DNA of 64,000 nucleotides from Pseudomonadota bacterium (GTDB lineage Bacteria > Pseudomonadota > Gammaproteobacteria > Burkholderiales > Burkholderiaceae_C): assembly GCA_020161775.1 (NCBI GenBank), contig JAIUOW010000006.1:1-64000 (forward strand), read 5' to 3'. This document shows, in pieces, positions 1 to 64,000 of the stretch. A model generated the notes under the pieces. It searched no databases and was not told the origin of the DNA. It worked only from the letters and a program-made list of their open reading frames with translations. Both the position numbers and the translations under genes were made by a program. Position 1 is the stretch's first letter; every line of letters starts with the position of its first letter.

Positions 1-38
1 CTGGACCGCTCGAATCCTATCTTCGTATGAATACATGA

Positions 39-55
39 ACTACCTTCCAGGTAGT
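39..55. repeat. Short perfect inverted repeat in non-coding left edge
   Basis: The arms ACTACCT and AGGTAGT are exact complements separated by TCC. They lie in the 228 bases beyond the stop codon of the nitronate monooxygenase gene, where I see no convincing gene. No T-tract follows on either strand, so a terminator role is doubtful. Confidence 0.35.
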
Positions 56-228
56 CCAAGATTTCATCCGCACCCCCAAGGGGTCAGATTTGCTCGGAAA
101 TCAACAGTCGTGGGGCTGTCCAGCGGCATATCAGATGTTCCTGTGGGATCCGGGCATGCCAGGAACCGGACGCGCGGCGCCTGGCCGGAATGGGCAGTGC
201 CGGCCGCGCCGCCGGACTGGTGGACGCT

Positions 229-1209
<981 letters not shown>

Positions 1210-1430
1210 CTAGGCAGGCCGCGTTGAAGCGTCATCGTCGGTAGCGACGAATTGAGCTTGAGAGACTGGGAGTTACCACACAGCCTGGCCGGCTGCTTGC
1301 TTGTACGACCCGCGAAAAACGACTCTTGTCGCGATCGCCGAAGCCCGGTTGCGGAGCAACGCATTGCGGAGCACTGGGCGCTCGACTTCAATCGCGCATA
1401 AACGCAAGTGATTGATTTCAAACAACAAAA

Positions 1431-1507
1431 TGGTAGGGCGTGCAGGACTTGAACCTGCGACCAAGGGATTATGAGTCCCCTGCTCTGACCAACTGAGCTA
1501 ACGCCCC
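1431..1507 (-). tRNA. tRNA with CAT anticodon (tRNA-Met or lysidine-type tRNA-Ile2)
   Basis: On the minus strand the 77-nt cloverleaf reads from GGGGCGTTAGCTCAGTTGG to an encoded CCA end. The anticodon loop is CTCATAA, so the anticodon is CAT, and the T arm is GCAGG-TTCAAGT-CCTGC. Pair 1:72 is a G-U wobble and so is the first anticodon-stem pair. It lacks initiator-tRNA features. The variable region TTGGTC after an ACTCATAATC core resembles E. coli tRNA-Ile2, whose C34 is modified to lysidine by TilS, but betaproteobacterial elongator Met tRNAs can look alike, so identity is left open. A TACAAT hexamer at 1521-1526 on the same strand is a possible -10 box. Confidence 0.9.
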
Positions 1508-1531
1508 GACCGAACCGCAGATTGTAGGCGG

Positions 1532-2536
1532 CTACTTGTGGTGGCTCAGTGCGTTGGTGACCAGGCGCGAGGTGATGTCCACGATCTGGATCATGCGGTC
1601 GTAGGGCATGCGTGTCGGGCCGATCACGCCCAGCGTGCCCACCACCTGGCCGTCCACCTCGTAGGGCGCGCTGACAACCGACAGCTCCTCAAACGGCACG
1701 ACCTGGCTTTCGCCGCCAATGTAGATGCGCACGCCCTCGGCGCGGCTGGAGACGTCCAGCAGGCGCATGAGCTGCGTCTTTTGCTCGAACAGCTCGAACG
1801 CACGGCGCAGGTGGCTCATGTCGCTGGAAAAATCGCTGACGGCCAGCAGGTTGCGCTCGCCGGAGATGACCACCTCCTCCTGCGCCTGGGTGATGGCCTC
1901 GGAGCTGACCTGCACGGCCGCCTGCATCAGCGTGGCGATTTCGCCGCGCAGTTTCTCGACCTCACCCTGCAGGCGTTCGCGCACCTGCTCGATGGCCAGG
2001 CCCGAGTAGTTGGCGTTCAGGAAGTTGGCTGCCTCCAGCAGCTGCGGCTGAGTCAGGTCGGTCTCGGTGAAGATGACGCGGTTTTGCACGTCGCCATCAG
2101 GTGACACGATGATGACGAGCACCCGCTTTTCAGACAGGCGCAGGAATTCGATGTGGTGAAACACGGACGTGCGCCGCGGCGCCATCACCACGCCCACGAA
2201 CTGCGACAGGTTGGACAGCATCTGCGCCGCGTTTGCAATCACCTTTTGCGGCTGGTCCGCGGCCAGGCTGGGCGTGGCCAGCTGCTCGCGCTGGGCAGTG
2301 AGCATGGTGTCCACGAACAACCGGTAGCCACGCGCGGTGGGCACGCGCCCGGCCGAGGTATGCGGGCTCACGATCAGGCCCAGCTCTTCCAGGTCGGACA
2401 TCACGTTGCGGATGGTCGCGGGGGACAGCTCCAGCCCCGAAGCGCGCGACAGTGTGCGCGAGCCAACAGGCTGTCCGTCGGCGATGTAGCGTTCGACCAG
2501 CGCTTTGAGCAACAACTTGGCACGATCATCGAGCAT
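1532..2536 (-). CDS. hrcA: Heat-inducible transcription repressor HrcA
   Basis: The 334-residue protein is the class I heat-shock repressor that binds CIRCE operators at groESL/dnaK-type operons and needs GroEL to stay active. The N-terminal winged helix (residues about 1-75) contains the family segments [21 protein letters not shown] and [16 protein letters not shown], followed by [16 protein letters not shown]. The C-terminal GAF-like domain carries VRIYIGGE. Length is normal. It is divergent from nadK with a 28-bp gap. No CIRCE element (TTAGCACTC-N9-GAGTGCTAA) is visible in that gap, so autoregulation through CIRCE is not supported here. Confidence 0.97.
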
Positions 2537-2564
2537 CGAATCATTTTAATGATGTAATTTGCGG

Positions 2565-3449
2565 ATGAACCCACGTTTTCACCACGTTGCGCTGATTGGC
2601 AAGTACCACGGTGCCAACGCCGGTTCATCGCGCGCCACGCTGGAGGAAATTGCCCATTTCCTGGCAGCCCAGGGCTGCGATGTGGCGCTGGAGCGCGACA
2701 CCGCCCAGTCCAGCGGCATTGCGCACTACGCGGCCCTGGACGTGGAGGCCATCGGCGTGCAGTGCGACCTGGCGCTGGTGGTGGGCGGCGACGGCACCAT
2801 GCTGGGCTTTGGCCGCCAGCTGGCGCGCCATGGCGTGCCGCTGATCGGCATCAACCAGGGGCGCCTGGGTTTCATCACCGACATCGCGCTGGATCAGTAC
2901 CGCAGCGTGCTGCCGCCCATGCTGCGCGGCGACTACGAAGAAGACCACCGCAGCCTGATGCATGCCAAGGTCTGGCGCGACGGGCATTGCGTGTTTGACG
3001 CACTGGCCATGAACGACGTGGTGGTCAACCGCGGCGCTACATCCGGCATGGTGGAACTGCGTGTGGAAGTGGACGGACATTTCGTGGCCAACCAGCGCGC
3101 CGACGGCCTGATCATTGCCACACCCACGGGCTCCACGGCCTATGCGCTGTCGGCCGGCGGCCCGTTGTTGCATCCTTCCATCCCCGGCTGGGTGCTGGTG
3201 CCGATTGCGCCGCACACGCTGTCCAACCGGCCCATCGTGCTGGCCGACCCGGCCGAGATCGCCATCGAGATCGTCGCCGGGCGCGACGCCAGTGCCAACT
3301 TTGACATGCAGTCGCTTGCCTCGCTGCTGCATGGCGACCGCATCACGGTGCGCCGGTCGCAGCACCACGTGCGCTTTCTGCATCCGCGCGGCTGGAGCTA
3401 CTTTGACACGCTTCGCCGCAAGCTTCACTGGAATGAAGGTGTGGCCTGA
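2565..3449 (+). CDS. nadK: NAD kinase
   Basis: ATP-dependent NAD kinase, which makes NADP from NAD in the cytoplasm. The 294-residue protein has the diagnostic GGDGT motif (residues 74-78), the AMNDVVV segment and the glycine-rich [16 protein letters not shown] loop of the C-terminal domain. I chose the ATG at 2565 (protein starting [10 protein letters not shown]) over a TTG two codons upstream because the family normally begins close to the first beta strand. It heads a rightward set: recN starts 3 bp after its stop codon. An exact AT-rich inverted repeat (ATCATT-TT-AATGAT, 2540-2553) lies in the hrcA-nadK gap and may be part of the divergent promoter. Confidence 0.97.
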
Positions 3450-3452
3450 CCC

Positions 3453-5099
3453 ATGAGCCTCAAACGCATTGCCCTGCGCGACTTTGTGATCGTGCGCGAA
3501 CTCGACCTGGACCTGTCCGCCGGATTCAGCGTACTGACTGGCGAGACTGGCGCCGGCAAATCCATCCTGATTGACGCATTGCAGCTCGCGCTGGGCGCGC
3601 GCGCCGAGTCCGGCGTGGTGCGCGAGGGCGCCGTGCGCGCCGACATCAGCGCCGAGTTCGACACACCCGCCAGCCTGGCGCCCTGGCTGGAAGACGCCGG
3701 CTTTGACGCAGCCGACACATTGCTGCTGCGCCGCACGGTGGACAGCCAGGGCAAGAGCCGCGCCTGGGTCAACGGCAGCCCGGCCACCGCCGCCCAGTTG
3801 CGCGAGCTGGGCGATCAACTGGTGGACATCCATGGTCAGCACGCCTGGCAGAGCCTCACGCGGCCGGAATCGGTGCGTGGCCTGCTGGACGGCTACGCCG
3901 GCGCCAGCACGGCGGCGCTGGGCCAGCTCTGGCAGCTGTGGCGCCAGGCCCAAAAGGCCCTGGCGGACGCACGCAACGCCCAGGACACACTGCAGCGCGA
4001 GCGCGAGCGGCTGGCCTGGCAGATTGGCGAGGTGGACAAGCTCGCGCCCGGCGCCGACGAATGGGACGAACTGAACACCAGCCACTCCCGGTTAGCCAAC
4101 GCACAGTCGCTGATCGAGGCGGCGCAGGGTGCGGTGGATTTGCTGGACGGGGAAGACGGCGGCGCGCTCAAGGGCCTGGCCCAGTCGCTGGCGCTGCTGC
4201 AGGCGCAGGAGCGCGTGGCCCCCGAATTTGCCGGCATGGCCGAGGTGCTGGCCTCCAGCCTGGCCCAGGCCGAGGACACGCTGCACTCGCTGCACGCCTG
4301 GCAGCGCAAGGCCGACCTCGACCCGCAGCGCCTGGCCGAACTGGACGAGCGCATGTCGCTGTGGGTGTCGCTGGCGCGGCGCTACAAGCGCACGCCGCCC
4401 GAGCTGCCCGGCCTGCTGGCGGGCTGGAAGGAAGAGCTGGCCCAGCTGGACGCCGCAGCCGACCTGGGCGCGCTGGAGGCCGCCGAGCAGAAAGCCGAAG
4501 CCGCCTACATGACCGAAGCGCGCGCGCTGTCGCGCCAGCGCGCCAAGGCCGCGCCGCTGCTGGCCAAGGCCATCACCCAGGCCATGCAGGGCTTGGGCAT
4601 GCAGGGCGGGCGGTTTGAAGTGGCCCTGGAAAAAGCCGCGCAACCCACGCAAAGCGGGCTGGAAGACGTGGCCTTCCTGGTCGCGGGCCACGCCGGCAGC
4701 ACCCCACGGCCGGTGGGCAAGGTGGCCTCGGGCGGCGAGCTGTCGCGCATTGCGCTGGCCATTGCCGTCACCACCAGCCAGCTGGGCACGGCGCAAACAC
4801 TGATTTTTGACGAGGTGGATTCCGGCGTGGGCGGCGCCGTGGCCGAAACCGTGGGCCGGCTGATGAAGCAGTTGGGCCGCGACCGCCAGGTCATGGCCGT
4901 CACCCACCTGCCCCAGGTGGCCGCCTGCGCGGACCACCATCTGGTGGTGGCCAAGCAAAGCGATGCCGCGGGCACGGCCAGTACCGTGGCCCCCGTGCAG
5001 GGTGAGCAGCGCGTGGCCGAGGTGGCGCGCATGCTGGGCGGCGAGCGCCTGTCGGGCACCACGCTGGCCCATGCCAAGGAAATGCTGGGCCTGTCATGA
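3453..5099 (+). CDS. recN: DNA repair protein RecN
   Basis: RecN is an SMC-like ATPase that gathers DNA ends during recombinational repair of double-strand breaks. The 548-residue protein has Walker A GETGAGKS (residues 30-37) close to the N terminus and, after a coiled-coil middle of about 350 residues, the ABC signature [15 protein letters not shown] and Walker [14 protein letters not shown], ending in the usual THLPQVAA segment. Length matches the family. It lies 3 bp after nadK and its TGA overlaps the rapZ start (ATGA), so the three genes are probably translated from one transcript. Confidence 0.97.
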
Positions 5100-5971
5100 C
5101 GCTGGAAGTCGTGCTGATCACCGGTATGTCCGGCTCCGGCAAGTCGGTGGCGCTGCACGCACTGGAAGACGCCGGCTATTACTGCGTGGACAACCTGCCG
5201 CCCGAGCTGCTGTTGCCCTTTGTGGCGCTGGAGCAGGAGCACAAGGCCACGCGCGTGGCCATTGCCATGGATGTGCGCAGCGCCTCGTCGCTGCCGCTGG
5301 TGCCGCGCCAGCTGGCGGACCTGCGACGCCAGGGCATCACGCTGCAGCCCATCTTTCTGGATGCGACCACGGCCACGCTGGTGCAGCGGTTTTCCGAAAC
5401 GCGCCGCCGCCATCCGCTGTCGCGCAAGGATGTGAACCTGGGCGAAGCCGAGCACCAGCATGCCCTGGTGGACGCCATCGAGCTCGAACGCGAGCTGCTG
5501 GCCGACCTGCGCGAGCAGGCCCACGTGATTGACACCAGCATCATCCGCTCGGCCCAGCTGCAGGGCTACGTCAAATCGCTGATTTCCGCGGGCGCGAGCC
5601 AGCTCACGCTGGTGTTCGAATCATTCGCCTTCAAGCGCGGCATTCCCATGGACGCCGACTACGTGTTTGACGTGCGCATGCTGCCCAACCCGCACTACGA
5701 GCCCGAGCTGAGGCCACTGACGGGCCGCGACGCGCCGGTGGCGGCCTTTCTGGCCCAGAACGCTGACGTGACGCAGATGTTCGATCACATCGAGCAATTC
5801 CTGGGCCACTGGCTGGATGCGCTGGCACGCGACCACCGCAGCTATGTGACGGTCGCCATTGGCTGCACCGGCGGGCAGCACCGGTCCGTGTACCTGGTGG
5901 AGAAGCTGGCCGCTGTTTTCAGCAGCCGCTGGGTCACGCTCAAGCGCCACCGCGAGCTGGACGCCCGCTAA
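5096..5971 (+). CDS. rapZ: RNase adapter protein RapZ (YhbJ family P-loop protein)
   Basis: The 291-residue protein binds nucleotide and, in enterobacteria, small RNAs, delivering GlmZ to RNase E for control of amino-sugar synthesis; the partner RNAs in betaproteobacteria are not established. Walker A GMSGSGKS is at residues 9-16, the internal segment [11 protein letters not shown] follows, and the conserved C-terminal motif [14 protein letters not shown] is intact. Translation is coupled to recN through ATGA. Its TAA stop (5969-5971) overlaps the TAG stop of convergent mutY (5968-5970), leaving no space for a terminator between them. Confidence 0.95.
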
Positions 5972-6999
5972 TCCTCTGCCAACAGTTTGCGTATGGGTGC
6001 GGGCAGGCCCAGCTGTGGCCACTGCGCCGCGTCAAACCAGGCGCCATCGTCTGACAACACTTGCTGGCTGGGCAGATCCAGCAGCATCGGATGCAGGTGC
6101 AGGTCCTTGTGCGTGAGCACATGCACGAATGCGGGCGCGTCACGCAACCGGTCGCGCCAGCGCTCGGGCACGCTGGCTACGAGCTGCGCATGATCGTCAA
6201 ACACGGGCAGGCAAAACAGCCCGGCCCACACGCCGGGCGTCGGGCGCTTGTGCAGCCACACCGCGCCGTCAGCCGTGCGCGCCCGCAGCAGCCACAGCGA
6301 TTGCGCCGTGCGCTTGAGCTTGCGGGTTTTGACCGGATAGCGTTCGGGCGCGCCCTCGCGCCGCGCCGCGCACAGCGGCTGCACCGGGCACAGCAGGCAG
6401 GTAGGGTTGCGCGCCAGGCAGACGGTGGCGCCCAGGTCCATCAGGCCCTGGGTGTAGCGCGGCATGGTGTTGGCCAGGTCATCGGTGGGCAGCAGCTGCG
6501 TGGCACGGTCCCACAGCGCGCGCTCGTTGGCGGCCACGGCCAGGTCGTCGCCAAAGCCCAGGGCACGCGTCAGCACGCGCTTGACGTTGCCGTCCAGGAT
6601 GGCCACGCGCTCGCCAAAACAGAACGACGCAATGGCCGCGGCGGTAGAGCGCCCAATGCCCGGCAATGTCTGCAAAGTCGCGGCACTGCGGGGGAACCGG
6701 CCGCCGTGCAGGGCCACCACCTCCTGCGCGCAGCGGTGCAGGTTGCGTGCGCGACTGTAATAGCCCAGCCCGCTCCATAGCGCCAGCACGTCGTCCAGCC
6801 CGGCGGCTGCCAGCGCGGCCACATCGGGAAAGCGTGCCAGGAACCGCGCGTAGTAGTCCAGCACGGTGGCCACCTGCGTCTGCTGCAGCATGATTTCAGA
6901 CAGCCAGACACGGTAGGGGTCGCGGGTGTTTTGCCAGGGCAGGCTGTTGCGCCCATGCGTGCGCTGCCAGCGCACAACGCGGCTCGCAAAGTCCGTCAT
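5968..6999 (-). CDS. mutY: A/G-specific adenine DNA glycosylase MutY
   Basis: MutY removes adenine mispaired with 8-oxoguanine. In the 343-residue protein the catalytic Glu35 lies in [10 protein letters not shown], the helix-hairpin-helix is [12 protein letters not shown] (about 112-123), the catalytic Asp136 is in LDGNVKRVL, and the 4Fe-4S cysteines C194, C201, C204 and C210 show the MutY spacing C-X6-C-X2-C-X5-C. A NUDIX-like C-terminal domain that reads 8-oxoG follows. The start MTDFASRVV at 6999 is chosen because it aligns with family N termini and overlaps the stop of the dynamin-like gene (ATGA). A longer open frame upstream is only the antisense of that gene. Confidence 0.97.
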
Positions 7000-8960
7000 G
7001 CGGTCTTGCGGGCGGCTTCTTCGTTGGCGCTCTCGCCACCGGCGGGCGTGGCGATCAGGTGCGCCGTCAGCTCGATCAGCTTGGCGTCGAGCTGGTTCAG
7101 CGCAACCTCCTGGGCGTCGATCTCGGCGATGCGGTCGTCCAGGCCGGTCGCGGCCTGCTGGATGCGTTCGATGGCTTCGATGCGGCGGCCGAAATTGCGG
7201 CGGCGCTCGCGCAGCTGCGCGTCCAGCTGCGCGGCGGCGGACTTGTTCCACAGCTCCACCTCGCCCAGCGCGGATTCATACACCACGCGAAGCCGGGTGG
7301 CCAGGGCGCGCACCAGCCGGTCGGCAAACTCGGGCTGCGCAAGCTTCAGCGCATTGCCTACGCCCAGGTACTGGGTGTGGCTGCGCTCCACCAGATCCAG
7401 GTCGCGGATGTAGCGCGCCAGGTCGGGCTCCTGCGGCGCCTGCAGCGAAAAACCGTATTCGGCGTTGAGCTGGCGGAAAGTGCCACCCAGCATGTTCTGG
7501 ATTTCCACGCTGGTGGCCTGGGCCTTGCGCAGGCCTTCGCGCAGGCGGTCAAAGGTCTGGCTGTAAGCCTTCTTCACGCCCAGCTTGATGCCGGGCTGGC
7601 GCAACGCCGACGTCAGCTCACCCATCTCAGCCTTGAGCGTGCCGGTGCCCAGCAAGGTGAACACCTCGCGCAGCAATTTCAGATGCACCGAACGCACGGC
7701 ATGGATCTTGGCGCCGCTCACGTCAAAGTCACCCTGCTCCTGCTCGATGCGGCTTCGCATGTGCTTGATGACCGAAGTGTTCTTGCCGCGCAGGCCCTTC
7801 AATTCCAGCATCTGCTCGGCCAGGTCGCGCCGGCGGATGTTCAGCGCGCGCGCCGCCTCCATGCGCAGATCGCCAATGCCACCGGCCACTGCCGCGCGCA
7901 GGATCTTCTGGCGCTGGCCCATCACACCATCGGCCAGGGCCCGCTCCAGCACCGGCAACTGGCTGGCCTGCAGCAGTGCTTCGTCGTCGTTGACCTTGGC
8001 CACCAGGCCCTTTTGCGCGGAAACAGGAATGACCTGCTCGCGCGGCAGGCCCAGAATTTCGGCGGACGTGGCGCGCTGGCGGTCAATCTGCGCCTGCACC
8101 TGGGTGGGGGTGCTCAATGAGTCCCACATGGTGTCGATCTTGTTGAGCACCACCAGACGTGAATCGGTGCTGCCCGTTTCACTGATGAGGTGCTCGCGCC
8201 AGATGGACAGATCGGACTTGGTCACGCCGGTATCGGCGGCCAGGATGAACACCACGGCATGGGCCTGCGGGATCAGGTTGACGGTCAGTTCGGGCTCGGC
8301 ACCGATGGCGTTCAGGCCCGGCGTATCCAGGATCACCAGGCCCTGCTTGAGCAAGGGGTGGGCGATGTTGATCAGCGCGTGGCGCCACTTGGGCACTTCG
8401 ACCAGGCCGTCGGCGTCCAGCATCGGGTTGTCTTCGGGCACTTCGTCGTGCCAGAAGCCCAGGGCGCGCGCCTCTTCCTTGGGCACGTGGCGCACTTCCG
8501 CCACCTTCTCCAGCGCCTGCGCCAACTGGCCCGGGTCGTTCACGTCCAGGTCAATGCGCGTCCATTTGTCAGGCACCGCGCGCCATTCCATCAGGGCCTG
8601 GGGCTGCAGCCGCGTTTCAATGGGCAGCAGGCGCAGGCAGGGCGGCACCTCGGCGTCGTAGCCCAGCTCGGTCGGGCACATGGTGGTGCGCCCGGCACTG
8701 GCGGGCATGATGCGGCGCTTGTAGCCGGCAAAAAAAATGGCGTTGATCAGCTCGGACTTGCCACGGGAAAACTCCGCGACAAACGCCACCATGACCTTGT
8801 CCGAGCGCATCTGCTGTTCCAGGCGGCGCAACCGCTCCTCGACCGCCGAATCGAGCAGCTCATGGTCTTTCATCCATTCAGACAGCAGCTTCAGGCGCAA
8901 GGCAAACTCGCGCCGCCATGCGCCATGCTGGTCAAACTGTTCGTTGAAGGAAGTGCCCAC
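6996..8960 (-). CDS. Dynamin-family large GTPase
   Basis: The 654-residue protein has a dynamin-type GTPase domain: P-loop AEFSRGKS (residues 62-69), a threonine-containing switch region SAGRTTMCPTELGYD, G3 DTPGLNAIG and G4 LNKID, followed by a long, mostly helical region typical of bacterial dynamin-like proteins. Such proteins remodel or tether membranes; no transmembrane hairpin is obvious here. It lies between mutM and mutY on the same strand, 50 bp after mutM and translationally coupled to mutY, which ties it to the two 8-oxoguanine glycosylases by position. What links a membrane GTPase to oxidative DNA repair is unknown; co-regulation is inference. Confidence 0.88.
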   Translation of the reverse strand: MGTSFNEQFDQHGAWRREFALRLKLLSEWMKDHELLDSAVEERLRRLEQQMRSDKVMVAFVAEFSRGKSELINAIFFAGYKRRIMPASAGRTTMCPTELGYDAEVPPCLRLLPIETRLQPQALMEWRAVPDKWTRIDLDVNDPGQLAQALEKVAEVRHVPKEEARALGFWHDEVPEDNPMLDADGLVEVPKWRHALINIAHPLLKQGLVILDTPGLNAIGAEPELTVNLIPQAHAVVFILAADTGVTKSDLSIWREHLISETGSTDSRLVVLNKIDTMWDSLSTPTQVQAQIDRQRATSAEILGLPREQVIPVSAQKGLVAKVNDDEALLQASQLPVLERALADGVMGQRQKILRAAVAGGIGDLRMEAARALNIRRRDLAEQMLELKGLRGKNTSVIKHMRSRIEQEQGDFDVSGAKIHAVRSVHLKLLREVFTLLGTGTLKAEMGELTSALRQPGIKLGVKKAYSQTFDRLREGLRKAQATSVEIQNMLGGTFRQLNAEYGFSLQAPQEPDLARYIRDLDLVERSHTQYLGVGNALKLAQPEFADRLVRALATRLRVVYESALGEVELWNKSAAAQLDAQLRERRRNFGRRIEAIERIQQAATGLDDRIAEIDAQEVALNQLDAKLIELTAHLIATPAGGESANEEAARKTA

Positions 8961-9010
8961 TTAGTCTCCGGGTAGCCTGTAAATATACACCGCGCACGCC
9001 TGAATGAAAC

Positions 9011-9826
9011 TCAGGGCTTCTGGCAATGGGCACAGTAATAAGTTGCGCGCTGCCCCTGGCGGATCATGCGGATGGGCGCCGCGCATTGGCGGCAGGGCTC
9101 GCCCGCGCGGTCATACACCATGGCTTCGAGCTGGAAATAACCTGCCTGGCCGTGCGCATTGGAAAAGTCACGCAGTGTGCTGCCACCTTTTTGCACCGCA
9201 CGCGCCAGCACATCGCGCACGGCCGCGCGCAGGCGCACAGCCCTTGGGCGGCTGATGCGCGAGGCCGGCATCGTGGGACGGATGCCCGCGATGAACAGCG
9301 CCTCGGACGCATAGATGTTGCCCACGCCCACCACCACATCGCCAGCCAGCAGCACCTGCTTGATGGGCGCGTTGCGGCGCTTGAGGGCTGCATGGAAAGC
9401 GGCGGCATCAAACTGATCCGACAGCGGCTCCACACCCAGGCCGCCGAGCAGCTTGACGGCCTGGGGGGCGTCCTGCGCGGGCGCAAACACCACGGCGCCG
9501 AACCGGCGCGGGTCGTTCAGCCGCAAGGCACCCCGGCTGGTGACCATGTCAAAGTGGTCATGGGCGCCGGGCTCGGGCAAGTGGTCCGCAAAAGCCAGGC
9601 TGCCCGACATGCCCAGGTGCACCAGGATGAGCCCGGCATCCAGGTCCAGCAACAGGTACTTGCCCCGCCGGCGAACTGCCTGGACGGTACGGCCCGCCAG
9701 CAACGCCGGATCGCACCCCAGCGGCCAGCGCAGCGGCTTGCCCATGCGCACCGACACAATGCGCGCGCCGGCAATACGGTCGGCAAAACTCAGGCGCGTG
9801 ACTTCAACTTCGGGCAGCTCGGGCAT
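9011..9826 (-). CDS. mutM: Formamidopyrimidine-DNA glycosylase (Fpg/MutM)
   Basis: Bifunctional glycosylase/AP lyase that removes 8-oxoguanine opposite cytosine. The 271-residue protein starts MPELPEVEV, so processing leaves the catalytic N-terminal proline followed by the essential glutamate. The [11 protein letters not shown] segment supplies the conserved lysine, and the C-terminal zinc finger has C-X2-C-X16-C-X2-C spacing (CRQC ... CAHC). Length is typical. It is the first gene of the leftward mutM-dynamin-mutY set and is divergent from the TPR gene with a 51-bp gap that must hold both promoters. Confidence 0.97.
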
Positions 9827-9877
9827 CGGTACGGCAGGGACTACATCGGGTTATCGGGCTTGGATTATTATGGGCCG

Positions 9878-11611
9878 ATGGTGCGATTCACCCCCCTGGC
9901 CCTGGCCATTGTCCTTGCGTGCGGCGCGCTGCCCGCAACAGCGCAAACCACTGGCGGCCAAGCCACCGCCGCCCCCGCAAGCTCCGCGCTGGACGGTGAA
10001 CTCTTCTACCAGCTGCTGCTGGGCGAACTCAATGCCCGAAGCAGTGAACCTGGCGCAGGCTATGCGCTGATCCTGGACGCAGCGCGCAAGACAAACGACG
10101 CCAAGCTGTACCAGCGCGCTGTTGAAATTGCCTTCCAGTCGCGCTCGGGCGACGCGGCCTTGCAGGCCGCGCGCGCCTGGCGGGAAGCACAGCCCGGCTC
10201 GCGCGAAGCCAACCGTCTGATGCTGCAGATCCTGGTTGCGCTGAACCGCCTGGCTGAAAGCGCGGAGCCGTTGCGCACCGAAATTGCGCTGGTGCCTGCC
10301 AGCGAACGCAACGTGGCGCTCAGCCTGGTGCCGCGGCACTATGCGCGCGCGGCCGACCGCCGGCTGGCCGCCGGCGTGGTGGAGCAGGCGCTGGCTACGT
10401 ACCTCACGCAACAGGACACCGGCGCTGCGGCCTGGACAACGGTGGGCCGCATGCGGCTGGCGGCATCGGACCCGGCCGGTGCGCTGGAGGCCGCCCGGCG
10501 CGGCCAGGCCGTGAACCCTGGGGCCGAAGGCCCCGCCCTGCTCGCACTGGAGCTGATGGACCCCAAAACGCCGCAGGCCGAGGCCATCGTGCGCAGATAC
10601 ATGGACGGCACGCCCGTCCCGGAGTTGCGCATGGGCTATGCACGGGCACTGCTGGACGCGCAGCGCTACGCGGAAGCCTCGCGCCAGCTCCAGGTGGTCA
10701 CCACCAGCCGGCCCAACTTTGCCGAAGCCTGGCTGGTGCTGGGCACGCTGCAGGTGCAGGACAACCAGCTGCCGGCGGCCGAAGCCTCGCTCAAGCGGTA
10801 CGTCGAGCTTGCACAGGAGCAATCCTCGGGCGACGAGCGCAGCCGGGGCCTGGCCCAGGCCTATCTGTCGTTGGCGCAGATTGCCGAGCGCCGGCGCGAT
10901 TTCGCCGCGGCGGAAGCCTGGCTGGACCGTATCGACAACGCCCAGGCGCTGATCAGCGCGCAAAACCGCCGCGCCTCCATCCTCGCGCGCCAGGGCAAGG
11001 TGGACGAAGCACGCAAGCTGCTGCAGGCCATCCCCGAGCGCAACCCCACTGACGCCCGGCTGAAGCTCACCGCAGAGGTGCAGCTGCTGCGCGACAACAA
11101 GCAATACCAGGCTGCCTACGACCTGCTTGCCAAGGCCATTGCCCGGGACCCCAAGGACACCGAGCTGATCTACGACCAGGCCATGCTGGCCGAAAAGCTG
11201 GAACGGCTGGACGAAATGGAACGGCTGCTGCGCCAGCTGATCGCGGTGCGGCCTGACTACCACCACGCCTACAACGCGCTGGGCTATTCACTGGCAGACC
11301 GCAACGTGCGCCTGCCCGAGGCCAGGCAGCTCATCCAGAAGGCACTTGAATTCGCGCCCGGCGACCCGTTCATCTCCGACAGCCTGGGCTGGGTGGAATT
11401 CCGCATGGGCAACAAGGCCGAAGCCCTGCGCATCCTGGAGGCCGCGTACAAAACGCGGCCCGACGCGGAGATCGCCGCCCACCTGGGCGAAGTGCTGTGG
11501 AGCCTGGGCCAGCGCGACCGCGCCCAGGCCATCTGGAAAGAAGGCCTGCTGCTCAACGCGGAAAACGAAACGCTGCAGGGCACCCTGAAGCGTCTGGGCG
11601 TGCGGCTGTGA
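9878..11611 (+). CDS. Exported tetratricopeptide-repeat protein
   Basis: The 577-residue protein starts with a Sec-type signal peptide (MVRFTPLALAIVLACGALPATAQ, cleavage likely after ATA-Q at about residue 23) and then consists of helical TPR-like repeats such as AEAWLVLGTLQVQDNQ, RLKLTAEVQLLRDNK and HHAYNALGYSLADRN. It is therefore a periplasmic or outer-membrane-associated scaffold. I selected the ATG at 9878 because it gives the signal peptide; the frame is open further upstream, but only antisense to mutM. Its TGA overlaps the GTG start of lolB, which suggests a shared role in envelope assembly. The specific function is not recognisable. Confidence 0.85.
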   Translation: MVRFTPLALAIVLACGALPATAQTTGGQATAAPASSALDGELFYQLLLGELNARSSEPGAGYALILDAARKTNDAKLYQRAVEIAFQSRSGDAALQAARAWREAQPGSREANRLMLQILVALNRLAESAEPLRTEIALVPASERNVALSLVPRHYARAADRRLAAGVVEQALATYLTQQDTGAAAWTTVGRMRLAASDPAGALEAARRGQAVNPGAEGPALLALELMDPKTPQAEAIVRRYMDGTPVPELRMGYARALLDAQRYAEASRQLQVVTTSRPNFAEAWLVLGTLQVQDNQLPAAEASLKRYVELAQEQSSGDERSRGLAQAYLSLAQIAERRRDFAAAEAWLDRIDNAQALISAQNRRASILARQGKVDEARKLLQAIPERNPTDARLKLTAEVQLLRDNKQYQAAYDLLAKAIARDPKDTELIYDQAMLAEKLERLDEMERLLRQLIAVRPDYHHAYNALGYSLADRNVRLPEARQLIQKALEFAPGDPFISDSLGWVEFRMGNKAEALRILEAAYKTRPDAEIAAHLGEVLWSLGQRDRAQAIWKEGLLLNAENETLQGTLKRLGVRL

Positions 11612-12111
11612 CCCCCTCTGCGGCGGCCTCGCGCAGGACGTGCGCCCTGGCCCTGGCCGTGGCGCTGCTGGCGACGGGTTGCGCCACCCCGCCGCCGGCA
11701 GAACGGAACTTGGCCCAAGGGCCGTGGAGCGGGCGCCTGGCGCTGCGCCTGGATGGCACACCGCCCCAGTCGTTCACGGCCGCATTCGAACTCAAGGGCC
11801 GCGCCGAAGCTGGCGAACTCGCGCTGCGTACACCGCTGGGCAACACCGCCGCGCAGCTGTCCTGGGCACCTGGGCGGGCCACGCTGCGCTCAGGCTCCGA
11901 CCTCCACGAATTCGACTCGCTGGACGCATTGGCAGCCCATGCCACTGGCACCCCCCTGCCCGTCGCCGCCCTGTTTGACTGGCTGGCTGGCGTGCCCACC
12001 CAGGCCGCTGGCTGGAGCGCCGACCTGGCCGAGCTGCCGGCGGGCCGGCTGCAGGCGCGCCGCACGGCGCCTGCCCCCGCTGCCGACCTGCGCCTTGTGC
12101 TGGACCGCTGA
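11608..12111 (+). CDS. lolB: Outer-membrane lipoprotein insertion factor LolB
   Basis: LolB receives lipoproteins from LolA and inserts them into the outer membrane. From the GTG at 11608 the 167-residue protein has a basic N terminus, a hydrophobic stretch and the lipobox LLATGC, then the LolB-type sequence WSGRLALRLDGTPPQSFTA, a domain that forms an incomplete beta barrel. The start is supported by the GTGA overlap with the TPR gene and by the correct lipobox position. Its stop overlaps the ispE start (TGATG). The lolB-ispE-tRNA-Gln-prs-rplY-pth order is widespread in beta- and gammaproteobacteria. Confidence 0.9.
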   Translation: MTPSAAASRRTCALALAVALLATGCATPPPAERNLAQGPWSGRLALRLDGTPPQSFTAAFELKGRAEAGELALRTPLGNTAAQLSWAPGRATLRSGSDLHEFDSLDALAAHATGTPLPVAALFDWLAGVPTQAAGWSADLAELPAGRLQARRTAPAPAADLRLVLDR

Positions 12112-12956
12112 TGCGCGCGTTGTACGAGGTGCCGGCACCGGCCAAGCTGAACCTGTTCCTGCATGTCACGGGGCGGCGCGCGGACGGCTACCACCTGCTG
12201 CAATCGGTCTTCATGCTGGTGGATTGGTGCGACACCCTGCACTTCGAGCGGCGCGATGATGGCGTGCTCACCCGTGAAGACCTGACAACCCCTTTGCCCG
12301 CCGATGACCTGGTCATCCGGGCGGCCCGCGCCCTGCAGGCAGCGGGCGGAACACCGCACGGCGCCTGGATCGGCGTCGAAAAGCGCCTGCCGGCCCAGGC
12401 CGGCATGGGCGGCGGCTCGTCTGACGCGGCCACCTGCCTGCTGGCGCTGAACCGCCTGTGGGGGCTGAATCTGCCGCTGTCCCGCCTGGCGCAGATCGGC
12501 CTGGCGCTGGGCGCCGACGTGCCGTTCTTCCTGCGCGGACGCAACGCCTGGGTCGAGGGAATTGGCGAGCAGATCACGCCGCTGGACCTGCCCCGGGCAC
12601 ACTTTGCCGTGGCCAAACCCGACGCCGGACTGGACACGGCGCTCATATTCCGTGACCCGGGGCTGGAACGCCAGCATGAAACTGCTATAATTTCAGGCTT
12701 TGCTGCAAACCCGTATGGTTTTGGCCAGAACGACCTGCAGCCAGTTGCCCAAAGGCTTTGCCCGGCGGTGACGCAAGCCCTGCAATGGCTTTCGTCCCAA
12801 GGGTTGCAAGGCCGGATGACAGGCTCAGGCAGTGCGGTGTTTGCGCAGATGCCACAAGACAAGGTCTTGCAGCCGGCCCCGGCCGGCTGGCAGGTCAGGG
12901 TCTGTGGCAATTTGGATGTTCATCCTCTGGTGGGGTGGGCACCCAGCGACGATTGA
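12111..12956 (+). CDS. ispE: 4-diphosphocytidyl-2-C-methyl-D-erythritol kinase
   Basis: GHMP-family kinase of the MEP isoprenoid pathway, which phosphorylates CDP-ME at the 2-hydroxyl. The 281-residue protein carries the substrate segment PAPAKLNLFLHVTGRRADGY (about residues 6-25), the glycine-rich GHMP motif PAQAGMGGGSSDAA and the C-terminal MTGSGSAVFA segment. Length is standard. The ATG shares one base with the lolB stop codon, so translation is probably coupled. A Gln tRNA follows 32 bp after the stop. Confidence 0.97.
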   Translation: MRALYEVPAPAKLNLFLHVTGRRADGYHLLQSVFMLVDWCDTLHFERRDDGVLTREDLTTPLPADDLVIRAARALQAAGGTPHGAWIGVEKRLPAQAGMGGGSSDAATCLLALNRLWGLNLPLSRLAQIGLALGADVPFFLRGRNAWVEGIGEQITPLDLPRAHFAVAKPDAGLDTALIFRDPGLERQHETAIISGFAANPYGFGQNDLQPVAQRLCPAVTQALQWLSSQGLQGRMTGSGSAVFAQMPQDKVLQPAPAGWQVRVCGNLDVHPLVGWAPSDD

Positions 12957-12988
12957 TCGGTTGGCAGCTTTTGGCTGCTGACCTGTGT

Positions 12989-13065
12989 AGGGGAGTCGCC
13001 AAGCTGGTTAAGGCACCGGATTTTGATTCCGGCATGCAAAGGTTCGAATCCTTTCTCCCCTGCCA
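12989..13065 (+). tRNA. tRNA-Gln (TTG anticodon)
   Basis: The 77-nt cloverleaf has acceptor strands AGGGGAG and CTCCCCT, discriminator G and an encoded CCA. The anticodon stem-loop is CCGGA-TTTTGAT-TCCGG, giving anticodon TTG, which reads CAA (and CAG by wobble). The T arm is AAAGG-TTCGAAT-CCTTT. It lies between ispE and prs, the usual place for tRNA-Gln in this neighbourhood. Confidence 0.97.
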
Positions 13066-13140
13066 AATACGTTCGGCGCGCGGCCACGTGCCGCGACGCT
13101 CAACGTACAGGCACAAACGTTAAAACTCGCTGGGACCCTC

Positions 13141-14118
13141 ATGCAGGCTGCTCCATCTCCCGATTTCGTGGTTTTCACAGGCAATGCCAACCCCGGCATG
13201 GCCGCCGAGATTGCCCAGCACCTGGGCATCACACTGGGCAACGCCCAGGTCGGCCGCTTCTCCGACGGCGAGGTCACCGTCGAGATCAACCAGAACGTTC
13301 GCGCCCGTGACGTTTTCGTCGTGCAGTCCACCTGCGCGCCCACCAACGAGAACCTCATGGAGCTGCTGATCATGGTGGACGCGCTCAAGCGCGCGTCGGC
13401 CGAACGCATCAGCGCCGTGATTCCCTACTTCGGCTACGCCCGCCAGGACCGCCGCCCCCGCTCGGCGCGCGTTCCCATTTCGGCCAAGGTGGTGGCCAAC
13501 CTGCTGCAGACCGTGGGCGTGGCCCGCGTGCTCACCATGGACCTGCATGCCGACCAGATCCAGGGCTTTTTCGACATCCCGGTAGACAACATCTACGCCT
13601 CGCCCGTGCTGCTGGGTGACGTGCGCAGCAAGAACTACGAAGACCTGATCGTGGTCAGCCCGGACGTGGGCGGCGTGGTGCGCGCGCGCGCGCTGGCCAA
13701 GCAGTTGAACTGCGACATGGCCATCATCGACAAGCGCCGCCCGCGCGCCAACGTCAGCGAGGTCATGCACGTGATCGGCGAGATCGACGGGCGCAACTGC
13801 GTCATCATGGACGACATGATCGACACCGCCGGCACGCTGGTGAAGGCCGCCGAGGTGCTCAAGGAGCGCGGCGCCAAGAAAGTCTATGCCTACTGTACCC
13901 ACCCGATCTTCTCGGGCCCTGCGATCGAACGCATTGCCCAGGGCTCGGCGCTTGACGAAGTGGTGGTGACCAACACCATCCCGCTGAGCCAGGCGGCCGC
14001 GGGTTGCCAGAAAATCCGCCAGCTCTCCGTGGCGCCGCTGATCGCCGAAACGATCCAGCGCATTGCCAAGGGTGAGTCGGTGATGAGCTTGTTCTCGGAC
14101 CAGGAAAACCTGTTCTGA
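13141..14118 (+). CDS. prs: Ribose-phosphate pyrophosphokinase
   Basis: Makes PRPP from ribose 5-phosphate and ATP, the precursor of nucleotides, histidine and tryptophan. The 325-residue protein (E. coli form 315) shows the ATP/flexible-loop segment [16 protein letters not shown], the [11 protein letters not shown] motif, the [12 protein letters not shown] segment and the PRPP-binding loop [13 protein letters not shown]. The N terminus [17 protein letters not shown] is a few residues longer than the E. coli enzyme. It is followed by rplY and pth in the same direction; a GC hairpin with a short T run (14129-14148) lies in the prs-rplY gap. Confidence 0.98.
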
Positions 14119-14128
14119 GACATTAGCC

Positions 14129-14150
14129 GGCCCTTCACAGGGCCTTTTGT
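14129..14150 (+). terminator. Weak hairpin plus T run between prs and rplY
   Basis: GGCCC and GGGCC form a five-pair stem around TTCACA, followed by TTTTGTT. The T run is broken, so this is probably a partial terminator or attenuator that lets some prs transcription reach rplY. Confidence 0.5.
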
Positions 14151-14197
14151 TGAACCGGAGCCACACTGGTCGCGGTGGGCTCCTCATGGAGTACGTT

Positions 14198-14854
14198 ATG
14201 AAATTCGTCGCTTTTGAGCGCGCCAAGCAGGGTACGGGTGCGAGCCGCCGTCTGCGCAATTCGGGCAAGACGCCCGGCATCGTCTATGGTGGCGAAGGCC
14301 AGCCGCAACTGATCGAACTCGATCACAACGCGCTGTGGCATGCCCTCAAGAAGGAAGCCTTCCATTCGACCATTCTTGAAATGGAACTCGCCGGCAAGAC
14401 CACCAAGGTGCTGCTGCGCGACGTGCACTACCACCCCTACAAGCAGCTGGTGCAACACATTGACTTCCAGCGCGTGGATGCCAAGACCAAGCTGCACATG
14501 AAGGTGCCGCTGCACTACGTCAAGGCCGAGGAATCCCAGGCCGTGAAGTTCGAGCACTGCGTGGTCAACCACGTCATGTCCGAAATCGACGTCTCGTGCC
14601 TGCCGGCCGACCTGCCTGAGTTCATCGAAGTGGACCTGTCGGGCCTGAAGAAGGGTGTTTCGCTGCATCTGAACGACATCAAGCTGCCCAAGGGCGTGAC
14701 CGCCGTGACGCGCGGCAAGGTCAACCCGGTGCTGGTGTCCGTGGTGGTGACGGGTGGTGAAGAAGCCACCGCTGAAGCCGCCCCCGCTGCGGATGCCAAG
14801 ACCGACGCCAAGGCTGATGCCAAGGCACCGGCCAAGGCCCCCGCCAAGAAATAA
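14198..14854 (+). CDS. rplY: 50S ribosomal protein L25 (CTC/TL5 long form)
   Basis: Binds 5S rRNA in the large ribosomal subunit. The 218-residue protein is the long form with an N-terminal L25 domain ([31 protein letters not shown]) and a C-terminal TL5/CTC beta domain ending near residue 190, then a low-complexity Ala/Lys/Asp tail. I chose the ATG at 14198, which has GGAG a suitable distance upstream and matches family N termini, rather than in-frame starts up to 17 codons earlier. It is followed by a strong terminator. Confidence 0.96.
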
Positions 14855-14869
14855 GCACGGCCCCTGCCA

Positions 14870-14888
14870 GTCCGCTTCAGAGGCGGAC
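14870..14888 (+). repeat. Hairpin upstream of the rplY terminator
   Basis: GTCCGC and GCGGAC pair exactly around a 7-nt loop, 15 bases after the rplY stop. No T-tract follows directly. It may act with the terminator just downstream to protect the 3' end of the transcript. Confidence 0.45.
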
Positions 14889-14900
14889 CGCAAACCACTA

Positions 14901-14928
14901 TGGCCCGCGCTCGCGGGCCATTTTTTTT
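14901..14928 (+). terminator. Strong intrinsic terminator after rplY
   Basis: The stem TGGCCCGCG/CGCGGGCCA closes over a two-base loop (CT) and is followed by eight T residues, a textbook rho-independent terminator. It separates prs-rplY from pth, whose ATG lies 18 bp downstream, so pth needs its own promoter or depends on read-through. Confidence 0.93.
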
Positions 14929-14945
14929 GACCTTAAGATTTACCC

Positions 14946-15554
14946 ATGATCAAGCTGTTTGTCGGGCTCGGCAATCCGGGGACCGAATACGAAGCCACAC
15001 GCCACAACGCCGGGTTCTGGTGGATTGATGCGCTGGCACGGGAGCTCAAGGTGTCGCTGGCGCCGGACCGCTCCTATCACGGCCTGGTGGCCCGCACCAC
15101 GGTGCAGGGCCAGACGCTGTGGCTGCTGGAGCCGCAGACCTTCATGAATGTGTCGGGCAAATCGGTCGCTGCGCTGGCGCGCTTTTTCAAGATCCAGCCC
15201 GATGAAATCCTGGTGGTCCACGACGAGCTGGATGTGGTGCCTGGACAGGCCAAGCTCAAGTTCGGCGGCAGCCACGCCGGCCACAACGGCCTGCGCGACA
15301 TCCATGCCCAGCTGGGCACGGGTGACTACTGGCGGCTGCGCCTGGGCATTGGCCACCCCGGCGTCAAGGCCGAGGTGATCAACTGGGTACTGAAAAAACC
15401 AGCGCCCGAGCAGCGCACCGCCATTGAAGAATGCGTGGATCGCACGCTCAAGGCCGTGCCTGCCATGCTGGCCGGCGAGATGGAAAAAGCCACGCTGCTG
15501 GTCCACACCAGCAAGCCACCGCGCCCCAAACCGCCACGGCCCGAAGGCGTCTGA
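14946..15554 (+). CDS. pth: Peptidyl-tRNA hydrolase
   Basis: Releases tRNA from peptidyl-tRNA that has dropped off ribosomes. The 202-residue protein begins [12 protein letters not shown] and carries the catalytic-histidine segment [11 protein letters not shown], the [10 protein letters not shown] motif and [28 protein letters not shown], all diagnostic. The C terminus ends in a basic Pro/Arg-rich tail ([12 protein letters not shown]), slightly longer than E. coli Pth. It follows the rplY terminator closely. Confidence 0.98.
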
Positions 15555-15583
15555 TTTTTTCAAAGGCAGGGAGGAACAACATC

Positions 15584-15988
15584 GTGAGTCAGGCAGGACA
15601 GATCATCATGGGGCTGGCCTTGGTGGCCGCGTGCACCGGTGCCGGGGCGCAGACCGTGTACCGATGTGGCAGCGCCTACAGCCAGGCGCCCTGCACAGGC
15701 GGGCAGGTCATTGACACCAGTGAAACCCTGCAGACCCGCCAGCCGGGCAGCGGGCCGTCAGCGGCGCAGCGTGACGCCAGGGCGGCGCAAGCCCTGGAAA
15801 AGGAGCGCCTGCATCTGGAGGCCCGCGCCGCCCCGGCCTTCATTCCCCCGCCCAGGGAGGGCACTGCGTCCGGGCACAAGGCAGCCGGCAAGCTGAACAA
15901 ACCGGACCAGTTCACGGCGGTGGTGCCCGCAAAACCCGGCGAAAAGCACAAGCCGAAAAAAAAGAAAAAAACCTCAGCAAAAGGCTGA
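15584..15988 (+). CDS. Exported DUF4124-like small protein with lysine-rich tail
   Basis: From the GTG at 15584, preceded by GGGAGG at good spacing, the 134-residue protein has a signal-peptide-like N terminus (IIMGLALVAACTGAGAQ) and then TVYRCGSAYSQAPCTGG, the two-cysteine core typical of DUF4124 proteins of proteobacteria, whose function is unknown. An ATG eight codons later (15608) is an alternative start. The middle is helical (AAQRDARAAQALEKERLHLEARA) and the end is strongly basic (KPKKKKKTSAKG). The A-rich codons of that tail form, on the opposite strand, the T-tract of the terminator serving the convergent ferredoxin gene. Confidence 0.75.
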   Translation: MSQAGQIIMGLALVAACTGAGAQTVYRCGSAYSQAPCTGGQVIDTSETLQTRQPGSGPSAAQRDARAAQALEKERLHLEARAAPAFIPPPREGTASGHKAAGKLNKPDQFTAVVPAKPGEKHKPKKKKKTSAKG

Positions 15989-15990
15989 GG
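15956..15990 (-). terminator. Intrinsic terminator for the ferredoxin gene, embedded in the opposite CDS
   Basis: Read on the minus strand, CCTCAGC-CTTTT-GCTGAGG forms a seven-pair stem followed by a long T-tract interrupted once by C. It lies 36 bp beyond the ferredoxin stop codon and entirely inside the last codons and stop of the plus-strand DUF4124-like gene. On the plus strand the hairpin is preceded by A residues and followed by CCTGTCG, so it should act mainly leftward. Confidence 0.85.
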
Positions 15991-16025
15991 CCTGTCGCAC
16001 GGGCGGGGCGCCGCGTTGACCGCCC

Positions 16026-16289
16026 CTAATCCCTGGCATTACCCTGCGCCATCAGGCGCAGGTATTTCTGCATGAGTGTTTCGCGGCTTTCAATGTGCTG
16101 CGGATTCACCGGGATGCAGGCCACGGGACAGACCTGCACGCACTGGGGTTCGTCAAAATGCCCCACGCATTCCGTGCACCGGGCCGGATCGATTTCGTAA
16201 ATGAGCTCGCCCAGGTAAATGGCCTCATTGGGACATTCGGGTTCACAGACATCACAGTTGATGCATTCATCGGTGATCAGCAGGGCCAT
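16026..16289 (-). CDS. YfhL-family 2[4Fe-4S] ferredoxin
   Basis: The 87-residue protein has two cluster motifs: C-X2-C-X2-C-X3-C in CINCDVCEPECP, and a second, expanded motif starting CTECVGHFDEPQC and ending VCPVACIP. The insertion between the second-motif cysteines and the C-terminal helix (QKYLRLMAQG) are typical of YfhL-type ferredoxins. In many betaproteobacteria this gene directly follows coaD. Here coaD is on the same strand but 20 kb upstream, with the TPS/ABC block in between. Its electron-transfer partners are unknown. Confidence 0.93.
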   Translation of the reverse strand: MALLITDECINCDVCEPECPNEAIYLGELIYEIDPARCTECVGHFDEPQCVQVCPVACIPVNPQHIESRETLMQKYLRLMAQGNARD

Positions 16290-16364
16290 GGGCTGATTAT
16301 CGGGCGGGCCACGCTGCGGCTACGCCATCCGTCTCTATAGACCGGGTGCCTGTCACAGAAATAG

Positions 16365-16420
16365 TGTTACTGTGAACTAAGTCGCTGATTGTTAGTGAAT
16401 GTTACAGTCAATGCTGTTAG
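16365..16420 (+). promoter_or_regulatory. Four TGTTA(C/G) elements upstream of the TPS genes
   Basis: TGTTAC, TGTTAG, TGTTAC and TGTTAG start at 16365, 16390, 16400 and 16415, in the 162-bp gap between the ferredoxin gene and tpsB. The spacings of 25, 10 and 15 bp are multiples of five, so all sites fall on either the same or the opposite DNA face. This could be a regulator-binding array for the TPS operon; it could also be chance in a locally AT-richer stretch. No clear -35/-10 pair stands out. Confidence 0.35.
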
Positions 16421-16451
16421 GCTGGATCTTCAGCACATCAGGGTGAGTTCA

Positions 16452-18155
16452 ATGCTTTGGAGAGCCGTCGCGCAAGCTTCTTGGCCGATCGCACTGTGTG
16501 CGGTGGCCTTGCCTGCGCCCGCGCATTCCCAGCCCAGGCCCGACGCAGGCACGCTGCAGGAACCGCAACGGCTGCTTCCCGCACTGCCCACGCCCGGCGA
16601 GCCCCGCGTCATCCTGCCACCGGCCACGCCACCCGACGCAGCGCCGGCCACCGTGCGCATCATCCCCACCGAATTCCGCCTGGAGGGCAACCGCATTTTT
16701 GCCACGCCGGTGCTGGCGCAGTTGCTGGCGTCGCGCGTGAACCAGCCCACGGATCTCGCCGGGCTGCAGGAGGCGGCCCGCCAGATCAAGGCCTTCTACC
16801 AGACACAGGGTTACCTGCTGACTGATGTGTACGTACCGCAGCAGGCTCTGCGCGCCGAGGGCGGCCCTGTGGTGCTGGCCGTGGTGGAAGCCCATGTAGG
16901 CGACGTGACGGTGCGCGTGCAGGGCAGCGGCACACCCGCCGCGGGCGCCTACGAGCTGGTGCGCACCTACCTGCGCCGGGGCGATCCGGTGACGGCCGAC
17001 GGGCTGGACAAGCCGGTGCTGCTGCTGCGCGACCTGGCCGGCCACGAAGCGGTGGCCACCGTGGAGCCCGGCGCGCAGGCCGGCCTGGTCAACGTGCTCA
17101 TTGATGTGCGTGCCGCCCCTGCGCGGGTTGAAACATCCCTGGGCCTGGACAACCACGGAACGCGCGCCGCCGGCGCCACCCGGGTGTTCGCAACGCTGGA
17201 TGCACCTAACCTGACCGGCAACGGGGACACGCTGAGCGTGCGGGCGCAACTGGCCGACCCCGTGGACACCCGGCTACTGCGCCTGAGCTATTCGTTTGCC
17301 GTGCGGGGCGTCACCCGGGCCAACCTGAGTGCGGCGCGCACCGGCTACGCGCTGGGCCGGCAGTTCGCGGCGCTGGGCGCGCGCGGGCGGGCCGACGTGC
17401 TGGGCGCCTCCGTGCTGCACCCGCTGATCCGCTCGCGCACCCACAACCTGTACCTGTCCGCCGGCCTGGAGCACAAGCAGCTGCACGACGAGACCCATGC
17501 CTCCCCCGCCACCGACAGGCGCATCCTCACGTCCCATGCCGGCGTGCTGGGCAACTTCACCGATGGCCTGCTGGGTGGCGCGTTCAACAGCTATGCAGCG
17601 CGCCTGACGGCTGGCACGGTGCGGCTGGACGACGCGAGCCTGGCTGCCGACCAGGGGCCGGGCGGCCCGCGAACTGCCGGGCAGTTCACCAAGCTCAGCA
17701 TCGAAGCCCAGCGCACGCAGTTCTGGCCTGGCGGGCTCAACCTGCAGACCACCTTGCAGGGGCAGATCGCCTCGAAGAACCTGGCTTCGGCAGAAAAGAT
17801 GTCCCTGGGCGGCCCGTCGGGCGTGCGCGGCTACCCGGTGGGCGAAGCGGTTGGCGACAGTGGCGCCATCCTCGGCCTGGAACTGCGCTATCCGCTGGGC
17901 GCAACCCTGGCCGGCGCGCCGGTCAGCCTGGCGGCGTTTTATGACGTGGGCACCGTGACGTTCAACCAGCAAGGCAACCCGTTGGGCCCGAACCAGGTCA
18001 CGCTGGATTCGGCTGGCGTGGGTTTGCTGGCGGGACGGGCCGGCGATTACCTGCTGAACGCATCCCTGGCATGGCGTATCGGCTCGCCGCTACCGTCTGG
18101 CGGAGAGCCCGACCGCTCGCCGCGCCTGTGGCTTACAACCCAGAAATGGTTCTGA
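16452..18155 (+). CDS. TpsB/FhaC-type two-partner secretion outer-membrane transporter (ShlB/FhaC/HecB family)
   Basis: Exports the adjacent TpsA protein across the outer membrane (type Vb secretion). From the ATG at 16452 the 567-residue protein has a signal peptide ending near PAHSQ, a proline-rich linker (to about residue 65), two POTRA domains (about 65-215, beginning VRIIPTEFRLEGNRIF) and a 16-strand-type Omp85 barrel. The conserved loop-6 motif appears as SGVRGYPVGEA, and the chain ends in the aromatic C terminus LTTQKWF expected of outer-membrane barrels. An upstream in-frame TTG was rejected because it would bury the signal peptide. The stop is 28 bp before tpsA. Confidence 0.93.
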   Translation: MLWRAVAQASWPIALCAVALPAPAHSQPRPDAGTLQEPQRLLPALPTPGEPRVILPPATPPDAAPATVRIIPTEFRLEGNRIFATPVLAQLLASRVNQPTDLAGLQEAARQIKAFYQTQGYLLTDVYVPQQALRAEGGPVVLAVVEAHVGDVTVRVQGSGTPAAGAYELVRTYLRRGDPVTADGLDKPVLLLRDLAGHEAVATVEPGAQAGLVNVLIDVRAAPARVETSLGLDNHGTRAAGATRVFATLDAPNLTGNGDTLSVRAQLADPVDTRLLRLSYSFAVRGVTRANLSAARTGYALGRQFAALGARGRADVLGASVLHPLIRSRTHNLYLSAGLEHKQLHDETHASPATDRRILTSHAGVLGNFTDGLLGGAFNSYAARLTAGTVRLDDASLAADQGPGGPRTAGQFTKLSIEAQRTQFWPGGLNLQTTLQGQIASKNLASAEKMSLGGPSGVRGYPVGEAVGDSGAILGLELRYPLGATLAGAPVSLAAFYDVGTVTFNQQGNPLGPNQVTLDSAGVGLLAGRAGDYLLNASLAWRIGSPLPSGGEPDRSPRLWLTTQKWF

Positions 18156-18183
18156 CGTTGGCAACCCATCCTCCAGACACACC

Positions 18184-21100
18184 ATGACAACCGGCTCCCC
18201 CGCCCGTCGCCAGCGCGGCCCCCAGGCCGCCAGAACGGTTGTGTTCCAGCTGACCCGCAAGCTGCGCGTCACTTACCGCGTGGGTGCTGGCGTGAGGATG
18301 TCGCGGCTGCTGGCCTGGCTGGTGGCGCCGTTCTCGTCACTGGTTCTTGCACTGCCAGCGGGTATGACGGTTGGCGCCGGCCAGGTCACGGCCACGCGGC
18401 CCTCGGCGCAGTCACTGGTGCTGAACCAGTCCACCGACAAGGCCATCCTGAACTGGCAGAGCTTTGGCATTGCCGCTGGCGAAGCCGTGCGGTTCGTCCA
18501 GCCGGGCGCGGGCTCGGTGGCGCTGAACCGCGTGACGGGCGGTGACCCGTCGGCGATCTTCGGCTCGCTGTCGGCCAACGGACAGATCTTCCTGGTCAAC
18601 CCCGCCGGCATCCTGTTCGCGCCGGGCGCGCAGGTCAACGCAGGCAGCATCGTTGCGTCCACGCTGAGCTTGAGCAACAGCGACTTCCTGGCCGGGCGCT
18701 ACCAGTTTGGCGGCACCAGCGGGGCGGGTGTGAGCAACGCCGGCACCATCAACGCCGCGCGCGGCGGCTATGTGCTGCTGGCTGCGCCCCAGGTGAGCAA
18801 CAGCGGCAGCATTTCAGCCGATGCCGGCAGCGTGGGGCTGGTGGCGGGCCAGCGCGTGGCTATTGACACCTCGGGCGCCGGCCTGGTGCGTTTTTCGGTC
18901 GATGCGGCGGCGGTCCATGCGGCGGCCAGCAACAGCGGCACCCTGGCGGCACCGGGCGGCCAGGTAGCCATGCTGGCCAGTTCGCTGGGCGATGCCATGG
19001 CAACGGTGGTCAACCAGACCGGCGTGATCCGCGCTGAGTCAGCCGTGGAACGCGACGGCATGATTGTGCTGAGCGGCGGCGCCAACGGCGTCACCCGGCT
19101 GGCGGGCACCCTGAATGCGGCCGGCCAGGCCGGGCGCAACGGCGGTACCGTCCATGTGCTGGGCGACAAGGTCGAGCTCACCGGCACCGCCCGCATTGAC
19201 GCCTCGGGCCCGGCGGGTGGCGGCACCGTGCTGGTGGGCGGCGACTGGCAGGGCAAGAACCCCGATATCGCGAACGCGGCGCGCACGCACATCGGCGCTG
19301 GCGCCGTGCTGCTGGCCGATGCCTCGGGCCGGGGCGATGGCGGCAAGGTCGTGGTCTGGGCCGACGGCGACACGCGCCAGCTCGGCGCCATCAGCGCCCG
19401 CGGCGGCCCGCAAGGCGGCAATGGCGGCATGGTGGAGGTCTCGGGCAAACAGTTGCTGGACCTGCGCGGCACGATTGACGTCGCCGCGCCCCAGGGCCGG
19501 GGCGGCAAGGTGCTGCTGGACCCGCAGGACATCCTGATCAACACCAGCACCCAGACCGCGCCACCCAGCAACGGCAACGGCACGCCGGACGTCGCCTTCG
19601 CCGATCTGCCCGACCCTGGTACCTACACCGTCCAGGTGGCGGACGTCACGGGCTACAGCGAGCTGTACCTGCAGGCCAACCGCAACATCACGGTGGCCAG
19701 TGCGCTGGCCATGGCGGCCGGCAACAGCGTGCGCTTCGAGGCCGGCAACACCATCGCCGTCAACGCGGCGCTGTCTGCCTCCGGCGGCGTGCGGCTGGAC
19801 GCGGCCAACATCACCAGCACCGCGGCAGGCACCATCAGCGCCACCGGTGCGGCCAACACCAACGCAGGCAACGTCACGCTGAACGCCACGGGCGGCGTGA
19901 GCCTGGCGGGCAATGTGTCGGCCACTGGCGGCACGGCCTCGGGTACCAACCCGGGGCGCAATGGCGGCACCATCAGCATCACCGGCACGACAGTCGCGCT
20001 GGGGGCCGCCACGCTCACGGCCAGCGGCAGCAACGCCGTGGGTGCCACCAGCAACCCCGGCGGCGCGGGCGGGACCATCACGCTGAACGCCACCAACGGC
20101 ATCACCGGCACGGGCGCCATCACGGCCAGCGGCGGCAACGGCATCACCGGCCCTGCCAACGGCGGTGCCGCAGGCACGATCACGATTGCCAACAACACGG
20201 CCGGCAACATCACCGTGGGTGCGCTGTCGGCCCGCTCGGGCAACGGCGTCACCACGGGCGCGGGCGGTGCCGCGGGCAGCATTTCGGTCACCAACACCGC
20301 GTCCGGGGCCAGCCTGGGCACGGGCAACATCAACACTTCGGGCGGCAGCAACGGCAGCTCCGGCACGGTCACGCTGGATTCCGCGGGCAACCTGAGCGCA
20401 GGCACCATCACCACCACTGGCGGCACGGCCATCACCGGTGGCAACCCCGGCCGCAACGCAGGCAATGTGACGATCAACGCGGGCGGCGCGATCACGGCCC
20501 TGGGTGCAATCACTGCCAGCGGCAGCGCGGGCGTGACCAGCGGCGTGGGCGGGCACGGCGGCACCGTCTCCGTCACGGCCGCTGGCGGCATCGCTGGTGC
20601 CGCCATCACCGCCAGCGGCGGCGCTGGCGTGGGCACCAACATGGCTGGCGGCAACGCGGGTTCCATCACCGTTGCCAACAGTGGCTCGGGCAATATCACC
20701 ACCGGCGCGCTCGCTTCCTCCACCGGTGCGGCCACCGGCACTGGTGCTGCCGGCACCGCAGCCGCCATCAGCATCACCAACACCGCCACCGGCGGCGCCA
20801 TCACCACCGCGGCCATCACCACCACCGGCGGCACCAAGGGCCACGGCGGCAGCGTCACGCTGGATGCGCTGGGCGCCGTGTCCACCGGCGCCGCAGGCAA
20901 CATCAATACCGCTGGCGGCACCACCATCACCGGCAACGCCGGGCGCAATGCCGGCTCGGTCACCATCTCCGGTGAGTCTTTCTCCTCGGGCACCGGCACC
21001 ATCACCGCTTCGGGCACGGCAGGCCTGGGTGCCAGTCAGGCCGGTGGCGCTGGCGCCAATGTGCAGATCACCACCACCGGTGCGGTCACCACCGGTGCGA

Positions 21101-24100
21101 TCAGCACGGTGGGTGGCGCCGCCGTCACACCCGGGCCTGCCGCCGGGGGCCATGCCGGCGCCATCACCGTCACCAACAATTCCACCATCAGCGGCGCCAT
21201 CGCCCTGGGCGCACTCACCACCACCGGGGGCGCGGCGTTTGGCACGGGCACCGGCGGCACCACGGGCGCCATCAACGTCACCAACAGTGCCTCCGGCCTG
21301 GCCCTGGGCACGGGCGCCATCACCGCCACCGGCACCACCAACGGCGCGGGCGCCAACGTCACGCTGGCCTCGCAGGGCGCGGTCAATGTGGCAGGGCTGA
21401 TCAACACCAATGGCGGCGCGCGCGGCACCGGCGTGGTCGGCCCCGGCATGGCCGCGGGCAACATCACCATCACGGGTTTGAACAATTCCGTCACCGGTGC
21501 CATCACCGCCAATGGCGCCGCCGCGCTGGGCGCCAACCAGAGCGGCGGCAACGCAGGCGCGGTGTCCATCACCGGCACCGGCACGCTGAACACTGGCGCC
21601 ATCACCGCCACCGGCGGGCGGGCGTTGGGAACGGGCTCCGGCGGCGATGGCGGCACCATCACCTTGAGCGGCAGCAATGCGACCGTCGGCGCGTTGAGCA
21701 CGGCAGGGCTGACCAGCAGCAGTTCCCGTGGCGGCGACATCACCATCACCACCTCTGGCACATTGGCCGTGGGCACGGTGGCAACCACCGGCGGCGCAGC
21801 CATCACCGGTGGCAACCCCGGCCGCAACGCGGGCAATGTGACGATCAACGCGGGCGGTGCGATCACAGCCCTGGGTGCAATCACTGCCAGCGGCAGCGCG
21901 GGCGTGACCAGCGGCGTGGGCGGGCACGGCGGCACCGTCTCCGTCACGGCCGCTGGCGGCATCGCTGGTGCCGCCATCACCGCCAGCGGCGGCGCTGGCG
22001 TGGGCACCAACATGGCTGGCGGCAACGCGGGTTCCATCACCGTTGCCAACAGTGGCTCGGGCAATATCACCACCGGCGCGCTCGCTTCCTCCACCGGTGC
22101 GGCCACCGGCACTGGTGCTGCCGGCACCGCAGCCGCCATCAGCATCACCAACACCGCCACCGGCGGCGCCATCACCACCGCGGCCATCACCACCACCGGC
22201 GGCACCAAGGGCCACGGCGGCAGCGTCACGCTGGATGCGCTGGGCGCCGTGTCCACCGGCGCCGCAGGCAACATCAATACCGCTGGCGGCACCACCATCA
22301 CCGGCAACGCCGGGCGCAATGCCGGCTCGGTCACCATCTCCGGTGAGTCTTTCTCCTCGGGCACCGGCACCATCACCGCTTCGGGCACGGCAGGCCTGGG
22401 TGCCAGTCAGGCCGGTGGCGCTGGCGCCAATGTGCAGATCACCACCACCGGTGCGGTCACCACCGGTGCGATCAGCACGGTGGGTGGCGCCGCCGTCACA
22501 CCCGGGCCTGCCGCCGGGGGCCATGCCGGCGCCATCACCGTCACCAACAATTCCACCATCAGCGGCGCCATCGCCCTGGGCGCACTCACCACCACCGGGG
22601 GCGCGGCGTTTGGCACGGGCACCGGCGGCACCACGGGCGCCATCAACGTCACCAACAGTGCCTCCGGCCTGGCCCTGGGCACGGGCGCCATCACCGCCAC
22701 CGGCACCACCAACGGCGCGGGCGCCAACGTCACGCTGGCCTCGCAGGGCGCGGTCAATGTGGCAGGGCTGATCAACACCAATGGCGGCGCGCGCGGCACC
22801 GGCGTGGTCGGCCCCGGCATGGCCGCGGGCAACATCACCATCACGGGTTTGAACAATTCCGTCACCGGTGCCATCACCGCCAATGGCGCCACGGCCCTGG
22901 GCACGGCGCAGAACGGCGGCGCAGCGGGTGTTGTTTCCATCACCGGCACCGGCACGTTGAACACTGGCGCCATCACCGCCACCGGCGGCATTGCCACCAC
23001 TACCGGCGCCGGTGGCGCAGCCGGCGGCATCACCCTGAGCGGCAGCAACGCCGTGGTCGGCGCCCTGAGCACGGCCGGCGCCAACACCAGCAATGTGCAT
23101 GGCGGCAACATCAGCATCACCACCACCGGTACGCTGTCGGTGGGCACCATCGCCACCGGTGGCGGCACGGCCGTGGCCGGCACCAACCCCGGCCGCAACG
23201 CAGGCAATGTGACGATCAACGCGGGCGGTGCGATCACCGCCCTGGGCGCGATCACCGCCAGCGGCAGCGCGGGCGTGACCAGCGGCATCGGCGGCCATGG
23301 CGGCACGGTTTCCGTCACGGCTGGCGGCGGCGTCGCAGGTGCGGCCATCACCGCCAGCGGCGCAGCCGGCGTGGGCACCAACATGGCTGGCGGCAACGCG
23401 GGCTCCATCACGGTTTCCAACAGCGGCTCGGGCAATATCACCACCGGCGCGCTCGCTTCCTCCACCGGTGCGGCCACCGGCACCGGTGCTGCCGGCATCG
23501 CAGCCGCCATCAGCATCACCAACACCGCCACCGGCGGCGCCATCACCACCGCGGCCATCACCACCACCGGCGGCACCAAGGGCCACGGCGGCAGCGTCAC
23601 CCTGGATGCGCTGGGCGCCGTGTCCACCGGTGCGGCGGGCAACATCAATACCGCCGGTGGCACCACCATCACCGGCAACGCCGGGCGCGATGCCGGCTCG
23701 GTCACCATCTCCGGCGAATCCTTCTCCTCGGGTACCGGCACCATCACCGCTTCGGGCTCCGCGGGCATCGGCACCAACCAGGCGGGGGGTGCGGGCAGCA
23801 CCGTCAGCCTGACGGCCACCGGCGCGCTGAACACGGCAGCCATCACGGCGTCGTCGGGCAATGCCACGGGCACCGGCACCGGCGGCACGCCAGGCAGCAT
23901 CAGCCTGAGCGGCGGCGACGTCACCGCGGGCAACCTGGTGACCACAGGCGGCGCGCGTGGCAACGGCGGCGCGGTCAATGTCACCTCCACTGGCAGCATG
24001 GCGCTGGCCGCGATCACCGCCAGCGCCGGCACCGGCGGCACCACGGCGGGCAACGTCACGCTGACCAGCGGTGGCGCGGTCAGCCAAAGTGGCGGCATTG

Positions 24101-27100
24101 TCGCGGCAGGCCTGGCACTCAACGGCGCGGGCGGCAGCCATGTGCTGCGCCATGCGGGCAATGCCGTCACGACGCTGGCCGCCAATACCGGCAGCATCGA
24201 CTACGCCCAGGCTTCGGCGCTGACCATCGGCACGGTGGGCGTGGCTGGCGTCACCGTCACGGGCAGCGCCAGCATCGAAACCACCGGCGCGGCGTCCAGC
24301 CTGACGCTGGCCAACGCTGTCACGGCGGCGGGCACGGGCAACGCCATCGTGCTGAAAGCCAGCTCCAGCAACGCGGCCGGCGTTGCCACCGGCGGCCAGA
24401 TCATCAACAGCGTGGGCGCGGGTGGCATCGTGGCCTCGGCGGGCCGTTACCTGGCCTACAGCGGCAACCCGTCGGTCACCACCGAGGGCGTGACCGGGTA
24501 CAGCAAGCGCTACAACTCCGACGCCTCCTACGTCCCGGCCGGTACGGCCAGCCATTTCCTGTACCGCATCGCGCCAGCGCTCACGGTCACGGCCAACAAC
24601 AAGTCGCGCGTGTATGGCGATGCCAACCCGGTGCTGGATGGCACGGTCACCGGCCTGATTGACGGGGATACTGCTGGCGGCGTGGGCGTGGGTTACAGCA
24701 CCACCGCCGTGGCCAACACGGCCGTGGCGGCGGGCCCCGTCGCTATCACCGCGGCCGCAACCAACCTGCAGAACTACACGCTCACGCTCAACAACGGCGC
24801 CCTGACCATCACCCCGCGGGCGCTGACGGTGACGGCCACCGGGCAGAACAAGGTATACGACGGCACCACCAACGCCAGCGTGACGCTGGCCGACAACCGG
24901 CTGGCCGGCGACGCCCTGACCCTGGGCAACACCGCTGCGACATTTGCCGACAAGAACGTCGGCGCCGCCAAGGCCGTCAGCGTGACGGGGATCAGCGTGA
25001 CGGGTGCCTCCGCGGCCAACTACACCTTCAATACCACCGCCGCGACCACGGCTGACATCACGGCGCGGGCACTGACCGTGGGCGCCACCGGCCAGAACCG
25101 CGTGTATGACGGCACCACCAACGCCAGCGTGACACTCACTGACAACCGCGTGGCTGGCGACGTACTAACCCTGAGCAACACTGGCGCCAGCTTCGCCAGC
25201 AAAAACGTCGGCACTGCCAAGGCAGTCAACGTCTCGGGCATCAACGTGACCGGCGTCGACGCCGGCAACTACACCTTCAACACCACCGCAGCGACGACGG
25301 CCGACATCACCGCGCGCGCCCTGACGGTCAGCGCAGCGGGCCAGAACAAGGTGTACGACGGCACCACCAATGCCAGCGTGACGCTGGCCGACAACCGCGT
25401 GGCCGGCGACTCGCTGAGCCTGGGCAGCACCGCCGCGAACTTTGCCGACAAGCATGCGGGCACGGCCAAGGCCATCACCGTCAGCGGCATCAGCCTGAGC
25501 GGCGCCGATGCGGCCAACTACACCTTCAACACCACGGCCGCCGCCACGGCCGACATCACCGCGCGTGCACTGACCGTCACTGCGACCGGGCAGAACAAGG
25601 TGTACGACGGCACTGCCAACGCCACGGTGAGCTTCAGCGACAACCGTGTGGCGGGTGACGCCCTGGGCATTTCCTCGGCCGCCAGCTTTGCCGACAAGCA
25701 TGTTGGAACGGCCAAGGCCGTCAGCGTCACCGGCATCAGCTTGACCGGCACCGATGCGGCCAATTACACCGTCAACCCCACGGCAGCGACCACGGCCAGC
25801 ATCACCGCGCGCGCCCTGACCGTGAGCGCCACGGGCCAGAACCGCGTGTATGACGGCACCACCAACGCCGACGTCACGCTCGCCGACAACCGCGTGGCGG
25901 GCGATGCGCTGGACCTGAGCCACACCACGGCAAGCTTTGCCAGCAAGAACGCAGGCACCGCCCGGACCATCAACGTCGCAGGCATCAACGTCACGGGCCT
26001 GGATGCGGGCAACTACACCTTCAACACCACCGCCGCCGCCACGGCCGACATCACCGCGCGCGCGCTGACGGTCAACGCCACCGGCCAGAACAAGGTATAC
26101 GACGGCTCCGCCAACGCCACCGTGACGCTGGGTGACAACCGGGTGGCGGGCGATGCGCTGACCCTGAACCACACGGGCGCCGCCTTCGCCGACAAGAACG
26201 CGGGAGCCGCCAAGGCCGTGAACGTGACCGGCATCAACGTGACTGGCACGGACGCTGCCAATTACAGCTTCAACACCACCGCCACCACCGCGGCCGACAT
26301 CACCGCTCGCGCGCTGACGGTCAGCGCCACCGGCCAGAACCGCGTATACGACGGCAGCACCGCTGCCAGCGTGACGCTGGCTGACAACCGCGTGGCCGGT
26401 GACGTGCTGGACATTGCCTCGACCGCCAGCTTTGCCGACAAGCACGTGGGTGCGGGCAAGACCGTCAGCGTTACAGGCATCAGCGTGACCGGCGCAGACG
26501 CCACCAACTACACCTTCAACACCGTGGCAGCAACGACAGCCAGCATCACGGCCCGCGCCCTGACGGTCAGTGCCACGGGTCAAAACAAGGTGTATGACGG
26601 CACCACCCATGCCAACGTGACGCTGGGTGACAACCGCGTGGCCGGCGACGCGCTGACGCTGAACCACACAAGTGCCGCCTTCACCGATAAAAATGCGGGG
26701 ACCGCCAAGGCGGTGAATGTGAGCGGCATCAACGTCACGGGCCTGGACGCCGCCAACTACACCTTCAACACCACCGCAGCGACGACGGCCGACATCACAC
26801 CCGCCAGCATCACCGCCGTCACCGGCATCACCGCGCAGAACAAGGTGGAGGACGGCACCACCGCCGCCACACTGGTCACAACGGGTGCTGCATTCACGGG
26901 GCAGGTCGCGGGCGATGTGCTGAGCGTCACGGCGGCCACTGGCGCGTTTGATTTGCCCAACCCCGGCACGGCCAGACCGGTCGCCATCACCGGCATCACG
27001 CTGGGCGGCACCCATGCGGGCAACTATGTGCTGACCAACAACACGGCTGCGACCACAGCCGACATCTACGAGGCGGCCACGCCACTGCCACCCGCCCCGC

Positions 27101-27522
27101 CACCGCCACCGCCACCGCCACCTGCACCCAGCCCAGCGCCCACGCCCACGCCCGGCGCACCGGCGCCCGCCCCTGGCCCCGTACCCGCTCCGGCACCCGC
27201 TCCTGCACCCGTTGCCGGATCCGGCGGTGGCGGCGCCATTCCAGGCATGCCAGGGGACGGCAACAACAACAGCGGGGCAGGCACCGTCACAGATACCCCG
27301 CCCGGCACACCACCTTCCCCTACCGCCACGCCAGGCGGCATGGCCACCGTGCCCACTGAACTGGTGCGCTATGCCACGTCCGGCACCAACCCGCTGGGCA
27401 ACTGGACTTTCAACGGCCCGGTGACGCTGGAGTTGCTGCAGCAACTGATGACGGGCAAGCGCCAGGACGCAGCCAATGCCTGCGCATCGGGCAGCGTGGA
27501 CGCTGCGGGCAACTGCAATTAG
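18184..27522 (+). CDS. Giant TpsA exoprotein (filamentous-hemagglutinin type) with MBG and YDG repeats
   Basis: The 3,112-residue protein is the secreted partner of the upstream TpsB. Order of parts: a basic extended N terminus and hydrophobic signal (about 1-60); a TPS domain (about 62-280) with NQSTDKAILNWQSFGI and the IFLVNPAGILFAPGAQV signature; a Gly/Ala/Thr/Ser-rich beta-helix region (to about 2130) containing three 457-residue units; an MBG-type repeat (about 2132-2212); eight YDG repeats of 82-83 residues (2213-2872, core GQNKVYDGTTNASVTL) plus a ninth degenerate one; a proline-rich stretch (about 2965-3020); and a C-terminal tail. The only two cysteines lie in the last 14 residues (ACASGSVDAAGNCN). 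An ATG at codon 39 (18298) gives a more ordinary signal peptide and is an alternative start; neither has a good ribosome-binding site. Likely an adhesin or biofilm fibre. Confidence 0.93.
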   Translation: MTTGSPARRQRGPQAARTVVFQLTRKLRVTYRVGAGVRMSRLLAWLVAPFSSLVLALPAGMTVGAGQVTATRPSAQSLVLNQSTDKAILNWQSFGIAAGEAVRFVQPGAGSVALNRVTGGDPSAIFGSLSANGQIFLVNPAGILFAPGAQVNAGSIVASTLSLSNSDFLAGRYQFGGTSGAGVSNAGTINAARGGYVLLAAPQVSNSGSISADAGSVGLVAGQRVAIDTSGAGLVRFSVDAAAVHAAASNSGTLAAPGGQVAMLASSLGDAMATVVNQTGVIRAESAVERDGMIVLSGGANGVTRLAGTLNAAGQAGRNGGTVHVLGDKVELTGTARIDASGPAGGGTVLVGGDWQGKNPDIANAARTHIGAGAVLLADASGRGDGGKVVVWADGDTRQLGAISARGGPQGGNGGMVEVSGKQLLDLRGTIDVAAPQGRGGKVLLDPQDILINTSTQTAPPSNGNGTPDVAFADLPDPGTYTVQVADVTGYSELYLQANRNITVASALAMAAGNSVRFEAGNTIAVNAALSASGGVRLDAANITSTAAGTISATGAANTNAGNVTLNATGGVSLAGNVSATGGTASGTNPGRNGGTISITGTTVALGAATLTASGSNAVGATSNPGGAGGTITLNATNGITGTGAITASGGNGITGPANGGAAGTITIANNTAGNITVGALSARSGNGVTTGAGGAAGSISVTNTASGASLGTGNINTSGGSNGSSGTVTLDSAGNLSAGTITTTGGTAITGGNPGRNAGNVTINAGGAITALGAITASGSAGVTSGVGGHGGTVSVTAAGGIAGAAITASGGAGVGTNMAGGNAGSITVANSGSGNITTGALASSTGAATGTGAAGTAAAISITNTATGGAITTAAITTTGGTKGHGGSVTLDALGAVSTGAAGNINTAGGTTITGNAGRNAGSVTISGESFSSGTGTITASGTAGLGASQAGGAGANVQITTTGAVTTGAISTVGGAAVTPGPAAGGHAGAITVTNNSTISGAIALGALTTTGGAAFGTGTGGTTGAINVTNSASGLALGTGAITATGTTNGAGANVTLASQGAVNVAGLINTNGGARGTGVVGPGMAAGNITITGLNNSVTGAITANGAAALGANQSGGNAGAVSITGTGTLNTGAITATGGRALGTGSGGDGGTITLSGSNATVGALSTAGLTSSSSRGGDITITTSGTLAVGTVATTGGAAITGGNPGRNAGNVTINAGGAITALGAITASGSAGVTSGVGGHGGTVSVTAAGGIAGAAITASGGAGVGTNMAGGNAGSITVANSGSGNITTGALASSTGAATGTGAAGTAAAISITNTATGGAITTAAITTTGGTKGHGGSVTLDALGAVSTGAAGNINTAGGTTITGNAGRNAGSVTISGESFSSGTGTITASGTAGLGASQAGGAGANVQITTTGAVTTGAISTVGGAAVTPGPAAGGHAGAITVTNNSTISGAIALGALTTTGGAAFGTGTGGTTGAINVTNSASGLALGTGAITATGTTNGAGANVTLASQGAVNVAGLINTNGGARGTGVVGPGMAAGNITITGLNNSVTGAITANGATALGTAQNGGAAGVVSITGTGTLNTGAITATGGIATTTGAGGAAGGITLSGSNAVVGALSTAGANTSNVHGGNISITTTGTLSVGTIATGGGTAVAGTNPGRNAGNVTINAGGAITALGAITASGSAGVTSGIGGHGGTVSVTAGGGVAGAAITASGAAGVGTNMAGGNAGSITVSNSGSGNITTGALASSTGAATGTGAAGIAAAISITNTATGGAITTAAITTTGGTKGHGGSVTLDALGAVSTGAAGNINTAGGTTITGNAGRDAGSVTISGESFSSGTGTITASGSAGIGTNQAGGAGSTVSLTATGALNTAAITASSGNATGTGTGGTPGSISLSGGDVTAGNLVTTGGARGNGGAVNVTSTGSMALAAITASAGTGGTTAGNVTLTSGGAVSQSGGIVAAGLALNGAGGSHVLRHAGNAVTTLAANTGSIDYAQASALTIGTVGVAGVTVTGSASIETTGAASSLTLANAVTAAGTGNAIVLKASSSNAAGVATGGQIINSVGAGGIVASAGRYLAYSGNPSVTTEGVTGYSKRYNSDASYVPAGTASHFLYRIAPALTVTANNKSRVYGDANPVLDGTVTGLIDGDTAGGVGVGYSTTAVANTAVAAGPVAITAAATNLQNYTLTLNNGALTITPRALTVTATGQNKVYDGTTNASVTLADNRLAGDALTLGNTAATFADKNVGAAKAVSVTGISVTGASAANYTFNTTAATTADITARALTVGATGQNRVYDGTTNASVTLTDNRVAGDVLTLSNTGASFASKNVGTAKAVNVSGINVTGVDAGNYTFNTTAATTADITARALTVSAAGQNKVYDGTTNASVTLADNRVAGDSLSLGSTAANFADKHAGTAKAITVSGISLSGADAANYTFNTTAAATADITARALTVTATGQNKVYDGTANATVSFSDNRVAGDALGISSAASFADKHVGTAKAVSVTGISLTGTDAANYTVNPTAATTASITARALTVSATGQNRVYDGTTNADVTLADNRVAGDALDLSHTTASFASKNAGTARTINVAGINVTGLDAGNYTFNTTAAATADITARALTVNATGQNKVYDGSANATVTLGDNRVAGDALTLNHTGAAFADKNAGAAKAVNVTGINVTGTDAANYSFNTTATTAADITARALTVSATGQNRVYDGSTAASVTLADNRVAGDVLDIASTASFADKHVGAGKTVSVTGISVTGADATNYTFNTVAATTASITARALTVSATGQNKVYDGTTHANVTLGDNRVAGDALTLNHTSAAFTDKNAGTAKAVNVSGINVTGLDAANYTFNTTAATTADITPASITAVTGITAQNKVEDGTTAATLVTTGAAFTGQVAGDVLSVTAATGAFDLPNPGTARPVAITGITLGGTHAGNYVLTNNTAATTADIYEAATPLPPAPPPPPPPPPAPSPAPTPTPGAPAPAPGPVPAPAPAPAPVAGSGGGGAIPGMPGDGNNNSGAGTVTDTPPGTPPSPTATPGGMATVPTELVRYATSGTNPLGNWTFNGPVTLELLQQLMTGKRQDAANACASGSVDAAGNCN
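20430..23780 (+). repeat. 1,371-bp tandem repeat in tpsA (two full units and a partial third)
   Basis: Units begin near 20430, 21801 and 23172, an exact period of 1,371 bp (457 codons). Units 1 and 2 have the same protein sequence and nearly the same DNA over about 1,091 bp (20430-21520 and 21801-22891), with only a few synonymous changes near the left end. Their remaining 280 bp (21521-21800 and 22892-23171) are clearly related but diverged. Unit 3 keeps register to about 23760 with many substitutions, then the similarity ends. The sharp boundary inside each unit suggests gene conversion. Confidence 0.93.
24820..26799 (+). repeat. Eight tandem YDG-domain repeats (246-249 bp each) in tpsA
   Basis: Each unit encodes A-L-T-V-x-A-x-G-Q-N-(K/R)-V-Y-D-G, then a VTLxDNRxAGD stretch, a FADKN/FASKN segment, and NYTFNTTAATTADITAR or a close variant. 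Units start at 24820 and recur about every 82-83 codons. They differ from each other at many positions, so this array is older than the 1,371-bp duplication. A ninth, degenerate unit (26800-27069, QNKVEDGTTAATL) follows, and an MBG-type unit precedes the array. Confidence 0.92.
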
Positions 27523-27605
27523 GACCACCGCCTGGCCGCGCGGCGGCGGACGGGCATTTTGCGGATAAGCTAGCGGCATAAAAACAGTCGCTGGCATTTT
27601 CTCAA

Positions 27606-27630
27606 GGCCGCTGCTCACCAGCGGCCCTTT
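27606..27630 (+). terminator. GC hairpin between tpsA and the ABC operon
   Basis: GGCCGCTG and CAGCGGCC form an eight-pair stem around CTCAC, followed by CTTTG. It sits 83 bp after tpsA and ends only 10 bp before the ATG of the permease gene, which has no clear Shine-Dalgarno sequence. It may be a weak terminator for tpsA or a structure affecting initiation of the permease gene. Confidence 0.5.
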
Positions 27631-27639
27631 GCATTACAA

Positions 27640-28590
27640 ATGAGTCTTTTCCTGCTCAAGCGCCTCGTGACCCTGATCGCCACCCTGATCGGGGCGTCGG
27701 TGGTGGTGTTCCTGGTGCTGGAGATCCTGCCCGGCAATGCCGCGCAGATCCTGATGGGCCCCGACGCCACGCCGGATGCCGTGGCGGCGCTGGCCACCAA
27801 GCTGGGCCTGGACCAACCCGCAGCGCAGCGCTACTGGGACTGGATCACGGGCCTGCTCAGCGGTGACCTGGGTATCAGCTACGCCTACAGCACGCCGGTG
27901 TCCGAGCTGGTGCTGGAGCGGCTGACCGTGACCGTGCCGCTGGCCTTCATGGCCATGGCGATCACCACGGTGCTGGCGCTGGCCGCCGGCATCTATGCAG
28001 CCGCGCGGCACAACAAGCTGGGTGACGTGGGCCTGATGGGCCTCACGCAGGTGGGCATTGCGATCCCCAATTTCTGGTTTGCGATCCTGCTGATCCTGCT
28101 GTTCTCGGTGCACCTCAAATGGTTCTCGGCGGGCGGCTTCCCGGGCTGGGAAGACGGCGTGCTGGACGGCCTGCGCGCGCTGCTGCTGCCTGCCATTTCG
28201 CTGGCCGTGGTGCAGGCCGCCATCCTGGCGCGCATCACGCGTTCGGCCGTGCTGGAGGTGCTGCGTGAAGATTTCGTGCGCACCGCACGGGCCAAAGGCC
28301 TGTCGCAGCGCGCCACGCTGTGGGGCCATGTGCTGCGCAATGCGCTGATCCCGGTGATCACCGTCATGGGCCTGCAGTTTGCAGAGCTGCTGGCCGGCAC
28401 CATCGTGGTGGAAAACGTGTTTTACCTGCCGGGCCTGGGCCGGCTGATCTTCCAGTCCATCTCCAACCGCGACGTGATCGTGGTGCGCAACTGCGTGATG
28501 CTGCTGGCGGCCATGGTGGTCATTGTGAACTTCATCGTGGATGTGCTCTACGCCGTGATTGACCCGCGCGTGAAGGCCAGCGACATATGA
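27640..28590 (+). CDS. Peptide/nickel-type ABC transporter permease (DppB/OppB family)
   Basis: The 316-residue inner-membrane protein starts with the DppB-like helix FLLKRLVTLIATLIGASVVVF, has about six transmembrane segments, and carries the permease-ATPase coupling region EDFVRTARAKGLSQRATLWGHVLRNALIP, which is the EAA-type loop. It opens a rightward operon: the downstream permease starts inside its stop codon (ATGA). The DppB/OppB family imports di- and oligopeptides, nickel chelates, glutathione and similar ligands; the substrate here cannot be assigned from sequence. Confidence 0.93.
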   Translation: MSLFLLKRLVTLIATLIGASVVVFLVLEILPGNAAQILMGPDATPDAVAALATKLGLDQPAAQRYWDWITGLLSGDLGISYAYSTPVSELVLERLTVTVPLAFMAMAITTVLALAAGIYAAARHNKLGDVGLMGLTQVGIAIPNFWFAILLILLFSVHLKWFSAGGFPGWEDGVLDGLRALLLPAISLAVVQAAILARITRSAVLEVLREDFVRTARAKGLSQRATLWGHVLRNALIPVITVMGLQFAELLAGTIVVENVFYLPGLGRLIFQSISNRDVIVVRNCVMLLAAMVVIVNFIVDVLYAVIDPRVKASDI

Positions 28591-29456
28591 CCACCATCAC
28601 CGCATTGCCTACCCAGGCCGCACCAGGCTTCTGGAAGCGCGCCCTGGGCCACCGCGCCTTCGTCATCGGCGCCGTATTGACCTTGCTGCTGATCGCCATG
28701 GCCGGCCTGTCGCTGGTATGGACGCCCGGCTCGCCCTACGACGTGCAGATGGACAAGAAGCTGCTGCCCCCCGGCGCGCAGCACTGGCTGGGCACCGACC
28801 CGTATGGCCGTGACGTGGCATCGCTGCTGCTGGTGGGCGCGCGCAGCTCCATCCTGGTGGGCGTGATCGCGGTGGGCATCGGCCTGGTGGTGGGCACCGC
28901 GCTGGGCCTGCTGGCCGCGGCGCGCCGCGGCTGGGTCGAGGAAGCCATCATGCGGCTGTCGGACTTCAGCTTTGCGTTCCCGGCCATCCTGTCGGCCATC
29001 ATGATGACGGCCGTGTTCGGCGCGGGCATTGTCAACGCCATCATCGCCATTGGCATCTACAACATCCCCACCTTCGCGCGCATCACGCGCGCGTCGGCCA
29101 ACGCCATCTGGTCGCGCGAATTTGTATTGGCCGCGCGCGCCTGCGGCAAGGGCGCGTTCAGCATCACGATGGAGCACGTGCTGCCCAACATCGCCTCGGT
29201 GCTGATCGTGCAGGCCACCATCCGCTTTGCCATTGCCATCCTGGCCGAGGCCGCGCTGTCCTACCTGGGCCTGGGCACGCAGCCGCCCCAGCCCTCCTGG
29301 GGCCGCATGCTGAGCGAGGCGCAAACGCTGATGTTCCAGGCGCCGCTGCTGGCGGTGTTCCCGGGTCTGGCCATCGCGTTCGCGGTACTGGGCCTGAACC
29401 TGCTGGGCGACGGCCTGCGCGACCTGCTGGACCCCCGGCTTGCAAGGAAACGCTGA
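28587..29456 (+). CDS. Peptide/nickel-type ABC transporter permease (DppC/OppC family)
   Basis: Partner permease of 289 residues, with an N-terminal cytoplasmic segment, a first helix (FVIGAVLTLLLIAMAGLSLVW), the DppC hallmark LGTDPYGRDVASLLLVGARSS, and the EAA loop SREFVLAARACGKGAFSITMEHVLPN. The end AIAFAVLGLNLLGDGLRDLLDPR is typical. Its start overlaps the upstream permease stop by 4 bp and its stop overlaps the following ATPase start by one base, so all are almost certainly co-translated. Confidence 0.94.
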   Translation: MTTITALPTQAAPGFWKRALGHRAFVIGAVLTLLLIAMAGLSLVWTPGSPYDVQMDKKLLPPGAQHWLGTDPYGRDVASLLLVGARSSILVGVIAVGIGLVVGTALGLLAAARRGWVEEAIMRLSDFSFAFPAILSAIMMTAVFGAGIVNAIIAIGIYNIPTFARITRASANAIWSREFVLAARACGKGAFSITMEHVLPNIASVLIVQATIRFAIAILAEAALSYLGLGTQPPQPSWGRMLSEAQTLMFQAPLLAVFPGLAIAFAVLGLNLLGDGLRDLLDPRLARKR

Positions 29457-30451
29457 TGGCATTGCTGGAAGTCAACAACCTGCACGTGCGCCTGCAAACC
29501 CAGCGCGGCCCGGCCGAGGCCGTGCGCGGCGTGAGCTTCTCCCTGGAGCGCGGCGAAACGCTGGGCCTGATCGGTGAATCGGGCTGCGGCAAATCCATTA
29601 CCGTGATGTCGCTCATGGGCCTGCTGCCCGACAGCGCCCGCATCACCGGCAGCATCCGCTTTGACGGCGAGGAGCTGGTGGGCAAGAAGGACAGCGCGCT
29701 GTGCCGCATCCGCGGCAACCGCATCGGCATGATCTTCCAGGAGCCCATGACGGCGCTGAACCCGGTGCACAGCATCGGCCGCCAGGTGGCCGAGCCGCTG
29801 CGCCTGCACCGTGGCGTGTCGGCGGCCGAGGCACGCAAGCAGGCAATCGCCCTGCTGGACCGCGTGGGCATCCCGGATGCCGCGCGGCGCATCGACGCCT
29901 ACCCGCATCAATTCTCTGGCGGCCAGCGCCAGCGCATCACCATTGCCATGGCGCTGGCCTGCGGGCCCGACCTGCTGATCGCCGACGAGCCCACCACCGC
30001 GCTGGACGTGACCATCCAGCAGCAGATCCTGGACCTGATCAGCGAGCTGGTGGCCGAGCGCGGCATGGCGCTCATGCTGATTTCGCACGACCTGGGCGTG
30101 ATCGCGCAGAACGTGGACCGCATGCTGGTGATGTACGGCGGCAGCGTGGTGGAAAGCGGGCCGACCGACGAAGTGTTCGCGCACAAGATGCACCCGTATT
30201 CACGCGGCCTGTTCGGCGCACGGCCCAGCCTGGGCTCGGCGCGCGGCCAGCGGCTGGTGACGATTGCCGGCACCGTGCCCGAGCTGGTGGACCTGCCGGC
30301 GGGCTGCCCGTTTGCCGGGCGCTGCCGCTATACCGCGCCCGAATGCCACACCACGCCGCCACCCGCTGTTGACGTGGGTGACGGCCACCAGGTGCGCTGC
30401 ATCCGGCTGGACACCGTGGCGGCTGAGCTGCAGGCGGAGGCAACCACATGA
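29456..30451 (+). CDS. Peptide ABC transporter ATP-binding protein (DppD/OppD family)
   Basis: ATPase subunit of 331 residues. Walker A is GESGCGKS (about residues 39-46), followed by the Q-loop in [13 protein letters not shown], signature [15 protein letters not shown] and Walker [13 protein letters not shown]. The C-terminal DppD/OppD extension contains the cysteine-rich segment [13 protein letters not shown] seen in oligopeptide transporter ATPases. Start and stop overlap its neighbours by one and four bases. Confidence 0.95.
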
Positions 30452-31329
30452 CGGCGCCATTGCTGCAAGTCAGGGACCTGACGCGCGAGTACCAGATGCC
30501 GCGCGAAAAACTGTTCGGCCCGCCGCCCACGGTCAAGGCCCTCAACGGCGTGAGCTTCACCATCGAGGCCGGGCGCAGCTTGGGCATCGTGGGCGAATCG
30601 GGCTCGGGCAAATCGACGCTGGCGCGGCTGGTGATGGCGCTGGACAAGCCCACCGCCGGCAGCGTGAACCTGCTGGGCCGCGACCTGCACGCGCTGGATG
30701 CGCAGGCTTTGCGCGCCGCGCGCCGCGACTTCCAGATGGTGTTCCAGGACCCATATGGCTCGCTGGACCCGCGCATGACCGTGGAACGCATCGTCAGTGA
30801 ACCGCTGGCCGCGCAGGGCGGCACCGATGGCAAATTGTCCCGCGCCGACCAGCGCAAGCGCGCCACCGAGGTGCTGGCCTCCGTGGGCCTGCGCGCCAGC
30901 GACCTGGACAAATACCCGCATGAATTTTCTGGCGGCCAGCGCCAGCGCATTGCGATTGCGCGCGCGCTGATCACGCGCCCGCGGCTGATCGTGGCCGACG
31001 AGCCGGTGAGCGCGCTGGATGTGTCGGTGCAGGCCCAGGTGCTGAACCTCATGCAGGACCTGCAGGCCGAATTCGGCGTGACCTACATGCTGATCAGCCA
31101 CGACCTGGCCGTGGTGCACCACCTGTGCCATGAGGTGGCCGTGCTGTGGCAGGGACGCATCGTGGAACAAGGCCCGCCCGAGCGCCTGTTCAGCGCGGCC
31201 GAACACCCCTACACGCGCGCCCTGCTGGACGCCGTGCCCCAGGCCCAGCCCGGGCGCAACCGGCGGCGCCAAAGCGCTTTGAGTAATGAGCAAATCCTAC
31301 TTGCGCAATCCGAGCCATCTCGCGGATGA
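30448..31329 (+). CDS. Peptide ABC transporter ATP-binding protein (DppF/OppF family)
   Basis: Second ATPase subunit of 293 residues, with Walker A GESGSGKS, Q-loop VFQDPYGSLDPRMTV, signature [15 protein letters not shown] and Walker B LIVADEPVSALDVSVQ. It is shorter than many OppF proteins: it lacks the full cysteine-rich C-terminal extension and ends shortly after the YTRALLDAVP segment with a basic and polar tail. With the DppD-like subunit it forms the heterodimeric motor of this importer. The binding-protein gene follows after 63 bp. Confidence 0.94.
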   Translation: MTAPLLQVRDLTREYQMPREKLFGPPPTVKALNGVSFTIEAGRSLGIVGESGSGKSTLARLVMALDKPTAGSVNLLGRDLHALDAQALRAARRDFQMVFQDPYGSLDPRMTVERIVSEPLAAQGGTDGKLSRADQRKRATEVLASVGLRASDLDKYPHEFSGGQRQRIAIARALITRPRLIVADEPVSALDVSVQAQVLNLMQDLQAEFGVTYMLISHDLAVVHHLCHEVAVLWQGRIVEQGPPERLFSAAEHPYTRALLDAVPQAQPGRNRRRQSALSNEQILLAQSEPSRG

Positions 31330-31392
31330 TGTTGAGTTACGTGCCCACCGGGCCGGTATCTTTTGTCGTGGTCCTTTCCCTGGAGTGAAATC

Positions 31393-32880
31393 ATGCTGAA
31401 CCGTCGCACCCTGCTGTCCACCGCCGCCCTGGCCTCCGTGCCGCTGGCCCTTCCCCAGGGCGCCCTGGCCCAGAGCAGAAAAGACACCATCGTGCTGGCC
31501 ATGGCGCTGGAACCGGTCGGCCTGGATCCGACCGCCGCAGCCGCTTCGTCCATCGGTGAAGTCACGCTGTACAACATCTATGAAACCCTGACCAAGATCA
31601 ACCCGGACGGCAGCGTGACCCCGCTGCTGGCCGAAAGCTGGGAAGTCTCGCCCGACCTGCGCACCTACACCTTCAAGCTGCGCAAAGGCGTCAAGTTCCA
31701 GAACGGCGAGCCGTTCAACGCCCAGTCGGTCAAATATTCATTCGACCGCGCGGGCGGCGAAAAGAGCACCAACAAGGACAAGCGCACCTTTGCCGCCATC
31801 ACCACCCAGGTGGTGGACGAGCACACCGTGGTGCTGCTGACCAAGGAAATCGACCCCGACTTCCTGTTCCTGATGGGCCAGGCCACGGCCGTCATCGTGG
31901 AACCCAAGAGCGTGGACACCAACACCACCAAGCCGGTGGGCACCGGCCCCTACAAGCTGGACAACTGGGTCAAGGGATCGTCCGTGGTGCTGAGCAAGTG
32001 GGACGGCCACCGCAACGCAGCCAGCCTGAAGATCAAGCGTGCCACCTTCCGCTTCATTGCCGACCCGGCCGCCCAGGTGGCCGCCTTGCTGGCCGGCGAC
32101 GTGGACGCCTTCCCGCGCGTCACGCCGCGCAGCGTGCCGCAGTTCAAGACCAACCCCAAGTTCCAGGTCATGGCCAGCGGCTCGCGCGCCAAGACCATCC
32201 TGGCGCTGAACAACAAGAAAAAGCCGCTGGACGATGTGCGCGTGCGCCGCGCCATCAACATGGCCATCGACCGCAAGGCCGTGATCCAGGGCGCGGGCGA
32301 CGGCTACGGCTCGCCCATCGGCAGCTACTACGTGCCCAGCGCCCCCGGCTATGTGGACCTGACCAAGGTCAACGCCTACGACCCGGACAAGGCACGCGCC
32401 CTGCTCAAGGAAGCCGGCGTGTCCAACCTGGAACTCACCATCACGCTGCCGCCGCCGCCGTATGCGCGCCAGGGCGGCGAGGTGATCGCCTCCATGCTCG
32501 ACAAGGTGGGCATCAAGGCCAAGCTGCAGAACGTGGAATGGGCGCAGTGGCTGTCGGGCACCTACGGCAACAAGAACTACGACATGACCATCATTTCGCA
32601 CGTGGAGCCGTTTGACCTGGGCAACTTCTCGCGTCCGGGCTACTACTGGAACTACGAGTCCACCAAGTTCAACGCGCTGTACGACAAGTACAAGCAGACG
32701 GCCAATGCGGCCGAGCGCAACAAGATCCTGGGCGACATCCAGCGCCTGGTGGCCGACGACGCCGTGCACGGCTACCTGTACCAGCCGCAATGGGTGACGG
32801 TGGCCAACAAGAACGTCAAGGGGCTGTGGGCCAACATGCCCATCTTCGTGAACGACCTGTCTACCCTTTCCTGGGCGTGA
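31393..32880 (+). CDS. Periplasmic solute-binding protein of the peptide ABC transporter (SBP family 5)
   Basis: The 495-residue protein is an extracellular binding protein of the DppA/OppA type. From the ATG at 31393 (GGAG upstream) the N terminus MLNRRTLLSTAALASVPLAL is a signal peptide with a twin-arginine-like start, cleaved near ALAQ. Typical landmarks include VTPLLAESWEVSPD, YTFKLRKGVKFQNGEPFNA and VRRAINMAIDRKAV. Its TGA overlaps the GTG start of the amidase. It comes after the membrane genes rather than before them, and its ligand probably feeds the amidase and hydrolases downstream; that link is inference. Confidence 0.93.
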   Translation: MLNRRTLLSTAALASVPLALPQGALAQSRKDTIVLAMALEPVGLDPTAAAASSIGEVTLYNIYETLTKINPDGSVTPLLAESWEVSPDLRTYTFKLRKGVKFQNGEPFNAQSVKYSFDRAGGEKSTNKDKRTFAAITTQVVDEHTVVLLTKEIDPDFLFLMGQATAVIVEPKSVDTNTTKPVGTGPYKLDNWVKGSSVVLSKWDGHRNAASLKIKRATFRFIADPAAQVAALLAGDVDAFPRVTPRSVPQFKTNPKFQVMASGSRAKTILALNNKKKPLDDVRVRRAINMAIDRKAVIQGAGDGYGSPIGSYYVPSAPGYVDLTKVNAYDPDKARALLKEAGVSNLELTITLPPPPYARQGGEVIASMLDKVGIKAKLQNVEWAQWLSGTYGNKNYDMTIISHVEPFDLGNFSRPGYYWNYESTKFNALYDKYKQTANAAERNKILGDIQRLVADDAVHGYLYQPQWVTVANKNVKGLWANMPIFVNDLSTLSWA

Positions 32881-34298
32881 CCGCCTTGCACGAACTGTCC
32901 GCCGCCGAGCTGGCGGACGCCTACCGCCGCGGCGACGCGTCTCCCGTGGAAGTGGCCCAGTCCGTACTGGGCCACATCGAACGCTGGGAGCCGCACCTGT
33001 GCGCCACGTACCTGTTGCGCCCTGAGCTGGCCATGGCGCAGGCCCGCGCGTCCGAGGCGCGCTGGCTGCGCGGCGCGCCGCTGTCGGCGCTGGACGGCGT
33101 GCCCGTCACGCTGAAAGACAACATCGCCACCCAGGGCGACCCGATGCCACTGGGCACCGCCGCCGTGGACCCGCAGCCCATGCCGGCTGATGCGCCACCG
33201 GCCGCGCGCCTGCGCGAAGCCGGTGCCGTCACCATCACCAAGACCACCATGCCTGACTACGGCATGCTGTCCTCGGGACTGTCCAGCGTCCACCCGCTGG
33301 CACGCAACCCCTGGGACCTGTCATGCACGCCCGGCGGCTCCAGCGCGGGCGCGGGCTCGGCCGCCGCCGCGGGCTATGGCCCGCTGCACCTGGGCACCGA
33401 CATCGGTGGCTCCATTCGCCTGCCAGCGGGCTGGTGCGGCGTGTTTGGCTTGAAGCCCAGCCTGGGCCGCGTGCCCATTGATCCGCCTTACACCGGCCGC
33501 GCCGCCGGCCCCATGACCCGCAGCGTGGCCGACGCCGCGGCCATGATGGCCGCGCTCTCGCTGCCCGACACGCGCGACACGATGAGCCTGCCCTACCAGG
33601 CCATTGACTGGACCCGCTTTGACGCCGGCGCTGAAAAGCTCAAGGGCCTGCGCATCGGGCTGCTGCTGGACGCCGGCTGTGGCCTGCCGGTAGAGCCTGA
33701 TGTGCTGGCCGCCGTGCAGCGCGCCGCCACCCTGTTCGAGCAGGCCGGGGCCGTGGTGCAACCCATGGCGCCGTTCTTCACGCGCGAAATGCTGGACGGC
33801 ATGGACCATTTCTGGCGCATGCGCTCGCATGTGGACCTGAACGCGCTGCCGCCGGGGCGCAAGGCCAAGGTGCTGCCCTACATCCAGGCCTGGGCCGACA
33901 GCGCCGCCGGCATGGGCGGCGAAGCCGTGTTCCGCGCCCAGCACCAGTTCTACCTGACGCGCATCGCCACGGTGAAGGCCTGCGCGGCGTTTGACTACGT
34001 GATTTCGCCCACCTCGCCGGTGCCCGCCTTTGCGGCGGAGCTGCCCTCGCCCACCAACGACCCGCTGCGCCCGCTGGAGCATATTGCCTTCACCGTGCCG
34101 TTCAACATGTCCGAGCAGCCCGCGGCCTCCATCAACTGCGGCTACACCGCGGGCGGCCTGCCCATCGGGCTGCAGATCGCGGGCCCGCGCTTTGACGACC
34201 TGGGCGTGCTGCAGGTGTCACGTGCGTTTGAACTCATCCGCGATGCACAACGCCCCTGGCCCCACCCTCCCTCCGAGGCGCTCCAGAACCTGGACTGA
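32877..34298 (+). CDS. Amidase-signature family hydrolase
   Basis: The 473-residue enzyme has the complete amidase-signature triad: Lys80 in PVTLKDNIATQGD, cis-Ser155 in TPGGSSAGAG and nucleophile Ser179 in LGTDIGGSIRLPA; the 24-residue serine spacing matches the family. These enzymes hydrolyse C-N bonds in carboxamides, aryl amides or indole-acetamide-like substrates. I chose the GTG at 32877, which overlaps the binding-protein stop (GTGA); the frame is open upstream but only as a shadow. A cytoplasmic location is likely, since no signal peptide is present. Position directly behind an importer suggests it cleaves the imported compound. Confidence 0.92.
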   Translation: MTALHELSAAELADAYRRGDASPVEVAQSVLGHIERWEPHLCATYLLRPELAMAQARASEARWLRGAPLSALDGVPVTLKDNIATQGDPMPLGTAAVDPQPMPADAPPAARLREAGAVTITKTTMPDYGMLSSGLSSVHPLARNPWDLSCTPGGSSAGAGSAAAAGYGPLHLGTDIGGSIRLPAGWCGVFGLKPSLGRVPIDPPYTGRAAGPMTRSVADAAAMMAALSLPDTRDTMSLPYQAIDWTRFDAGAEKLKGLRIGLLLDAGCGLPVEPDVLAAVQRAATLFEQAGAVVQPMAPFFTREMLDGMDHFWRMRSHVDLNALPPGRKAKVLPYIQAWADSAAGMGGEAVFRAQHQFYLTRIATVKACAAFDYVISPTSPVPAFAAELPSPTNDPLRPLEHIAFTVPFNMSEQPAASINCGYTAGGLPIGLQIAGPRFDDLGVLQVSRAFELIRDAQRPWPHPPSEALQNLD

Positions 34299-34300
34299 CC

Positions 34301-35641
34301 GTGCTGACCGACAGCCTGGGCAATACCGTCACGCTGCAGCACGCGGCAAGCCTGGGCGCGGTCAATGATTTCGTCGAAGGCTTCATCGCCAGCGAAGCGC
34401 GCGCCATTGCGCCGCTGGCGATTGCCGATGGGGGTGCAGACACCGAACTGAGCCCTCTCGTGCAGGCGTACTGCGCCGCGCTGCACATGTTTGCCGAATC
34501 GCGCGATGCGCCGGCCAACGCCCGGCCGTACATCGAACAGGCGCTGCACACGTCAATAGCGGCCACACCGCGCGAGCAGCGCTTCGTGCAGGCCGTCAAG
34601 GCCTGGGTGGATGGCGACCTGCCCCGCGCGATTGCGCTGCATGAAGAACAGGTGCGTGAACACCCGCGCGACCTGGCCTCGCTCAAGCTGGGGCAGTACC
34701 ACCTGTTCAACCGCGGTGATTCGCCGGGCATGCTGCGCATGGCGCTGGCCGCGTTGCCGGCGGCGGGCGACGTGCCCTACCTGCACGGCATGCTGGCCTT
34801 CGCCTGGGAACAGTGCCACCTGCTGGCGCAAGCCGAGGCTGCCGCGCGCCATGCGATCCACCTGCGCCGCAAGGAGCCCTGGGCCCACCATGCGCTGGCG
34901 CACGTCATGCTCACGCAGAGCCGCATCCGCGAAGGCCAGGCCTTTCTGGCCGAGGTGAGCGACACCTGGACGGGCCTCAACTCGTTCATGGTCACGCACA
35001 ACTGGTGGCACCAGGCGCTGTTTGCGCTGGAGCTGGACGACCACGCCGAAGTACTGCGCCTGTACGACACGCAGGTGTGGGGCGTGGTGAAAGAGTATTC
35101 GCAGGACCAGATCAATGCCGTGTCGCTGCTGGCGCGGCTGGAGCTGGCCGGCGTGGACGTGGGCCACCGCTGGCAGGACGTGGGCGCCCACCTGGCCGCA
35201 CGCACGGCCGACCATGTGCTGCCCTTTCTGGACATGCAGTACCTGTATGGCCTGGCGCGCGCGGGCCGGCCCGAGGCCGACGTGCTGATGCGCCACATCG
35301 AACACCATGCCGCCCACGCAGCGGCTGGCGCGCGCGATGCCTGGCAGCGCGTGGCGCTGCCGGCCAGCCAGGGCCTGCTGGCCCATGCGCGCGGTGATTG
35401 GCCGCGCGCGGTCGATGCAATGGGCAACGCCCTGCCCCGGCTGGTGGAGATCGGCGGCAGTCATGCCCAGCGCGATCTTTTTGCGCAGGTTTACCTGGAC
35501 GCGCTGGTGCGCGGGGGCCAGCTGGGCGGCGCGCAGCACCTGTTGCAGCAGGCCGTGAACAGCCAGCCCGAATCGCGCCGCCTGAAGCGCCAGGCCGCGC
35601 AGGTGTATGCCGCGCTGGGCCTGAAGGAGATCAACCCATGA
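34301..35641 (+). CDS. TTC38-like tetratricopeptide protein
   Basis: A 446-residue soluble protein rich in helical hairpins, resembling the TTC38 (tetratricopeptide repeat protein 38) family, which also occurs in animals and whose biochemical role is unknown. Characteristic stretches are QRFVQAVKAWVDGDLPRAI, KLGQYHLFNRGD, YLHGMLAFAWEQ, WAHHALAHVMLTQ and the HNWWHQALFALELDD segment. The likely GTG start is 2 bp after the amidase stop. Its own stop overlaps the next ATG. Co-translation with an amidase and an alpha/beta hydrolase suggests a part in the same catabolic route, possibly as scaffold. Confidence 0.82.
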   Translation: MLTDSLGNTVTLQHAASLGAVNDFVEGFIASEARAIAPLAIADGGADTELSPLVQAYCAALHMFAESRDAPANARPYIEQALHTSIAATPREQRFVQAVKAWVDGDLPRAIALHEEQVREHPRDLASLKLGQYHLFNRGDSPGMLRMALAALPAAGDVPYLHGMLAFAWEQCHLLAQAEAAARHAIHLRRKEPWAHHALAHVMLTQSRIREGQAFLAEVSDTWTGLNSFMVTHNWWHQALFALELDDHAEVLRLYDTQVWGVVKEYSQDQINAVSLLARLELAGVDVGHRWQDVGAHLAARTADHVLPFLDMQYLYGLARAGRPEADVLMRHIEHHAAHAAAGARDAWQRVALPASQGLLAHARGDWPRAVDAMGNALPRLVEIGGSHAQRDLFAQVYLDALVRGGQLGGAQHLLQQAVNSQPESRRLKRQAAQVYAALGLKEINP

Positions 35642-36351
35642 GCCTGAGCCGGCCCACGCTGGTGTTGCTGCCTGGCCTGGCCGCCGACGCCGAGATGTGG
35701 CGCGCCCAGCTCGATGCCCTGGCCAGCCCCTGGCAGCCCCGGGTGGCCGACGTCAACCGCCACCACGACACGATTGAAGCCATGGCCGCCGCGCTGCTGG
35801 CGCAGCATGCGGGTGAGCTGGTGCTGTGCGGCGCCTCCATGGGCGGCATCGTCGCCATGGAAGCCGCGCGCCAGGCACCACAGCGCATCCGCGCGCTGGC
35901 GCTGCTGGGCACCAATGCCCGGCCCGAGACAGATGACATGCGTGCTTTGCGCGAGGGCGCGATCGCGCTGTTTGCAAAAGGCCAGGTGCGCGAGGTGATC
36001 GAGCCCAACGTGGCGCTGGCCTTCCACCCCGACCAGGCGCAGGACGCAGCGCTGACCGGCGCCTACCTTGAGTTTGTGCTGCGTGCGGGCGCAGACCAGC
36101 TGATCCGCCAGAACCGCGCCATCATGGCCCGCCCCGATGCACGCCTGCACCTGCCGCGGCTGCGCTGCCCCACGCTGGTGATGTGCGGCGACGCCGACCA
36201 GCTCACGCCGCCCGAGTGCTCGCACGAGATTGCTGCCCTGGTGCCCGGCGCGCAGCTGGTCATGGTGCCGCGCTGCGGCCACATGCTCACCATGGAAAAA
36301 CCCGCGCTGGTGAATGCCACGCTGATGCACTGGCTCCAGCAGGTTGCCTGA
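35638..36351 (+). CDS. Alpha/beta-hydrolase fold enzyme
   Basis: The 237-residue protein shows the alpha/beta-hydrolase pattern: oxyanion segment LVLLPGLAADAEMW near the N terminus, nucleophile elbow CGASMGG, the segment VMCGDADQLTPPECS with the likely acid, and a late catalytic histidine in PRCGHMLTMEKP. The start ATG overlaps the TTC38-like stop (ATGA); longer frames upstream are shadows. It is the last gene of the eight-gene operon. The cluster logic (importer, amidase, hydrolase) suggests further breakdown of an amide or ester, but the substrate is unknown. Confidence 0.9.
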   Translation: MSLSRPTLVLLPGLAADAEMWRAQLDALASPWQPRVADVNRHHDTIEAMAAALLAQHAGELVLCGASMGGIVAMEAARQAPQRIRALALLGTNARPETDDMRALREGAIALFAKGQVREVIEPNVALAFHPDQAQDAALTGAYLEFVLRAGADQLIRQNRAIMARPDARLHLPRLRCPTLVMCGDADQLTPPECSHEIAALVPGAQLVMVPRCGHMLTMEKPALVNATLMHWLQQVA

Positions 36352-36377
36352 CGCGGACTCCGGCGCTAATCCGGCGT

Positions 36378-36878
36378 TTATTCGCGGCCCAGGCTGCGCA
36401 CCTTCTCGGCCAGGCGTTGCTGCACCGACGGTGACACGAACTTGTCCACCTCGCCGCCCAGCACCGCGATCTCGCGCACAAAGGTGCTGCTGATGAACTG
36501 GAACTTGTCGCTGGGCGTCAGGAACACTGTTTCCACATCGGGCATCAGGCTGCGGTTCATGCCGGCCAGCTGGAACTCATAGTCAAAGTCGGTCACGGCG
36601 CGCAGGCCGCGCACCATGGCCTTGCCGCCACGCGCCACCACGAAATCGCGCAGCAGGCCGGAAAAACTCTCCACCTCCACCTGCGGGTACTGGCGCACCA
36701 CCTCGCGCGCCATCTCGATGCGCTCCTGCAGGGTGAACATGGCTTTCTTGTGGTGGCCGGCCGCCACGGCCACGATCACGCGGTCAAACAGCTGGGTGGC
36801 GCGGCGCACCACGTCCTCATGGCCCAGGGTCATGGGGTCGAAGGTGCCGGGGTACACGGCAATCACGCTATGGGCCAT
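36378..36878 (-). CDS. coaD: Phosphopantetheine adenylyltransferase
   Basis: Catalyses the penultimate step of coenzyme A synthesis, adenylylating 4'-phosphopantetheine. The 166-residue protein has the nucleotidyltransferase motif [12 protein letters not shown] (residues 9-20), the [12 protein letters not shown] segment and the C-terminal [10 protein letters not shown] motif. The ATG at 36878 is preceded by AGGAG; upstream in-frame starts would extend beyond the normal N terminus. It follows rsmD on the same strand, as in many proteobacteria. The ferredoxin gene that often comes next is 20 kb away. Confidence 0.97.
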
Positions 36879-36927
36879 CAAGTTCTCCTCTTGTGCGCCG
36901 GTCCAACGATTTTTATGTTGCAGCGCA

Positions 36928-37515
36928 TTATGACGGCTGGCGCAGCAAGTGGGCATGCACGGCACCGGCTTTCAGCTGGCGGTACACCACCAGCCCCAGG
37001 CCGAGCGCCGCGAGCCGGGAATCGTCCCAGGCATCAGGGGCCTCCAGGTAGACCCGCGCGCCCGCGGCCAGGGCCGGCACACAGGCACGCAGCGCCCCGT
37101 CATACAGGCCGGCGGCAAATGGCGGGTCCAGGAACACCAGGTCCACCGAAGCCGGTGCCAGCGCCTTCAGGCCAGCCACGCCGTCACCGCGCTGAACCGT
37201 CACGGCCTGCGCCGCGAGGCGCTGCTGCACGGCCCGCAACTGGGCCACCAGCGCCGCGTCCTGCTCCAGCAGCAGCACCTGGGCGGCCCCGCGCGACGCG
37301 GCTTCAAACCCCAGCGCCCCGGTGCCGGCAAATGCGTCCACGCAACGCCAGCCCGTCAGGTCCTGGCCCAGCCAGTTGAACAGGGTTTCGCGCACGCGGT
37401 CCGGCGTGGGGCGCAGGCCAGGCCGGTCGGCCACCGGCAACGGCGTGCGCTTCCATTGGCCGCCGATGATGCGCACCGCGTGGGCGGCGCGCGAGGTGGG
37501 GTGTCGGGATGTCAT
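36928..37515 (-). CDS. rsmD: 16S rRNA (guanine966-N2)-methyltransferase RsmD
   Basis: Methylates G966 of 16S rRNA in the small subunit. The 195-residue protein has the family N terminus [15 protein letters not shown], the segment [20 protein letters not shown]-binding [18 protein letters not shown] and the catalytic DLVFLDPPF motif (DPPF). Length is typical. It lies 49 bp upstream of coaD on the same strand. Confidence 0.96.
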
Positions 37516-37556
37516 CAGGCCGCAGCTTAACCGCCCTGGCCCGGGCCTGGCACGGG

Positions 37557-38135
37557 TCAGCGGCGGCTCTCGTCGCTGCCCGAATCACCGGTCAGCGGCG
37601 CCAGATCGGAGGAATAGATGCGGTCGCCCACATGAAGCTCCTGGCCTTTTTGCCACGCGGCCTCGAAGGCAGCGAGCTCGTCCGCCGTAGCGCGTTCGTA
37701 CTTTTCGCGCGGGGTCTGGGGTTGCGCCGCGGCGGGTGCGGCCGCACTGGCGGGCGCCTTGTCAAAGCCCTGCAATTCCTCGTTCACGCGCCAGTACACG
37801 CCGGCCACGACGATGCCGTAGCGTGCCATGGCGTTGCGCGTGATGTTGGCGCCCACGGCAGCCAGCCGTGCGGGCTGCCCCTCGGGATTGGCCAAAAAAT
37901 CGGTGGACAGGTCGATCATCACCGAATACTGGTGGCCGCGCTTGTCGTTGCGCACCACGCGGAACTTGTAGCTGGCCGACAACACGCCACTGGCCTGCAT
38001 GGTCACCTTGATGGCCTCGTACAGCATCTCGCGCCGGAAGGCCATCCGCTCTTCCAGGTTCATCTTGACGGGCGCTGTTTCAGGGCCGGATTTGGCACTG
38101 TCCTTGGTAGCAAAAAAACTCTTCAGTATCGACAT
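37557..38135 (-). CDS. Conserved-looking hypothetical protein
   Basis: The 192-residue protein from the ATG at 38135 (MSILKSFFATKDSAK) has no signal peptide or transmembrane segment. A structured core (about residues 24-120, EERMAFRREMLYEAIKV through RYGIVVAGVYWRVNEEL) mixes helices and strands. An Ala/Pro/Gln-rich linker follows (ASAAAPAAAQPQTP), then an acidic helical segment (TADELAAFEAAWQKGQE) and a polar tail. It stands between rsmD (41 bp downstream) and a long intergenic region. I do not recognise the family. Codon use looks like that of its neighbours, so it is probably a real gene. Confidence 0.7.
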   Translation of the reverse strand: MSILKSFFATKDSAKSGPETAPVKMNLEERMAFRREMLYEAIKVTMQASGVLSASYKFRVVRNDKRGHQYSVMIDLSTDFLANPEGQPARLAAVGANITRNAMARYGIVVAGVYWRVNEELQGFDKAPASAAAPAAAQPQTPREKYERATADELAAFEAAWQKGQELHVGDRIYSSDLAPLTGDSGSDESRR

Positions 38136-38320
38136 GTACGGCCTCCGCCTGCGGGGAGGCCCCCGCAAGGGGCTCCAATGCCCCGGGCATTCATCCTTTT
38201 ATGTACTTGGGTGCGGCGTATTGCGCAAGAAAAACGCTGCAATCGTTACACAACATAACAATCTGGGCAGGCGGATGTCCATTTCATCACACCGCTACCG
38301 GCCCGGCGGCCCGCGCACCC

Positions 38321-38341
38321 AAAAAAAGGGCTACAAGGCCC
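38321..38341 (-). terminator. Leftward intrinsic terminator-like element
   Basis: On the minus strand GGGC-CTTGTA-GCCC is followed directly by seven T residues. The stem is short (four GC pairs, perhaps one wobble more), but the T-tract is strong. It could end the M16 peptidase transcript with a 3' untranslated region of about 230 nt, or end a separate small RNA. Confidence 0.6.
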
Positions 38342-38375
38342 GCCTGGAGACAGACGGTCCGCTGTAGCCTGAAAT

Positions 38376-38402
38376 CGCAGGCCAGGGGGGGCCTGGCCTG
38401 CG
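38376..38402. repeat. 11-bp perfect inverted repeat with G5 loop
   Basis: CGCAGGCCAGG and CCTGGCCTGCG are exact complements around GGGGG. It would form a very stable hairpin in RNA from either strand. No T-tract follows on either side, so it is not a simple terminator; it could be a structural element of a small RNA or mRNA 3' region. Confidence 0.7.
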
Positions 38403-38505
38403 CTGCGAAGACATGTTCCCCGGTTGTTGGCGCCGCCGGGACGCGGCGTGTGTGTGACAGCACCGCGTAAATGATTGCGCACACTGTCGACAAGATGTTG
38501 CAAAC

Positions 38506-38525
38506 CCCTGTCAACTTTGACAGGG
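38506..38525. repeat. 20-bp perfect palindrome just beyond the M16 peptidase stop
   Basis: CCCTGTCAA-CT-TTGACAGGG is a nine-pair inverted repeat with a two-base spacer, 25 bp beyond the stop codon of the leftward peptidase gene. The small spacer suits a protein-binding operator; in RNA it would make a tight hairpin followed on the minus strand by TTTGC, a poor terminator. Confidence 0.65.
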
Positions 38526-38550
38526 AACCTAGGGTAAACACCAATCTCTT

Positions 38551-39906
38551 CTAGGGACGAGGCGCGCCGCCCACCACCACCGTAGCCATGCGCCGGGGTT
38601 GCAGCTTGCGGGCGAAAGCGGCCTTGATGTCGGCCACGCTGACGCGGTCCACCTGTTGCGTCCAGGTGTCCAGGTAGTCGAGCGGCAGGTCGTTCCAGGC
38701 GATGCCGGCCACGTTGTCCAGCAATTTGCGGTTGGTGTCGATGCGCAGGGCAAAGCCGCCGATGAGGTTGTCCTTGGCCGCGCGCAGCTCGGCCTCGGTC
38801 GGGCCATCGGCCACAAAGCCGTCCAGCACGTCACGCGCCACCTGCACGGCCTGGGCAGCCTGGTCGGGCCGGGTCTGCAGGCCCAGGGTGAAGGCGCCCG
38901 CGTGCAGCCCCGGTGAGAAGTAGCTGTACACGCTGTAGCTCAGGCCGCGCTTTTCACGCACCTCGCTGGACAGGCGCGACACGAAGCCGCCGCCGCCCAG
39001 GATGTAGTTGCCCACGATCAGCGCAAAGTAGTCCGGGTCGTTGCGGCGAAAGCCGGGCTGGCCAATGAACACATGGGCCTGGGCCGATTCAAACGGGATC
39101 GACTGTTCGCTGGCCTGGCCCAGCGCGGCCACCTCCTGCACCGCTGGCAGCGGCGCACAACGCCCGGGGCTGCTGGCCGGCAGGCGCGCCAGCAACTGGC
39201 CCACCAGGGCCTGGGCCTGGGCTCGCGTGACGGCGCCCACGATGCTGACCTTGGCGCGGCAGGGAACCAGCATGCGTGCATGAAGGGCCTGCATGTCGGA
39301 CACCGCAATACGCGCCAGCGTCTGCTCGGTCACATCACGGCCATAAGGGTGGGCGCCGTACACGGCCTGCGCATAGGCTCGCCCGGCAACGGTGCCTGGC
39401 CGGGTGTTGGCCTCCTTGATGGAAGCCACCATGCGCTCGCGGTCGCGCTGCCAGATATCGGCAGGAAAGGCCGGCTCGGCCAGCTGGCGCGCGGCCAGCG
39501 CCACGGCGCGCGGCAGCAGGTCAGGGTAGGTCAGCGAGCGCAGGTTGAAGCTCATGCGGTCGCTGCCGGCGCCGCCGCCAAACGACGCGCCCAGGTCGGC
39601 CCAGGCCTCGCTCAGGGTGTTTTCATCCAGCGCCGGCTGGCCATCGCGCGCGACCAGCCCCCTGGACATCATGGCCGCGGTCACTGACGCAAGGCCGGCC
39701 TGTTCGGCCGGGTCGCGCCGGCTGCCGGCGTCGAAGTCGATCTGCACGTCCACCATGGGCAGCCCCGGGCTTTGCACCAGCCAGACCTGCGCCCCGTTGG
39801 GCAGGGCGAATTTCTCCACCGGCAGCGCCGCCTGGGCAACCGGCAGGCTGCCCAGCAGCAACGCGGCGCACCAGGCGCGCAAGGGAAGGTTCGGTTTCAT
39901 GGTCAT
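38551..39906 (-). CDS. M16-family (pitrilysin) peptidase-like protein lacking the zinc motif
   Basis: The 451-residue protein has a signal peptide (MTMKPNLPLRAWCAALLLGSLPVAQA) and two M16 domains, with the C-terminal GGGGFVSRLSSEVREKRGLSYSVYSYF stretch typical of M16B proteins. The N-terminal region, where HxxEH should lie, reads AGSRRDPAEQAGLASVTAAM, so the zinc ligands and catalytic glutamate are missing. It is thus the probable inactive partner of the active peptidase encoded 9 bp upstream, a known M16B heterodimer arrangement. The start has GAGGAG upstream. It likely acts in the periplasm. Confidence 0.92.
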   Translation of the reverse strand: MTMKPNLPLRAWCAALLLGSLPVAQAALPVEKFALPNGAQVWLVQSPGLPMVDVQIDFDAGSRRDPAEQAGLASVTAAMMSRGLVARDGQPALDENTLSEAWADLGASFGGGAGSDRMSFNLRSLTYPDLLPRAVALAARQLAEPAFPADIWQRDRERMVASIKEANTRPGTVAGRAYAQAVYGAHPYGRDVTEQTLARIAVSDMQALHARMLVPCRAKVSIVGAVTRAQAQALVGQLLARLPASSPGRCAPLPAVQEVAALGQASEQSIPFESAQAHVFIGQPGFRRNDPDYFALIVGNYILGGGGFVSRLSSEVREKRGLSYSVYSYFSPGLHAGAFTLGLQTRPDQAAQAVQVARDVLDGFVADGPTEAELRAAKDNLIGGFALRIDTNRKLLDNVAGIAWNDLPLDYLDTWTQQVDRVSVADIKAAFARKLQPRRMATVVVGGAPRP

Positions 39907-39915
39907 GGCGGCTCC

Positions 39916-41319
39916 TCAGTGGCGCGAGCCGGTGGGTGCAGCGCGGGGCTTGCGGTTCTTGTCCACGGGCTGCGGCCGCAGCACGGCCACGGTGAGCTGG
40001 TCGTCACCAAAGTACCTGGCGGCCACCGCCTGCACCTGCTGCGCCGTCACGCCGCGCAGGCGCTGGATCAGGCGTTCGCCCGCATCCAGCGGCAGGCCCA
40101 GCGCCCACTGGCTGCCCAGCTCGCGCGCCTGGTTCATCACCGAATCGAGCTTGTACACCTCGCCCGCCACCCAGCGCGTCTTCACGCGGTTGAGCTCGGC
40201 CTCGGTCACGCCCCCCTGGGCCACGCGCGCCACCTGCTCGCGCAGGGCGGCCTCCACCTGTTCAGGGGTCTTGCCGGGCGCGGGCACGGCGTCCAGCACG
40301 AACACCTGCGGGCCGCGGCCCCACAGGCCGTTGTACGCGCCGGCGCTGTCGGCCACGCGGTCCGGCCCCTGTTCCAGCGCGCGGTTCAGCCGCGCGCCGG
40401 TGTAGCCGTCCAGCACGGCGGCCAGCACCGTCAGTGCCAGGGCATCGTCAGCCTCGGGTGAAGGCTCGAAGGTGCGCAGCTGCGGCACCTTGAACGTCAT
40501 GGCCACATAGGCCTGCTCGGCCGGCGCCTTGTACTCAATGCGGCGGATGCCAGCCTGCACGGGCTCGGTGCGCGGCTTGCGTGCGGGCACGGCGCGCGCG
40601 GGGATGACGCCATAGTATTTTTCAGCCAGCGCGCGCACCTGGGCCACGTCCACGTCACCCGCCACCACCACGGCCGCGTTGGCGGGCGTGTACCACTGGC
40701 GGTAAAACGCCCGGGCGTCGTCGGGCGTCATCGCGTCCAGGTCGCTCATCCAGCCGACGATGGGCCGCCGGTACGGCGAGGCCACGAAGGCCGTGGCGTT
40801 GAGCTGCTCGTACAGCAGCGCGCGCGGGTTGTCCTCGGTGCGCAGGCGGCGCTCTTCCTTCACCACCTCCAGCTCCTTGCGGAATTCTTCATCGGCCCAT
40901 TGGTTGCGCGCAAAGCGGTCGGCCTCCAGCTTCATCACGTCTTCCAGCCGGCTCGACGGGATCTGCTGGTAATAGCCTGTGTAGTCACGCGCGGTGAAGG
41001 CGTTTTCGCGCCCGCCCAGCGCCGCCACCCGGCGCGAGAATTCGCCCACGCCCACGTCGGGCGTGCCCTTGAACAGCATGTGCTCCAGCACGTGGGCCAC
41101 GCCGCTGGTGCCGTCCACCTCGTCCATGGCGCCCGCGCGCACCCACAGCATGTGCACGGCGGTGGGCGCACGCCGGTCGGGTTTGACGATCAGGGTCAGG
41201 CCATTGGCCAGGGTGAACTGTTCGGCCTTGACGGGGGCCTGGGCATGGGCCGCCGGGGCAAAGCCCAGCGGCAGGGCCAGGCAAATGCAGGCCAGGATGC
41301 GTGGCAGGGGGTGTTTCAT
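39916..41319 (-). CDS. M16-family (pitrilysin) zinc peptidase, active subunit
   Basis: Periplasmic zinc peptidase of 467 residues. The signal peptide ends near AAHAQ (about residue 27). The inverted zinc motif is HVLEH (His76, Glu79, His80), with the downstream glutamates E149 and E156 in KELEVVKEERR at the spacing seen in pitrilysin. The C-terminal half carries the M16 C domain (GYTGARLNRALEQG). I chose the ATG at 41319; the open frame continues antisense to ftsY, but that extension is a shadow. It is divergent from ftsY across a 28-bp gap and followed by its inactive partner gene. Confidence 0.94.
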   Translation of the reverse strand: MKHPLPRILACICLALPLGFAPAAHAQAPVKAEQFTLANGLTLIVKPDRRAPTAVHMLWVRAGAMDEVDGTSGVAHVLEHMLFKGTPDVGVGEFSRRVAALGGRENAFTARDYTGYYQQIPSSRLEDVMKLEADRFARNQWADEEFRKELEVVKEERRLRTEDNPRALLYEQLNATAFVASPYRRPIVGWMSDLDAMTPDDARAFYRQWYTPANAAVVVAGDVDVAQVRALAEKYYGVIPARAVPARKPRTEPVQAGIRRIEYKAPAEQAYVAMTFKVPQLRTFEPSPEADDALALTVLAAVLDGYTGARLNRALEQGPDRVADSAGAYNGLWGRGPQVFVLDAVPAPGKTPEQVEAALREQVARVAQGGVTEAELNRVKTRWVAGEVYKLDSVMNQARELGSQWALGLPLDAGERLIQRLRGVTAQQVQAVAARYFGDDQLTVAVLRPQPVDKNRKPRAAPTGSRH

Positions 41320-41335
41320 AGAATCGTGTGATTCT
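41320..41335. repeat. Inverted repeat filling the M16 peptidase/ftsY divergent gap
   Basis: AGAATC-GTGT-GATTCT is an exact six-pair inverted repeat directly abutting the M16 peptidase start codon and 12 bp before the ftsY ATG. The whole divergent gap is only 28 bp, too short for two full promoters, so the promoters must reach into the coding regions and this repeat would lie in both leaders. Confidence 0.5.
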
Positions 41336-41347
41336 AAAAAGCCCCCA

Positions 41348-42409
41348 ATGTTCAGTTTCTTCCGGAAAAAGCCACCCGCCACGCCCGCCGTCGCCGCACC
41401 CGCTGACGCCCCCCCGGTCGCACCCGATGCCGGCTCGCTGATTGGCAGCGCGCTCACCGCGCCCATTGCGGTGCCCGACCCTGCCGCGCCCCCCGCCGCC
41501 CCACCGGCGGCGCGCGCGCGCTGGCTGGACAGGCTCAGCGCCGGCCTGCGCAAGACCGGCGCCAGCATTTCGGGCGTGTTCACCGGCGCGCGCATTGACG
41601 ACGCGCTGTATGAGGAGCTGGAGTCGGCGCTGCTGATGGCCGACACCGGCGTCAAGGCCACGCAGGCGCTGCTGGACGAAGTGAAGCGCCGCGTGAAGGA
41701 CAGCGGCGCCACGCACCCGGTGCAGGTGCGCAACCTGTTGACCGAGGCACTGGCCCATCTGCTCAAGCCGCTGGAAAAGCCGCTGGTGATCGGCATGCAC
41801 CAGCCCACCGTGATCATGGTGGCGGGCGTGAACGGCGCGGGCAAGACCACCTCCATCGGCAAGCTCACCAAACATCTGGCCGGCGAAGGCGCCTCGGTAC
41901 TGCTGGCCGCGGCGGACACCTTTCGCGCCGCGGCGCGCGAGCAACTGGGCGTCTGGGCCGACCGCAACACCGTGGAGATCATCAGCCAGGAAGGCGGCGA
42001 CCCCGCCGCCGTGAGCTTTGACGCGGTGACCGCCGGCCGGGCCCGCGGCAAGGACGTGGTGCTGGTGGACACGGCCGGCCGCCTGCCCACCCAGCTGCAC
42101 CTGATGGAAGAGCTGCGCAAGATCAAGCGCGTGGTGACGAAAGCGCAAGACACAGCACCCCATGAGGTGCTGCTGGTGATCGATGGCAACACCGGACAAA
42201 ACGCCGTCGCACAGGTCAAGGCATTTGATGACGCGCTCGGGCTCACCGGGTTGATCGTCACCAAGCTGGACGGCACGGCCAAGGGCGGCGTGCTGGCCGC
42301 CATCTCGCAGGAGCGGCCGATTCCCGTGTACTTCATCGGCGTGGGCGAGAAGCTGGAAGACCTGGAGACGTTCAACGCGCGTGAATTCGCGCAGGCCCTG
42401 CTGGCCTGA
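41348..42409 (+). CDS. ftsY: Signal recognition particle receptor FtsY
   Basis: GTPase that docks SRP-ribosome complexes at the inner membrane. The 353-residue protein has a short Ala/Pro-rich N-terminal region, shorter and less acidic than the E. coli A domain, the helical N domain, then the G domain: GVNGAGKTTSIGKL (P loop), AAADTFRAAAREQL, DTAGRLPTQ and TKLDGTAKGG. The C-terminal helix PVYFIGVGEKLEDLETFNAREF is standard. The ATG at 41348 gives the typical MFSFFRKK start; longer upstream frames are antisense to the peptidase gene. Confidence 0.97.
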   Translation: MFSFFRKKPPATPAVAAPADAPPVAPDAGSLIGSALTAPIAVPDPAAPPAAPPAARARWLDRLSAGLRKTGASISGVFTGARIDDALYEELESALLMADTGVKATQALLDEVKRRVKDSGATHPVQVRNLLTEALAHLLKPLEKPLVIGMHQPTVIMVAGVNGAGKTTSIGKLTKHLAGEGASVLLAAADTFRAAAREQLGVWADRNTVEIISQEGGDPAAVSFDAVTAGRARGKDVVLVDTAGRLPTQLHLMEELRKIKRVVTKAQDTAPHEVLLVIDGNTGQNAVAQVKAFDDALGLTGLIVTKLDGTAKGGVLAAISQERPIPVYFIGVGEKLEDLETFNAREFAQALLA

Positions 42410-42468
42410 GGTAAGAACATCCGCCCTGGCACGACGCACGCTATGCAAGACGCCATCCTGATCCGACC

Positions 42469-43674
42469 ATGAAGCCCACGCCCCTGCTGTCACGCCGCCA
42501 GACACTGGCCCTTATCACCGCCACCGCTGCAACGCCCCTGTGGGCCCAGGGCCCGGCATGGGCCGCGATCGAAGCACGCGCACGCGGGCAAAAGGTGTTC
42601 TTCAATGCCTGGGGCGGCGGCGACCGCACCAATGCCTACCTGCAATGGGCCGCGGCCGAAATCAACGCCCGCCACGGCGTGCAGGTGGAGCACGTCAAGC
42701 TCACCGACACGGCCGAAGCCGTCAAGCGCGTGCGCAGCGAAAAGGCCGCGGGCAAGCTGGCGGGCGGCAGCGTGGACGCCCTGTGGATCAACGGCGAAAA
42801 CTTCCTGACCATGAAGCGCGAAGGCCTGCTGTTCGGCCCCTTTGCCGAAAGCCTGCCGAACTTCCAGTACGTGGACACGGTGGGCAAGCCCACCACGCGC
42901 GTGGATTTTTCCGAGCCTGTGGAGGGCCTGGAAGCACCCTGGGGCATGGCGCAGTTCACGCTGTATGCGGACCGCAAGCGCGTGCCGGTGCCGCCACGCA
43001 GCATGGCCGCCCTGCTGGACTTTGCGCGCGCCCACCCCGGGCGCCTGAGCTACCCGCGCCCGCCGGCCTTTGTGGGTACCACCTTCCTCAAGCAGGCGCT
43101 GGTGGAACTGAATACAGACCGCACCGCCCTGTACAAGCCGGTCACGCCCGAAGCCCTGGCAGCGGCCAGCGCGCCGCTGTGGACCTACCTGGATGCATTG
43201 CACCCGCACCTGTGGCGCGCGGGCAGGCAGTTTCCGGCCAGCCCCGCGGCCATCCGCCAGATGGTGGCCGACGGCGAACTGATGATTGCCCTGAGCTTCA
43301 ACCCTAACGAAGCCGCCAATGAAATCGCCGCCAGGCGACAGGCGGGCACCGTGTACGCCTGGCAGATGGCCGGCGGCGCCATCGGCAACACGCACTTCCT
43401 GGCCATCCCGTTCAATGCCAGCGCCAAAGAGGGCGCGCAGGTGTTCATCAATTTCATGCTGTCGCCGCTGGCGCAGGCGCGCAAGGCCGACATCGCCATC
43501 TGGGGCGACCCCACCGTGCTGGCGCTGGACAAGCTGCCCGCCGCCGAGCGTGCGCGCTTTGGCAGCCAACCCGCCCCCGGCCAGGTTGAACAGACCGTGC
43601 CCGTGATCCTGGAGCCGCACGGCAGCTGGGTGGACCCGCTGGAGCGTGAATGGCTACGGCGCTACGGCCAGTAA
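42469..43674 (+). CDS. YnjB-family ABC transporter substrate-binding protein
   Basis: The 401-residue protein matches the YnjB family of extracytoplasmic binding proteins. The N terminus has a twin-arginine-like signal (LLSRRQTLALITATAATPLWAQ). Landmarks include FFNAWGGGDRTNAYLQWA, VDALWINGENFLTMK and the closing VILEPHGSWVDPLEREWLRRYGQ. The end overlaps the permease start by 25 bp. The ligand of YnjBCD systems is not firmly established; they have been proposed to handle thiamine-like or other small solutes. Confidence 0.9.
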   Translation: MKPTPLLSRRQTLALITATAATPLWAQGPAWAAIEARARGQKVFFNAWGGGDRTNAYLQWAAAEINARHGVQVEHVKLTDTAEAVKRVRSEKAAGKLAGGSVDALWINGENFLTMKREGLLFGPFAESLPNFQYVDTVGKPTTRVDFSEPVEGLEAPWGMAQFTLYADRKRVPVPPRSMAALLDFARAHPGRLSYPRPPAFVGTTFLKQALVELNTDRTALYKPVTPEALAAASAPLWTYLDALHPHLWRAGRQFPASPAAIRQMVADGELMIALSFNPNEAANEIAARRQAGTVYAWQMAGGAIGNTHFLAIPFNASAKEGAQVFINFMLSPLAQARKADIAIWGDPTVLALDKLPAAERARFGSQPAPGQVEQTVPVILEPHGSWVDPLEREWLRRYGQ

Positions 43675-45308
43675 ACCTTCGCACCCTCTGGCTGCCCGCG
43701 CTGCTGGCCCTGGCGGTGGCCGTTCCGGTGGCCTGGGCCGCCGTGTCGGCCATGGCCGCCGCGCTGGACGGCGCAGCCTGGCGTGGCCTGTGGCAGCAAC
43801 CCCAATGGCCCCGCGCGCTGGCCATGACGCTGTGGACCGGGCTGGCCGCCACGGCGCTGTCGGTGGCGCTGTCGGCCTGGGTACTGTCGCTCAGCTTTCC
43901 CGGCGCGCTGTGGCAGCGCGTGGTGCAGGCGCTGCCGCCCATGCTGGCGGTGCCGCATGCGGCGTTTGCGATTGGCCTGGCTTTCCTGATCGCCCCCAGC
44001 GGCTGGCTGCTGCGCGCCGTCTCGCCCTGGGCTACCGGCTTTGACGCGCCGCCGCCCTGGCCCACCACACAGGACCCCTGGGGCCTGGGCCTGATTGCGG
44101 TGCTGGTGGCCAAGGAGGTTCCGTTCCTCCTGTGGGCTGCGGCCACCCAACTGCAGCGCGAAGACACCGGCCTGCGCTGGGCGCGCGAGCTGGACGCCGC
44201 GCGCAGCATGGGCTACACACCGCAGCGCGCCTGGTGGCGCGTGCTGTGGCCCCAGCTGTGGCCGCGCCTGGCTGGCCCGCTGGTGGCGGTGCTGGCTTAC
44301 AGCCTGACGGTGGTGGACATGGCGCTGGTCATCGGCCCGCAAGGCCCGCCCACGCTGGCCGTGCTGGCCTGGCAATGGCTGCTGGACGCCGACGCCGCCG
44401 TCAATGCGCAAGGCGCCGCCGCGGCCTGGCTGCTGGCGGGCGTCGTGGCCGTGCTGGCGGGTACGCTGTGGGCACTGCGCCATGCGGCGCATTGGCGCGC
44501 GCGCTGGACGGCGGGCAGCCGCGGGCACAGTGCCAGGCGCCACGCCGCGCCCGGTGCGCCGCTGATCGCGCTGGCGGCGTTGTATGGCGGCGTCATGCTG
44601 GCACTGGCGCTGGGCAGCCTGGCCGGCGCCTGGCCGTTCCCGCAGCTGTGGCCGCGCCAATGGGGCCTGCAGGCCTGGCAATCGGTCGCGGCCAGTGCCG
44701 CCACCCTGTGGACCACGCTGGCGCTGGCGGCGCTCAGCGCCCTGACGGCCCTGGCATGGGCCGTGGCCTGGCTGGAATGCGCGCCGCCCGCATGGGACTC
44801 ACGGCTGCGCCGGCTGGTGTACCTGCCGCTGCTGCTGCCGTCGGTGCTGTGGGTGGTGGGCCTGCACCGGCTCACGCTGGCGTGGGGCCTGGATGCGCGC
44901 TTTGCCGGCCTGTGGCTGGCGCACAGCCTGGCGGCCGCGCCCTATGTGCTGATTGCGCTGAGCCCGGCCTATCTGGGCTTTGACCCGCGCTATGCGCAGG
45001 TCGCCGCGTCACTGCGCAAAAGCCGCTTCACGTTCCTTGCGCGCGTCAAATGGCCGCTGCTGCGCGCGTCGTTGCTGGCCGCGCTGGCCGTGGGCTTTGC
45101 GGTGAGCGTGGCGCAGTACCTGCCCACGCTGTTTGTGGGTGCGGGCCGTTTCAACACCGTCACCACCGAGGCCGTGACGCTGGCCAGCGGCGCCCAGCGG
45201 CCGCTGACCGCTGCCTACGCCTGGCTGCAGTGGCTGCTGCCCGCGCTGGTGTTTGCGCTGGCCGCCTGGGCCGGGCGGCCGCGGCGGTTCGCAAAAGGTC
45301 ATCCATGA
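43650..45308 (+). CDS. YnjC-type fused ABC transporter permease
   Basis: The 552-residue protein is a double-length permease with about 12 transmembrane segments; each half carries an EAA-like loop (ELDAARSMGYTPQRAWWRVLWPQLWPRL in the first; PRYAQVAASLRKSRFTFLARVKWPLL in the second). This internal duplication is typical of YnjC and of the iron/thiamine-type permeases. The start lies within the end of the binding-protein gene (25-bp overlap) and the stop overlaps the ATPase start (ATGA), so the three genes form one operon. Confidence 0.91.
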   Translation: MATALRPVNLRTLWLPALLALAVAVPVAWAAVSAMAAALDGAAWRGLWQQPQWPRALAMTLWTGLAATALSVALSAWVLSLSFPGALWQRVVQALPPMLAVPHAAFAIGLAFLIAPSGWLLRAVSPWATGFDAPPPWPTTQDPWGLGLIAVLVAKEVPFLLWAAATQLQREDTGLRWARELDAARSMGYTPQRAWWRVLWPQLWPRLAGPLVAVLAYSLTVVDMALVIGPQGPPTLAVLAWQWLLDADAAVNAQGAAAAWLLAGVVAVLAGTLWALRHAAHWRARWTAGSRGHSARRHAAPGAPLIALAALYGGVMLALALGSLAGAWPFPQLWPRQWGLQAWQSVAASAATLWTTLALAALSALTALAWAVAWLECAPPAWDSRLRRLVYLPLLLPSVLWVVGLHRLTLAWGLDARFAGLWLAHSLAAAPYVLIALSPAYLGFDPRYAQVAASLRKSRFTFLARVKWPLLRASLLAALAVGFAVSVAQYLPTLFVGAGRFNTVTTEAVTLASGAQRPLTAAYAWLQWLLPALVFALAAWAGRPRRFAKGHP

Positions 45309-45934
45309 GCCTTCAACTGAGCGTTGCCCGCCTGTCGCTGGGTGAGACCACACTGGTGCAAGACCTGCACCTGGACGTGCCGCCCGGTGCGGTGCACACC
45401 GTCATGGGCGACAGCGGCTCGGGCAAATCAAGCCTGCTGGCGGCGGTGTGCGGCACGCTGGCGCCGGTGTTCAGGTTTGAAGGCAAGGTGACGCTCCATG
45501 GCCGGCGCATCGACACGCTGCCCACGGAAGCGCGGCGCGTGGGCATCCTGTTCCAGGACGATCTGCTGTTTGCCCACATGACGGTGCGCGAGAACCTGCT
45601 GTTTGCCGTGCCCCCCGGCCCGCGCGGCGAGCGCGAAGCCGCCGTCGCGCAAGCCCTGGCCGACCTGGAACTGCCGGGCTTTGCCCACGCCGACCCGGCC
45701 ACGCTGTCGGGTGGCCAGCGCGCGCGCGTGTCGCTGATGCGCGCGCTGCTGGCGCAACCCCAGGCGCTGCTGCTGGACGAACCCTTCTCGCGCCTGGACG
45801 CCGCCTTGCGCCAGCGCATGCGCGACTTCGTGTTTGCCACGGTGCGCGCGCGCGGCATCCCGGTGCTGCTGGTCACGCATGATGAGGCGGATGTGGCGGA
45901 CCCGGCGCGCCTGACGCGCCTGACGCGCCTCTAG
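45305..45934 (+). CDS. YnjD-type ABC transporter ATP-binding protein
   Basis: Small ATPase of 209 residues, with Walker A GDSGSGKSSLL, Q-loop LFQDDLLFAHMTV, signature LSGGQRARVSLMRALL, Walker B ALLLDEPFSRLD and H-loop LLVTHDEADVAD. It completes the YnjBCD-like importer. The last codons contain short 9-bp tandem repeats encoding RLTRLTRL. Its TAG stop shares the sequence CTAG (45931-45934) with the TAG stop of the convergent DUF2889 gene. Confidence 0.92.
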   Translation: MSLQLSVARLSLGETTLVQDLHLDVPPGAVHTVMGDSGSGKSSLLAAVCGTLAPVFRFEGKVTLHGRRIDTLPTEARRVGILFQDDLLFAHMTVRENLLFAVPPGPRGEREAAVAQALADLELPGFAHADPATLSGGQRARVSLMRALLAQPQALLLDEPFSRLDAALRQRMRDFVFATVRARGIPVLLVTHDEADVADPARLTRLTRL

Positions 45935-46509
45935 CTGCTCTTGCGCACCGGCTTGACCCAGCCCACGAACTGCGGCGCCACGCGCGCCACCACCGGGCCG
46001 TTGAAATCCCAGGTCATGCACCGGCCCATGTAGAACGGCGGCTGGTCGCTTTCAAAGCGCGGTAGCCCGGCCTCGCGCCGGCGCACTTCTTGCGCGTGCG
46101 GAATGGTCTGGAACGCGGCCGTGGCCAGGTTGAACAGCAGCTCGCGCAGGTGGGTGCAGCCCTGCACGCCGCCAATCGCACGCTCAATCGTCTGGCGCCA
46201 GCCCGCGCCCATGGTCTGGCCCACCATGCGTTGCAGCGTGCCGCCGGCCACGCCGCATTCGCCAAACGGCGTTGCGTCCATGGACGATTCAATCGCCTGG
46301 ATGCACAGCGCGTCGTCCACCGTCACGCGGATGTGCAGGTGGTGGATGGGCGTGCCTGCCGCCACCGGGCCGCTGTTGCTTTCGTAGCTGTAATGCTTGG
46401 TGTCGTGCAGCTCGCCCTCCAGGTCCCACAGGCCGTCCTCGCGCGCATAGCCACGAAAGGTGATGGCACGGTTGTGCAACGGGGAGCGGGCGGCGGCGGG
46501 ACTGAGCAT
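45931..46509 (-). CDS. DUF2889 domain protein
   Basis: The 192-residue soluble protein resembles DUF2889 proteins of unknown function, through segments such as LHNRAITFRGYAREDGLWD, ELHDTKHYSYES, PIHHLHIRVTVDD and the cysteine-containing VQGCTHLRELLFNLATAA. The start at 46509 (MLSPAAARSPLHNR) is chosen because the domain begins right after it; a start 28 codons further upstream is possible but would add a sequence unlike the family. It is convergent with ynjD, with stop codons overlapping by 4 bp. Confidence 0.8.
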   Translation of the reverse strand: MLSPAAARSPLHNRAITFRGYAREDGLWDLEGELHDTKHYSYESNSGPVAAGTPIHHLHIRVTVDDALCIQAIESSMDATPFGECGVAGGTLQRMVGQTMGAGWRQTIERAIGGVQGCTHLRELLFNLATAAFQTIPHAQEVRRREAGLPRFESDQPPFYMGRCMTWDFNGPVVARVAPQFVGWVKPVRKSS

Positions 46510-46532
46510 GGGCGGGTGTTGCAAAGAGGGGT

Positions 46533-47168
46533 TCAGGAACCCGATTTTGCCCGCCTGCGCCCGGCCGGCATGTTCCGCACGGGCAATACCCATTCGTGGA
46601 TGCGCCGCGCCACGGCGGCCTCGCCCGGCGTCATGGGCACGGGCAGGTCCTCCAGCGCGCCGTCAATGGCCAGGTGCGCAAAGCCGTGCCCCAGCGACCA
46701 GCCAGTCAGCGCTACCACGGCGCCTTCACCTGGCGCATACCGTTCGGCGGCCTGCAGCACCTGCATGAACGCGTCGCGCGCGGCCTGCGCCAGCGCGGGA
46801 AATTCGTCCTTGCGCGACAGCAGCGGGCCAAACATCAGCCGGAACTGCGCGGGCTGCGCGCGCGCATGGGCCACGTACACGTCACCGATGCGCAGCATCG
46901 CCTCGCGCGGGTCGGCCGTGCCCGCGGCCTCGGCCAGCGCGGCGCCCAGCACCTCGAACGACCGCGCCGCCACCGCCGCCAGCAGCTCGTCCAGGTTGGC
47001 AAAGTGGTGGTAGGGCGCGGCATGCGACACGCCCGCCACGCGCGCCACCTCACGCAACGTGAGGCCGTCCAGGCCCTGTCGGGCCAGCAGCTCGTCGGCG
47101 GCCAGCATCAGCGATTCACGCAGGTTGCCGTGGTGGTAGGGCCTGGGGGTGGGTGGGCGGCGTGTCAT
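46533..47168 (-). CDS. TetR-family transcriptional regulator
   Basis: The 211-residue regulator has an N-terminal helix-turn-helix (YHHGNLRESLMLAADELLA ... LTLREVARVAGVSHAAPYHHFANLDELLAAVA, about residues 11-65) and a helical ligand-binding domain of the TetR_C_33/WHG kind (FRLMFGPLLSRKDEFPALAQ). The effector is unknown. Start codons at 47168, 47177 and 47204 are all possible; none has a good ribosome-binding site. It is divergent from a small membrane-protein gene 75 bp away, a likely target, and lies 23 bp from the DUF2889 gene on the same strand. Confidence 0.9.
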   Translation of the reverse strand: MTRRPPTPRPYHHGNLRESLMLAADELLARQGLDGLTLREVARVAGVSHAAPYHHFANLDELLAAVAARSFEVLGAALAEAAGTADPREAMLRIGDVYVAHARAQPAQFRLMFGPLLSRKDEFPALAQAARDAFMQVLQAAERYAPGEGAVVALTGWSLGHGFAHLAIDGALEDLPVPMTPGEAAVARRIHEWVLPVRNMPAGRRRAKSGS

Positions 47169-47178
47169 GGCGCGCATC

Positions 47179-47207
47179 TTGACACGAGAAACATTGGCGC
47201 GCATGAT
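47179..47207 (+). promoter_or_regulatory. Candidate sigma-70 promoter for the small membrane protein
   Basis: A perfect -35 hexamer TTGACA (47179-47184) is followed after 17 bp by CATGAT (47202-47207), an acceptable -10. It lies in the TetR/membrane-protein gap and overlaps possible upstream TetR start codons, so the TetR protein bound here could repress both directions. Confidence 0.55.
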
Positions 47208-47243
47208 CCCCAATCTTTTCCCTGTAAAGATAAAAAAACCTCC

Positions 47244-47822
47244 ATGACCTTCACCCTGCCCACGCTGTTGATGGCCGCCAGCGCCGGCGTGATCCTGTTG
47301 CTGGGGCTGGCGCACCTGCTGTTCACCTTTCGCGGGCAGCGCCTGCACCCGCGTGAGCCGGCGGTGATGGCCGCCATGCGGCAGGCGCTGCCCCGCATCA
47401 CGCGCGAAACCACCATGTGGCGCGCCTGGGTCGGCTTCAATGCCAGCCACAGCTTCGGCGCCATCCTGTTCGGGCTGGTCTGGGCCTGGCTGGCGCTCAC
47501 GCAGCCAGCCCTGCTGTTTGGCTCGCCGTTCCTGCTGGTGCTGGGCGCGCTGCTGCTGGCGGCCTACGTGCACCTGGCCTGGCGCTACTGGTTCAGCATC
47601 CCGTTTCGCGGCATCGTGCTGGCCTTGCTTCTGTATGTGGCTGCGCTGGCCATGAGTGCCAGCGCAGCGCCCATCAGCGCCGCACCCGCCCACTGCAGCG
47701 GCGCCAGCGGCTGCGACAGCAGCCAGGCTGCCAGCAGCGCCGTGGCCAGCGGCTCCACCAGGATGCCCAGCCCCGCGGCGGTGGGCGTGATGCGGCGCGA
47801 GCCCCAGGCGAACAGCAGGTAG
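47244..47822 (+). CDS. Small membrane protein (LIC_13387-like) with antisense-derived C-terminal extension
   Basis: Residues 1-138 form four transmembrane helices (LMAASAGVILLLGLAHLLF; FGAILFGLVWAWLAL; LLVLGALLLAAYVHLAW; GIVLALLLYVAALAM) with the motif ITRETTMWRAWVGFNASHSFG, as in small membrane proteins of about 135-140 residues found in many bacteria. The remaining 54 residues (ASAAPISAAPAHCSGASGC onward) are low-complexity and lie antisense to the EamA gene, so they look like run-on translation after loss of the native stop. Function unknown. Divergent from the TetR gene. Confidence 0.72.
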   Translation: MTFTLPTLLMAASAGVILLLGLAHLLFTFRGQRLHPREPAVMAAMRQALPRITRETTMWRAWVGFNASHSFGAILFGLVWAWLALTQPALLFGSPFLLVLGALLLAAYVHLAWRYWFSIPFRGIVLALLLYVAALAMSASAAPISAAPAHCSGASGCDSSQAASSAVASGSTRMPSPAAVGVMRREPQANSR

Positions 47823-48529
47823 GCCACGGACGTGGTCACCACGCCGGTGTAGGCCACGCCCAGCCAGCCCATCGTGCCCACGGGCCAGGTCAGGCCCTGG
47901 GGCAGCACCACCAGCGCCATGGCCAGCGCCGCCGCCGTCATGCCCCAGGCCGATGCACTCACGGGCGAGACTGCGGCCGGCATGCGCGCATTGGCCAGCA
48001 CCACCCCGGCCTGCAGCGCGGCAGACGCCAGCGACAGCCCCACGCCCAGCGCATGGCCTGCCGGCAAGACCCAGCCCGAGGCCGGCCGCACGATCAGCAC
48101 CACGCCGCACAGGGCCAGCACCAGCGCCACGCCCAGGCGCCAGCTGGCGCGCTCGTAACCACGCAGCACCGACACCCCAGCCACGAACAACGGTGCACAG
48201 CAGATGGAAATGACCGTGGGCAAGGTGGCACCCATGAGCGCGATCGCCGCGAACCAGCAGGTCACATTCAGGGCCATGGCCACGCCCGAGCCAGCCACCA
48301 GCATGCGGTGGCGCAGCGGCAGGGCGCGCCAGCGGCCGCCCGCGCCGCGCTGGGCTGCATGCCACCACCACAGCAACGGCAGACCCAGCGCAAACCGGGC
48401 CAGCGCCAGCGACGCGGGCGACATGCCCTGCGCCATCAGGCCGTGCGCCACCAGGGCGCCGCCGCCCCACAGCACGCCGGCCGCCAGTACACCGCCCCAG
48501 GCCAGGGCGGACAGGATTGAAACATTCAT
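47585..48529 (-). CDS. EamA/DMT-family membrane exporter
   Basis: The 314-residue protein has about ten transmembrane helices in two EamA repeats (ILSALAWGGVLAAGVLWGGGA ... ; SPVSASAWGMTAAALAMALV ...), typical of drug/metabolite exporters; SVAYLLFAWGSRRITPTAAG is a DMT hallmark. The substrate is unknown. The last 17 residues (TYRSKASTMPRNGMLNQ) are antisense to the last helix of the convergent small membrane protein and do not look like family sequence, so the gene appears to have lost its own stop. The two genes overlap by 238 bp. Confidence 0.88.
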   Translation of the reverse strand: MNVSILSALAWGGVLAAGVLWGGGALVAHGLMAQGMSPASLALARFALGLPLLWWWHAAQRGAGGRWRALPLRHRMLVAGSGVAMALNVTCWFAAIALMGATLPTVISICCAPLFVAGVSVLRGYERASWRLGVALVLALCGVVLIVRPASGWVLPAGHALGVGLSLASAALQAGVVLANARMPAAVSPVSASAWGMTAAALAMALVVLPQGLTWPVGTMGWLGVAYTGVVTTSVAYLLFAWGSRRITPTAAGLGILVEPLATALLAAWLLSQPLAPLQWAGAALMGAALALMASAATYRSKASTMPRNGMLNQ

Positions 48530-48697
48530 GTTGATTCCCCACAGGGCACCTGCCCGCGAAAAGGCTTGGGGCAGGTGCGTTCATCCGGGCTGCGCCGGCA
48601 TGCAGCCGGGCAGCCACCCAGGGGCGCGTCAGCGCGCGCCGTTCACTGGCGGGATGCGGGAGGGGATTGGCGGGAGAACATGCGCGCGATCATAAGC

Positions 48698-49402
48698 TCA
48701 GCCCAGAACGATCACGCGCGCCTGCGGCACCCTGGCATACGGGTCGTAGCCCAGCAGGCCGGCGCGAAACGTCATTTCAAGGCCCGCGGCGATGCGCCGG
48801 CGCTGGGCCGCCGGGGCCTGCGCCATGCTGGCCAGCAAGCCGGGCTCGAAGCGCACGGTGACGGGGGTGGACATTTCAAACAGCGCCTGCGGATCGCGCG
48901 CCAGCGCCCAGGCAATCACCAGGTTGCCGTTGGACAGCTGGATGGCCTGCGCATTGGGCGGGAACAGGTGGCGGTAAGCCTCCCAGAAAGCGCTGCGGAT
49001 CGGGTCCATCAGGCTGCCGTCGGCCTGGGGCGCGGGCTCGGGCGGGCCGTCGTCGTCCAGCAGCCAGGCCAGCGCCGCGGGCTCGGCGTCAAACACGCGC
49101 AGCTGCACGCCGTGCGCACGGGCCACTTTCTCGCTGGTGCGCGTCAGGCGCGCCGCCGGCACCACGGAGGCCAGCCGCCTCAGGTGTGACAGCTGGCGCG
49201 CCACCTGCTCGCCCAGCACGAAGTGGCCGGTGGCGTCCAGGCTTTCCTCCACCTGCAGCAGGTTGACCAGAAGCAGCCGGTCGCCCTGGGCCAGCGTGTC
49301 GGCCGCCACGGCGTGGATGCCCTGGACGAAGGCGCCCACATCGGCCGGGCCACTGACCTCGACCCTGACAAAGCGCGTCGCTCGCACAAACTGGAACTGC
49401 AT
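48698..49402 (-). CDS. Hypothetical protein with STAS/SpoIIAA-like N-terminal half
   Basis: The 234-residue soluble protein has an N-terminal alpha/beta pattern (MQFQFVRATRFVRVEVSG; DRLLLVNLLQVEESLDATGHFVLGE; VFDAEPAALAWLLDD) resembling STAS/SpoIIAA-like domains, and a second helical half (DPIRSAFWEAYRHLFPPNAQAIQLSNGNLVIAWAL) that I do not recognise. No signal peptide or membrane segment. It stands alone, divergent from the acyltransferase gene (90-bp gap) and 168 bp upstream of the EamA start codon region. Function unknown; the domain assignment is tentative. Confidence 0.7.
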   Translation of the reverse strand: MQFQFVRATRFVRVEVSGPADVGAFVQGIHAVAADTLAQGDRLLLVNLLQVEESLDATGHFVLGEQVARQLSHLRRLASVVPAARLTRTSEKVARAHGVQLRVFDAEPAALAWLLDDDGPPEPAPQADGSLMDPIRSAFWEAYRHLFPPNAQAIQLSNGNLVIAWALARDPQALFEMSTPVTVRFEPGLLASMAQAPAAQRRRIAAGLEMTFRAGLLGYDPYARVPQARVIVLG

Positions 49403-49492
49403 GGTGCAGGTATTGTGATCTGGCTCAGCGATTTGCGCCGTCGCGCCGCTGACAATACGGCTTTGCCACCGTTTTCGTCAGGTCAACTTCCC

Positions 49493-50395
49493 ATGCTGTC
49501 ATTCCTGCCCCCGGTCGTGCGGGGCGTCATTGCCTTTGCCCTGCTGGTGCTCAATACCCTGTTCTGGTGCGCGCTGCTGTTCGCGCTGTCGCTGGTCAAG
49601 CTGGCGCTGCCGCTGGCCGCGGTGCGCCAGCGCGTGGACCCTGTGCTCAATGCCATCGCCACTGCGTGGATCAGCTGCAACAGCGCCTGGATGCGCCTGA
49701 CCCAGAACACCGCCTGGGACGTGCAGGGCGTGGACAGCCTGCCCTACCGGGGCTGGTACCTGGTCAACTGCAACCACCAGTCATGGGTGGATATCTTTGT
49801 GTTGCAGCATGTGTTGAACCGCCGCATCCCCATGCTCAAGTTCTTCCTGAAGCAGGAGCTGATCTGGGTGCCGGTGATCGGCCTGGCCTGGTGGGCGCTG
49901 GACTTCCCGTTCATGAAGCGCCACGGCAAGGCCGCCCTGCGCAAGAACCCCGACCTGCGCCGCCAGGACCGCGAAACCACCCGGCGCGCCTGCGAGAAAT
50001 TCGCCCTCGTGCCCACCAGCGTCATGAACTTTGCCGAAGGCACGCGGTTCACCGCCGCCAAGCACGCCGCGCAATCGTCACCCTACCGCCACCTGCTCAA
50101 GCCCAAGGCCGGCGCGCTGGCGCTGGCGCTGAACGCCATGGGCGAGCAGTTTCACTCGCTGGTGGACGTGACGATTGTTTACCCTGCCGGCGTGCCCACG
50201 TTCTGGCAGTTCCTGTGCGGGCGCGCGCCACGCATCCTGGTGCGGGCGCGGCAACTTGCGATTCCGCGCGAGTTCTGCACGGCCGACTACGACACTGATG
50301 CCGAATTCCGCGGCAATTTCCACCGCTGGCTGGCCTCGCAGTGGGAGCACAAGGACGCCGAGATCGGCCGGCTGCTGAGCCAGCGCGCCACCTGA
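49493..50395 (+). CDS. YihG/PlsC-family acyltransferase
   Basis: The 300-residue membrane-bound acyltransferase starts with a hydrophobic anchor (VVRGVIAFALLVLNTLFWCALLFALSLVKLALP split over two helices) and has the acyltransferase block I NHQSWVDIFVLQ (H-x4-D), block II-like FPFMKRHGK and block III NFAEGTRFT. This pattern fits YihG-type lysophospholipid acyltransferases that complement PlsC. The start at 49493 gives the anchor helix. Its TGA is followed without any gap by the stop codon of the convergent OsmC gene. Confidence 0.92.
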   Translation: MLSFLPPVVRGVIAFALLVLNTLFWCALLFALSLVKLALPLAAVRQRVDPVLNAIATAWISCNSAWMRLTQNTAWDVQGVDSLPYRGWYLVNCNHQSWVDIFVLQHVLNRRIPMLKFFLKQELIWVPVIGLAWWALDFPFMKRHGKAALRKNPDLRRQDRETTRRACEKFALVPTSVMNFAEGTRFTAAKHAAQSSPYRHLLKPKAGALALALNAMGEQFHSLVDVTIVYPAGVPTFWQFLCGRAPRILVRARQLAIPREFCTADYDTDAEFRGNFHRWLASQWEHKDAEIGRLLSQRAT

Positions 50396-50842
50396 CTACT
50401 TGAGCTGCACGCCCAGCGCGTCGCGCACTTCCACGGTGATCGCGATGCCCTGGCCGACGCTTTGCGTCACGGTGCAGAACTGCTCGAACTGGCCCAGCAC
50501 ACGATCCAGGTGCTGCAAGGAGGCCGCCGGCACGCCCAGCGTGAGTTGCGCCTTCATCGCCAGCACACGCACGCGGCCTTCGGCGTTGCGGCCCACTTCG
50601 GCCTGCACCACGGCAGACAGCGGCTCGGGCGCCTGCTTGAACTTGCGCAGCGCGAACAGCAGCGAATCCGACAGGCAGTTGCCCACGGCGGCGGCCAGCA
50701 GTTCCACGGGTGAAGGGCCCTGGCCGCCACCCAGCGGCGCGGGCTCGTCGGCCACCAGCGCGGCCACGCCGCTGTCGAAGGCCACGCGGAAACGGTAGTC
50801 CTGCTCCTGGCTCAGGCGGACGGTGACAAGGGATTCGCTCAT
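50396..50842 (-). CDS. OsmC-family thiol-dependent protein
   Basis: The 148-residue protein has the two conserved OsmC/Ohr-type cysteines, in AVGNCLSDSLLFAL and QFCTVTQSV, and the PSPVELLAAA segment. Members reduce organic peroxides or related oxidised thiols. It is coupled to the TDT transporter gene (ATGA overlap), which in turn follows the persulfide dioxygenase gene by 18 bp, so it probably belongs to the sulfur regulon driven from the divergent promoter at 52702-52742. A role on sulfur-oxidised species rather than peroxides is conceivable but is inference. Confidence 0.9.
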   Translation of the reverse strand: MSESLVTVRLSQEQDYRFRVAFDSGVAALVADEPAPLGGGQGPSPVELLAAAVGNCLSDSLLFALRKFKQAPEPLSAVVQAEVGRNAEGRVRVLAMKAQLTLGVPAASLQHLDRVLGQFEQFCTVTQSVGQGIAITVEVRDALGVQLK

Positions 50843-51789
50843 GGTTGGACTCCTGTGGAAGGGGGTGTTGCAAGGGGTGCGCCGGGCCCCGGCTCGGGCA
50901 CCAGCAGGCTGCCCCGACGCAAGCCCTTGAGGGTGGCCAGGGCCAGCGCCAGAATCACCAGCGAGGACAAGGCCAGCAGCGCCAGCGCGAATGCCTGCAA
51001 CGCCGCCGGCGCGTTGCCCGCCAGCCGCAGGCTCAACGCGGCGAATGCCGCCAGCGGAAAAGACAGCGCCCAGAATGGAACGGCAAACGGCTGGTCGATG
51101 GCGCGGCGCAGCACGCTGGCGGACCAGCCCGCGAACAGCAGCGCGATGCCCCAGGCGCCCCAGGCCAGGGATTCAGGTGCGCCCAGTTGCAGGGCCGCCA
51201 GGCCGATCACGGCGGGCGGCGCGATGGTGATGAAGGTGGTGGGCAACAGTCGTTGTGGCCACAAGCCGGCGATGCCAATGCGCACCACCAGCAGCGCGAT
51301 CACCAGCGGCCAGAAAAACAGGCCCACGCCGAACTGCACCACGGACCAGGTACCGTGCCCCAGTGGCACACCAGCCAGCGGCACCAGCACGTTGCCTACG
51401 ATGGGGATCAGCAAAGGCGGCGTGATGCCGCTCCAGAAAGCCGCGGAAGCTTGCGCCGGCGTGCTGGCGGGTGCGGCGGGTGCCAGCCAGCGCGACACCA
51501 CCCACAGCGTCACGCCGAGCTGCCACACCGAGCCGGTCATCCACAGGCCACGCGCCCAGGGCGTGGGCCCGCCCAGCGCTACCGCCACGGTGGCCAGCAG
51601 GATCAGCGAGACCGGCATGGCCGCCACGAAGACATGGCGCACCGGGTGGCGCAGGTCCTCGGCCCAGGCCTGCGCATGACGCTGCCAGCGCAACAGCGAG
51701 GCCAGGGCCAGCGCCAGGCCACTGAGGCCCATGACGATGGAGAACCAGCCGGGGGCGAGGAACTTCAGGGGCGTGGGGTGTGCGCTCAT
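50839..51789 (-). CDS. TDT/SLAC1-family anion transporter
   Basis: The 316-residue protein has about ten transmembrane helices with the family start APGWFSIVMGLSGLALAL and helices such as FGVGLFFWPLVIALLVVRIG and PTTFITIAPPAVIGLAALQLG. The TDT/SLAC1 family includes tellurite-resistance TehA, plant anion channels and the yeast sulfite efflux pump Ssu1. Downstream of a persulfide dioxygenase, whose product is sulfite, sulfite export is an attractive guess. The start overlaps nothing upstream (18-bp gap to the dioxygenase stop); its stop overlaps the OsmC gene start. Confidence 0.88.
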   Translation of the reverse strand: MSAHPTPLKFLAPGWFSIVMGLSGLALALASLLRWQRHAQAWAEDLRHPVRHVFVAAMPVSLILLATVAVALGGPTPWARGLWMTGSVWQLGVTLWVVSRWLAPAAPASTPAQASAAFWSGITPPLLIPIVGNVLVPLAGVPLGHGTWSVVQFGVGLFFWPLVIALLVVRIGIAGLWPQRLLPTTFITIAPPAVIGLAALQLGAPESLAWGAWGIALLFAGWSASVLRRAIDQPFAVPFWALSFPLAAFAALSLRLAGNAPAALQAFALALLALSSLVILALALATLKGLRRGSLLVPEPGPGAPLATPPSTGVQP

Positions 51790-51807
51790 GTCCGGCAGTG
51801 TCGCGCA

Positions 51808-52668
51808 TCACAGCGCATTGACGGGGATCTTGAGGTAGGCCACGCCGTTGGCTTCGGCCGGCGGCATGTCGCCCGCGCGGATGTTGACCTGCACCGCCGG
51901 CAGGATCAGCACGGGCATGTCCAGCGTGGCGTCGCGCGCGGTGCGCATGCTGACGAATTCGGCCTCGCTCACACCGTCATGCACATGGATGTTGCCGGCG
52001 CGTTGCGCGGCCACGGTGGTCTGCCAGGCGACATCGCGGCCAGCCGGCGGGTAGTCGTGGCACATGAACAGGCGTGTTTCGGGCGGCAGGCTCAGCAGCT
52101 TGCGGGTGGACTGGTACAGCGTGTGCGCATTACCACCAGGGAAGTCGCAGCGCGCCGTGCCCACGTCGGGCATGAACAGCGTGTCGCCCACGAACACGGC
52201 GTCGTCCACCTGGTAGGCCATGCACGCCGGCGTGTGGCCGGGCACGGACATCGCGCGGGCGATCAGCGCGCCGATGGCGAACGTCTCGCCGTCCTTCAGC
52301 AGGTGGTCGAACTGGTGACCGTCGGGGCGGAACTCGGGCTCCAGGTTGAAGATTTTCTTGAACACATCCTGCACGTTGGTGATGGCCGCGCCGATGGCGA
52401 TCCTGCCGCCCAGCTTCTTGCGCAGGTAGTGCGCGGCGGACAGGTGGTCGGCGTGGGCATGGGTCTCCAGGATCCATTGCACCTTGAGCTGCTTTTCCTG
52501 CACGAAGGCGATCAGCTTGTCCGCCGAGGTGGTGCGGGTGCGCCCGGACTTCGGGTCGTAGTCGAGCACCGAGTCCACGATGGCGCAGTCAGCGCCTTCC
52601 TTTTCATAGACCACATAGCTCACGGTCCAGGTAGCCGGGTCGAAAAAGCCTTTGACGATGGGTTTCAT
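51808..52668 (-). CDS. Persulfide dioxygenase-like metallo-beta-lactamase-fold protein (ETHE1/Blh type)
   Basis: The 286-residue protein has the MBL metal motif THAHADH (His70, His72, Asp74, His75), later VPGHTPACMAYQ and GDTLFMPDVGTARCDFPGG, and LFMCHDYPPAGRD. This pattern matches ETHE1-like persulfide dioxygenases and the MBL half of Blh, which use one iron to oxidise glutathione persulfide to sulfite. The ATG at 52668 has AAGGAG five bases upstream; a GTG two codons earlier overlaps that site and is rejected. It is divergent from the BigR-like regulator across the symmetric promoter and leads the OsmC/TDT side of the cluster. Confidence 0.93.
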   Translation of the reverse strand: MKPIVKGFFDPATWTVSYVVYEKEGADCAIVDSVLDYDPKSGRTRTTSADKLIAFVQEKQLKVQWILETHAHADHLSAAHYLRKKLGGRIAIGAAITNVQDVFKKIFNLEPEFRPDGHQFDHLLKDGETFAIGALIARAMSVPGHTPACMAYQVDDAVFVGDTLFMPDVGTARCDFPGGNAHTLYQSTRKLLSLPPETRLFMCHDYPPAGRDVAWQTTVAAQRAGNIHVHDGVSEAEFVSMRTARDATLDMPVLILPAVQVNIRAGDMPPAEANGVAYLKIPVNAL

Positions 52669-52701
52669 GCGCACTCCTTGGCGTTTGTTGATTTCGATGT
52701 G

Positions 52702-52742
52702 GATAGTATATTGACAGATATATTGTTTGTCAATATACTATC
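52702..52742. promoter_or_regulatory. Perfectly symmetric divergent promoter/operator of the sulfur regulon
   Basis: A 15-bp arm, GATAGTATATTGACA (52702-52716), and its exact complement (52728-52742) flank 11 bp. Each arm holds a -35 box for one direction and a -10 box for the other. Rightward: TTGACA 52711-52716, 17-bp spacer, TATACT 52734-52739. Leftward: TTGACA 52733-52728, 17-bp spacer, TATACT 52710-52705. From -10 to start codon is about 36 bp on both sides. The palindrome is the obvious site for the BigR-like repressor encoded next to it. Confidence 0.92.
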
Positions 52743-52774
52743 TGCAGGTTAATTCAAAAAGGAGCTTGAGCATC

Positions 52775-53098
52775 ATGCAAGCAGACACCGTGATGGACAT
52801 CGATGTCCTGCGCCAGTCGGCTGACGACGCCAGCCGGCTCATGAAAGTGCTGTCCAACCCCGACCGGCTGCTGCTGCTGTGCCAGCTGGCCCAGGGCGAA
52901 AAGCGCGTGGGCGAGCTGGAGGAAATCGTCGGCATCCTGCAGCCCACTTTGTCCCAGCAGCTGGGCGTGCTGCGCGACGAGGGGCTGGTGAGCACCCGGC
53001 GCGAGGGCAAAAACATTTATTACCGCATCGACAGCCCGCAGGCGCTGGCCGTGCTGAACGTTCTTTATCTTCAATTTTGTGGAACCCCCAAGGAGTAA
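52775..53098 (+). CDS. bigR: BigR/SqrR-type persulfide-sensing ArsR-family repressor
   Basis: The 107-residue protein is a winged-helix ArsR regulator (recognition region LQPTLSQQLGVLRDEGLVSTRREGK split as HTH and wing). It has Cys36 (LLLLCQLAQGE) and Cys102 (LYLQFCGTPKE), 66 residues apart, the same spacing as the reactive pair of SqrR (C41/C107) and BigR (C42/C108) that forms a disulfide or polysulfide bridge on exposure to persulfide and releases DNA. The ATG at 52775 has AAAAAGGAG upstream. It faces the persulfide dioxygenase gene across the symmetric operator, so it should repress both transcripts, including itself. Confidence 0.93.
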   Translation: MQADTVMDIDVLRQSADDASRLMKVLSNPDRLLLLCQLAQGEKRVGELEEIVGILQPTLSQQLGVLRDEGLVSTRREGKNIYYRIDSPQALAVLNVLYLQFCGTPKE

Positions 53099-53104
53099 GA
53101 CACC

Positions 53105-53536
53105 ATGACGATCGACTGGACTCATTTCACGCCTTGGGCCTCGCTGGCCGGCGGCATCCTGCTGGGCCTGGCCTCGGCCCTGTTCATCCTGGTGAACGGC
53201 CGCATTCTCGGCATCAGCGGCATCCTGGGCGGCCTGCTTCGCCCTGTGAAGGGTGATACCGGCTGGCGCCTGGCCTTCCTGGCCGGCATGCTGGCCGCCC
53301 CACTGCTGTACTTCATGGTGGCGGGGCCGACAACGCCGCGCATCGACGCCGGCTGGGCCACCATCGTGATCGCCGGCCTGCTGGTCGGTGTGGGCACGCG
53401 TTATGGCTCGGGCTGTACCAGTGGCCACGGCGTCTGTGGCCTGTCGCGCCTGTCGCCGCGTTCGCTGGTGGCCACGCTGGCCTTCATGGGCGCGGGCTTT
53501 GTCACCGTCTACCTCGCGCGCCACGCTTTCGCATAA
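53105..53536 (+). CDS. YeeE/YedE-family half transporter (first of pair)
   Basis: The 143-residue membrane protein has about four helices, a conserved [20 protein letters not shown] segment and the cysteine motif [17 protein letters not shown]. YeeE/YedE proteins import thiosulfate or related sulfur compounds; here, as in PmpA/PmpB pairs, the transporter is split into two small proteins. AAGGAG overlaps the bigR stop codon region, giving tight coupling. The partner half is encoded 27 bp downstream. Confidence 0.9.
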
Positions 53537-53563
53537 GCCGCATCGCCAATCAAGGAGTACCTC

Positions 53564-54004
53564 ATGCAACACCGCATTTCTGAATTCGCCGTGGGCCTGC
53601 TGTTCGGCATTGGCCTGATCCTCTCGGGCATGACCGATCCCGGCAAGGTGACCGGCTTCCTCGACCTGTTTGGTCAATGGGACCCGTCGCTCGCCCTGGT
53701 GATGGGCGGCGCCATCATGGTGGGCGTGTTCGCGTTTGCCATCGCCAAGAAGCGCACCACCACCTTCCTGGGGGGCGCGCTGCACCTGCCGAAGTCCACC
53801 GACATCGACCGCCGCCTGGTGGTGGGCGGCCTGGTGTTCGGCGCGGGCTGGGGCCTGGCCGGCTTCTGCCCGGGCCCGGCGCTGGTGTCGCTGGGCGCGG
53901 GCCAGCCCAAGGCGGCCGTGTTCGTGGTGGCCATGCTCGCGGGCATGTACGTGTTCGAGCTGCTGGAGCGCCGTGCGCCGCGTGATCCGGCGGGCGCGCA
54001 CTGA
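53564..54004 (+). CDS. YeeE/YedE-like half transporter (second of pair, DUF6691 type)
   Basis: Second half-transporter of 146 residues, with about four helices and the family pattern FGIGLILSGMTDPGKVTGFLD near the N terminus and VFGAGWGLAGFCPGPALVSLG with one conserved cysteine. A loop between helices (KRTTTFLGGALHLPKSTDID) is typical of this subfamily. A strong AAGGAG precedes the ATG. It presumably pairs with the preceding gene product to move a reduced sulfur compound across the inner membrane. Confidence 0.9.
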   Translation: MQHRISEFAVGLLFGIGLILSGMTDPGKVTGFLDLFGQWDPSLALVMGGAIMVGVFAFAIAKKRTTTFLGGALHLPKSTDIDRRLVVGGLVFGAGWGLAGFCPGPALVSLGAGQPKAAVFVVAMLAGMYVFELLERRAPRDPAGAH

Positions 54005-54040
54005 AACTGTGCCACTGCCAATTCCCGAAAGGAGTCACCC

Positions 54041-54382
54041 ATGACCGTACCGACGAAAGCCCTGACCCCGCAGTTCGCCGTGGCCGCCCAACTGTCGGCG
54101 CACGACCTGCCGGCTGTGGCCGCACAGGGCTTCAGGACCCTCATCAACAACCGGCCGGACGGTGAAGGCGGCCCTGGCCAGCCCCCCAGCCGCGAGTTCG
54201 AGGCCGCCGCCCAGGCGCTGGGCCTGAACTACATCTACCTGCCGGTGGTCAGTGGTGCCATCACCGCTGACCAGGCCGTGGCCATGCGCGAGGCCCTGGC
54301 CACGGCGCCCGGCCCGGTGCTGGCGTTCTGCCGCTCGGGCGCACGTTCGGCCCAGTTGTACAGCCTGGCCACCGGCCAGTAA
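54041..54382 (+). CDS. TIGR01244-family sulfur transferase/phosphatase-like protein (DUF442)
   Basis: The 113-residue protein has the TIGR01244/DUF442 fold, with GFRTLINNRPDGE near the N terminus and the active-site loop LAFCRSGARSAQL. In Xylella and Agrobacterium Blh this domain is fused to the persulfide-dioxygenase MBL domain; here the two are encoded by separate genes on opposite sides of the promoter. A rhodanese-like sulfur-transfer role is favoured over phosphatase activity. AAAGGAG precedes the ATG. Confidence 0.9.
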   Translation: MTVPTKALTPQFAVAAQLSAHDLPAVAAQGFRTLINNRPDGEGGPGQPPSREFEAAAQALGLNYIYLPVVSGAITADQAVAMREALATAPGPVLAFCRSGARSAQLYSLATGQ

Positions 54383-54423
54383 CCCCCGCTCGCAAACACA
54401 CCCGCAAAACGAAAGGCCCGGCA

Positions 54424-56133
54424 ATGAAATGGCTTCCTGAATGGTTGCGCCACTACCAGCGGGCCTGGTTCGCCGGGGACCTGACGGCCGGCATCATCGT
54501 CACGGTGATGCTGATCCCGCAGAGCCTGGCCTATGCGCTGCTGGCCGGGCTGCCGCCCGAGGTGGGGCTGTACGCCAGCATCCTGCCGATCATCGCCTAC
54601 GCCCTGCTGGGCTCCAGCATGACGCTGGCCGTGGGCCCGGTGGCGGTGGCATCGCTCATGACGGCCAGCGCCTTGCAGCCGCTGGCGGCGGCCGGCTCGG
54701 CCGAGTACGTGGCGCTGGCGATGCAGCTGTCATTGCTGTCGGGCGTGATGCTGCTGGCCTTCGGCGCGTTGCGGCTGGGCTTTCTGGCGTATTTCCTGAG
54801 CCACCCGGTCATCAGCGGCTTCATCACCGGCTCGGCCGTGCTGATCGCGGTGGGGCAGATCAAACACATCCTGGGCGTGAAGGTCGCGGGCAGTGATGTG
54901 CTCGACGTGCTGCACGGCCTCGCAACGGCCTTGCCGCAGACCCGGCCCGTCACGCTGGTCATCGGTGTGGCCAGCCTGTTGTTCCTGTGGGCAGCGCGGC
55001 GCTGGATGGCGCGCGCGCTGCAGCACATCGGCCTGGGCGCCAAGACGGCCGACCTGCTGGCCAAGCTCGCGCCCATGCTGGCGGTGATCGCCTCCACCGC
55101 CGTGGTGGGCCTGCTGCGGCTGGACCAGTCAGCCGGCGTGAGCGTGGTGGGTGCCGTGCCGCAGGGCCTGCCCCAGCTCAGCCTGCCGGTGCCCAGCATG
55201 GGTACGCTGGGCCAGCTGTGGCTGCCCGCGCTGCTGATCTCGCTGGTGGGTTTTGTGGAAAGTGTTTCGGTGGCGCAATCGCTGGCGCTCAAGCGCCAGC
55301 AACGCATCCAGCCCAACCGCGAGCTGCTGGGCCTGGGCGCGGCCAACATGGCCAGCGCGTTCTCGGGCGGCTACCCGGTCACGGGCGGCTTCGCGCGCTC
55401 GGTGGTCAACTTTGCCGCGGGCGCCCAGACGCCATTGGCCGGCGTGATCTCGGCCGTGCTGATGGCAGTGGTGATCGCCGCGCTGACCGGCTGGTTCTTC
55501 TACCTGCCGCATGCGGTGCTGGCCGCCACCATCATCATTGCCGTGACGTCGCTGATCGACCTGGACACGCTGCGCCACGCCTGGCACTACGACCGCGCGG
55601 ACGCGCTGGCGCTGCTGGCCACGGCCGCCGGCGTGGTGGTGTTCGGGGTGGAAGCCGGCATCCTGCTGGGCGTGACCCTGTCGCTGGGCACCATCGTCTG
55701 GCGCAACACCCACCCGCACATTGCGGTGGTGGGCCGCCTGCCAGGCACCCAGCATTTCCGCAACGTGGAGCGCTTCCAGGTGGAAACCGTGCCCGGCCTG
55801 CTGGCCGTGCGGGTGGACGAAAGCCTGTTCTTCGCCAACGCCACGGTGGTGGAAGACCGCATCGAGGCCCTGCTGGCGCGCGACGCCACGGTGCGCCGCG
55901 TGGTGCTGATCTGCTCTGCCATCAACCAGATCGACGCCACGGCGCTGGGCGTGCTGACGCAAATGGAACGCAACCTGGCCGCGCGCGGCATTGAATTCAC
56001 GCTCGCCGAAGTCAAGGGCCCTGTGATGGACCGGCTGCGTGGCACGGAGCTGGGCCAGCGGCTGCACGGCAAGGTGTTTTTGAGCACCCACGACGCCTTC
56101 ATGCAACCGGTGCCAGCGCCTCCCAGGCCGTAA
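54424..56133 (+). CDS. SulP-family sulfate/anion permease with STAS domain
   Basis: The 569-residue inner-membrane transporter starts with the SulP signature GDLTAGIIVTVMLIPQSLAYALLAGLPPEVGLY (here split across the first helices), followed by about 11 more helices and a C-terminal STAS domain (from about residue 440; VRRVVLICSAINQIDATALGVLTQM). SulP proteins move sulfate, bicarbonate or other anions. As the last rightward gene of the persulfide cluster it most likely handles sulfate or sulfite. Its last 35 bp overlap the 3' end of the convergent AhpD-like gene. Confidence 0.93.
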   Translation: MKWLPEWLRHYQRAWFAGDLTAGIIVTVMLIPQSLAYALLAGLPPEVGLYASILPIIAYALLGSSMTLAVGPVAVASLMTASALQPLAAAGSAEYVALAMQLSLLSGVMLLAFGALRLGFLAYFLSHPVISGFITGSAVLIAVGQIKHILGVKVAGSDVLDVLHGLATALPQTRPVTLVIGVASLLFLWAARRWMARALQHIGLGAKTADLLAKLAPMLAVIASTAVVGLLRLDQSAGVSVVGAVPQGLPQLSLPVPSMGTLGQLWLPALLISLVGFVESVSVAQSLALKRQQRIQPNRELLGLGAANMASAFSGGYPVTGGFARSVVNFAAGAQTPLAGVISAVLMAVVIAALTGWFFYLPHAVLAATIIIAVTSLIDLDTLRHAWHYDRADALALLATAAGVVVFGVEAGILLGVTLSLGTIVWRNTHPHIAVVGRLPGTQHFRNVERFQVETVPGLLAVRVDESLFFANATVVEDRIEALLARDATVRRVVLICSAINQIDATALGVLTQMERNLAARGIEFTLAEVKGPVMDRLRGTELGQRLHGKVFLSTHDAFMQPVPAPPRP

Positions 56134-56449
56134 GGGTCTCGGCGGCGTACATGAGCGCCGGGCCACCGCCCATGTAGACACACACGGCCAGCATCTCCTC
56201 CAGCTCGGCGCGCGTGCAGCCCAGCCTGTGCAGCGCCTTCACATGAAAGGCAATGCAGCCCGAGCAGTGCTGCGTGATGCCCACCGCCAGCGCGATCAGT
56301 TCCTTGTGTTTGGCGCTGACCGCGCCTTCGGCCATGGCGGCCTTGGCCAGTTGGGTGAAACCCGCCATGGCCTCGGGTTGTGCCTTGCGCAGCTGCGCCA
56401 TCTGGGTGTTCAGGCCCTGCATCAGGGTGGCGTGTTCAAAGGTGCTCAT
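56099..56449 (-). CDS. Carboxymuconolactone decarboxylase/AhpD-like protein
   Basis: The 116-residue protein has the AhpD-type redox motif HCSGCIAFHV, with Cys62, Cys65 and His69 in the C-X2-C-X3-H arrangement, and KHKELIALAVGI before it. AhpD-like proteins reduce alkyl hydroperoxide reductases or act as small thiol-disulfide catalysts. The ATG at 56449 gives a normal length. Its 3' end overlaps the SulP gene by 35 bp on the opposite strand. Whether it is tied to the sulfur cluster is uncertain; it does not share that promoter. Confidence 0.9.
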   Translation of the reverse strand: MSTFEHATLMQGLNTQMAQLRKAQPEAMAGFTQLAKAAMAEGAVSAKHKELIALAVGITQHCSGCIAFHVKALHRLGCTRAELEEMLAVCVYMGGGPALMYAAETLTAWEALAPVA

Positions 56450-56616
56450 GGTGGTTCGTGATTGAAGCAATGCCCCTACTGTGCGCGCGCACGGCGCGGC
56501 GCGACTTGATCCTGGTCACACCACCTGCGAACCGGACACCGCACGCGAACCGGACGCCACCCAAGGGTCTTTGGCCGGCCGCTATGCTGGCCGCACCTTT
56601 TTCAAGCTGTACCTCC

Positions 56617-57450
56617 ATGACACCCACGCCCAAGCTTCCAGCCACCCGCGCCGCCTTGCTGCTGGCGCTCGCGCCCCTTTGCGCCGCCGCCCAGCAGGCC
56701 CCCGACCAGCCGCTGTGGGAGGTAGGCGCGTTTGGCGCCGCCTACAGCCAGCAGGCCTATCCGGGCTCGGACAGACAGGTCAACGGCGCCATCGCCCTGC
56801 CCTATTTCGTCTATCGCGGCAAATACTTTCGCGCCGACCGCAACGCTTTAGGCATCCGCGCGCTGAAGACGCCCACGGTGGAAGTGGACATCGGCGTATC
56901 TGGCGCCTTTGGCTCCAGCTCCGACGACATCGAGGCGCGCCGCGGCATGCCCGATCTGGGCACGCTGGTGGAATTTGGCCCACGGCTCAAATGGGACCTG
57001 GGCCCGGCGCTGGGCGGCCGGTGGCAGGCCGAATTTCCCCTGCGCGGGGTGTTCGACCTGAGCGACGGCGCGGCCCACCGGGGTGTGGCTTTTGAGCCCG
57101 AGCTGTCGTATGCGCGTGCCACGGCCGGGGGCTGGCGCTACAGCACCGGCGTGAGCGCCATCTTTGCCGACCGCAAGCTGGCCGACACCTTCTATGGCGT
57201 GGCGCCGCGCTATGCCACGCCAGGCCGCCCGGCCTACACCGCTGAAAGCGGCCTGGTGGCCTGGCGCCTGTCGCTGTCGGCATCACGCCAGCTGGCGCCC
57301 GACTGGCGGCTGTTTGCCTTCACCCGGCTGCAAAGCGTGGCCGGCGCGGCCAACCGGGCCAGCCCGCTGGTGCGCCAGACCACGGGCGTGACCGTGGGCG
57401 TGGGCGTGGCCTACACCTGGGCGCAGTCAGACCGCCCTGCGGTCGACTGA
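56617..57450 (+). CDS. MipA/OmpV-family outer-membrane protein
   Basis: The 277-residue protein has a signal peptide (ATRAALLLALAPLCAAAQQ) and the MipA/OmpV pattern WEVGAFGAAYSQQAYPGSDRQ, LPYFVYRGKYFRADRNALG and a C-terminal strand VGVGVAYTWAQS. MipA links the lytic transglycosylase MltA to PBP1B in E. coli; other members are OmpV-like barrels. The ATG at 56617 is selected because it gives the signal peptide. It is convergent with the following gene, one base between the stop codons. Confidence 0.92.
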   Translation: MTPTPKLPATRAALLLALAPLCAAAQQAPDQPLWEVGAFGAAYSQQAYPGSDRQVNGAIALPYFVYRGKYFRADRNALGIRALKTPTVEVDIGVSGAFGSSSDDIEARRGMPDLGTLVEFGPRLKWDLGPALGGRWQAEFPLRGVFDLSDGAAHRGVAFEPELSYARATAGGWRYSTGVSAIFADRKLADTFYGVAPRYATPGRPAYTAESGLVAWRLSLSASRQLAPDWRLFAFTRLQSVAGAANRASPLVRQTTGVTVGVGVAYTWAQSDRPAVD

Positions 57451-57451
57451 G

Positions 57452-58051
57452 CTAACCCACCAGGGCCTGGTACGCGGCGCGTGTTGGTGCCGATACCGAC
57501 TGCACCAACTGCGCATAGGCCGTCTGGTGCCGTGCCAGCATACGCGCGGAGGCCACCATGCGCGACTTGCAGAACCAGTGGCAGGTGTGCTGCAGCAGGA
57601 ACAGCTCGGCCGACAGCGTGAAGGCGCGTTCGCGTGCCGGCAGGTCCACCGCCTCCACCATGCGGCCAATGCCGTCGGCATGCACCACCAGCGCCTGGCG
57701 CATGTCAAACGTGGCCGCGGGCAACAGGCGGGTCAGCCAGGGCAGGTACAGCGGCAGGCGGCTCACGCGCGCATGGGCCGCATCCACCTTCGCGAAATCC
57801 ACCGCCAGCGCCCGCATCTGCGCGGCCAGCGCCTGCTCGGTGGACTGCAGCATGCTGAAGATCTGGTCACGCCGCTGCCCGTCAGCCTCGCCCAGGGCAC
57901 GCAGGTAGCCCTGGGTCAAGGTCTCCATGTGCTTTTCAATCTGGTGCGGGCCCAGATGGCTGGCCAGCAGCGCGATGCGCTGGCGCTGGTCTTTGGCGCG
58001 GACAAACCACAGGGCGATAACGGCGAGGATCGCCAGCGGAAACAGGTTCAT
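57452..58051 (-). CDS. Hypothetical membrane-anchored helical protein
   Basis: The 199-residue protein begins with one hydrophobic helix (MNLFPLAILAVIALWFV) followed by a basic stretch (RAKDQRQR), so the bulk should lie in the cytoplasm. The rest is mostly helical (ETLTQGYLRALGEADGQRRDQIFSML, AAQMRALAVDFAKVDAAHARV, FTLSAELFLLQHTCHWFCK). I do not recognise the family. The ATG at 58051 is preferred to an upstream start 11 codons earlier, since it places the anchor at the N terminus. Confidence 0.7.
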   Translation of the reverse strand: MNLFPLAILAVIALWFVRAKDQRQRIALLASHLGPHQIEKHMETLTQGYLRALGEADGQRRDQIFSMLQSTEQALAAQMRALAVDFAKVDAAHARVSRLPLYLPWLTRLLPAATFDMRQALVVHADGIGRMVEAVDLPARERAFTLSAELFLLQHTCHWFCKSRMVASARMLARHQTAYAQLVQSVSAPTRAAYQALVG

Positions 58052-58093
58052 GGTGGCGCTGAGTGTACTGAGCAGACAGCGCACGGGCCGGGG

Positions 58094-59305
58094 TCAGCGG
58101 GCGGCGCCAGCCTCGTCGTCGATGGCCTTTTGCACGGCCTGATAGAACGCCTCGCGCTGGGCGCCAGAGCTGCGGTCATTGGCGCCGGTGCCCCAGTTGG
58201 CGTTCAGCGCCACGACCAGCTTGCGCTTCGGGTCGATGAAGATGCCCTGGCCGAAAATGCCGCGCGCTGAATAGCTGCCGTCGGCATAGGTCCACCACTG
58301 GTAGCCATAGCCCCGGTCCGCCTGGCCAATGGGCATGCGGGTGGACGTGGCCTCGGCCAGCCAGCCGTCGGGCACGATGCTTTGGCCGTTGACCATCGCA
58401 CCGTTCAGGATGAACTGCCCCACGCGGGCAAAGTCGCGCGTGGCGGCCTGGATGCAGCAGCCGCTGATCTCCTGGCCGGTCTTGCTCAGGATCCAGGTGG
58501 CCTGCTGCTCCATGCCCGCGGGCGCCCAGATTTTTTCAGACAGGTAATTGGCCAGCGGCTTCTTCGTCGCCTGGGCCAGCAGGATGCCCACCAGGTTGGT
58601 CTCACCGGTGCTGTAGTGCCAGCGCGTGCCGGCCGGCGCCACGCGCGGCAGCTGGCGCATGTAGCTCACCAGCGAGTCCACACCGTCCTCGGGCTTGTGG
58701 TTGTTGAAGCGCGCCACGTCGGAATTGGGGTCACCATAGTCCTCGTTCCAGCGCACGCCCGAGGTCATGGTCAGCAGCTGGCGGATACTCACGTCGTCAT
58801 AGGCCGAGCCCTTCATCTGCGGGATGTAGTCGCTGACCTTGTCGTCCATGCTCTTGATGTAGCCGTCGCGGATGGCCGCGCCCACCAGCGTGGACGTCAG
58901 GGACTTGGCCACCGAAAAGCTGGTCCAGCGCCCGGTGGCATCAAAGCCCAGGCCGTAGCGCTCCAGGCGCAGCTTGCCGTCGTGCAGGATCACCACCGCC
59001 GCGCTGCGCTGGGCCGCCATGAAGGCATCCACATCTGCATCCTTGCCCAGCTTCAGCGGCGGGCCGGGCGGCAGCGGTGACGGCGTGCCGCTGGCCGCCA
59101 CGGGCCGCGCGCGCGCCAGCAGCGGGATGCGGTCCAGCGCGCGGAAGGCTGCGTCGCGCTGGGGCACCGTCCAGAACAGCAGGTCGCGGTTGGTGGGCAC
59201 GGTGGCCAGCAGGCCGCGCGTCTCCTTGTCCAGGCTGAACCAGCCGGCGGTGCCGGCCACGGCCACCACGGCCAGCAGGCCGAGGGCGATTGTCTTGAGC
59301 TTCAT
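58094..59305 (-). CDS. NylB-like serine hydrolase (class C beta-lactamase fold)
   Basis: The 403-residue protein has an N-terminal signal or anchor helix (LKTIALGLLAVVAVAGTAGWF) and the penicillin-recognising fold: nucleophile motif SVAK (Ser131, Lys134) in SFSVAKSLTS, and WHYSTGETNLVGILLA, which resembles the tyrosine motif of 6-aminohexanoate-dimer hydrolase (NylB) and related esterases. Also visible are LLTMTSGVRWNEDYGDP and GYGYQWWTYADGSYSARGIFGQG. Such enzymes cleave esters or linear amides; the natural substrate is unknown. The start at 59305 gives the signal peptide. Confidence 0.9.
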   Translation of the reverse strand: MKLKTIALGLLAVVAVAGTAGWFSLDKETRGLLATVPTNRDLLFWTVPQRDAAFRALDRIPLLARARPVAASGTPSPLPPGPPLKLGKDADVDAFMAAQRSAAVVILHDGKLRLERYGLGFDATGRWTSFSVAKSLTSTLVGAAIRDGYIKSMDDKVSDYIPQMKGSAYDDVSIRQLLTMTSGVRWNEDYGDPNSDVARFNNHKPEDGVDSLVSYMRQLPRVAPAGTRWHYSTGETNLVGILLAQATKKPLANYLSEKIWAPAGMEQQATWILSKTGQEISGCCIQAATRDFARVGQFILNGAMVNGQSIVPDGWLAEATSTRMPIGQADRGYGYQWWTYADGSYSARGIFGQGIFIDPKRKLVVALNANWGTGANDRSSGAQREAFYQAVQKAIDDEAGAAR

Positions 59306-59384
59306 GGCGGCAGGTCCCCGTGGGTGGTGATGCCCACCCGGGCATCTGCCGGCCATTGTCTGCGATTGCGCGGTGCCAGCCGGC

Positions 59385-59873
59385 TCAGGCCGCCACGCCC
59401 TCGCCCATCTCCTGCATGAGCTGGGCCTTGCGCTCCTGCAGCGCCGGCACCATGCCGGCCAGGTCCAGGCCACTGCTGCGCGCCTGCGGGAACATCTTTT
59501 CCCGCTCTTCGGTCACGTGGTGGTCGATCATCTCGCCCAGCACTTTCACCTTGGCGTTGAAGTGGCTCTCATCGGCATCCATGGCCTCGATCTGCGCGAT
59601 CAGGTCCTTGGCGCTGGCATGCTCCACGTCGGCCTCGTCCATGATGTCGTCACTGGCCGTGGCTTCGCGCACGGGGGGATAGAACAGCTCCTCCTCCAGC
59701 TGCGCATGGACGTTCAGCGCCAGGCAGATCTGGTCGGCCAGCGGCTTGCGCTGGCTGGCGGGGGCATCGGATTCAGCCAGCTTGTTGAATTGCTGGAACA
59801 GCTTCTTGACGGCGATGTGATCGGCATCCAGCAGGTCGACGGCGTCGCCTTTTTTGGGGGGTGCTTTGCTCAT
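59385..59873 (-). CDS. Hemerythrin-like domain protein
   Basis: The 162-residue protein is a four-helix-bundle hemerythrin HHE domain with metal-ligand candidates in LDADHIAVKKLFQQF, NVHAQLEEELFYPP, EHASAKDLIAQIE and DHHVTEEREKMFPQ. Proteins of this type bind di-iron and take part in oxygen, NO or iron handling. AGGAG precedes the ATG at 59873. It lies 79 bp upstream of the serine hydrolase start on the same strand, without obvious functional linkage. Confidence 0.92.
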   Translation of the reverse strand: MSKAPPKKGDAVDLLDADHIAVKKLFQQFNKLAESDAPASQRKPLADQICLALNVHAQLEEELFYPPVREATASDDIMDEADVEHASAKDLIAQIEAMDADESHFNAKVKVLGEMIDHHVTEEREKMFPQARSSGLDLAGMVPALQERKAQLMQEMGEGVAA

Positions 59874-59908
59874 GTGGGGACTCCTGATGTTGGAAGAGTG
59901 AAGGTCTG

Positions 59909-59927
59909 GCGCATCCCTGCGATGCGC
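59909..59927. repeat. Seven-bp inverted repeat upstream of the hemerythrin gene
   Basis: GCGCATC and GATGCGC pair exactly around CCTGC, in the 114-bp gap between the pseudouridine synthase stop and the hemerythrin start. No T-tract follows on the minus strand, so it could be a leader hairpin or a protein site rather than a terminator. Confidence 0.45.
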
Positions 59928-59987
59928 AGCCTCCAATCTAGGCGCTGTCCTGGCCCGCAACCGTCAGCGCGGTTGCCCCAGCGGTTG

Positions 59988-60932
59988 TCAGCGCAGAACT
60001 ACGTCCGCTTGTGGCGCTTGCGGAAAATCCAGCCGCTGGCGGCTCGCAAAGCTGCGCGCCTGCCCCGTGACCGGATCGCGAAACGCAATGGCTTGCGCCA
60101 GCAGCCGCAGCGGGTTGGCCGGGTCGTCGCTGCCGTGCGGCAGCAAGCGCGGGTAAATGCGGTCGCCCAGGATGGGCAGGCCCAGCGCGGCCATGTGCAC
60201 GCGCAGCTGGTGGCGCTTGCCCGTGGCCGGCCACAGGCGATAGCGCGCATGGGCGCCGCGGGTTTCGAGCCATTCAATCCGGGTGCTGGCGTTGGGCGTG
60301 CCCACCGCCTCGCCTGCTACCTCGCCCCCCGCTTCACGCATCTGCATGAAATGTTCACCCTCCACCAGCGTGCTGGCACGCGTGAGCGGAAACTGCAGCG
60401 CCATGCCGTCCGGCCGGGCTGCAATGGCTTCGTAGGTCTTGGTCACGCCCTGGCTGAAGAACAGCCGGTGGTACAGCGCGCAGGTGGCCGGCTGCTTGGC
60501 CAGCAGCACCACGCCGGCGGTCTCCCGGTCCAGCCGGTGCAGCGGCGTCAGGCCGTCCAGCCCCAGCTGGCGGCGCAGCTGCACGAGCAGGGTCTGCTGC
60601 AGGTAGTGGCCCGAGGGCGTGACGCTCAGGAAGTGCGGCTTGTCCGCCACCACCAGCAGTTCGTCTTCAAACAGCACACTCACCGGCGCCGCGCTGGGCT
60701 CTTCATCTGGCACGCTGCGGTAGTAGTAGAGCTTGCCATGCGCGGTGTAGGGCTCGCCGGGCGTGATGCGGCGGCCCGCTTCATCCACCACGTCGCCCCG
60801 GGCCATGCGCTCGCGCCACTGCGCGGCCGGGATCGCGGGAAAACGCTGCACCAGAAAGTCGAGCATGCACGCCCACGGCCCCTCAGGCAGGCCAACCTGG
60901 CTGGCACCCACGCCATCGCGTACGGGCAACAT
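59988..60932 (-). CDS. RluA-family pseudouridine synthase
   Basis: The 314-residue enzyme carries the catalytic-aspartate motif HRLDRETAGV, followed by GVTKTYEAIAARP and the C-terminal segment RYRLWPATGKRHQLRVHMAALGLPILGD, all RluA-type. There is no N-terminal S4 domain of usual form, though GPWACMLDFLVQRFPAIPAAQWRERM resembles the short N-terminal segment of TruC/RluA-like enzymes. The exact RNA target (23S rRNA or tRNA) is not predictable. The gene starts 2 bp after the stop of trhO on the same strand, so the two RNA-modification genes form an operon. Confidence 0.92.
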   Translation of the reverse strand: MLPVRDGVGASQVGLPEGPWACMLDFLVQRFPAIPAAQWRERMARGDVVDEAGRRITPGEPYTAHGKLYYYRSVPDEEPSAAPVSVLFEDELLVVADKPHFLSVTPSGHYLQQTLLVQLRRQLGLDGLTPLHRLDRETAGVVLLAKQPATCALYHRLFFSQGVTKTYEAIAARPDGMALQFPLTRASTLVEGEHFMQMREAGGEVAGEAVGTPNASTRIEWLETRGAHARYRLWPATGKRHQLRVHMAALGLPILGDRIYPRLLPHGSDDPANPLRLLAQAIAFRDPVTGQARSFASRQRLDFPQAPQADVVLR

Positions 60933-60934
60933 GC

Positions 60935-61768
60935 TCAGCCGCCCGGCGCGTGCGCGGCCTGCGCCAGCCGCCGCGCGCGCGCCAGGCGCCAGGCACCGTC
61001 GGGCGTGGCCTGGTACACGTCTTCCAGCGTGGTAGCAGTCTCATTCAACCGGGTGTCCAGCGCCACGCGGTTGTCAAACACAAAACATTCGCCATGCCAG
61101 TCCTGCTGCGCATCGGGCATCTGCTGGAAGTAGTTGAGGATGCCGCCGTCCAGCTGGTACACCTGCAGCCCCATGCCCTGCATCCAGGCGCTGGTCTTTT
61201 CGCAGCGGATGCCGCCGGTGCAGTACATGGCCACGCGCTGGCCCTGCGCCTGCCACTGGGCAGCATGGGCTTGCACGTACGCCGGGAAGTCGCGGAAGTT
61301 CGCCACGCCGGGGTCCACCGCGCCCGCAAAATGCCCCAGGCGGAATTCAAAGCTGTTGCGGTTGTCCAGCAGCACCACGTCGGGATCTTTGATCAGTTGC
61401 CGCCAGTCTTGCGGCGATACATTGATGCCGGTGCGCCGCGCGTCCACGCCGTCCACGCCCAACGGCACGATTTCCTTCTTGACATGGACCTTCAGCCGCG
61501 CAAACGGCGGCGTGCGGCAGGCGCTGCGCTTGAATGCCATGCCAGCGAAAGCGCCGCCCAGGGCTGCGTCGTGCTGCAAGGCCTGTTCGATGCCGTCCAC
61601 CGCGTCTTCAGGCCCCGCCAGCATGCCGTTGATGCCCTCCGTGGCCAGCAGGATGCTGCCGGTCAGCCCCGCTGCCGCCGCCAGCCGCTGGCGCAGGTGC
61701 GCCGCCACGCCGTCCGGGTCTGCGAGCGGGACGAACTTGTAGAACGCGGTGTGAACCAGGGCAGGCAT
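60935..61768 (-). CDS. trhO: tRNA uridine(34) hydroxylase TrhO (rhodanese-domain, UPF0176/YceA)
   Basis: Oxygen-dependent enzyme that hydroxylates U34 of some tRNAs during 5-carboxymethoxyuridine/5-methoxyuridine synthesis. The 277-residue protein has an N-terminal acylphosphatase-like domain (TAFYKFVPLADPDGVAAHL; SILLATEGINGMLAG) and a rhodanese domain with VVLLDNRNSFEFRLGHF and the active-site loop YCTGGIRCEK. The start at 61768 (MPALVHTAFYKF) matches the family; the GTG 18 codons upstream is less likely. It is divergent from the binding-protein gene with a 68-bp gap. Confidence 0.94.
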   Translation of the reverse strand: MPALVHTAFYKFVPLADPDGVAAHLRQRLAAAAGLTGSILLATEGINGMLAGPEDAVDGIEQALQHDAALGGAFAGMAFKRSACRTPPFARLKVHVKKEIVPLGVDGVDARRTGINVSPQDWRQLIKDPDVVLLDNRNSFEFRLGHFAGAVDPGVANFRDFPAYVQAHAAQWQAQGQRVAMYCTGGIRCEKTSAWMQGMGLQVYQLDGGILNYFQQMPDAQQDWHGECFVFDNRVALDTRLNETATTLEDVYQATPDGAWRLARARRLAQAAHAPGG

Positions 61769-61836
61769 GCGGCGGATTTTCCCATGGGGCATGGTTACCA
61801 TCGCAGCTTGCAGCCTCAACACCTTTGCAACGCGCC

Positions 61837-62577
61837 ATGACCAGCCCGCCTTCCATCCCCGCCGCCATCGTTGCCGCCTTCGCCCTCACCGGACGCCTGC
61901 GCGCCTCCATCAACACCGGCAACCCCATCCTGGCGGCGCCGGACCCGGCCACCGGCACGGCCAGGGGCGTGTCGGTGGACCTGGCGCGCGGGTTTGCGCA
62001 GCGCCTGGGGCTGGCCCTGGAGCTGGTGGTGTTCGGCACCGCCGCCCAGTCGGTGAATGCGGTGACGAACGGGCAGGCCGACATCGGCTTTTTCGCCATT
62101 GATCCCAAGCGCGGCGAAAGCATCCACTTCACCGCGCCCTATGTGCTGATCGAAGGCTGCTATGCCGTGCGCGATGAATCCCCGCTCACCCGCACGGACG
62201 AAGTGGACCGTACCGGCACGCGCGTGGTGGTCGGCCAGGGCAGCGCCTACGACCTGTACCTCAGCCGCGAGATCCAGCATGCCACCCTGCTGCGCGCGCC
62301 CAGCTCGCCGGCGGTGGTGGACTATTTCCTGGCGCAAGGCGCCGACGTGGCCGCTGGTGTGAAGCAGCAGCTGCAGGCAGACGCCGCGCGCCTGGGCGGC
62401 ATCCGCCTGCTGCCGGATCGCTTCATGGTGATCCAGCAGGCCATGGGCTGCCCGCGCAGCCGGGGCGCCGAGGCCGCCGCGGCACTGGCCGCTTATGTGG
62501 AAGACATGAAGCGCAGCGGCTTCGTGGCCGATGCGCTGGCGCGCCACGGCATCAGCGGCGCGGCGGTGGCGCCCTGA
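61837..62577 (+). CDS. Family 3 solute-binding-domain protein without obvious signal peptide
   Basis: The 246-residue protein has the amino-acid-type binding fold: LTGRLRASINTGNPILA, ARGVSVDLARGFAQRLGL, VTNGQADIGFFAIDPKRGESIHFTAPYVLIEG. The N terminus MTSPPSIPAAIVAAFALTG lacks a basic start and a proper hydrophobic core, so export is doubtful. No permease or ATPase genes accompany it. It is followed after 4 bp by the LysR gene. It may sense an internal ligand, or the true start may lie elsewhere; a TTG four codons upstream does not add a signal peptide. Confidence 0.85.
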   Translation: MTSPPSIPAAIVAAFALTGRLRASINTGNPILAAPDPATGTARGVSVDLARGFAQRLGLALELVVFGTAAQSVNAVTNGQADIGFFAIDPKRGESIHFTAPYVLIEGCYAVRDESPLTRTDEVDRTGTRVVVGQGSAYDLYLSREIQHATLLRAPSSPAVVDYFLAQGADVAAGVKQQLQADAARLGGIRLLPDRFMVIQQAMGCPRSRGAEAAAALAAYVEDMKRSGFVADALARHGISGAAVAP

Positions 62578-62581
62578 ACCC

Positions 62582-63496
62582 ATGGCCACGCCGCTCAACT
62601 TCCGCCATCTCTATTACTTCTGGGTCGTCGCCAAGGAAGGCGGCATGTCCCGCGGGGCTGACCGGCTGGGCATGGCGGTGCAGACCGTCAGCGCCCAGGT
62701 GCGCGCACTGGAGCAGGAGCTGGGCCATGCGCTGTTCAAGCCATCCGGCCGCGCGCTGGTGCTGACCGAAGGCGGCGAGGCGGCCATGGCACTGGCCGAG
62801 CAGATCTTCCAGCTGGGCGAGGCCCTGCCCGCGGCGGTGCGCGAAGCGGCCACCGGTGTGGGCATGCGCCTGCGCGTGGGCATCTCGGACGGCTTGCCCA
62901 AGCTGGTGGTACGCCACCTGCTGCGCCCCGCCGTGGCCGACACTGGCGCACGGCTCTTGTGTCATGAGGATGAATTCGACCGCCTGCTGGCCGAGCTGGC
63001 GCTGCACAAGCTCGACGCCCTGCTGGCCGACCGCGCCGCCCCCACGAACAACCCCAACCTGCGCCTGTACAGCCACAAGCTGGGTGAAGCGCCGCTGGCC
63101 TGGTTTGCACCCGCGGCGTTGATCGACAAGCTGGGCGGCAAACGCCGTGCGCGCTTTCCGGCCTGCCTGGCGCAGATGCCGGTGTTGCTGCCCACCGGCC
63201 ATGCGGCCGTGCGCCCGCGCATTGACCACTGGCTGGAGCGCGAGGGGCTGCGCCCGGACATCGTGGGCGAGTTTGAAGACAGCGCGTTGCTGGCGGCTTT
63301 CGGGCGCAGCGGCATGGGCGCGTTTCCGGCGTCCCGCCTGTCCGCCAGGGAGCTGCTGGCCGACCCCGGCATCGTGCAGTTGGGCAACAGCCCCGACCTG
63401 GTCGAGGCGTTCTACCTGATCTCGGCAGAAAGAAAAATCCAGCATCCGCTGGTGCAGCGGATGCTGGATGGCTTGAAGAACGCGACGCCGGGTTGA
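62582..63496 (+). CDS. nhaR: NhaR-like LysR-family transcriptional regulator
   Basis: The 304-residue regulator begins NFRHLYYFWVVAKEGGMSRGADRLGMAVQTVSAQVRALEQELG (helix-turn-helix, about residues 5-62, given here in its recognisable order) and has the usual periplasmic-binding-like effector domain. The N terminus FRHLYYFW is characteristic of NhaR, which in E. coli responds to sodium and activates the Na+/H+ antiporter gene nhaA. No antiporter gene is present in the window, so its target here is unknown. The preceding binding-protein gene is 4 bp upstream and probably co-transcribed. Confidence 0.9.
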   Translation: MATPLNFRHLYYFWVVAKEGGMSRGADRLGMAVQTVSAQVRALEQELGHALFKPSGRALVLTEGGEAAMALAEQIFQLGEALPAAVREAATGVGMRLRVGISDGLPKLVVRHLLRPAVADTGARLLCHEDEFDRLLAELALHKLDALLADRAAPTNNPNLRLYSHKLGEAPLAWFAPAALIDKLGGKRRARFPACLAQMPVLLPTGHAAVRPRIDHWLEREGLRPDIVGEFEDSALLAAFGRSGMGAFPASRLSARELLADPGIVQLGNSPDLVEAFYLISAERKIQHPLVQRMLDGLKNATPG

Positions 63497-63513
63497 GGCA
63501 TCGCTGGTCTGGT

Positions 63514-64000
63514 TTACGCGTTCGGTGTGACCTGCTGGATGCCGGCCACCACCCAGCCGCCGAAGCCGGTGCGCGGCTTGGTCAGGTGCCAGACTTCGTC
63601 CAGGTCTTCCGTGTCGGCATGGGCCTGGTCACGGATGCCGCCGGTGAAGCGCACGCTCACGATGTAGCGGTCGCCTTCTTCCACCGCTTCCAGCACCTGG
63701 GCGTTCAGGCCAAACACCTGGGTCTGCTGCGGCGCGTCTCCGCGTGCTTCCACGTCGCCGCGCACTTCCTCGAACATCTCGGGCGTGAGGTAGTCGCGCA
63801 GGCGTTGCAGGTCGCGTGCGTCGTTGGCCACCTGCAGCGCCAGGAACTGCTGCGTCGCATTGCGGGCAAAGCCTGCCGCGTCAAAGTCCGCCGGGATCGC
63901 GGACGGCCGGGCGGCGGCGGCGCTCACGCCACCCAGCGCCGAGCCAATGCGCGTGCCACCGGCGGGCGCGCCGCCAAAGCCGCCGCCGAAGCTGCCGCCG
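63514..64000 (-). CDS. Tim44-domain protein, 5' end beyond the window
   Basis: The open frame runs from the stop at 63514 to the window edge, so the gene is partial. The readable part starts with a glycine-rich stretch (GGSFGGGFGGAPAGGTRIGS) and continues into a Tim44-like domain: FARNATQQFLALQVANDARDLQRLRDYLTPEMFEEV, then VRFTGGIRD and DLDEVWHLTKPRTGFGGWVVAGIQQV. Bacterial Tim44-domain proteins usually have N-terminal signal or transmembrane segments before the glycine-rich linker, which would lie outside the window. Function in bacteria is unclear, perhaps at the membrane. It is convergent with the LysR gene (17-bp gap). Confidence 0.85.
   Translation of the reverse strand, partial: GGSFGGGFGGAPAGGTRIGSALGGVSAAAARPSAIPADFDAAGFARNATQQFLALQVANDARDLQRLRDYLTPEMFEEVRGDVEARGDAPQQTQVFGLNAQVLEAVEEGDRYIVSVRFTGGIRDQAHADTEDLDEVWHLTKPRTGFGGWVVAGIQQVTPNA

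Follow-up and report, generated by a model that had tools for sequence, protein, structure and literature searches.

How a single short stretch of DNA can serve two genes that are read away from each other is the question raised by a perfect palindrome located between a gene for a BigR-like repressor and the divergent gene for a persulfide dioxygenase (PDO). The palindrome lies in the window, i.e. the whole stretch of 64,000 nucleotides that was analyzed, and consists of two arms of 15 nt with 100% complementarity and a gap of 11 nt (Table 1). Both arms carry the -35 hexamer of one promoter (TTGACA) beside the -10 hexamer of the other (TATACT), the two separate -10 elements being located at 52705-52710 and 52734-52739. 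The 15-11-15 palindrome, the reciprocal hexamers and the 17-bp spacing were recovered by inverted-repeat and promoter scans just as the original prediction had described them, and the distance from -10 to start codon, there given as about 36 bp on each side, was measured as 35 nt for bigR (ATG at 52775) and 36 nt for PDO (ATG at 52668). "Face-to-face" was the wrong term for these promoters, which are divergent and fully superimposed and whose transcripts head apart. The site is most probably a BigR/SqrR-type operator that shares its DNA with two divergent sigma-70 promoters arranged in reciprocal register.

Table 1. Coordinates and assignments of the palindrome, its promoters and the neighboring genes in the window.
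Feature	Position	Strand	Description	Evidence or remark
Palindrome 15-11-15	52702..52742 (41 bp)	.	probable operator with two overlapping divergent promoters	inverted-repeat and promoter scan, conservation upstream of bigR relatives
Left arm GATAGTATATTGACA	52702-52716
Right arm TGTCAATATACTATC	52728-52742
Centre GATATATTGTT (11 bp)	52717..52727	.	separates the arms
bigR-ward promoter	52711..52739	+	TTGACA-17-TATACT, 11/12	promoter scan
PDO-ward promoter	52705..52733	-	TTGACA-17-TATACT, 11/12	promoter scan
bigR-ward transcription start	near 52746	+	expected
PDO-ward transcription start	near 52698	-	expected
bigR-like gene, 107 aa	52775..53098	+	ArsR/SmtB-fold repressor, cysteines C36 and C102	best PDB match 3pqj
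YeeE/TsuA-type sulfur transport half 1	53105..53536	+		PF04143 26.5 bits, just under cutoff 27; weak
YeeE/DUF6691-type sulfur transport half 2	53564..54004	+		domain search
DUF442 sulfurtransferase	54041..54382	+		aligns to Blh residues 3-104
SulP anion permease with STAS domain	54424..56133	+
Persulfide dioxygenase (PDO)	51808..52668	-	metallo-beta-lactamase fold	aligns to Blh residues 141-423
SLAC1/TehA-family anion channel	50839..51789	-	downstream of PDO
OsmC-like protein	50396..50842	-	next gene leftward

The intergenic region comprises 106 bp with a GC content of 38%, that of the 64-kb window being 68%. Arms of 15 bp were reached in none of 20,000 dinucleotide shuffles of this region (longest shuffled arm 12), and a promoter scan of positions 51500-54500 called exactly two sites, both inside the palindrome, compared to an average of 0.3 in shuffled sequence. 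A second site, with up to 3 mismatches allowed to 30 bases or to a 22-base consensus, was not found in the same genome. The window has two exact inverted repeats with arms of 15 nt and a spacer of at most 20, namely the palindrome and a repeat with a 3-nt loop at 63437-63469, which lies inside a LysR-type ORF (62531-63496; family assigned by eye), at its 3' end. The window further contains a very long ORF of 3112 aa (18184-27522, plus strand), which we take to resemble a filamentous-haemagglutinin-type secreted protein and which harbors a 249-bp repeat in 8 copies (24807-26798) as well as an inverted repeat of 42 identical bases at 20578 and 21949.

In a comparison limited to sequence, the best solved relative of the bigR-like protein is BigR 3pqj (E 8.2e-27), and a match to PF01022 with 52.3 bits places it in the ArsR/SmtB winged-helix family. 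Its cysteines C36 and C102, which align with the sensing cysteines of BigR (C42/C108), and the sequence QPTLSQQL in the region of the recognition helix are invariant in 21 aligned sequences. With the NCBIfam BigR equivalog model NF040642 the protein scores 101.2 bits, below the cutoff of 155, and by this model it is to be regarded as a relative of BigR and not as an equivalog. Fold family and cysteines group the repressor with BigR, SqrR and YgaV, which suggests that it senses persulfide. BigR recognizes the -10 region and is inactivated by H2S or polysulfide (PMC5823870).

Operons are predicted on both sides of the palindrome. Strand and spacing suggest that the OsmC-like gene belongs to the PDO operon, and a possible function of the SLAC1/TehA-family channel is the export of sulfite. 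The Blh counterparts PDO and DUF442 are encoded by separate genes on opposite strands, either side of the palindrome. In Xylella fastidiosa and Agrobacterium, a single operon with a fused Blh is found (PMC5823870); here, DUF442 and PDO are separate and flank a putative two-way operator-promoter, and the bigR operon of this locus contains no fused DUF442-ETHE1 Blh. Shared with that system (PMC5823870) are a two-cysteine ArsR-type repressor and, as predicted here, an operator at the -10 region through which sulfur enzymes of the DUF442 and ETHE1 types are controlled. The comparison covers genes and operator placement.

The original prediction had proposed a search for the palindrome upstream of bigR homologues, and the palindrome is indeed widespread there. 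Its core motif, TATTGAC-N13-GTCAATA, comprises 14 scored bases and is called present with at least 12 matches. Upstream of bigR in 81 loci, i.e. the window and the best 80 of 418 confirmed BigR relatives from a genome contig scan (mostly Comamonadaceae and other Burkholderiales), 14 bases match in 55 loci, at least 13 in 69 and at least 12 in 78, the core being absent in L005, L038 and L042. PDO is divergent within 300 bp in 74 of these 81 loci, the exceptions being L005, L014 (a contig edge), L030, L042, L050, L061 and L074. In L061, which has kept the core, PDO is found about 1 kb farther off and the intervening gene reads away (by eye). In L030 (Acidovorax temperans), with a core of 13/14, the divergent partner is by eye a rhodanese-like ORF (2472-2852, minus strand) and not PDO. 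In a gene-blind search for the exact core, 11 of 200 family genomes, that of the window included, proved to contain it at one site each, and all 11 sites are located between divergent bigR and PDO; the reversed pattern, used as a control, has 0 occurrences in the 200 genomes.

With the addition of 28 new loci from a BigR profile search (match in 117 of 399 family genomes) and of 40 further stretches, an enlarged set of 159 loci was obtained, 10 of which came from the core search itself. The core reaches at least 12/14 in 118 of them, corresponding to 105 distinct sites, and 41 score below. After exclusion of the 10 core-selected loci and of L014 as a contig edge, the core is present, at a bigR identity of at least 70%, in 86 of the 90 loci that have divergent PDO and in 4 of the 11 that do not; once seven identical loci are removed, the counts are 82 of 85 versus 4 of 10 (Fisher p 1.8e-5, ignoring kinship). 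Among loci with PDO, the core is present in 13 of 23 at 60-70% identity (missing in 10) and in 3 of 16 below 60% (missing in 13). At a bigR identity of at least 70%, the core is missing from three distinct loci that have divergent PDO (L038, L140 and L148). Such PDO loci without core, more frequent at lower bigR identity, indicate that this pair of genes is also served by other operators.

Distant BigR relatives were matched in 38 of 274 class genomes. Among 30 distant loci examined, only the window's own locus and one of the same family have the core, and the other 28 score 7-11/14. Some of these loci contain other palindromes; L098 and L099, for example, carry TAATATTAG-N6-CTAATATTA with differing spacer letters. 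L100 (bigR identity 49%, divergent PDO) contains an unrelated 15-6-15 palindrome at about 1417-1452 with no clear -35 by eye, which hints that long palindromes may have come about more than once between bigR and PDO. In L157, a bigR locus with no PDO match, AGTATA-N8-TATACT lies about 51-32 bases upstream of bigR; here the outer arms, placed closer together, possibly constitute a single-dimer version of the operator. As to the likely BigR operator for both operons that was originally predicted, the comparison supports a shared operator-promoter that is paired with the neighboring ArsR protein. The palindrome offers a well-delimited candidate for the operator of sulfide sensing in Comamonadaceae and relatives.

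The distribution of the core also bears on the possibility that the palindrome is an operator only, the hexamers of one direction being by-products of TATTGAC and another promoter being used there. The half-site itself includes TTGAC as well as the first two bases of the -10 element, and L050 and L074 retain both arms (12 and 14 of 14) with no divergent gene in their ORF lists (by eye), so that in these loci the repressor alone may account for the retention of the left arm. This explanation is nevertheless unlikely, as the site is missing in 6 of the 10 distinct loci without nearby divergent PDO (bigR at least 70%), the scan of 51500-54500 calls no further promoter, and conservation outside the core completes the -10 element on both sides. 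Counted from the palindrome centre (52722 in the window; n=105 distinct sites), the -35 elements occupy -11 to -6 and +6 to +11 and the -10 elements -17 to -12 and +12 to +17. The core positions ±7 to ±13, which were used for site choice, are 88-100% conserved. Positions ±15 and ±17, which were not, are 99-100% conserved on both sides and complete both -10 elements, so that both match TANANT in 98 of the 105 sites.

Conservation extends to positions that a promoter would not require. In the promoter spacer, ±2 and ±4 are 99-100% conserved, the bases kept being A on the left side (-4, -2) and T on the right (+2, +4), and beyond the -10 element ±19 is 90% conserved. Since these positions lie outside the hexamers and are not needed by sigma, they are best explained by the repressor. 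The conserved span measures 39 bp, and a single ArsR dimer usually covers less than this, about half of some 45 bp, which makes two repressor dimers per site likelier than one. With respect to dimer arrangement, several partial dyads are visible by eye in the conserved columns.

A second explanation holds that the symmetry mainly serves a bidirectional promoter with balanced output, the repressor binding elsewhere or to a part only. In its favor, both promoters reach at least 9/12 in 100 of the 105 sites (the core alone already fixes 7/12), and in a parsimony analysis on a tree of 105 tips (FastTree on concatenated BigR, PDO and YeeE protein rows) the third -10 bases change on the same branch 8 times versus 2.6 expected, 6 of the changes being complementary (p 0.0015, uncorrected, 17 pairs). 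It is quite improbable, however, because ±2, ±4 and ±19 are conserved though unneeded by sigma, the two -10 elements are identical in only 35 of 105 sites, and leader lengths are unmatched. The leaders of the two sides correlate with a Spearman coefficient of -0.27 and differ by at most 1 in 12 of 99 sites versus 18.2 expected after shuffling (starts by a simple Shine-Dalgarno rule; 6 of 105 sites dropped because the start was missing or out of range). On these two results leader-length symmetry was rejected as a design feature, and the symmetry "down to leader length" that was pointed out earlier is a coincidence of this locus. Readings of the site as a pure promoter or a pure operator were both rejected, as either leaves conserved positions unaccounted for.

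Exact pairing runs of at least 15 are found in 14 and of at least 12 in 35 of the 105 sites, the longest being 22 (L154) and 21 (L127), and the site in the window ranks among the more symmetric in a graded series. Pairing runs of this length in relatives, together with perfect AT-rich arms, would also be expected of a cruciform, an RNA hairpin or a terminator. This third explanation is very improbable: the predicted transcripts begin at the palindrome edges, so that a hairpin would not be transcribed, a scan called no terminator-like site at the palindrome, and base identity at fixed positions is conserved beyond what pairing alone would demand.

For the operator superimposed on two promoters, a possible but doubtful mechanism that would help, alongside selection, to keep the palindrome perfect is template switching of DNA polymerase between the arms, by which arms would be copied, the centre inverted, and half-sites and promoters would evolve jointly. 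Arm homogenization and spacer inversion have been described as footprints of template switching (PMC8604942, PMC8794818). Besides the third -10 bases, the pairs at ±23 (p 0.003), ±3 (0.011), ±1 (0.036), ±24 (0.048) and ±27 (0.049) co-change, and the remaining eleven of the 17 pairs have no p under 0.05 (all values uncorrected). The 5 co-changes at ±3 are all non-complementary and the centre flips orientation, with T..G in 52 sites, C..A in 25, T..A in 23, C..G in 3 and others in 2. The 11-bp centre is inverted in some relatives; L032 and L045, for example, have 3 mismatches in 30 flank bases, and their centres show 5 differences in 13 bases when compared directly and 1 when one of them is reverse-complemented. 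Copying of an arm is suggested by L127 and L129 of the same genus, which differ at 4 of 5 bases in one arm and at one base in the other; in L127 the former arm pairs perfectly with the latter. L004, the closest relative of the window in the tree, differs from the window at ±14, ±16 and ±18 in both arms, always in a complementary manner; its ±19 is unpaired, and its centre is nearer that of the window when inverted (3 vs 5 mismatches).

Of 66 nearest-neighbor pairs, 32 have centres with at least 3 differences in 13 bases. With crude simulations of register shift and centre inversion, and with tests that share ancestry, the reverse-complement centre is closer by at least 3 in 6 of these 32 pairs (2.2 simulated, P 0.004), and 9 arm-copy clusters are in register (3 from the pair of the window and L004) compared to 2.25 on average and at most 7 across 40 shifted registers. 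The fraction of changes that gain pairing is 0.72 at ±14 to ±18 versus 0.24-0.57 in shifted registers, but chance matching at ±14, ±16 and ±18 is high because few bases are allowed at these positions. Beyond the -10 elements (±19 to ±27) the fraction of 0.42 is inside the shifted-register range of 0.29-0.46, and in the centre it is 0.47 versus up to 0.54. Asymmetry is tolerated in most relatives, which speaks against template switching. A shifted repressor specificity is no obvious cause of the arm changes, since QPTLSQQL is invariant in the 21 sequences.

The switch would most probably operate as follows. In the absence of sulfide, the reduced repressor, probably as two dimers abreast, would cover both -35 and both -10 elements and silence bigR-yeeE-yeeE-DUF442-sulP and pdo-SLAC1-osmC together, bigR thereby repressing its own expression. 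Persulfide would join the two cysteines of the repressor, which would then leave the DNA, and polymerase could bind the freed site in either orientation, never in both simultaneously. Because both promoters take up one stretch of DNA, a polymerase on one of them should preclude binding to the other, a point that was absent from the original prediction. Near-identical promoters would split the output roughly equally. The equal induction proposed there is plausible for this locus, where both promoters score 11/12, but it is no rule, the -10 elements being identical in only 35 of 105 sites. Across these sites the promoter score is higher on the bigR side in 46, higher on the PDO side in 17 and equal in 42.

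Palindromic operators over overlapping divergent promoters are known from E. coli bioA/bioB (bioO) and from tetA/tetR, with repressor families that differ from the one here. They are not known to have the exact reciprocal register found at this locus. Pseudo-symmetrical DNA on which polymerase adopts two mutually exclusive orientations and generates divergent mRNAs has been described recently (Warman et al., 2026; PMC12825309). In that study, starts flank or fall within a shared -10 element and are mostly 18, 10 or 23 bp apart, the basal activity of five tested promoters was low, too low for competition, and the control of bidirectional promoters was, by the authors' account, previously unknown. 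In contrast to the promoters reported there (PMC12825309), the palindrome has two -10 elements, each abutting the -35 element of the other promoter and neither of them shared, both promoters are near consensus, and starts are expected about 48 bp apart. Mutual polymerase exclusion of the same type is predicted here from the full overlap of the promoters. E. coli YgaV and Rhodobacter SqrR belong to the same ArsR subfamily as the repressor, and YgaV binds over its own promoter and at katG from -113 to -157, about 45 bp (PMC9774250). The SqrR motif ATTC-N8-GAAT (PMC9774250) is absent by eye from 52702-52742. A literature search that covered mainly titles and the openings of abstracts, the original BigR papers (PMC3138302, PMC1951920) lying outside it, did not return a description of this site, and an earlier one is possible.

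As an element the site is well supported, and judged from its sequence it would be a repressed divergent promoter of a known sort, with a promoter geometry unlike that of Warman et al. It represents a naturally occurring two-way promoter that approaches the consensus in either direction, with near-perfect symmetry, apparent control by a repressor and about a hundred natural variants. It opens a test of how polymerase competition splits the output when both directions are strong, and of how the halves of a palindromic regulatory site co-evolve. The two halves of the Blh enzyme appear here to be placed under one switch, and with the palindrome very probably being the site of the repressor, this one switch would govern both halves of the sulfide-detoxification system.
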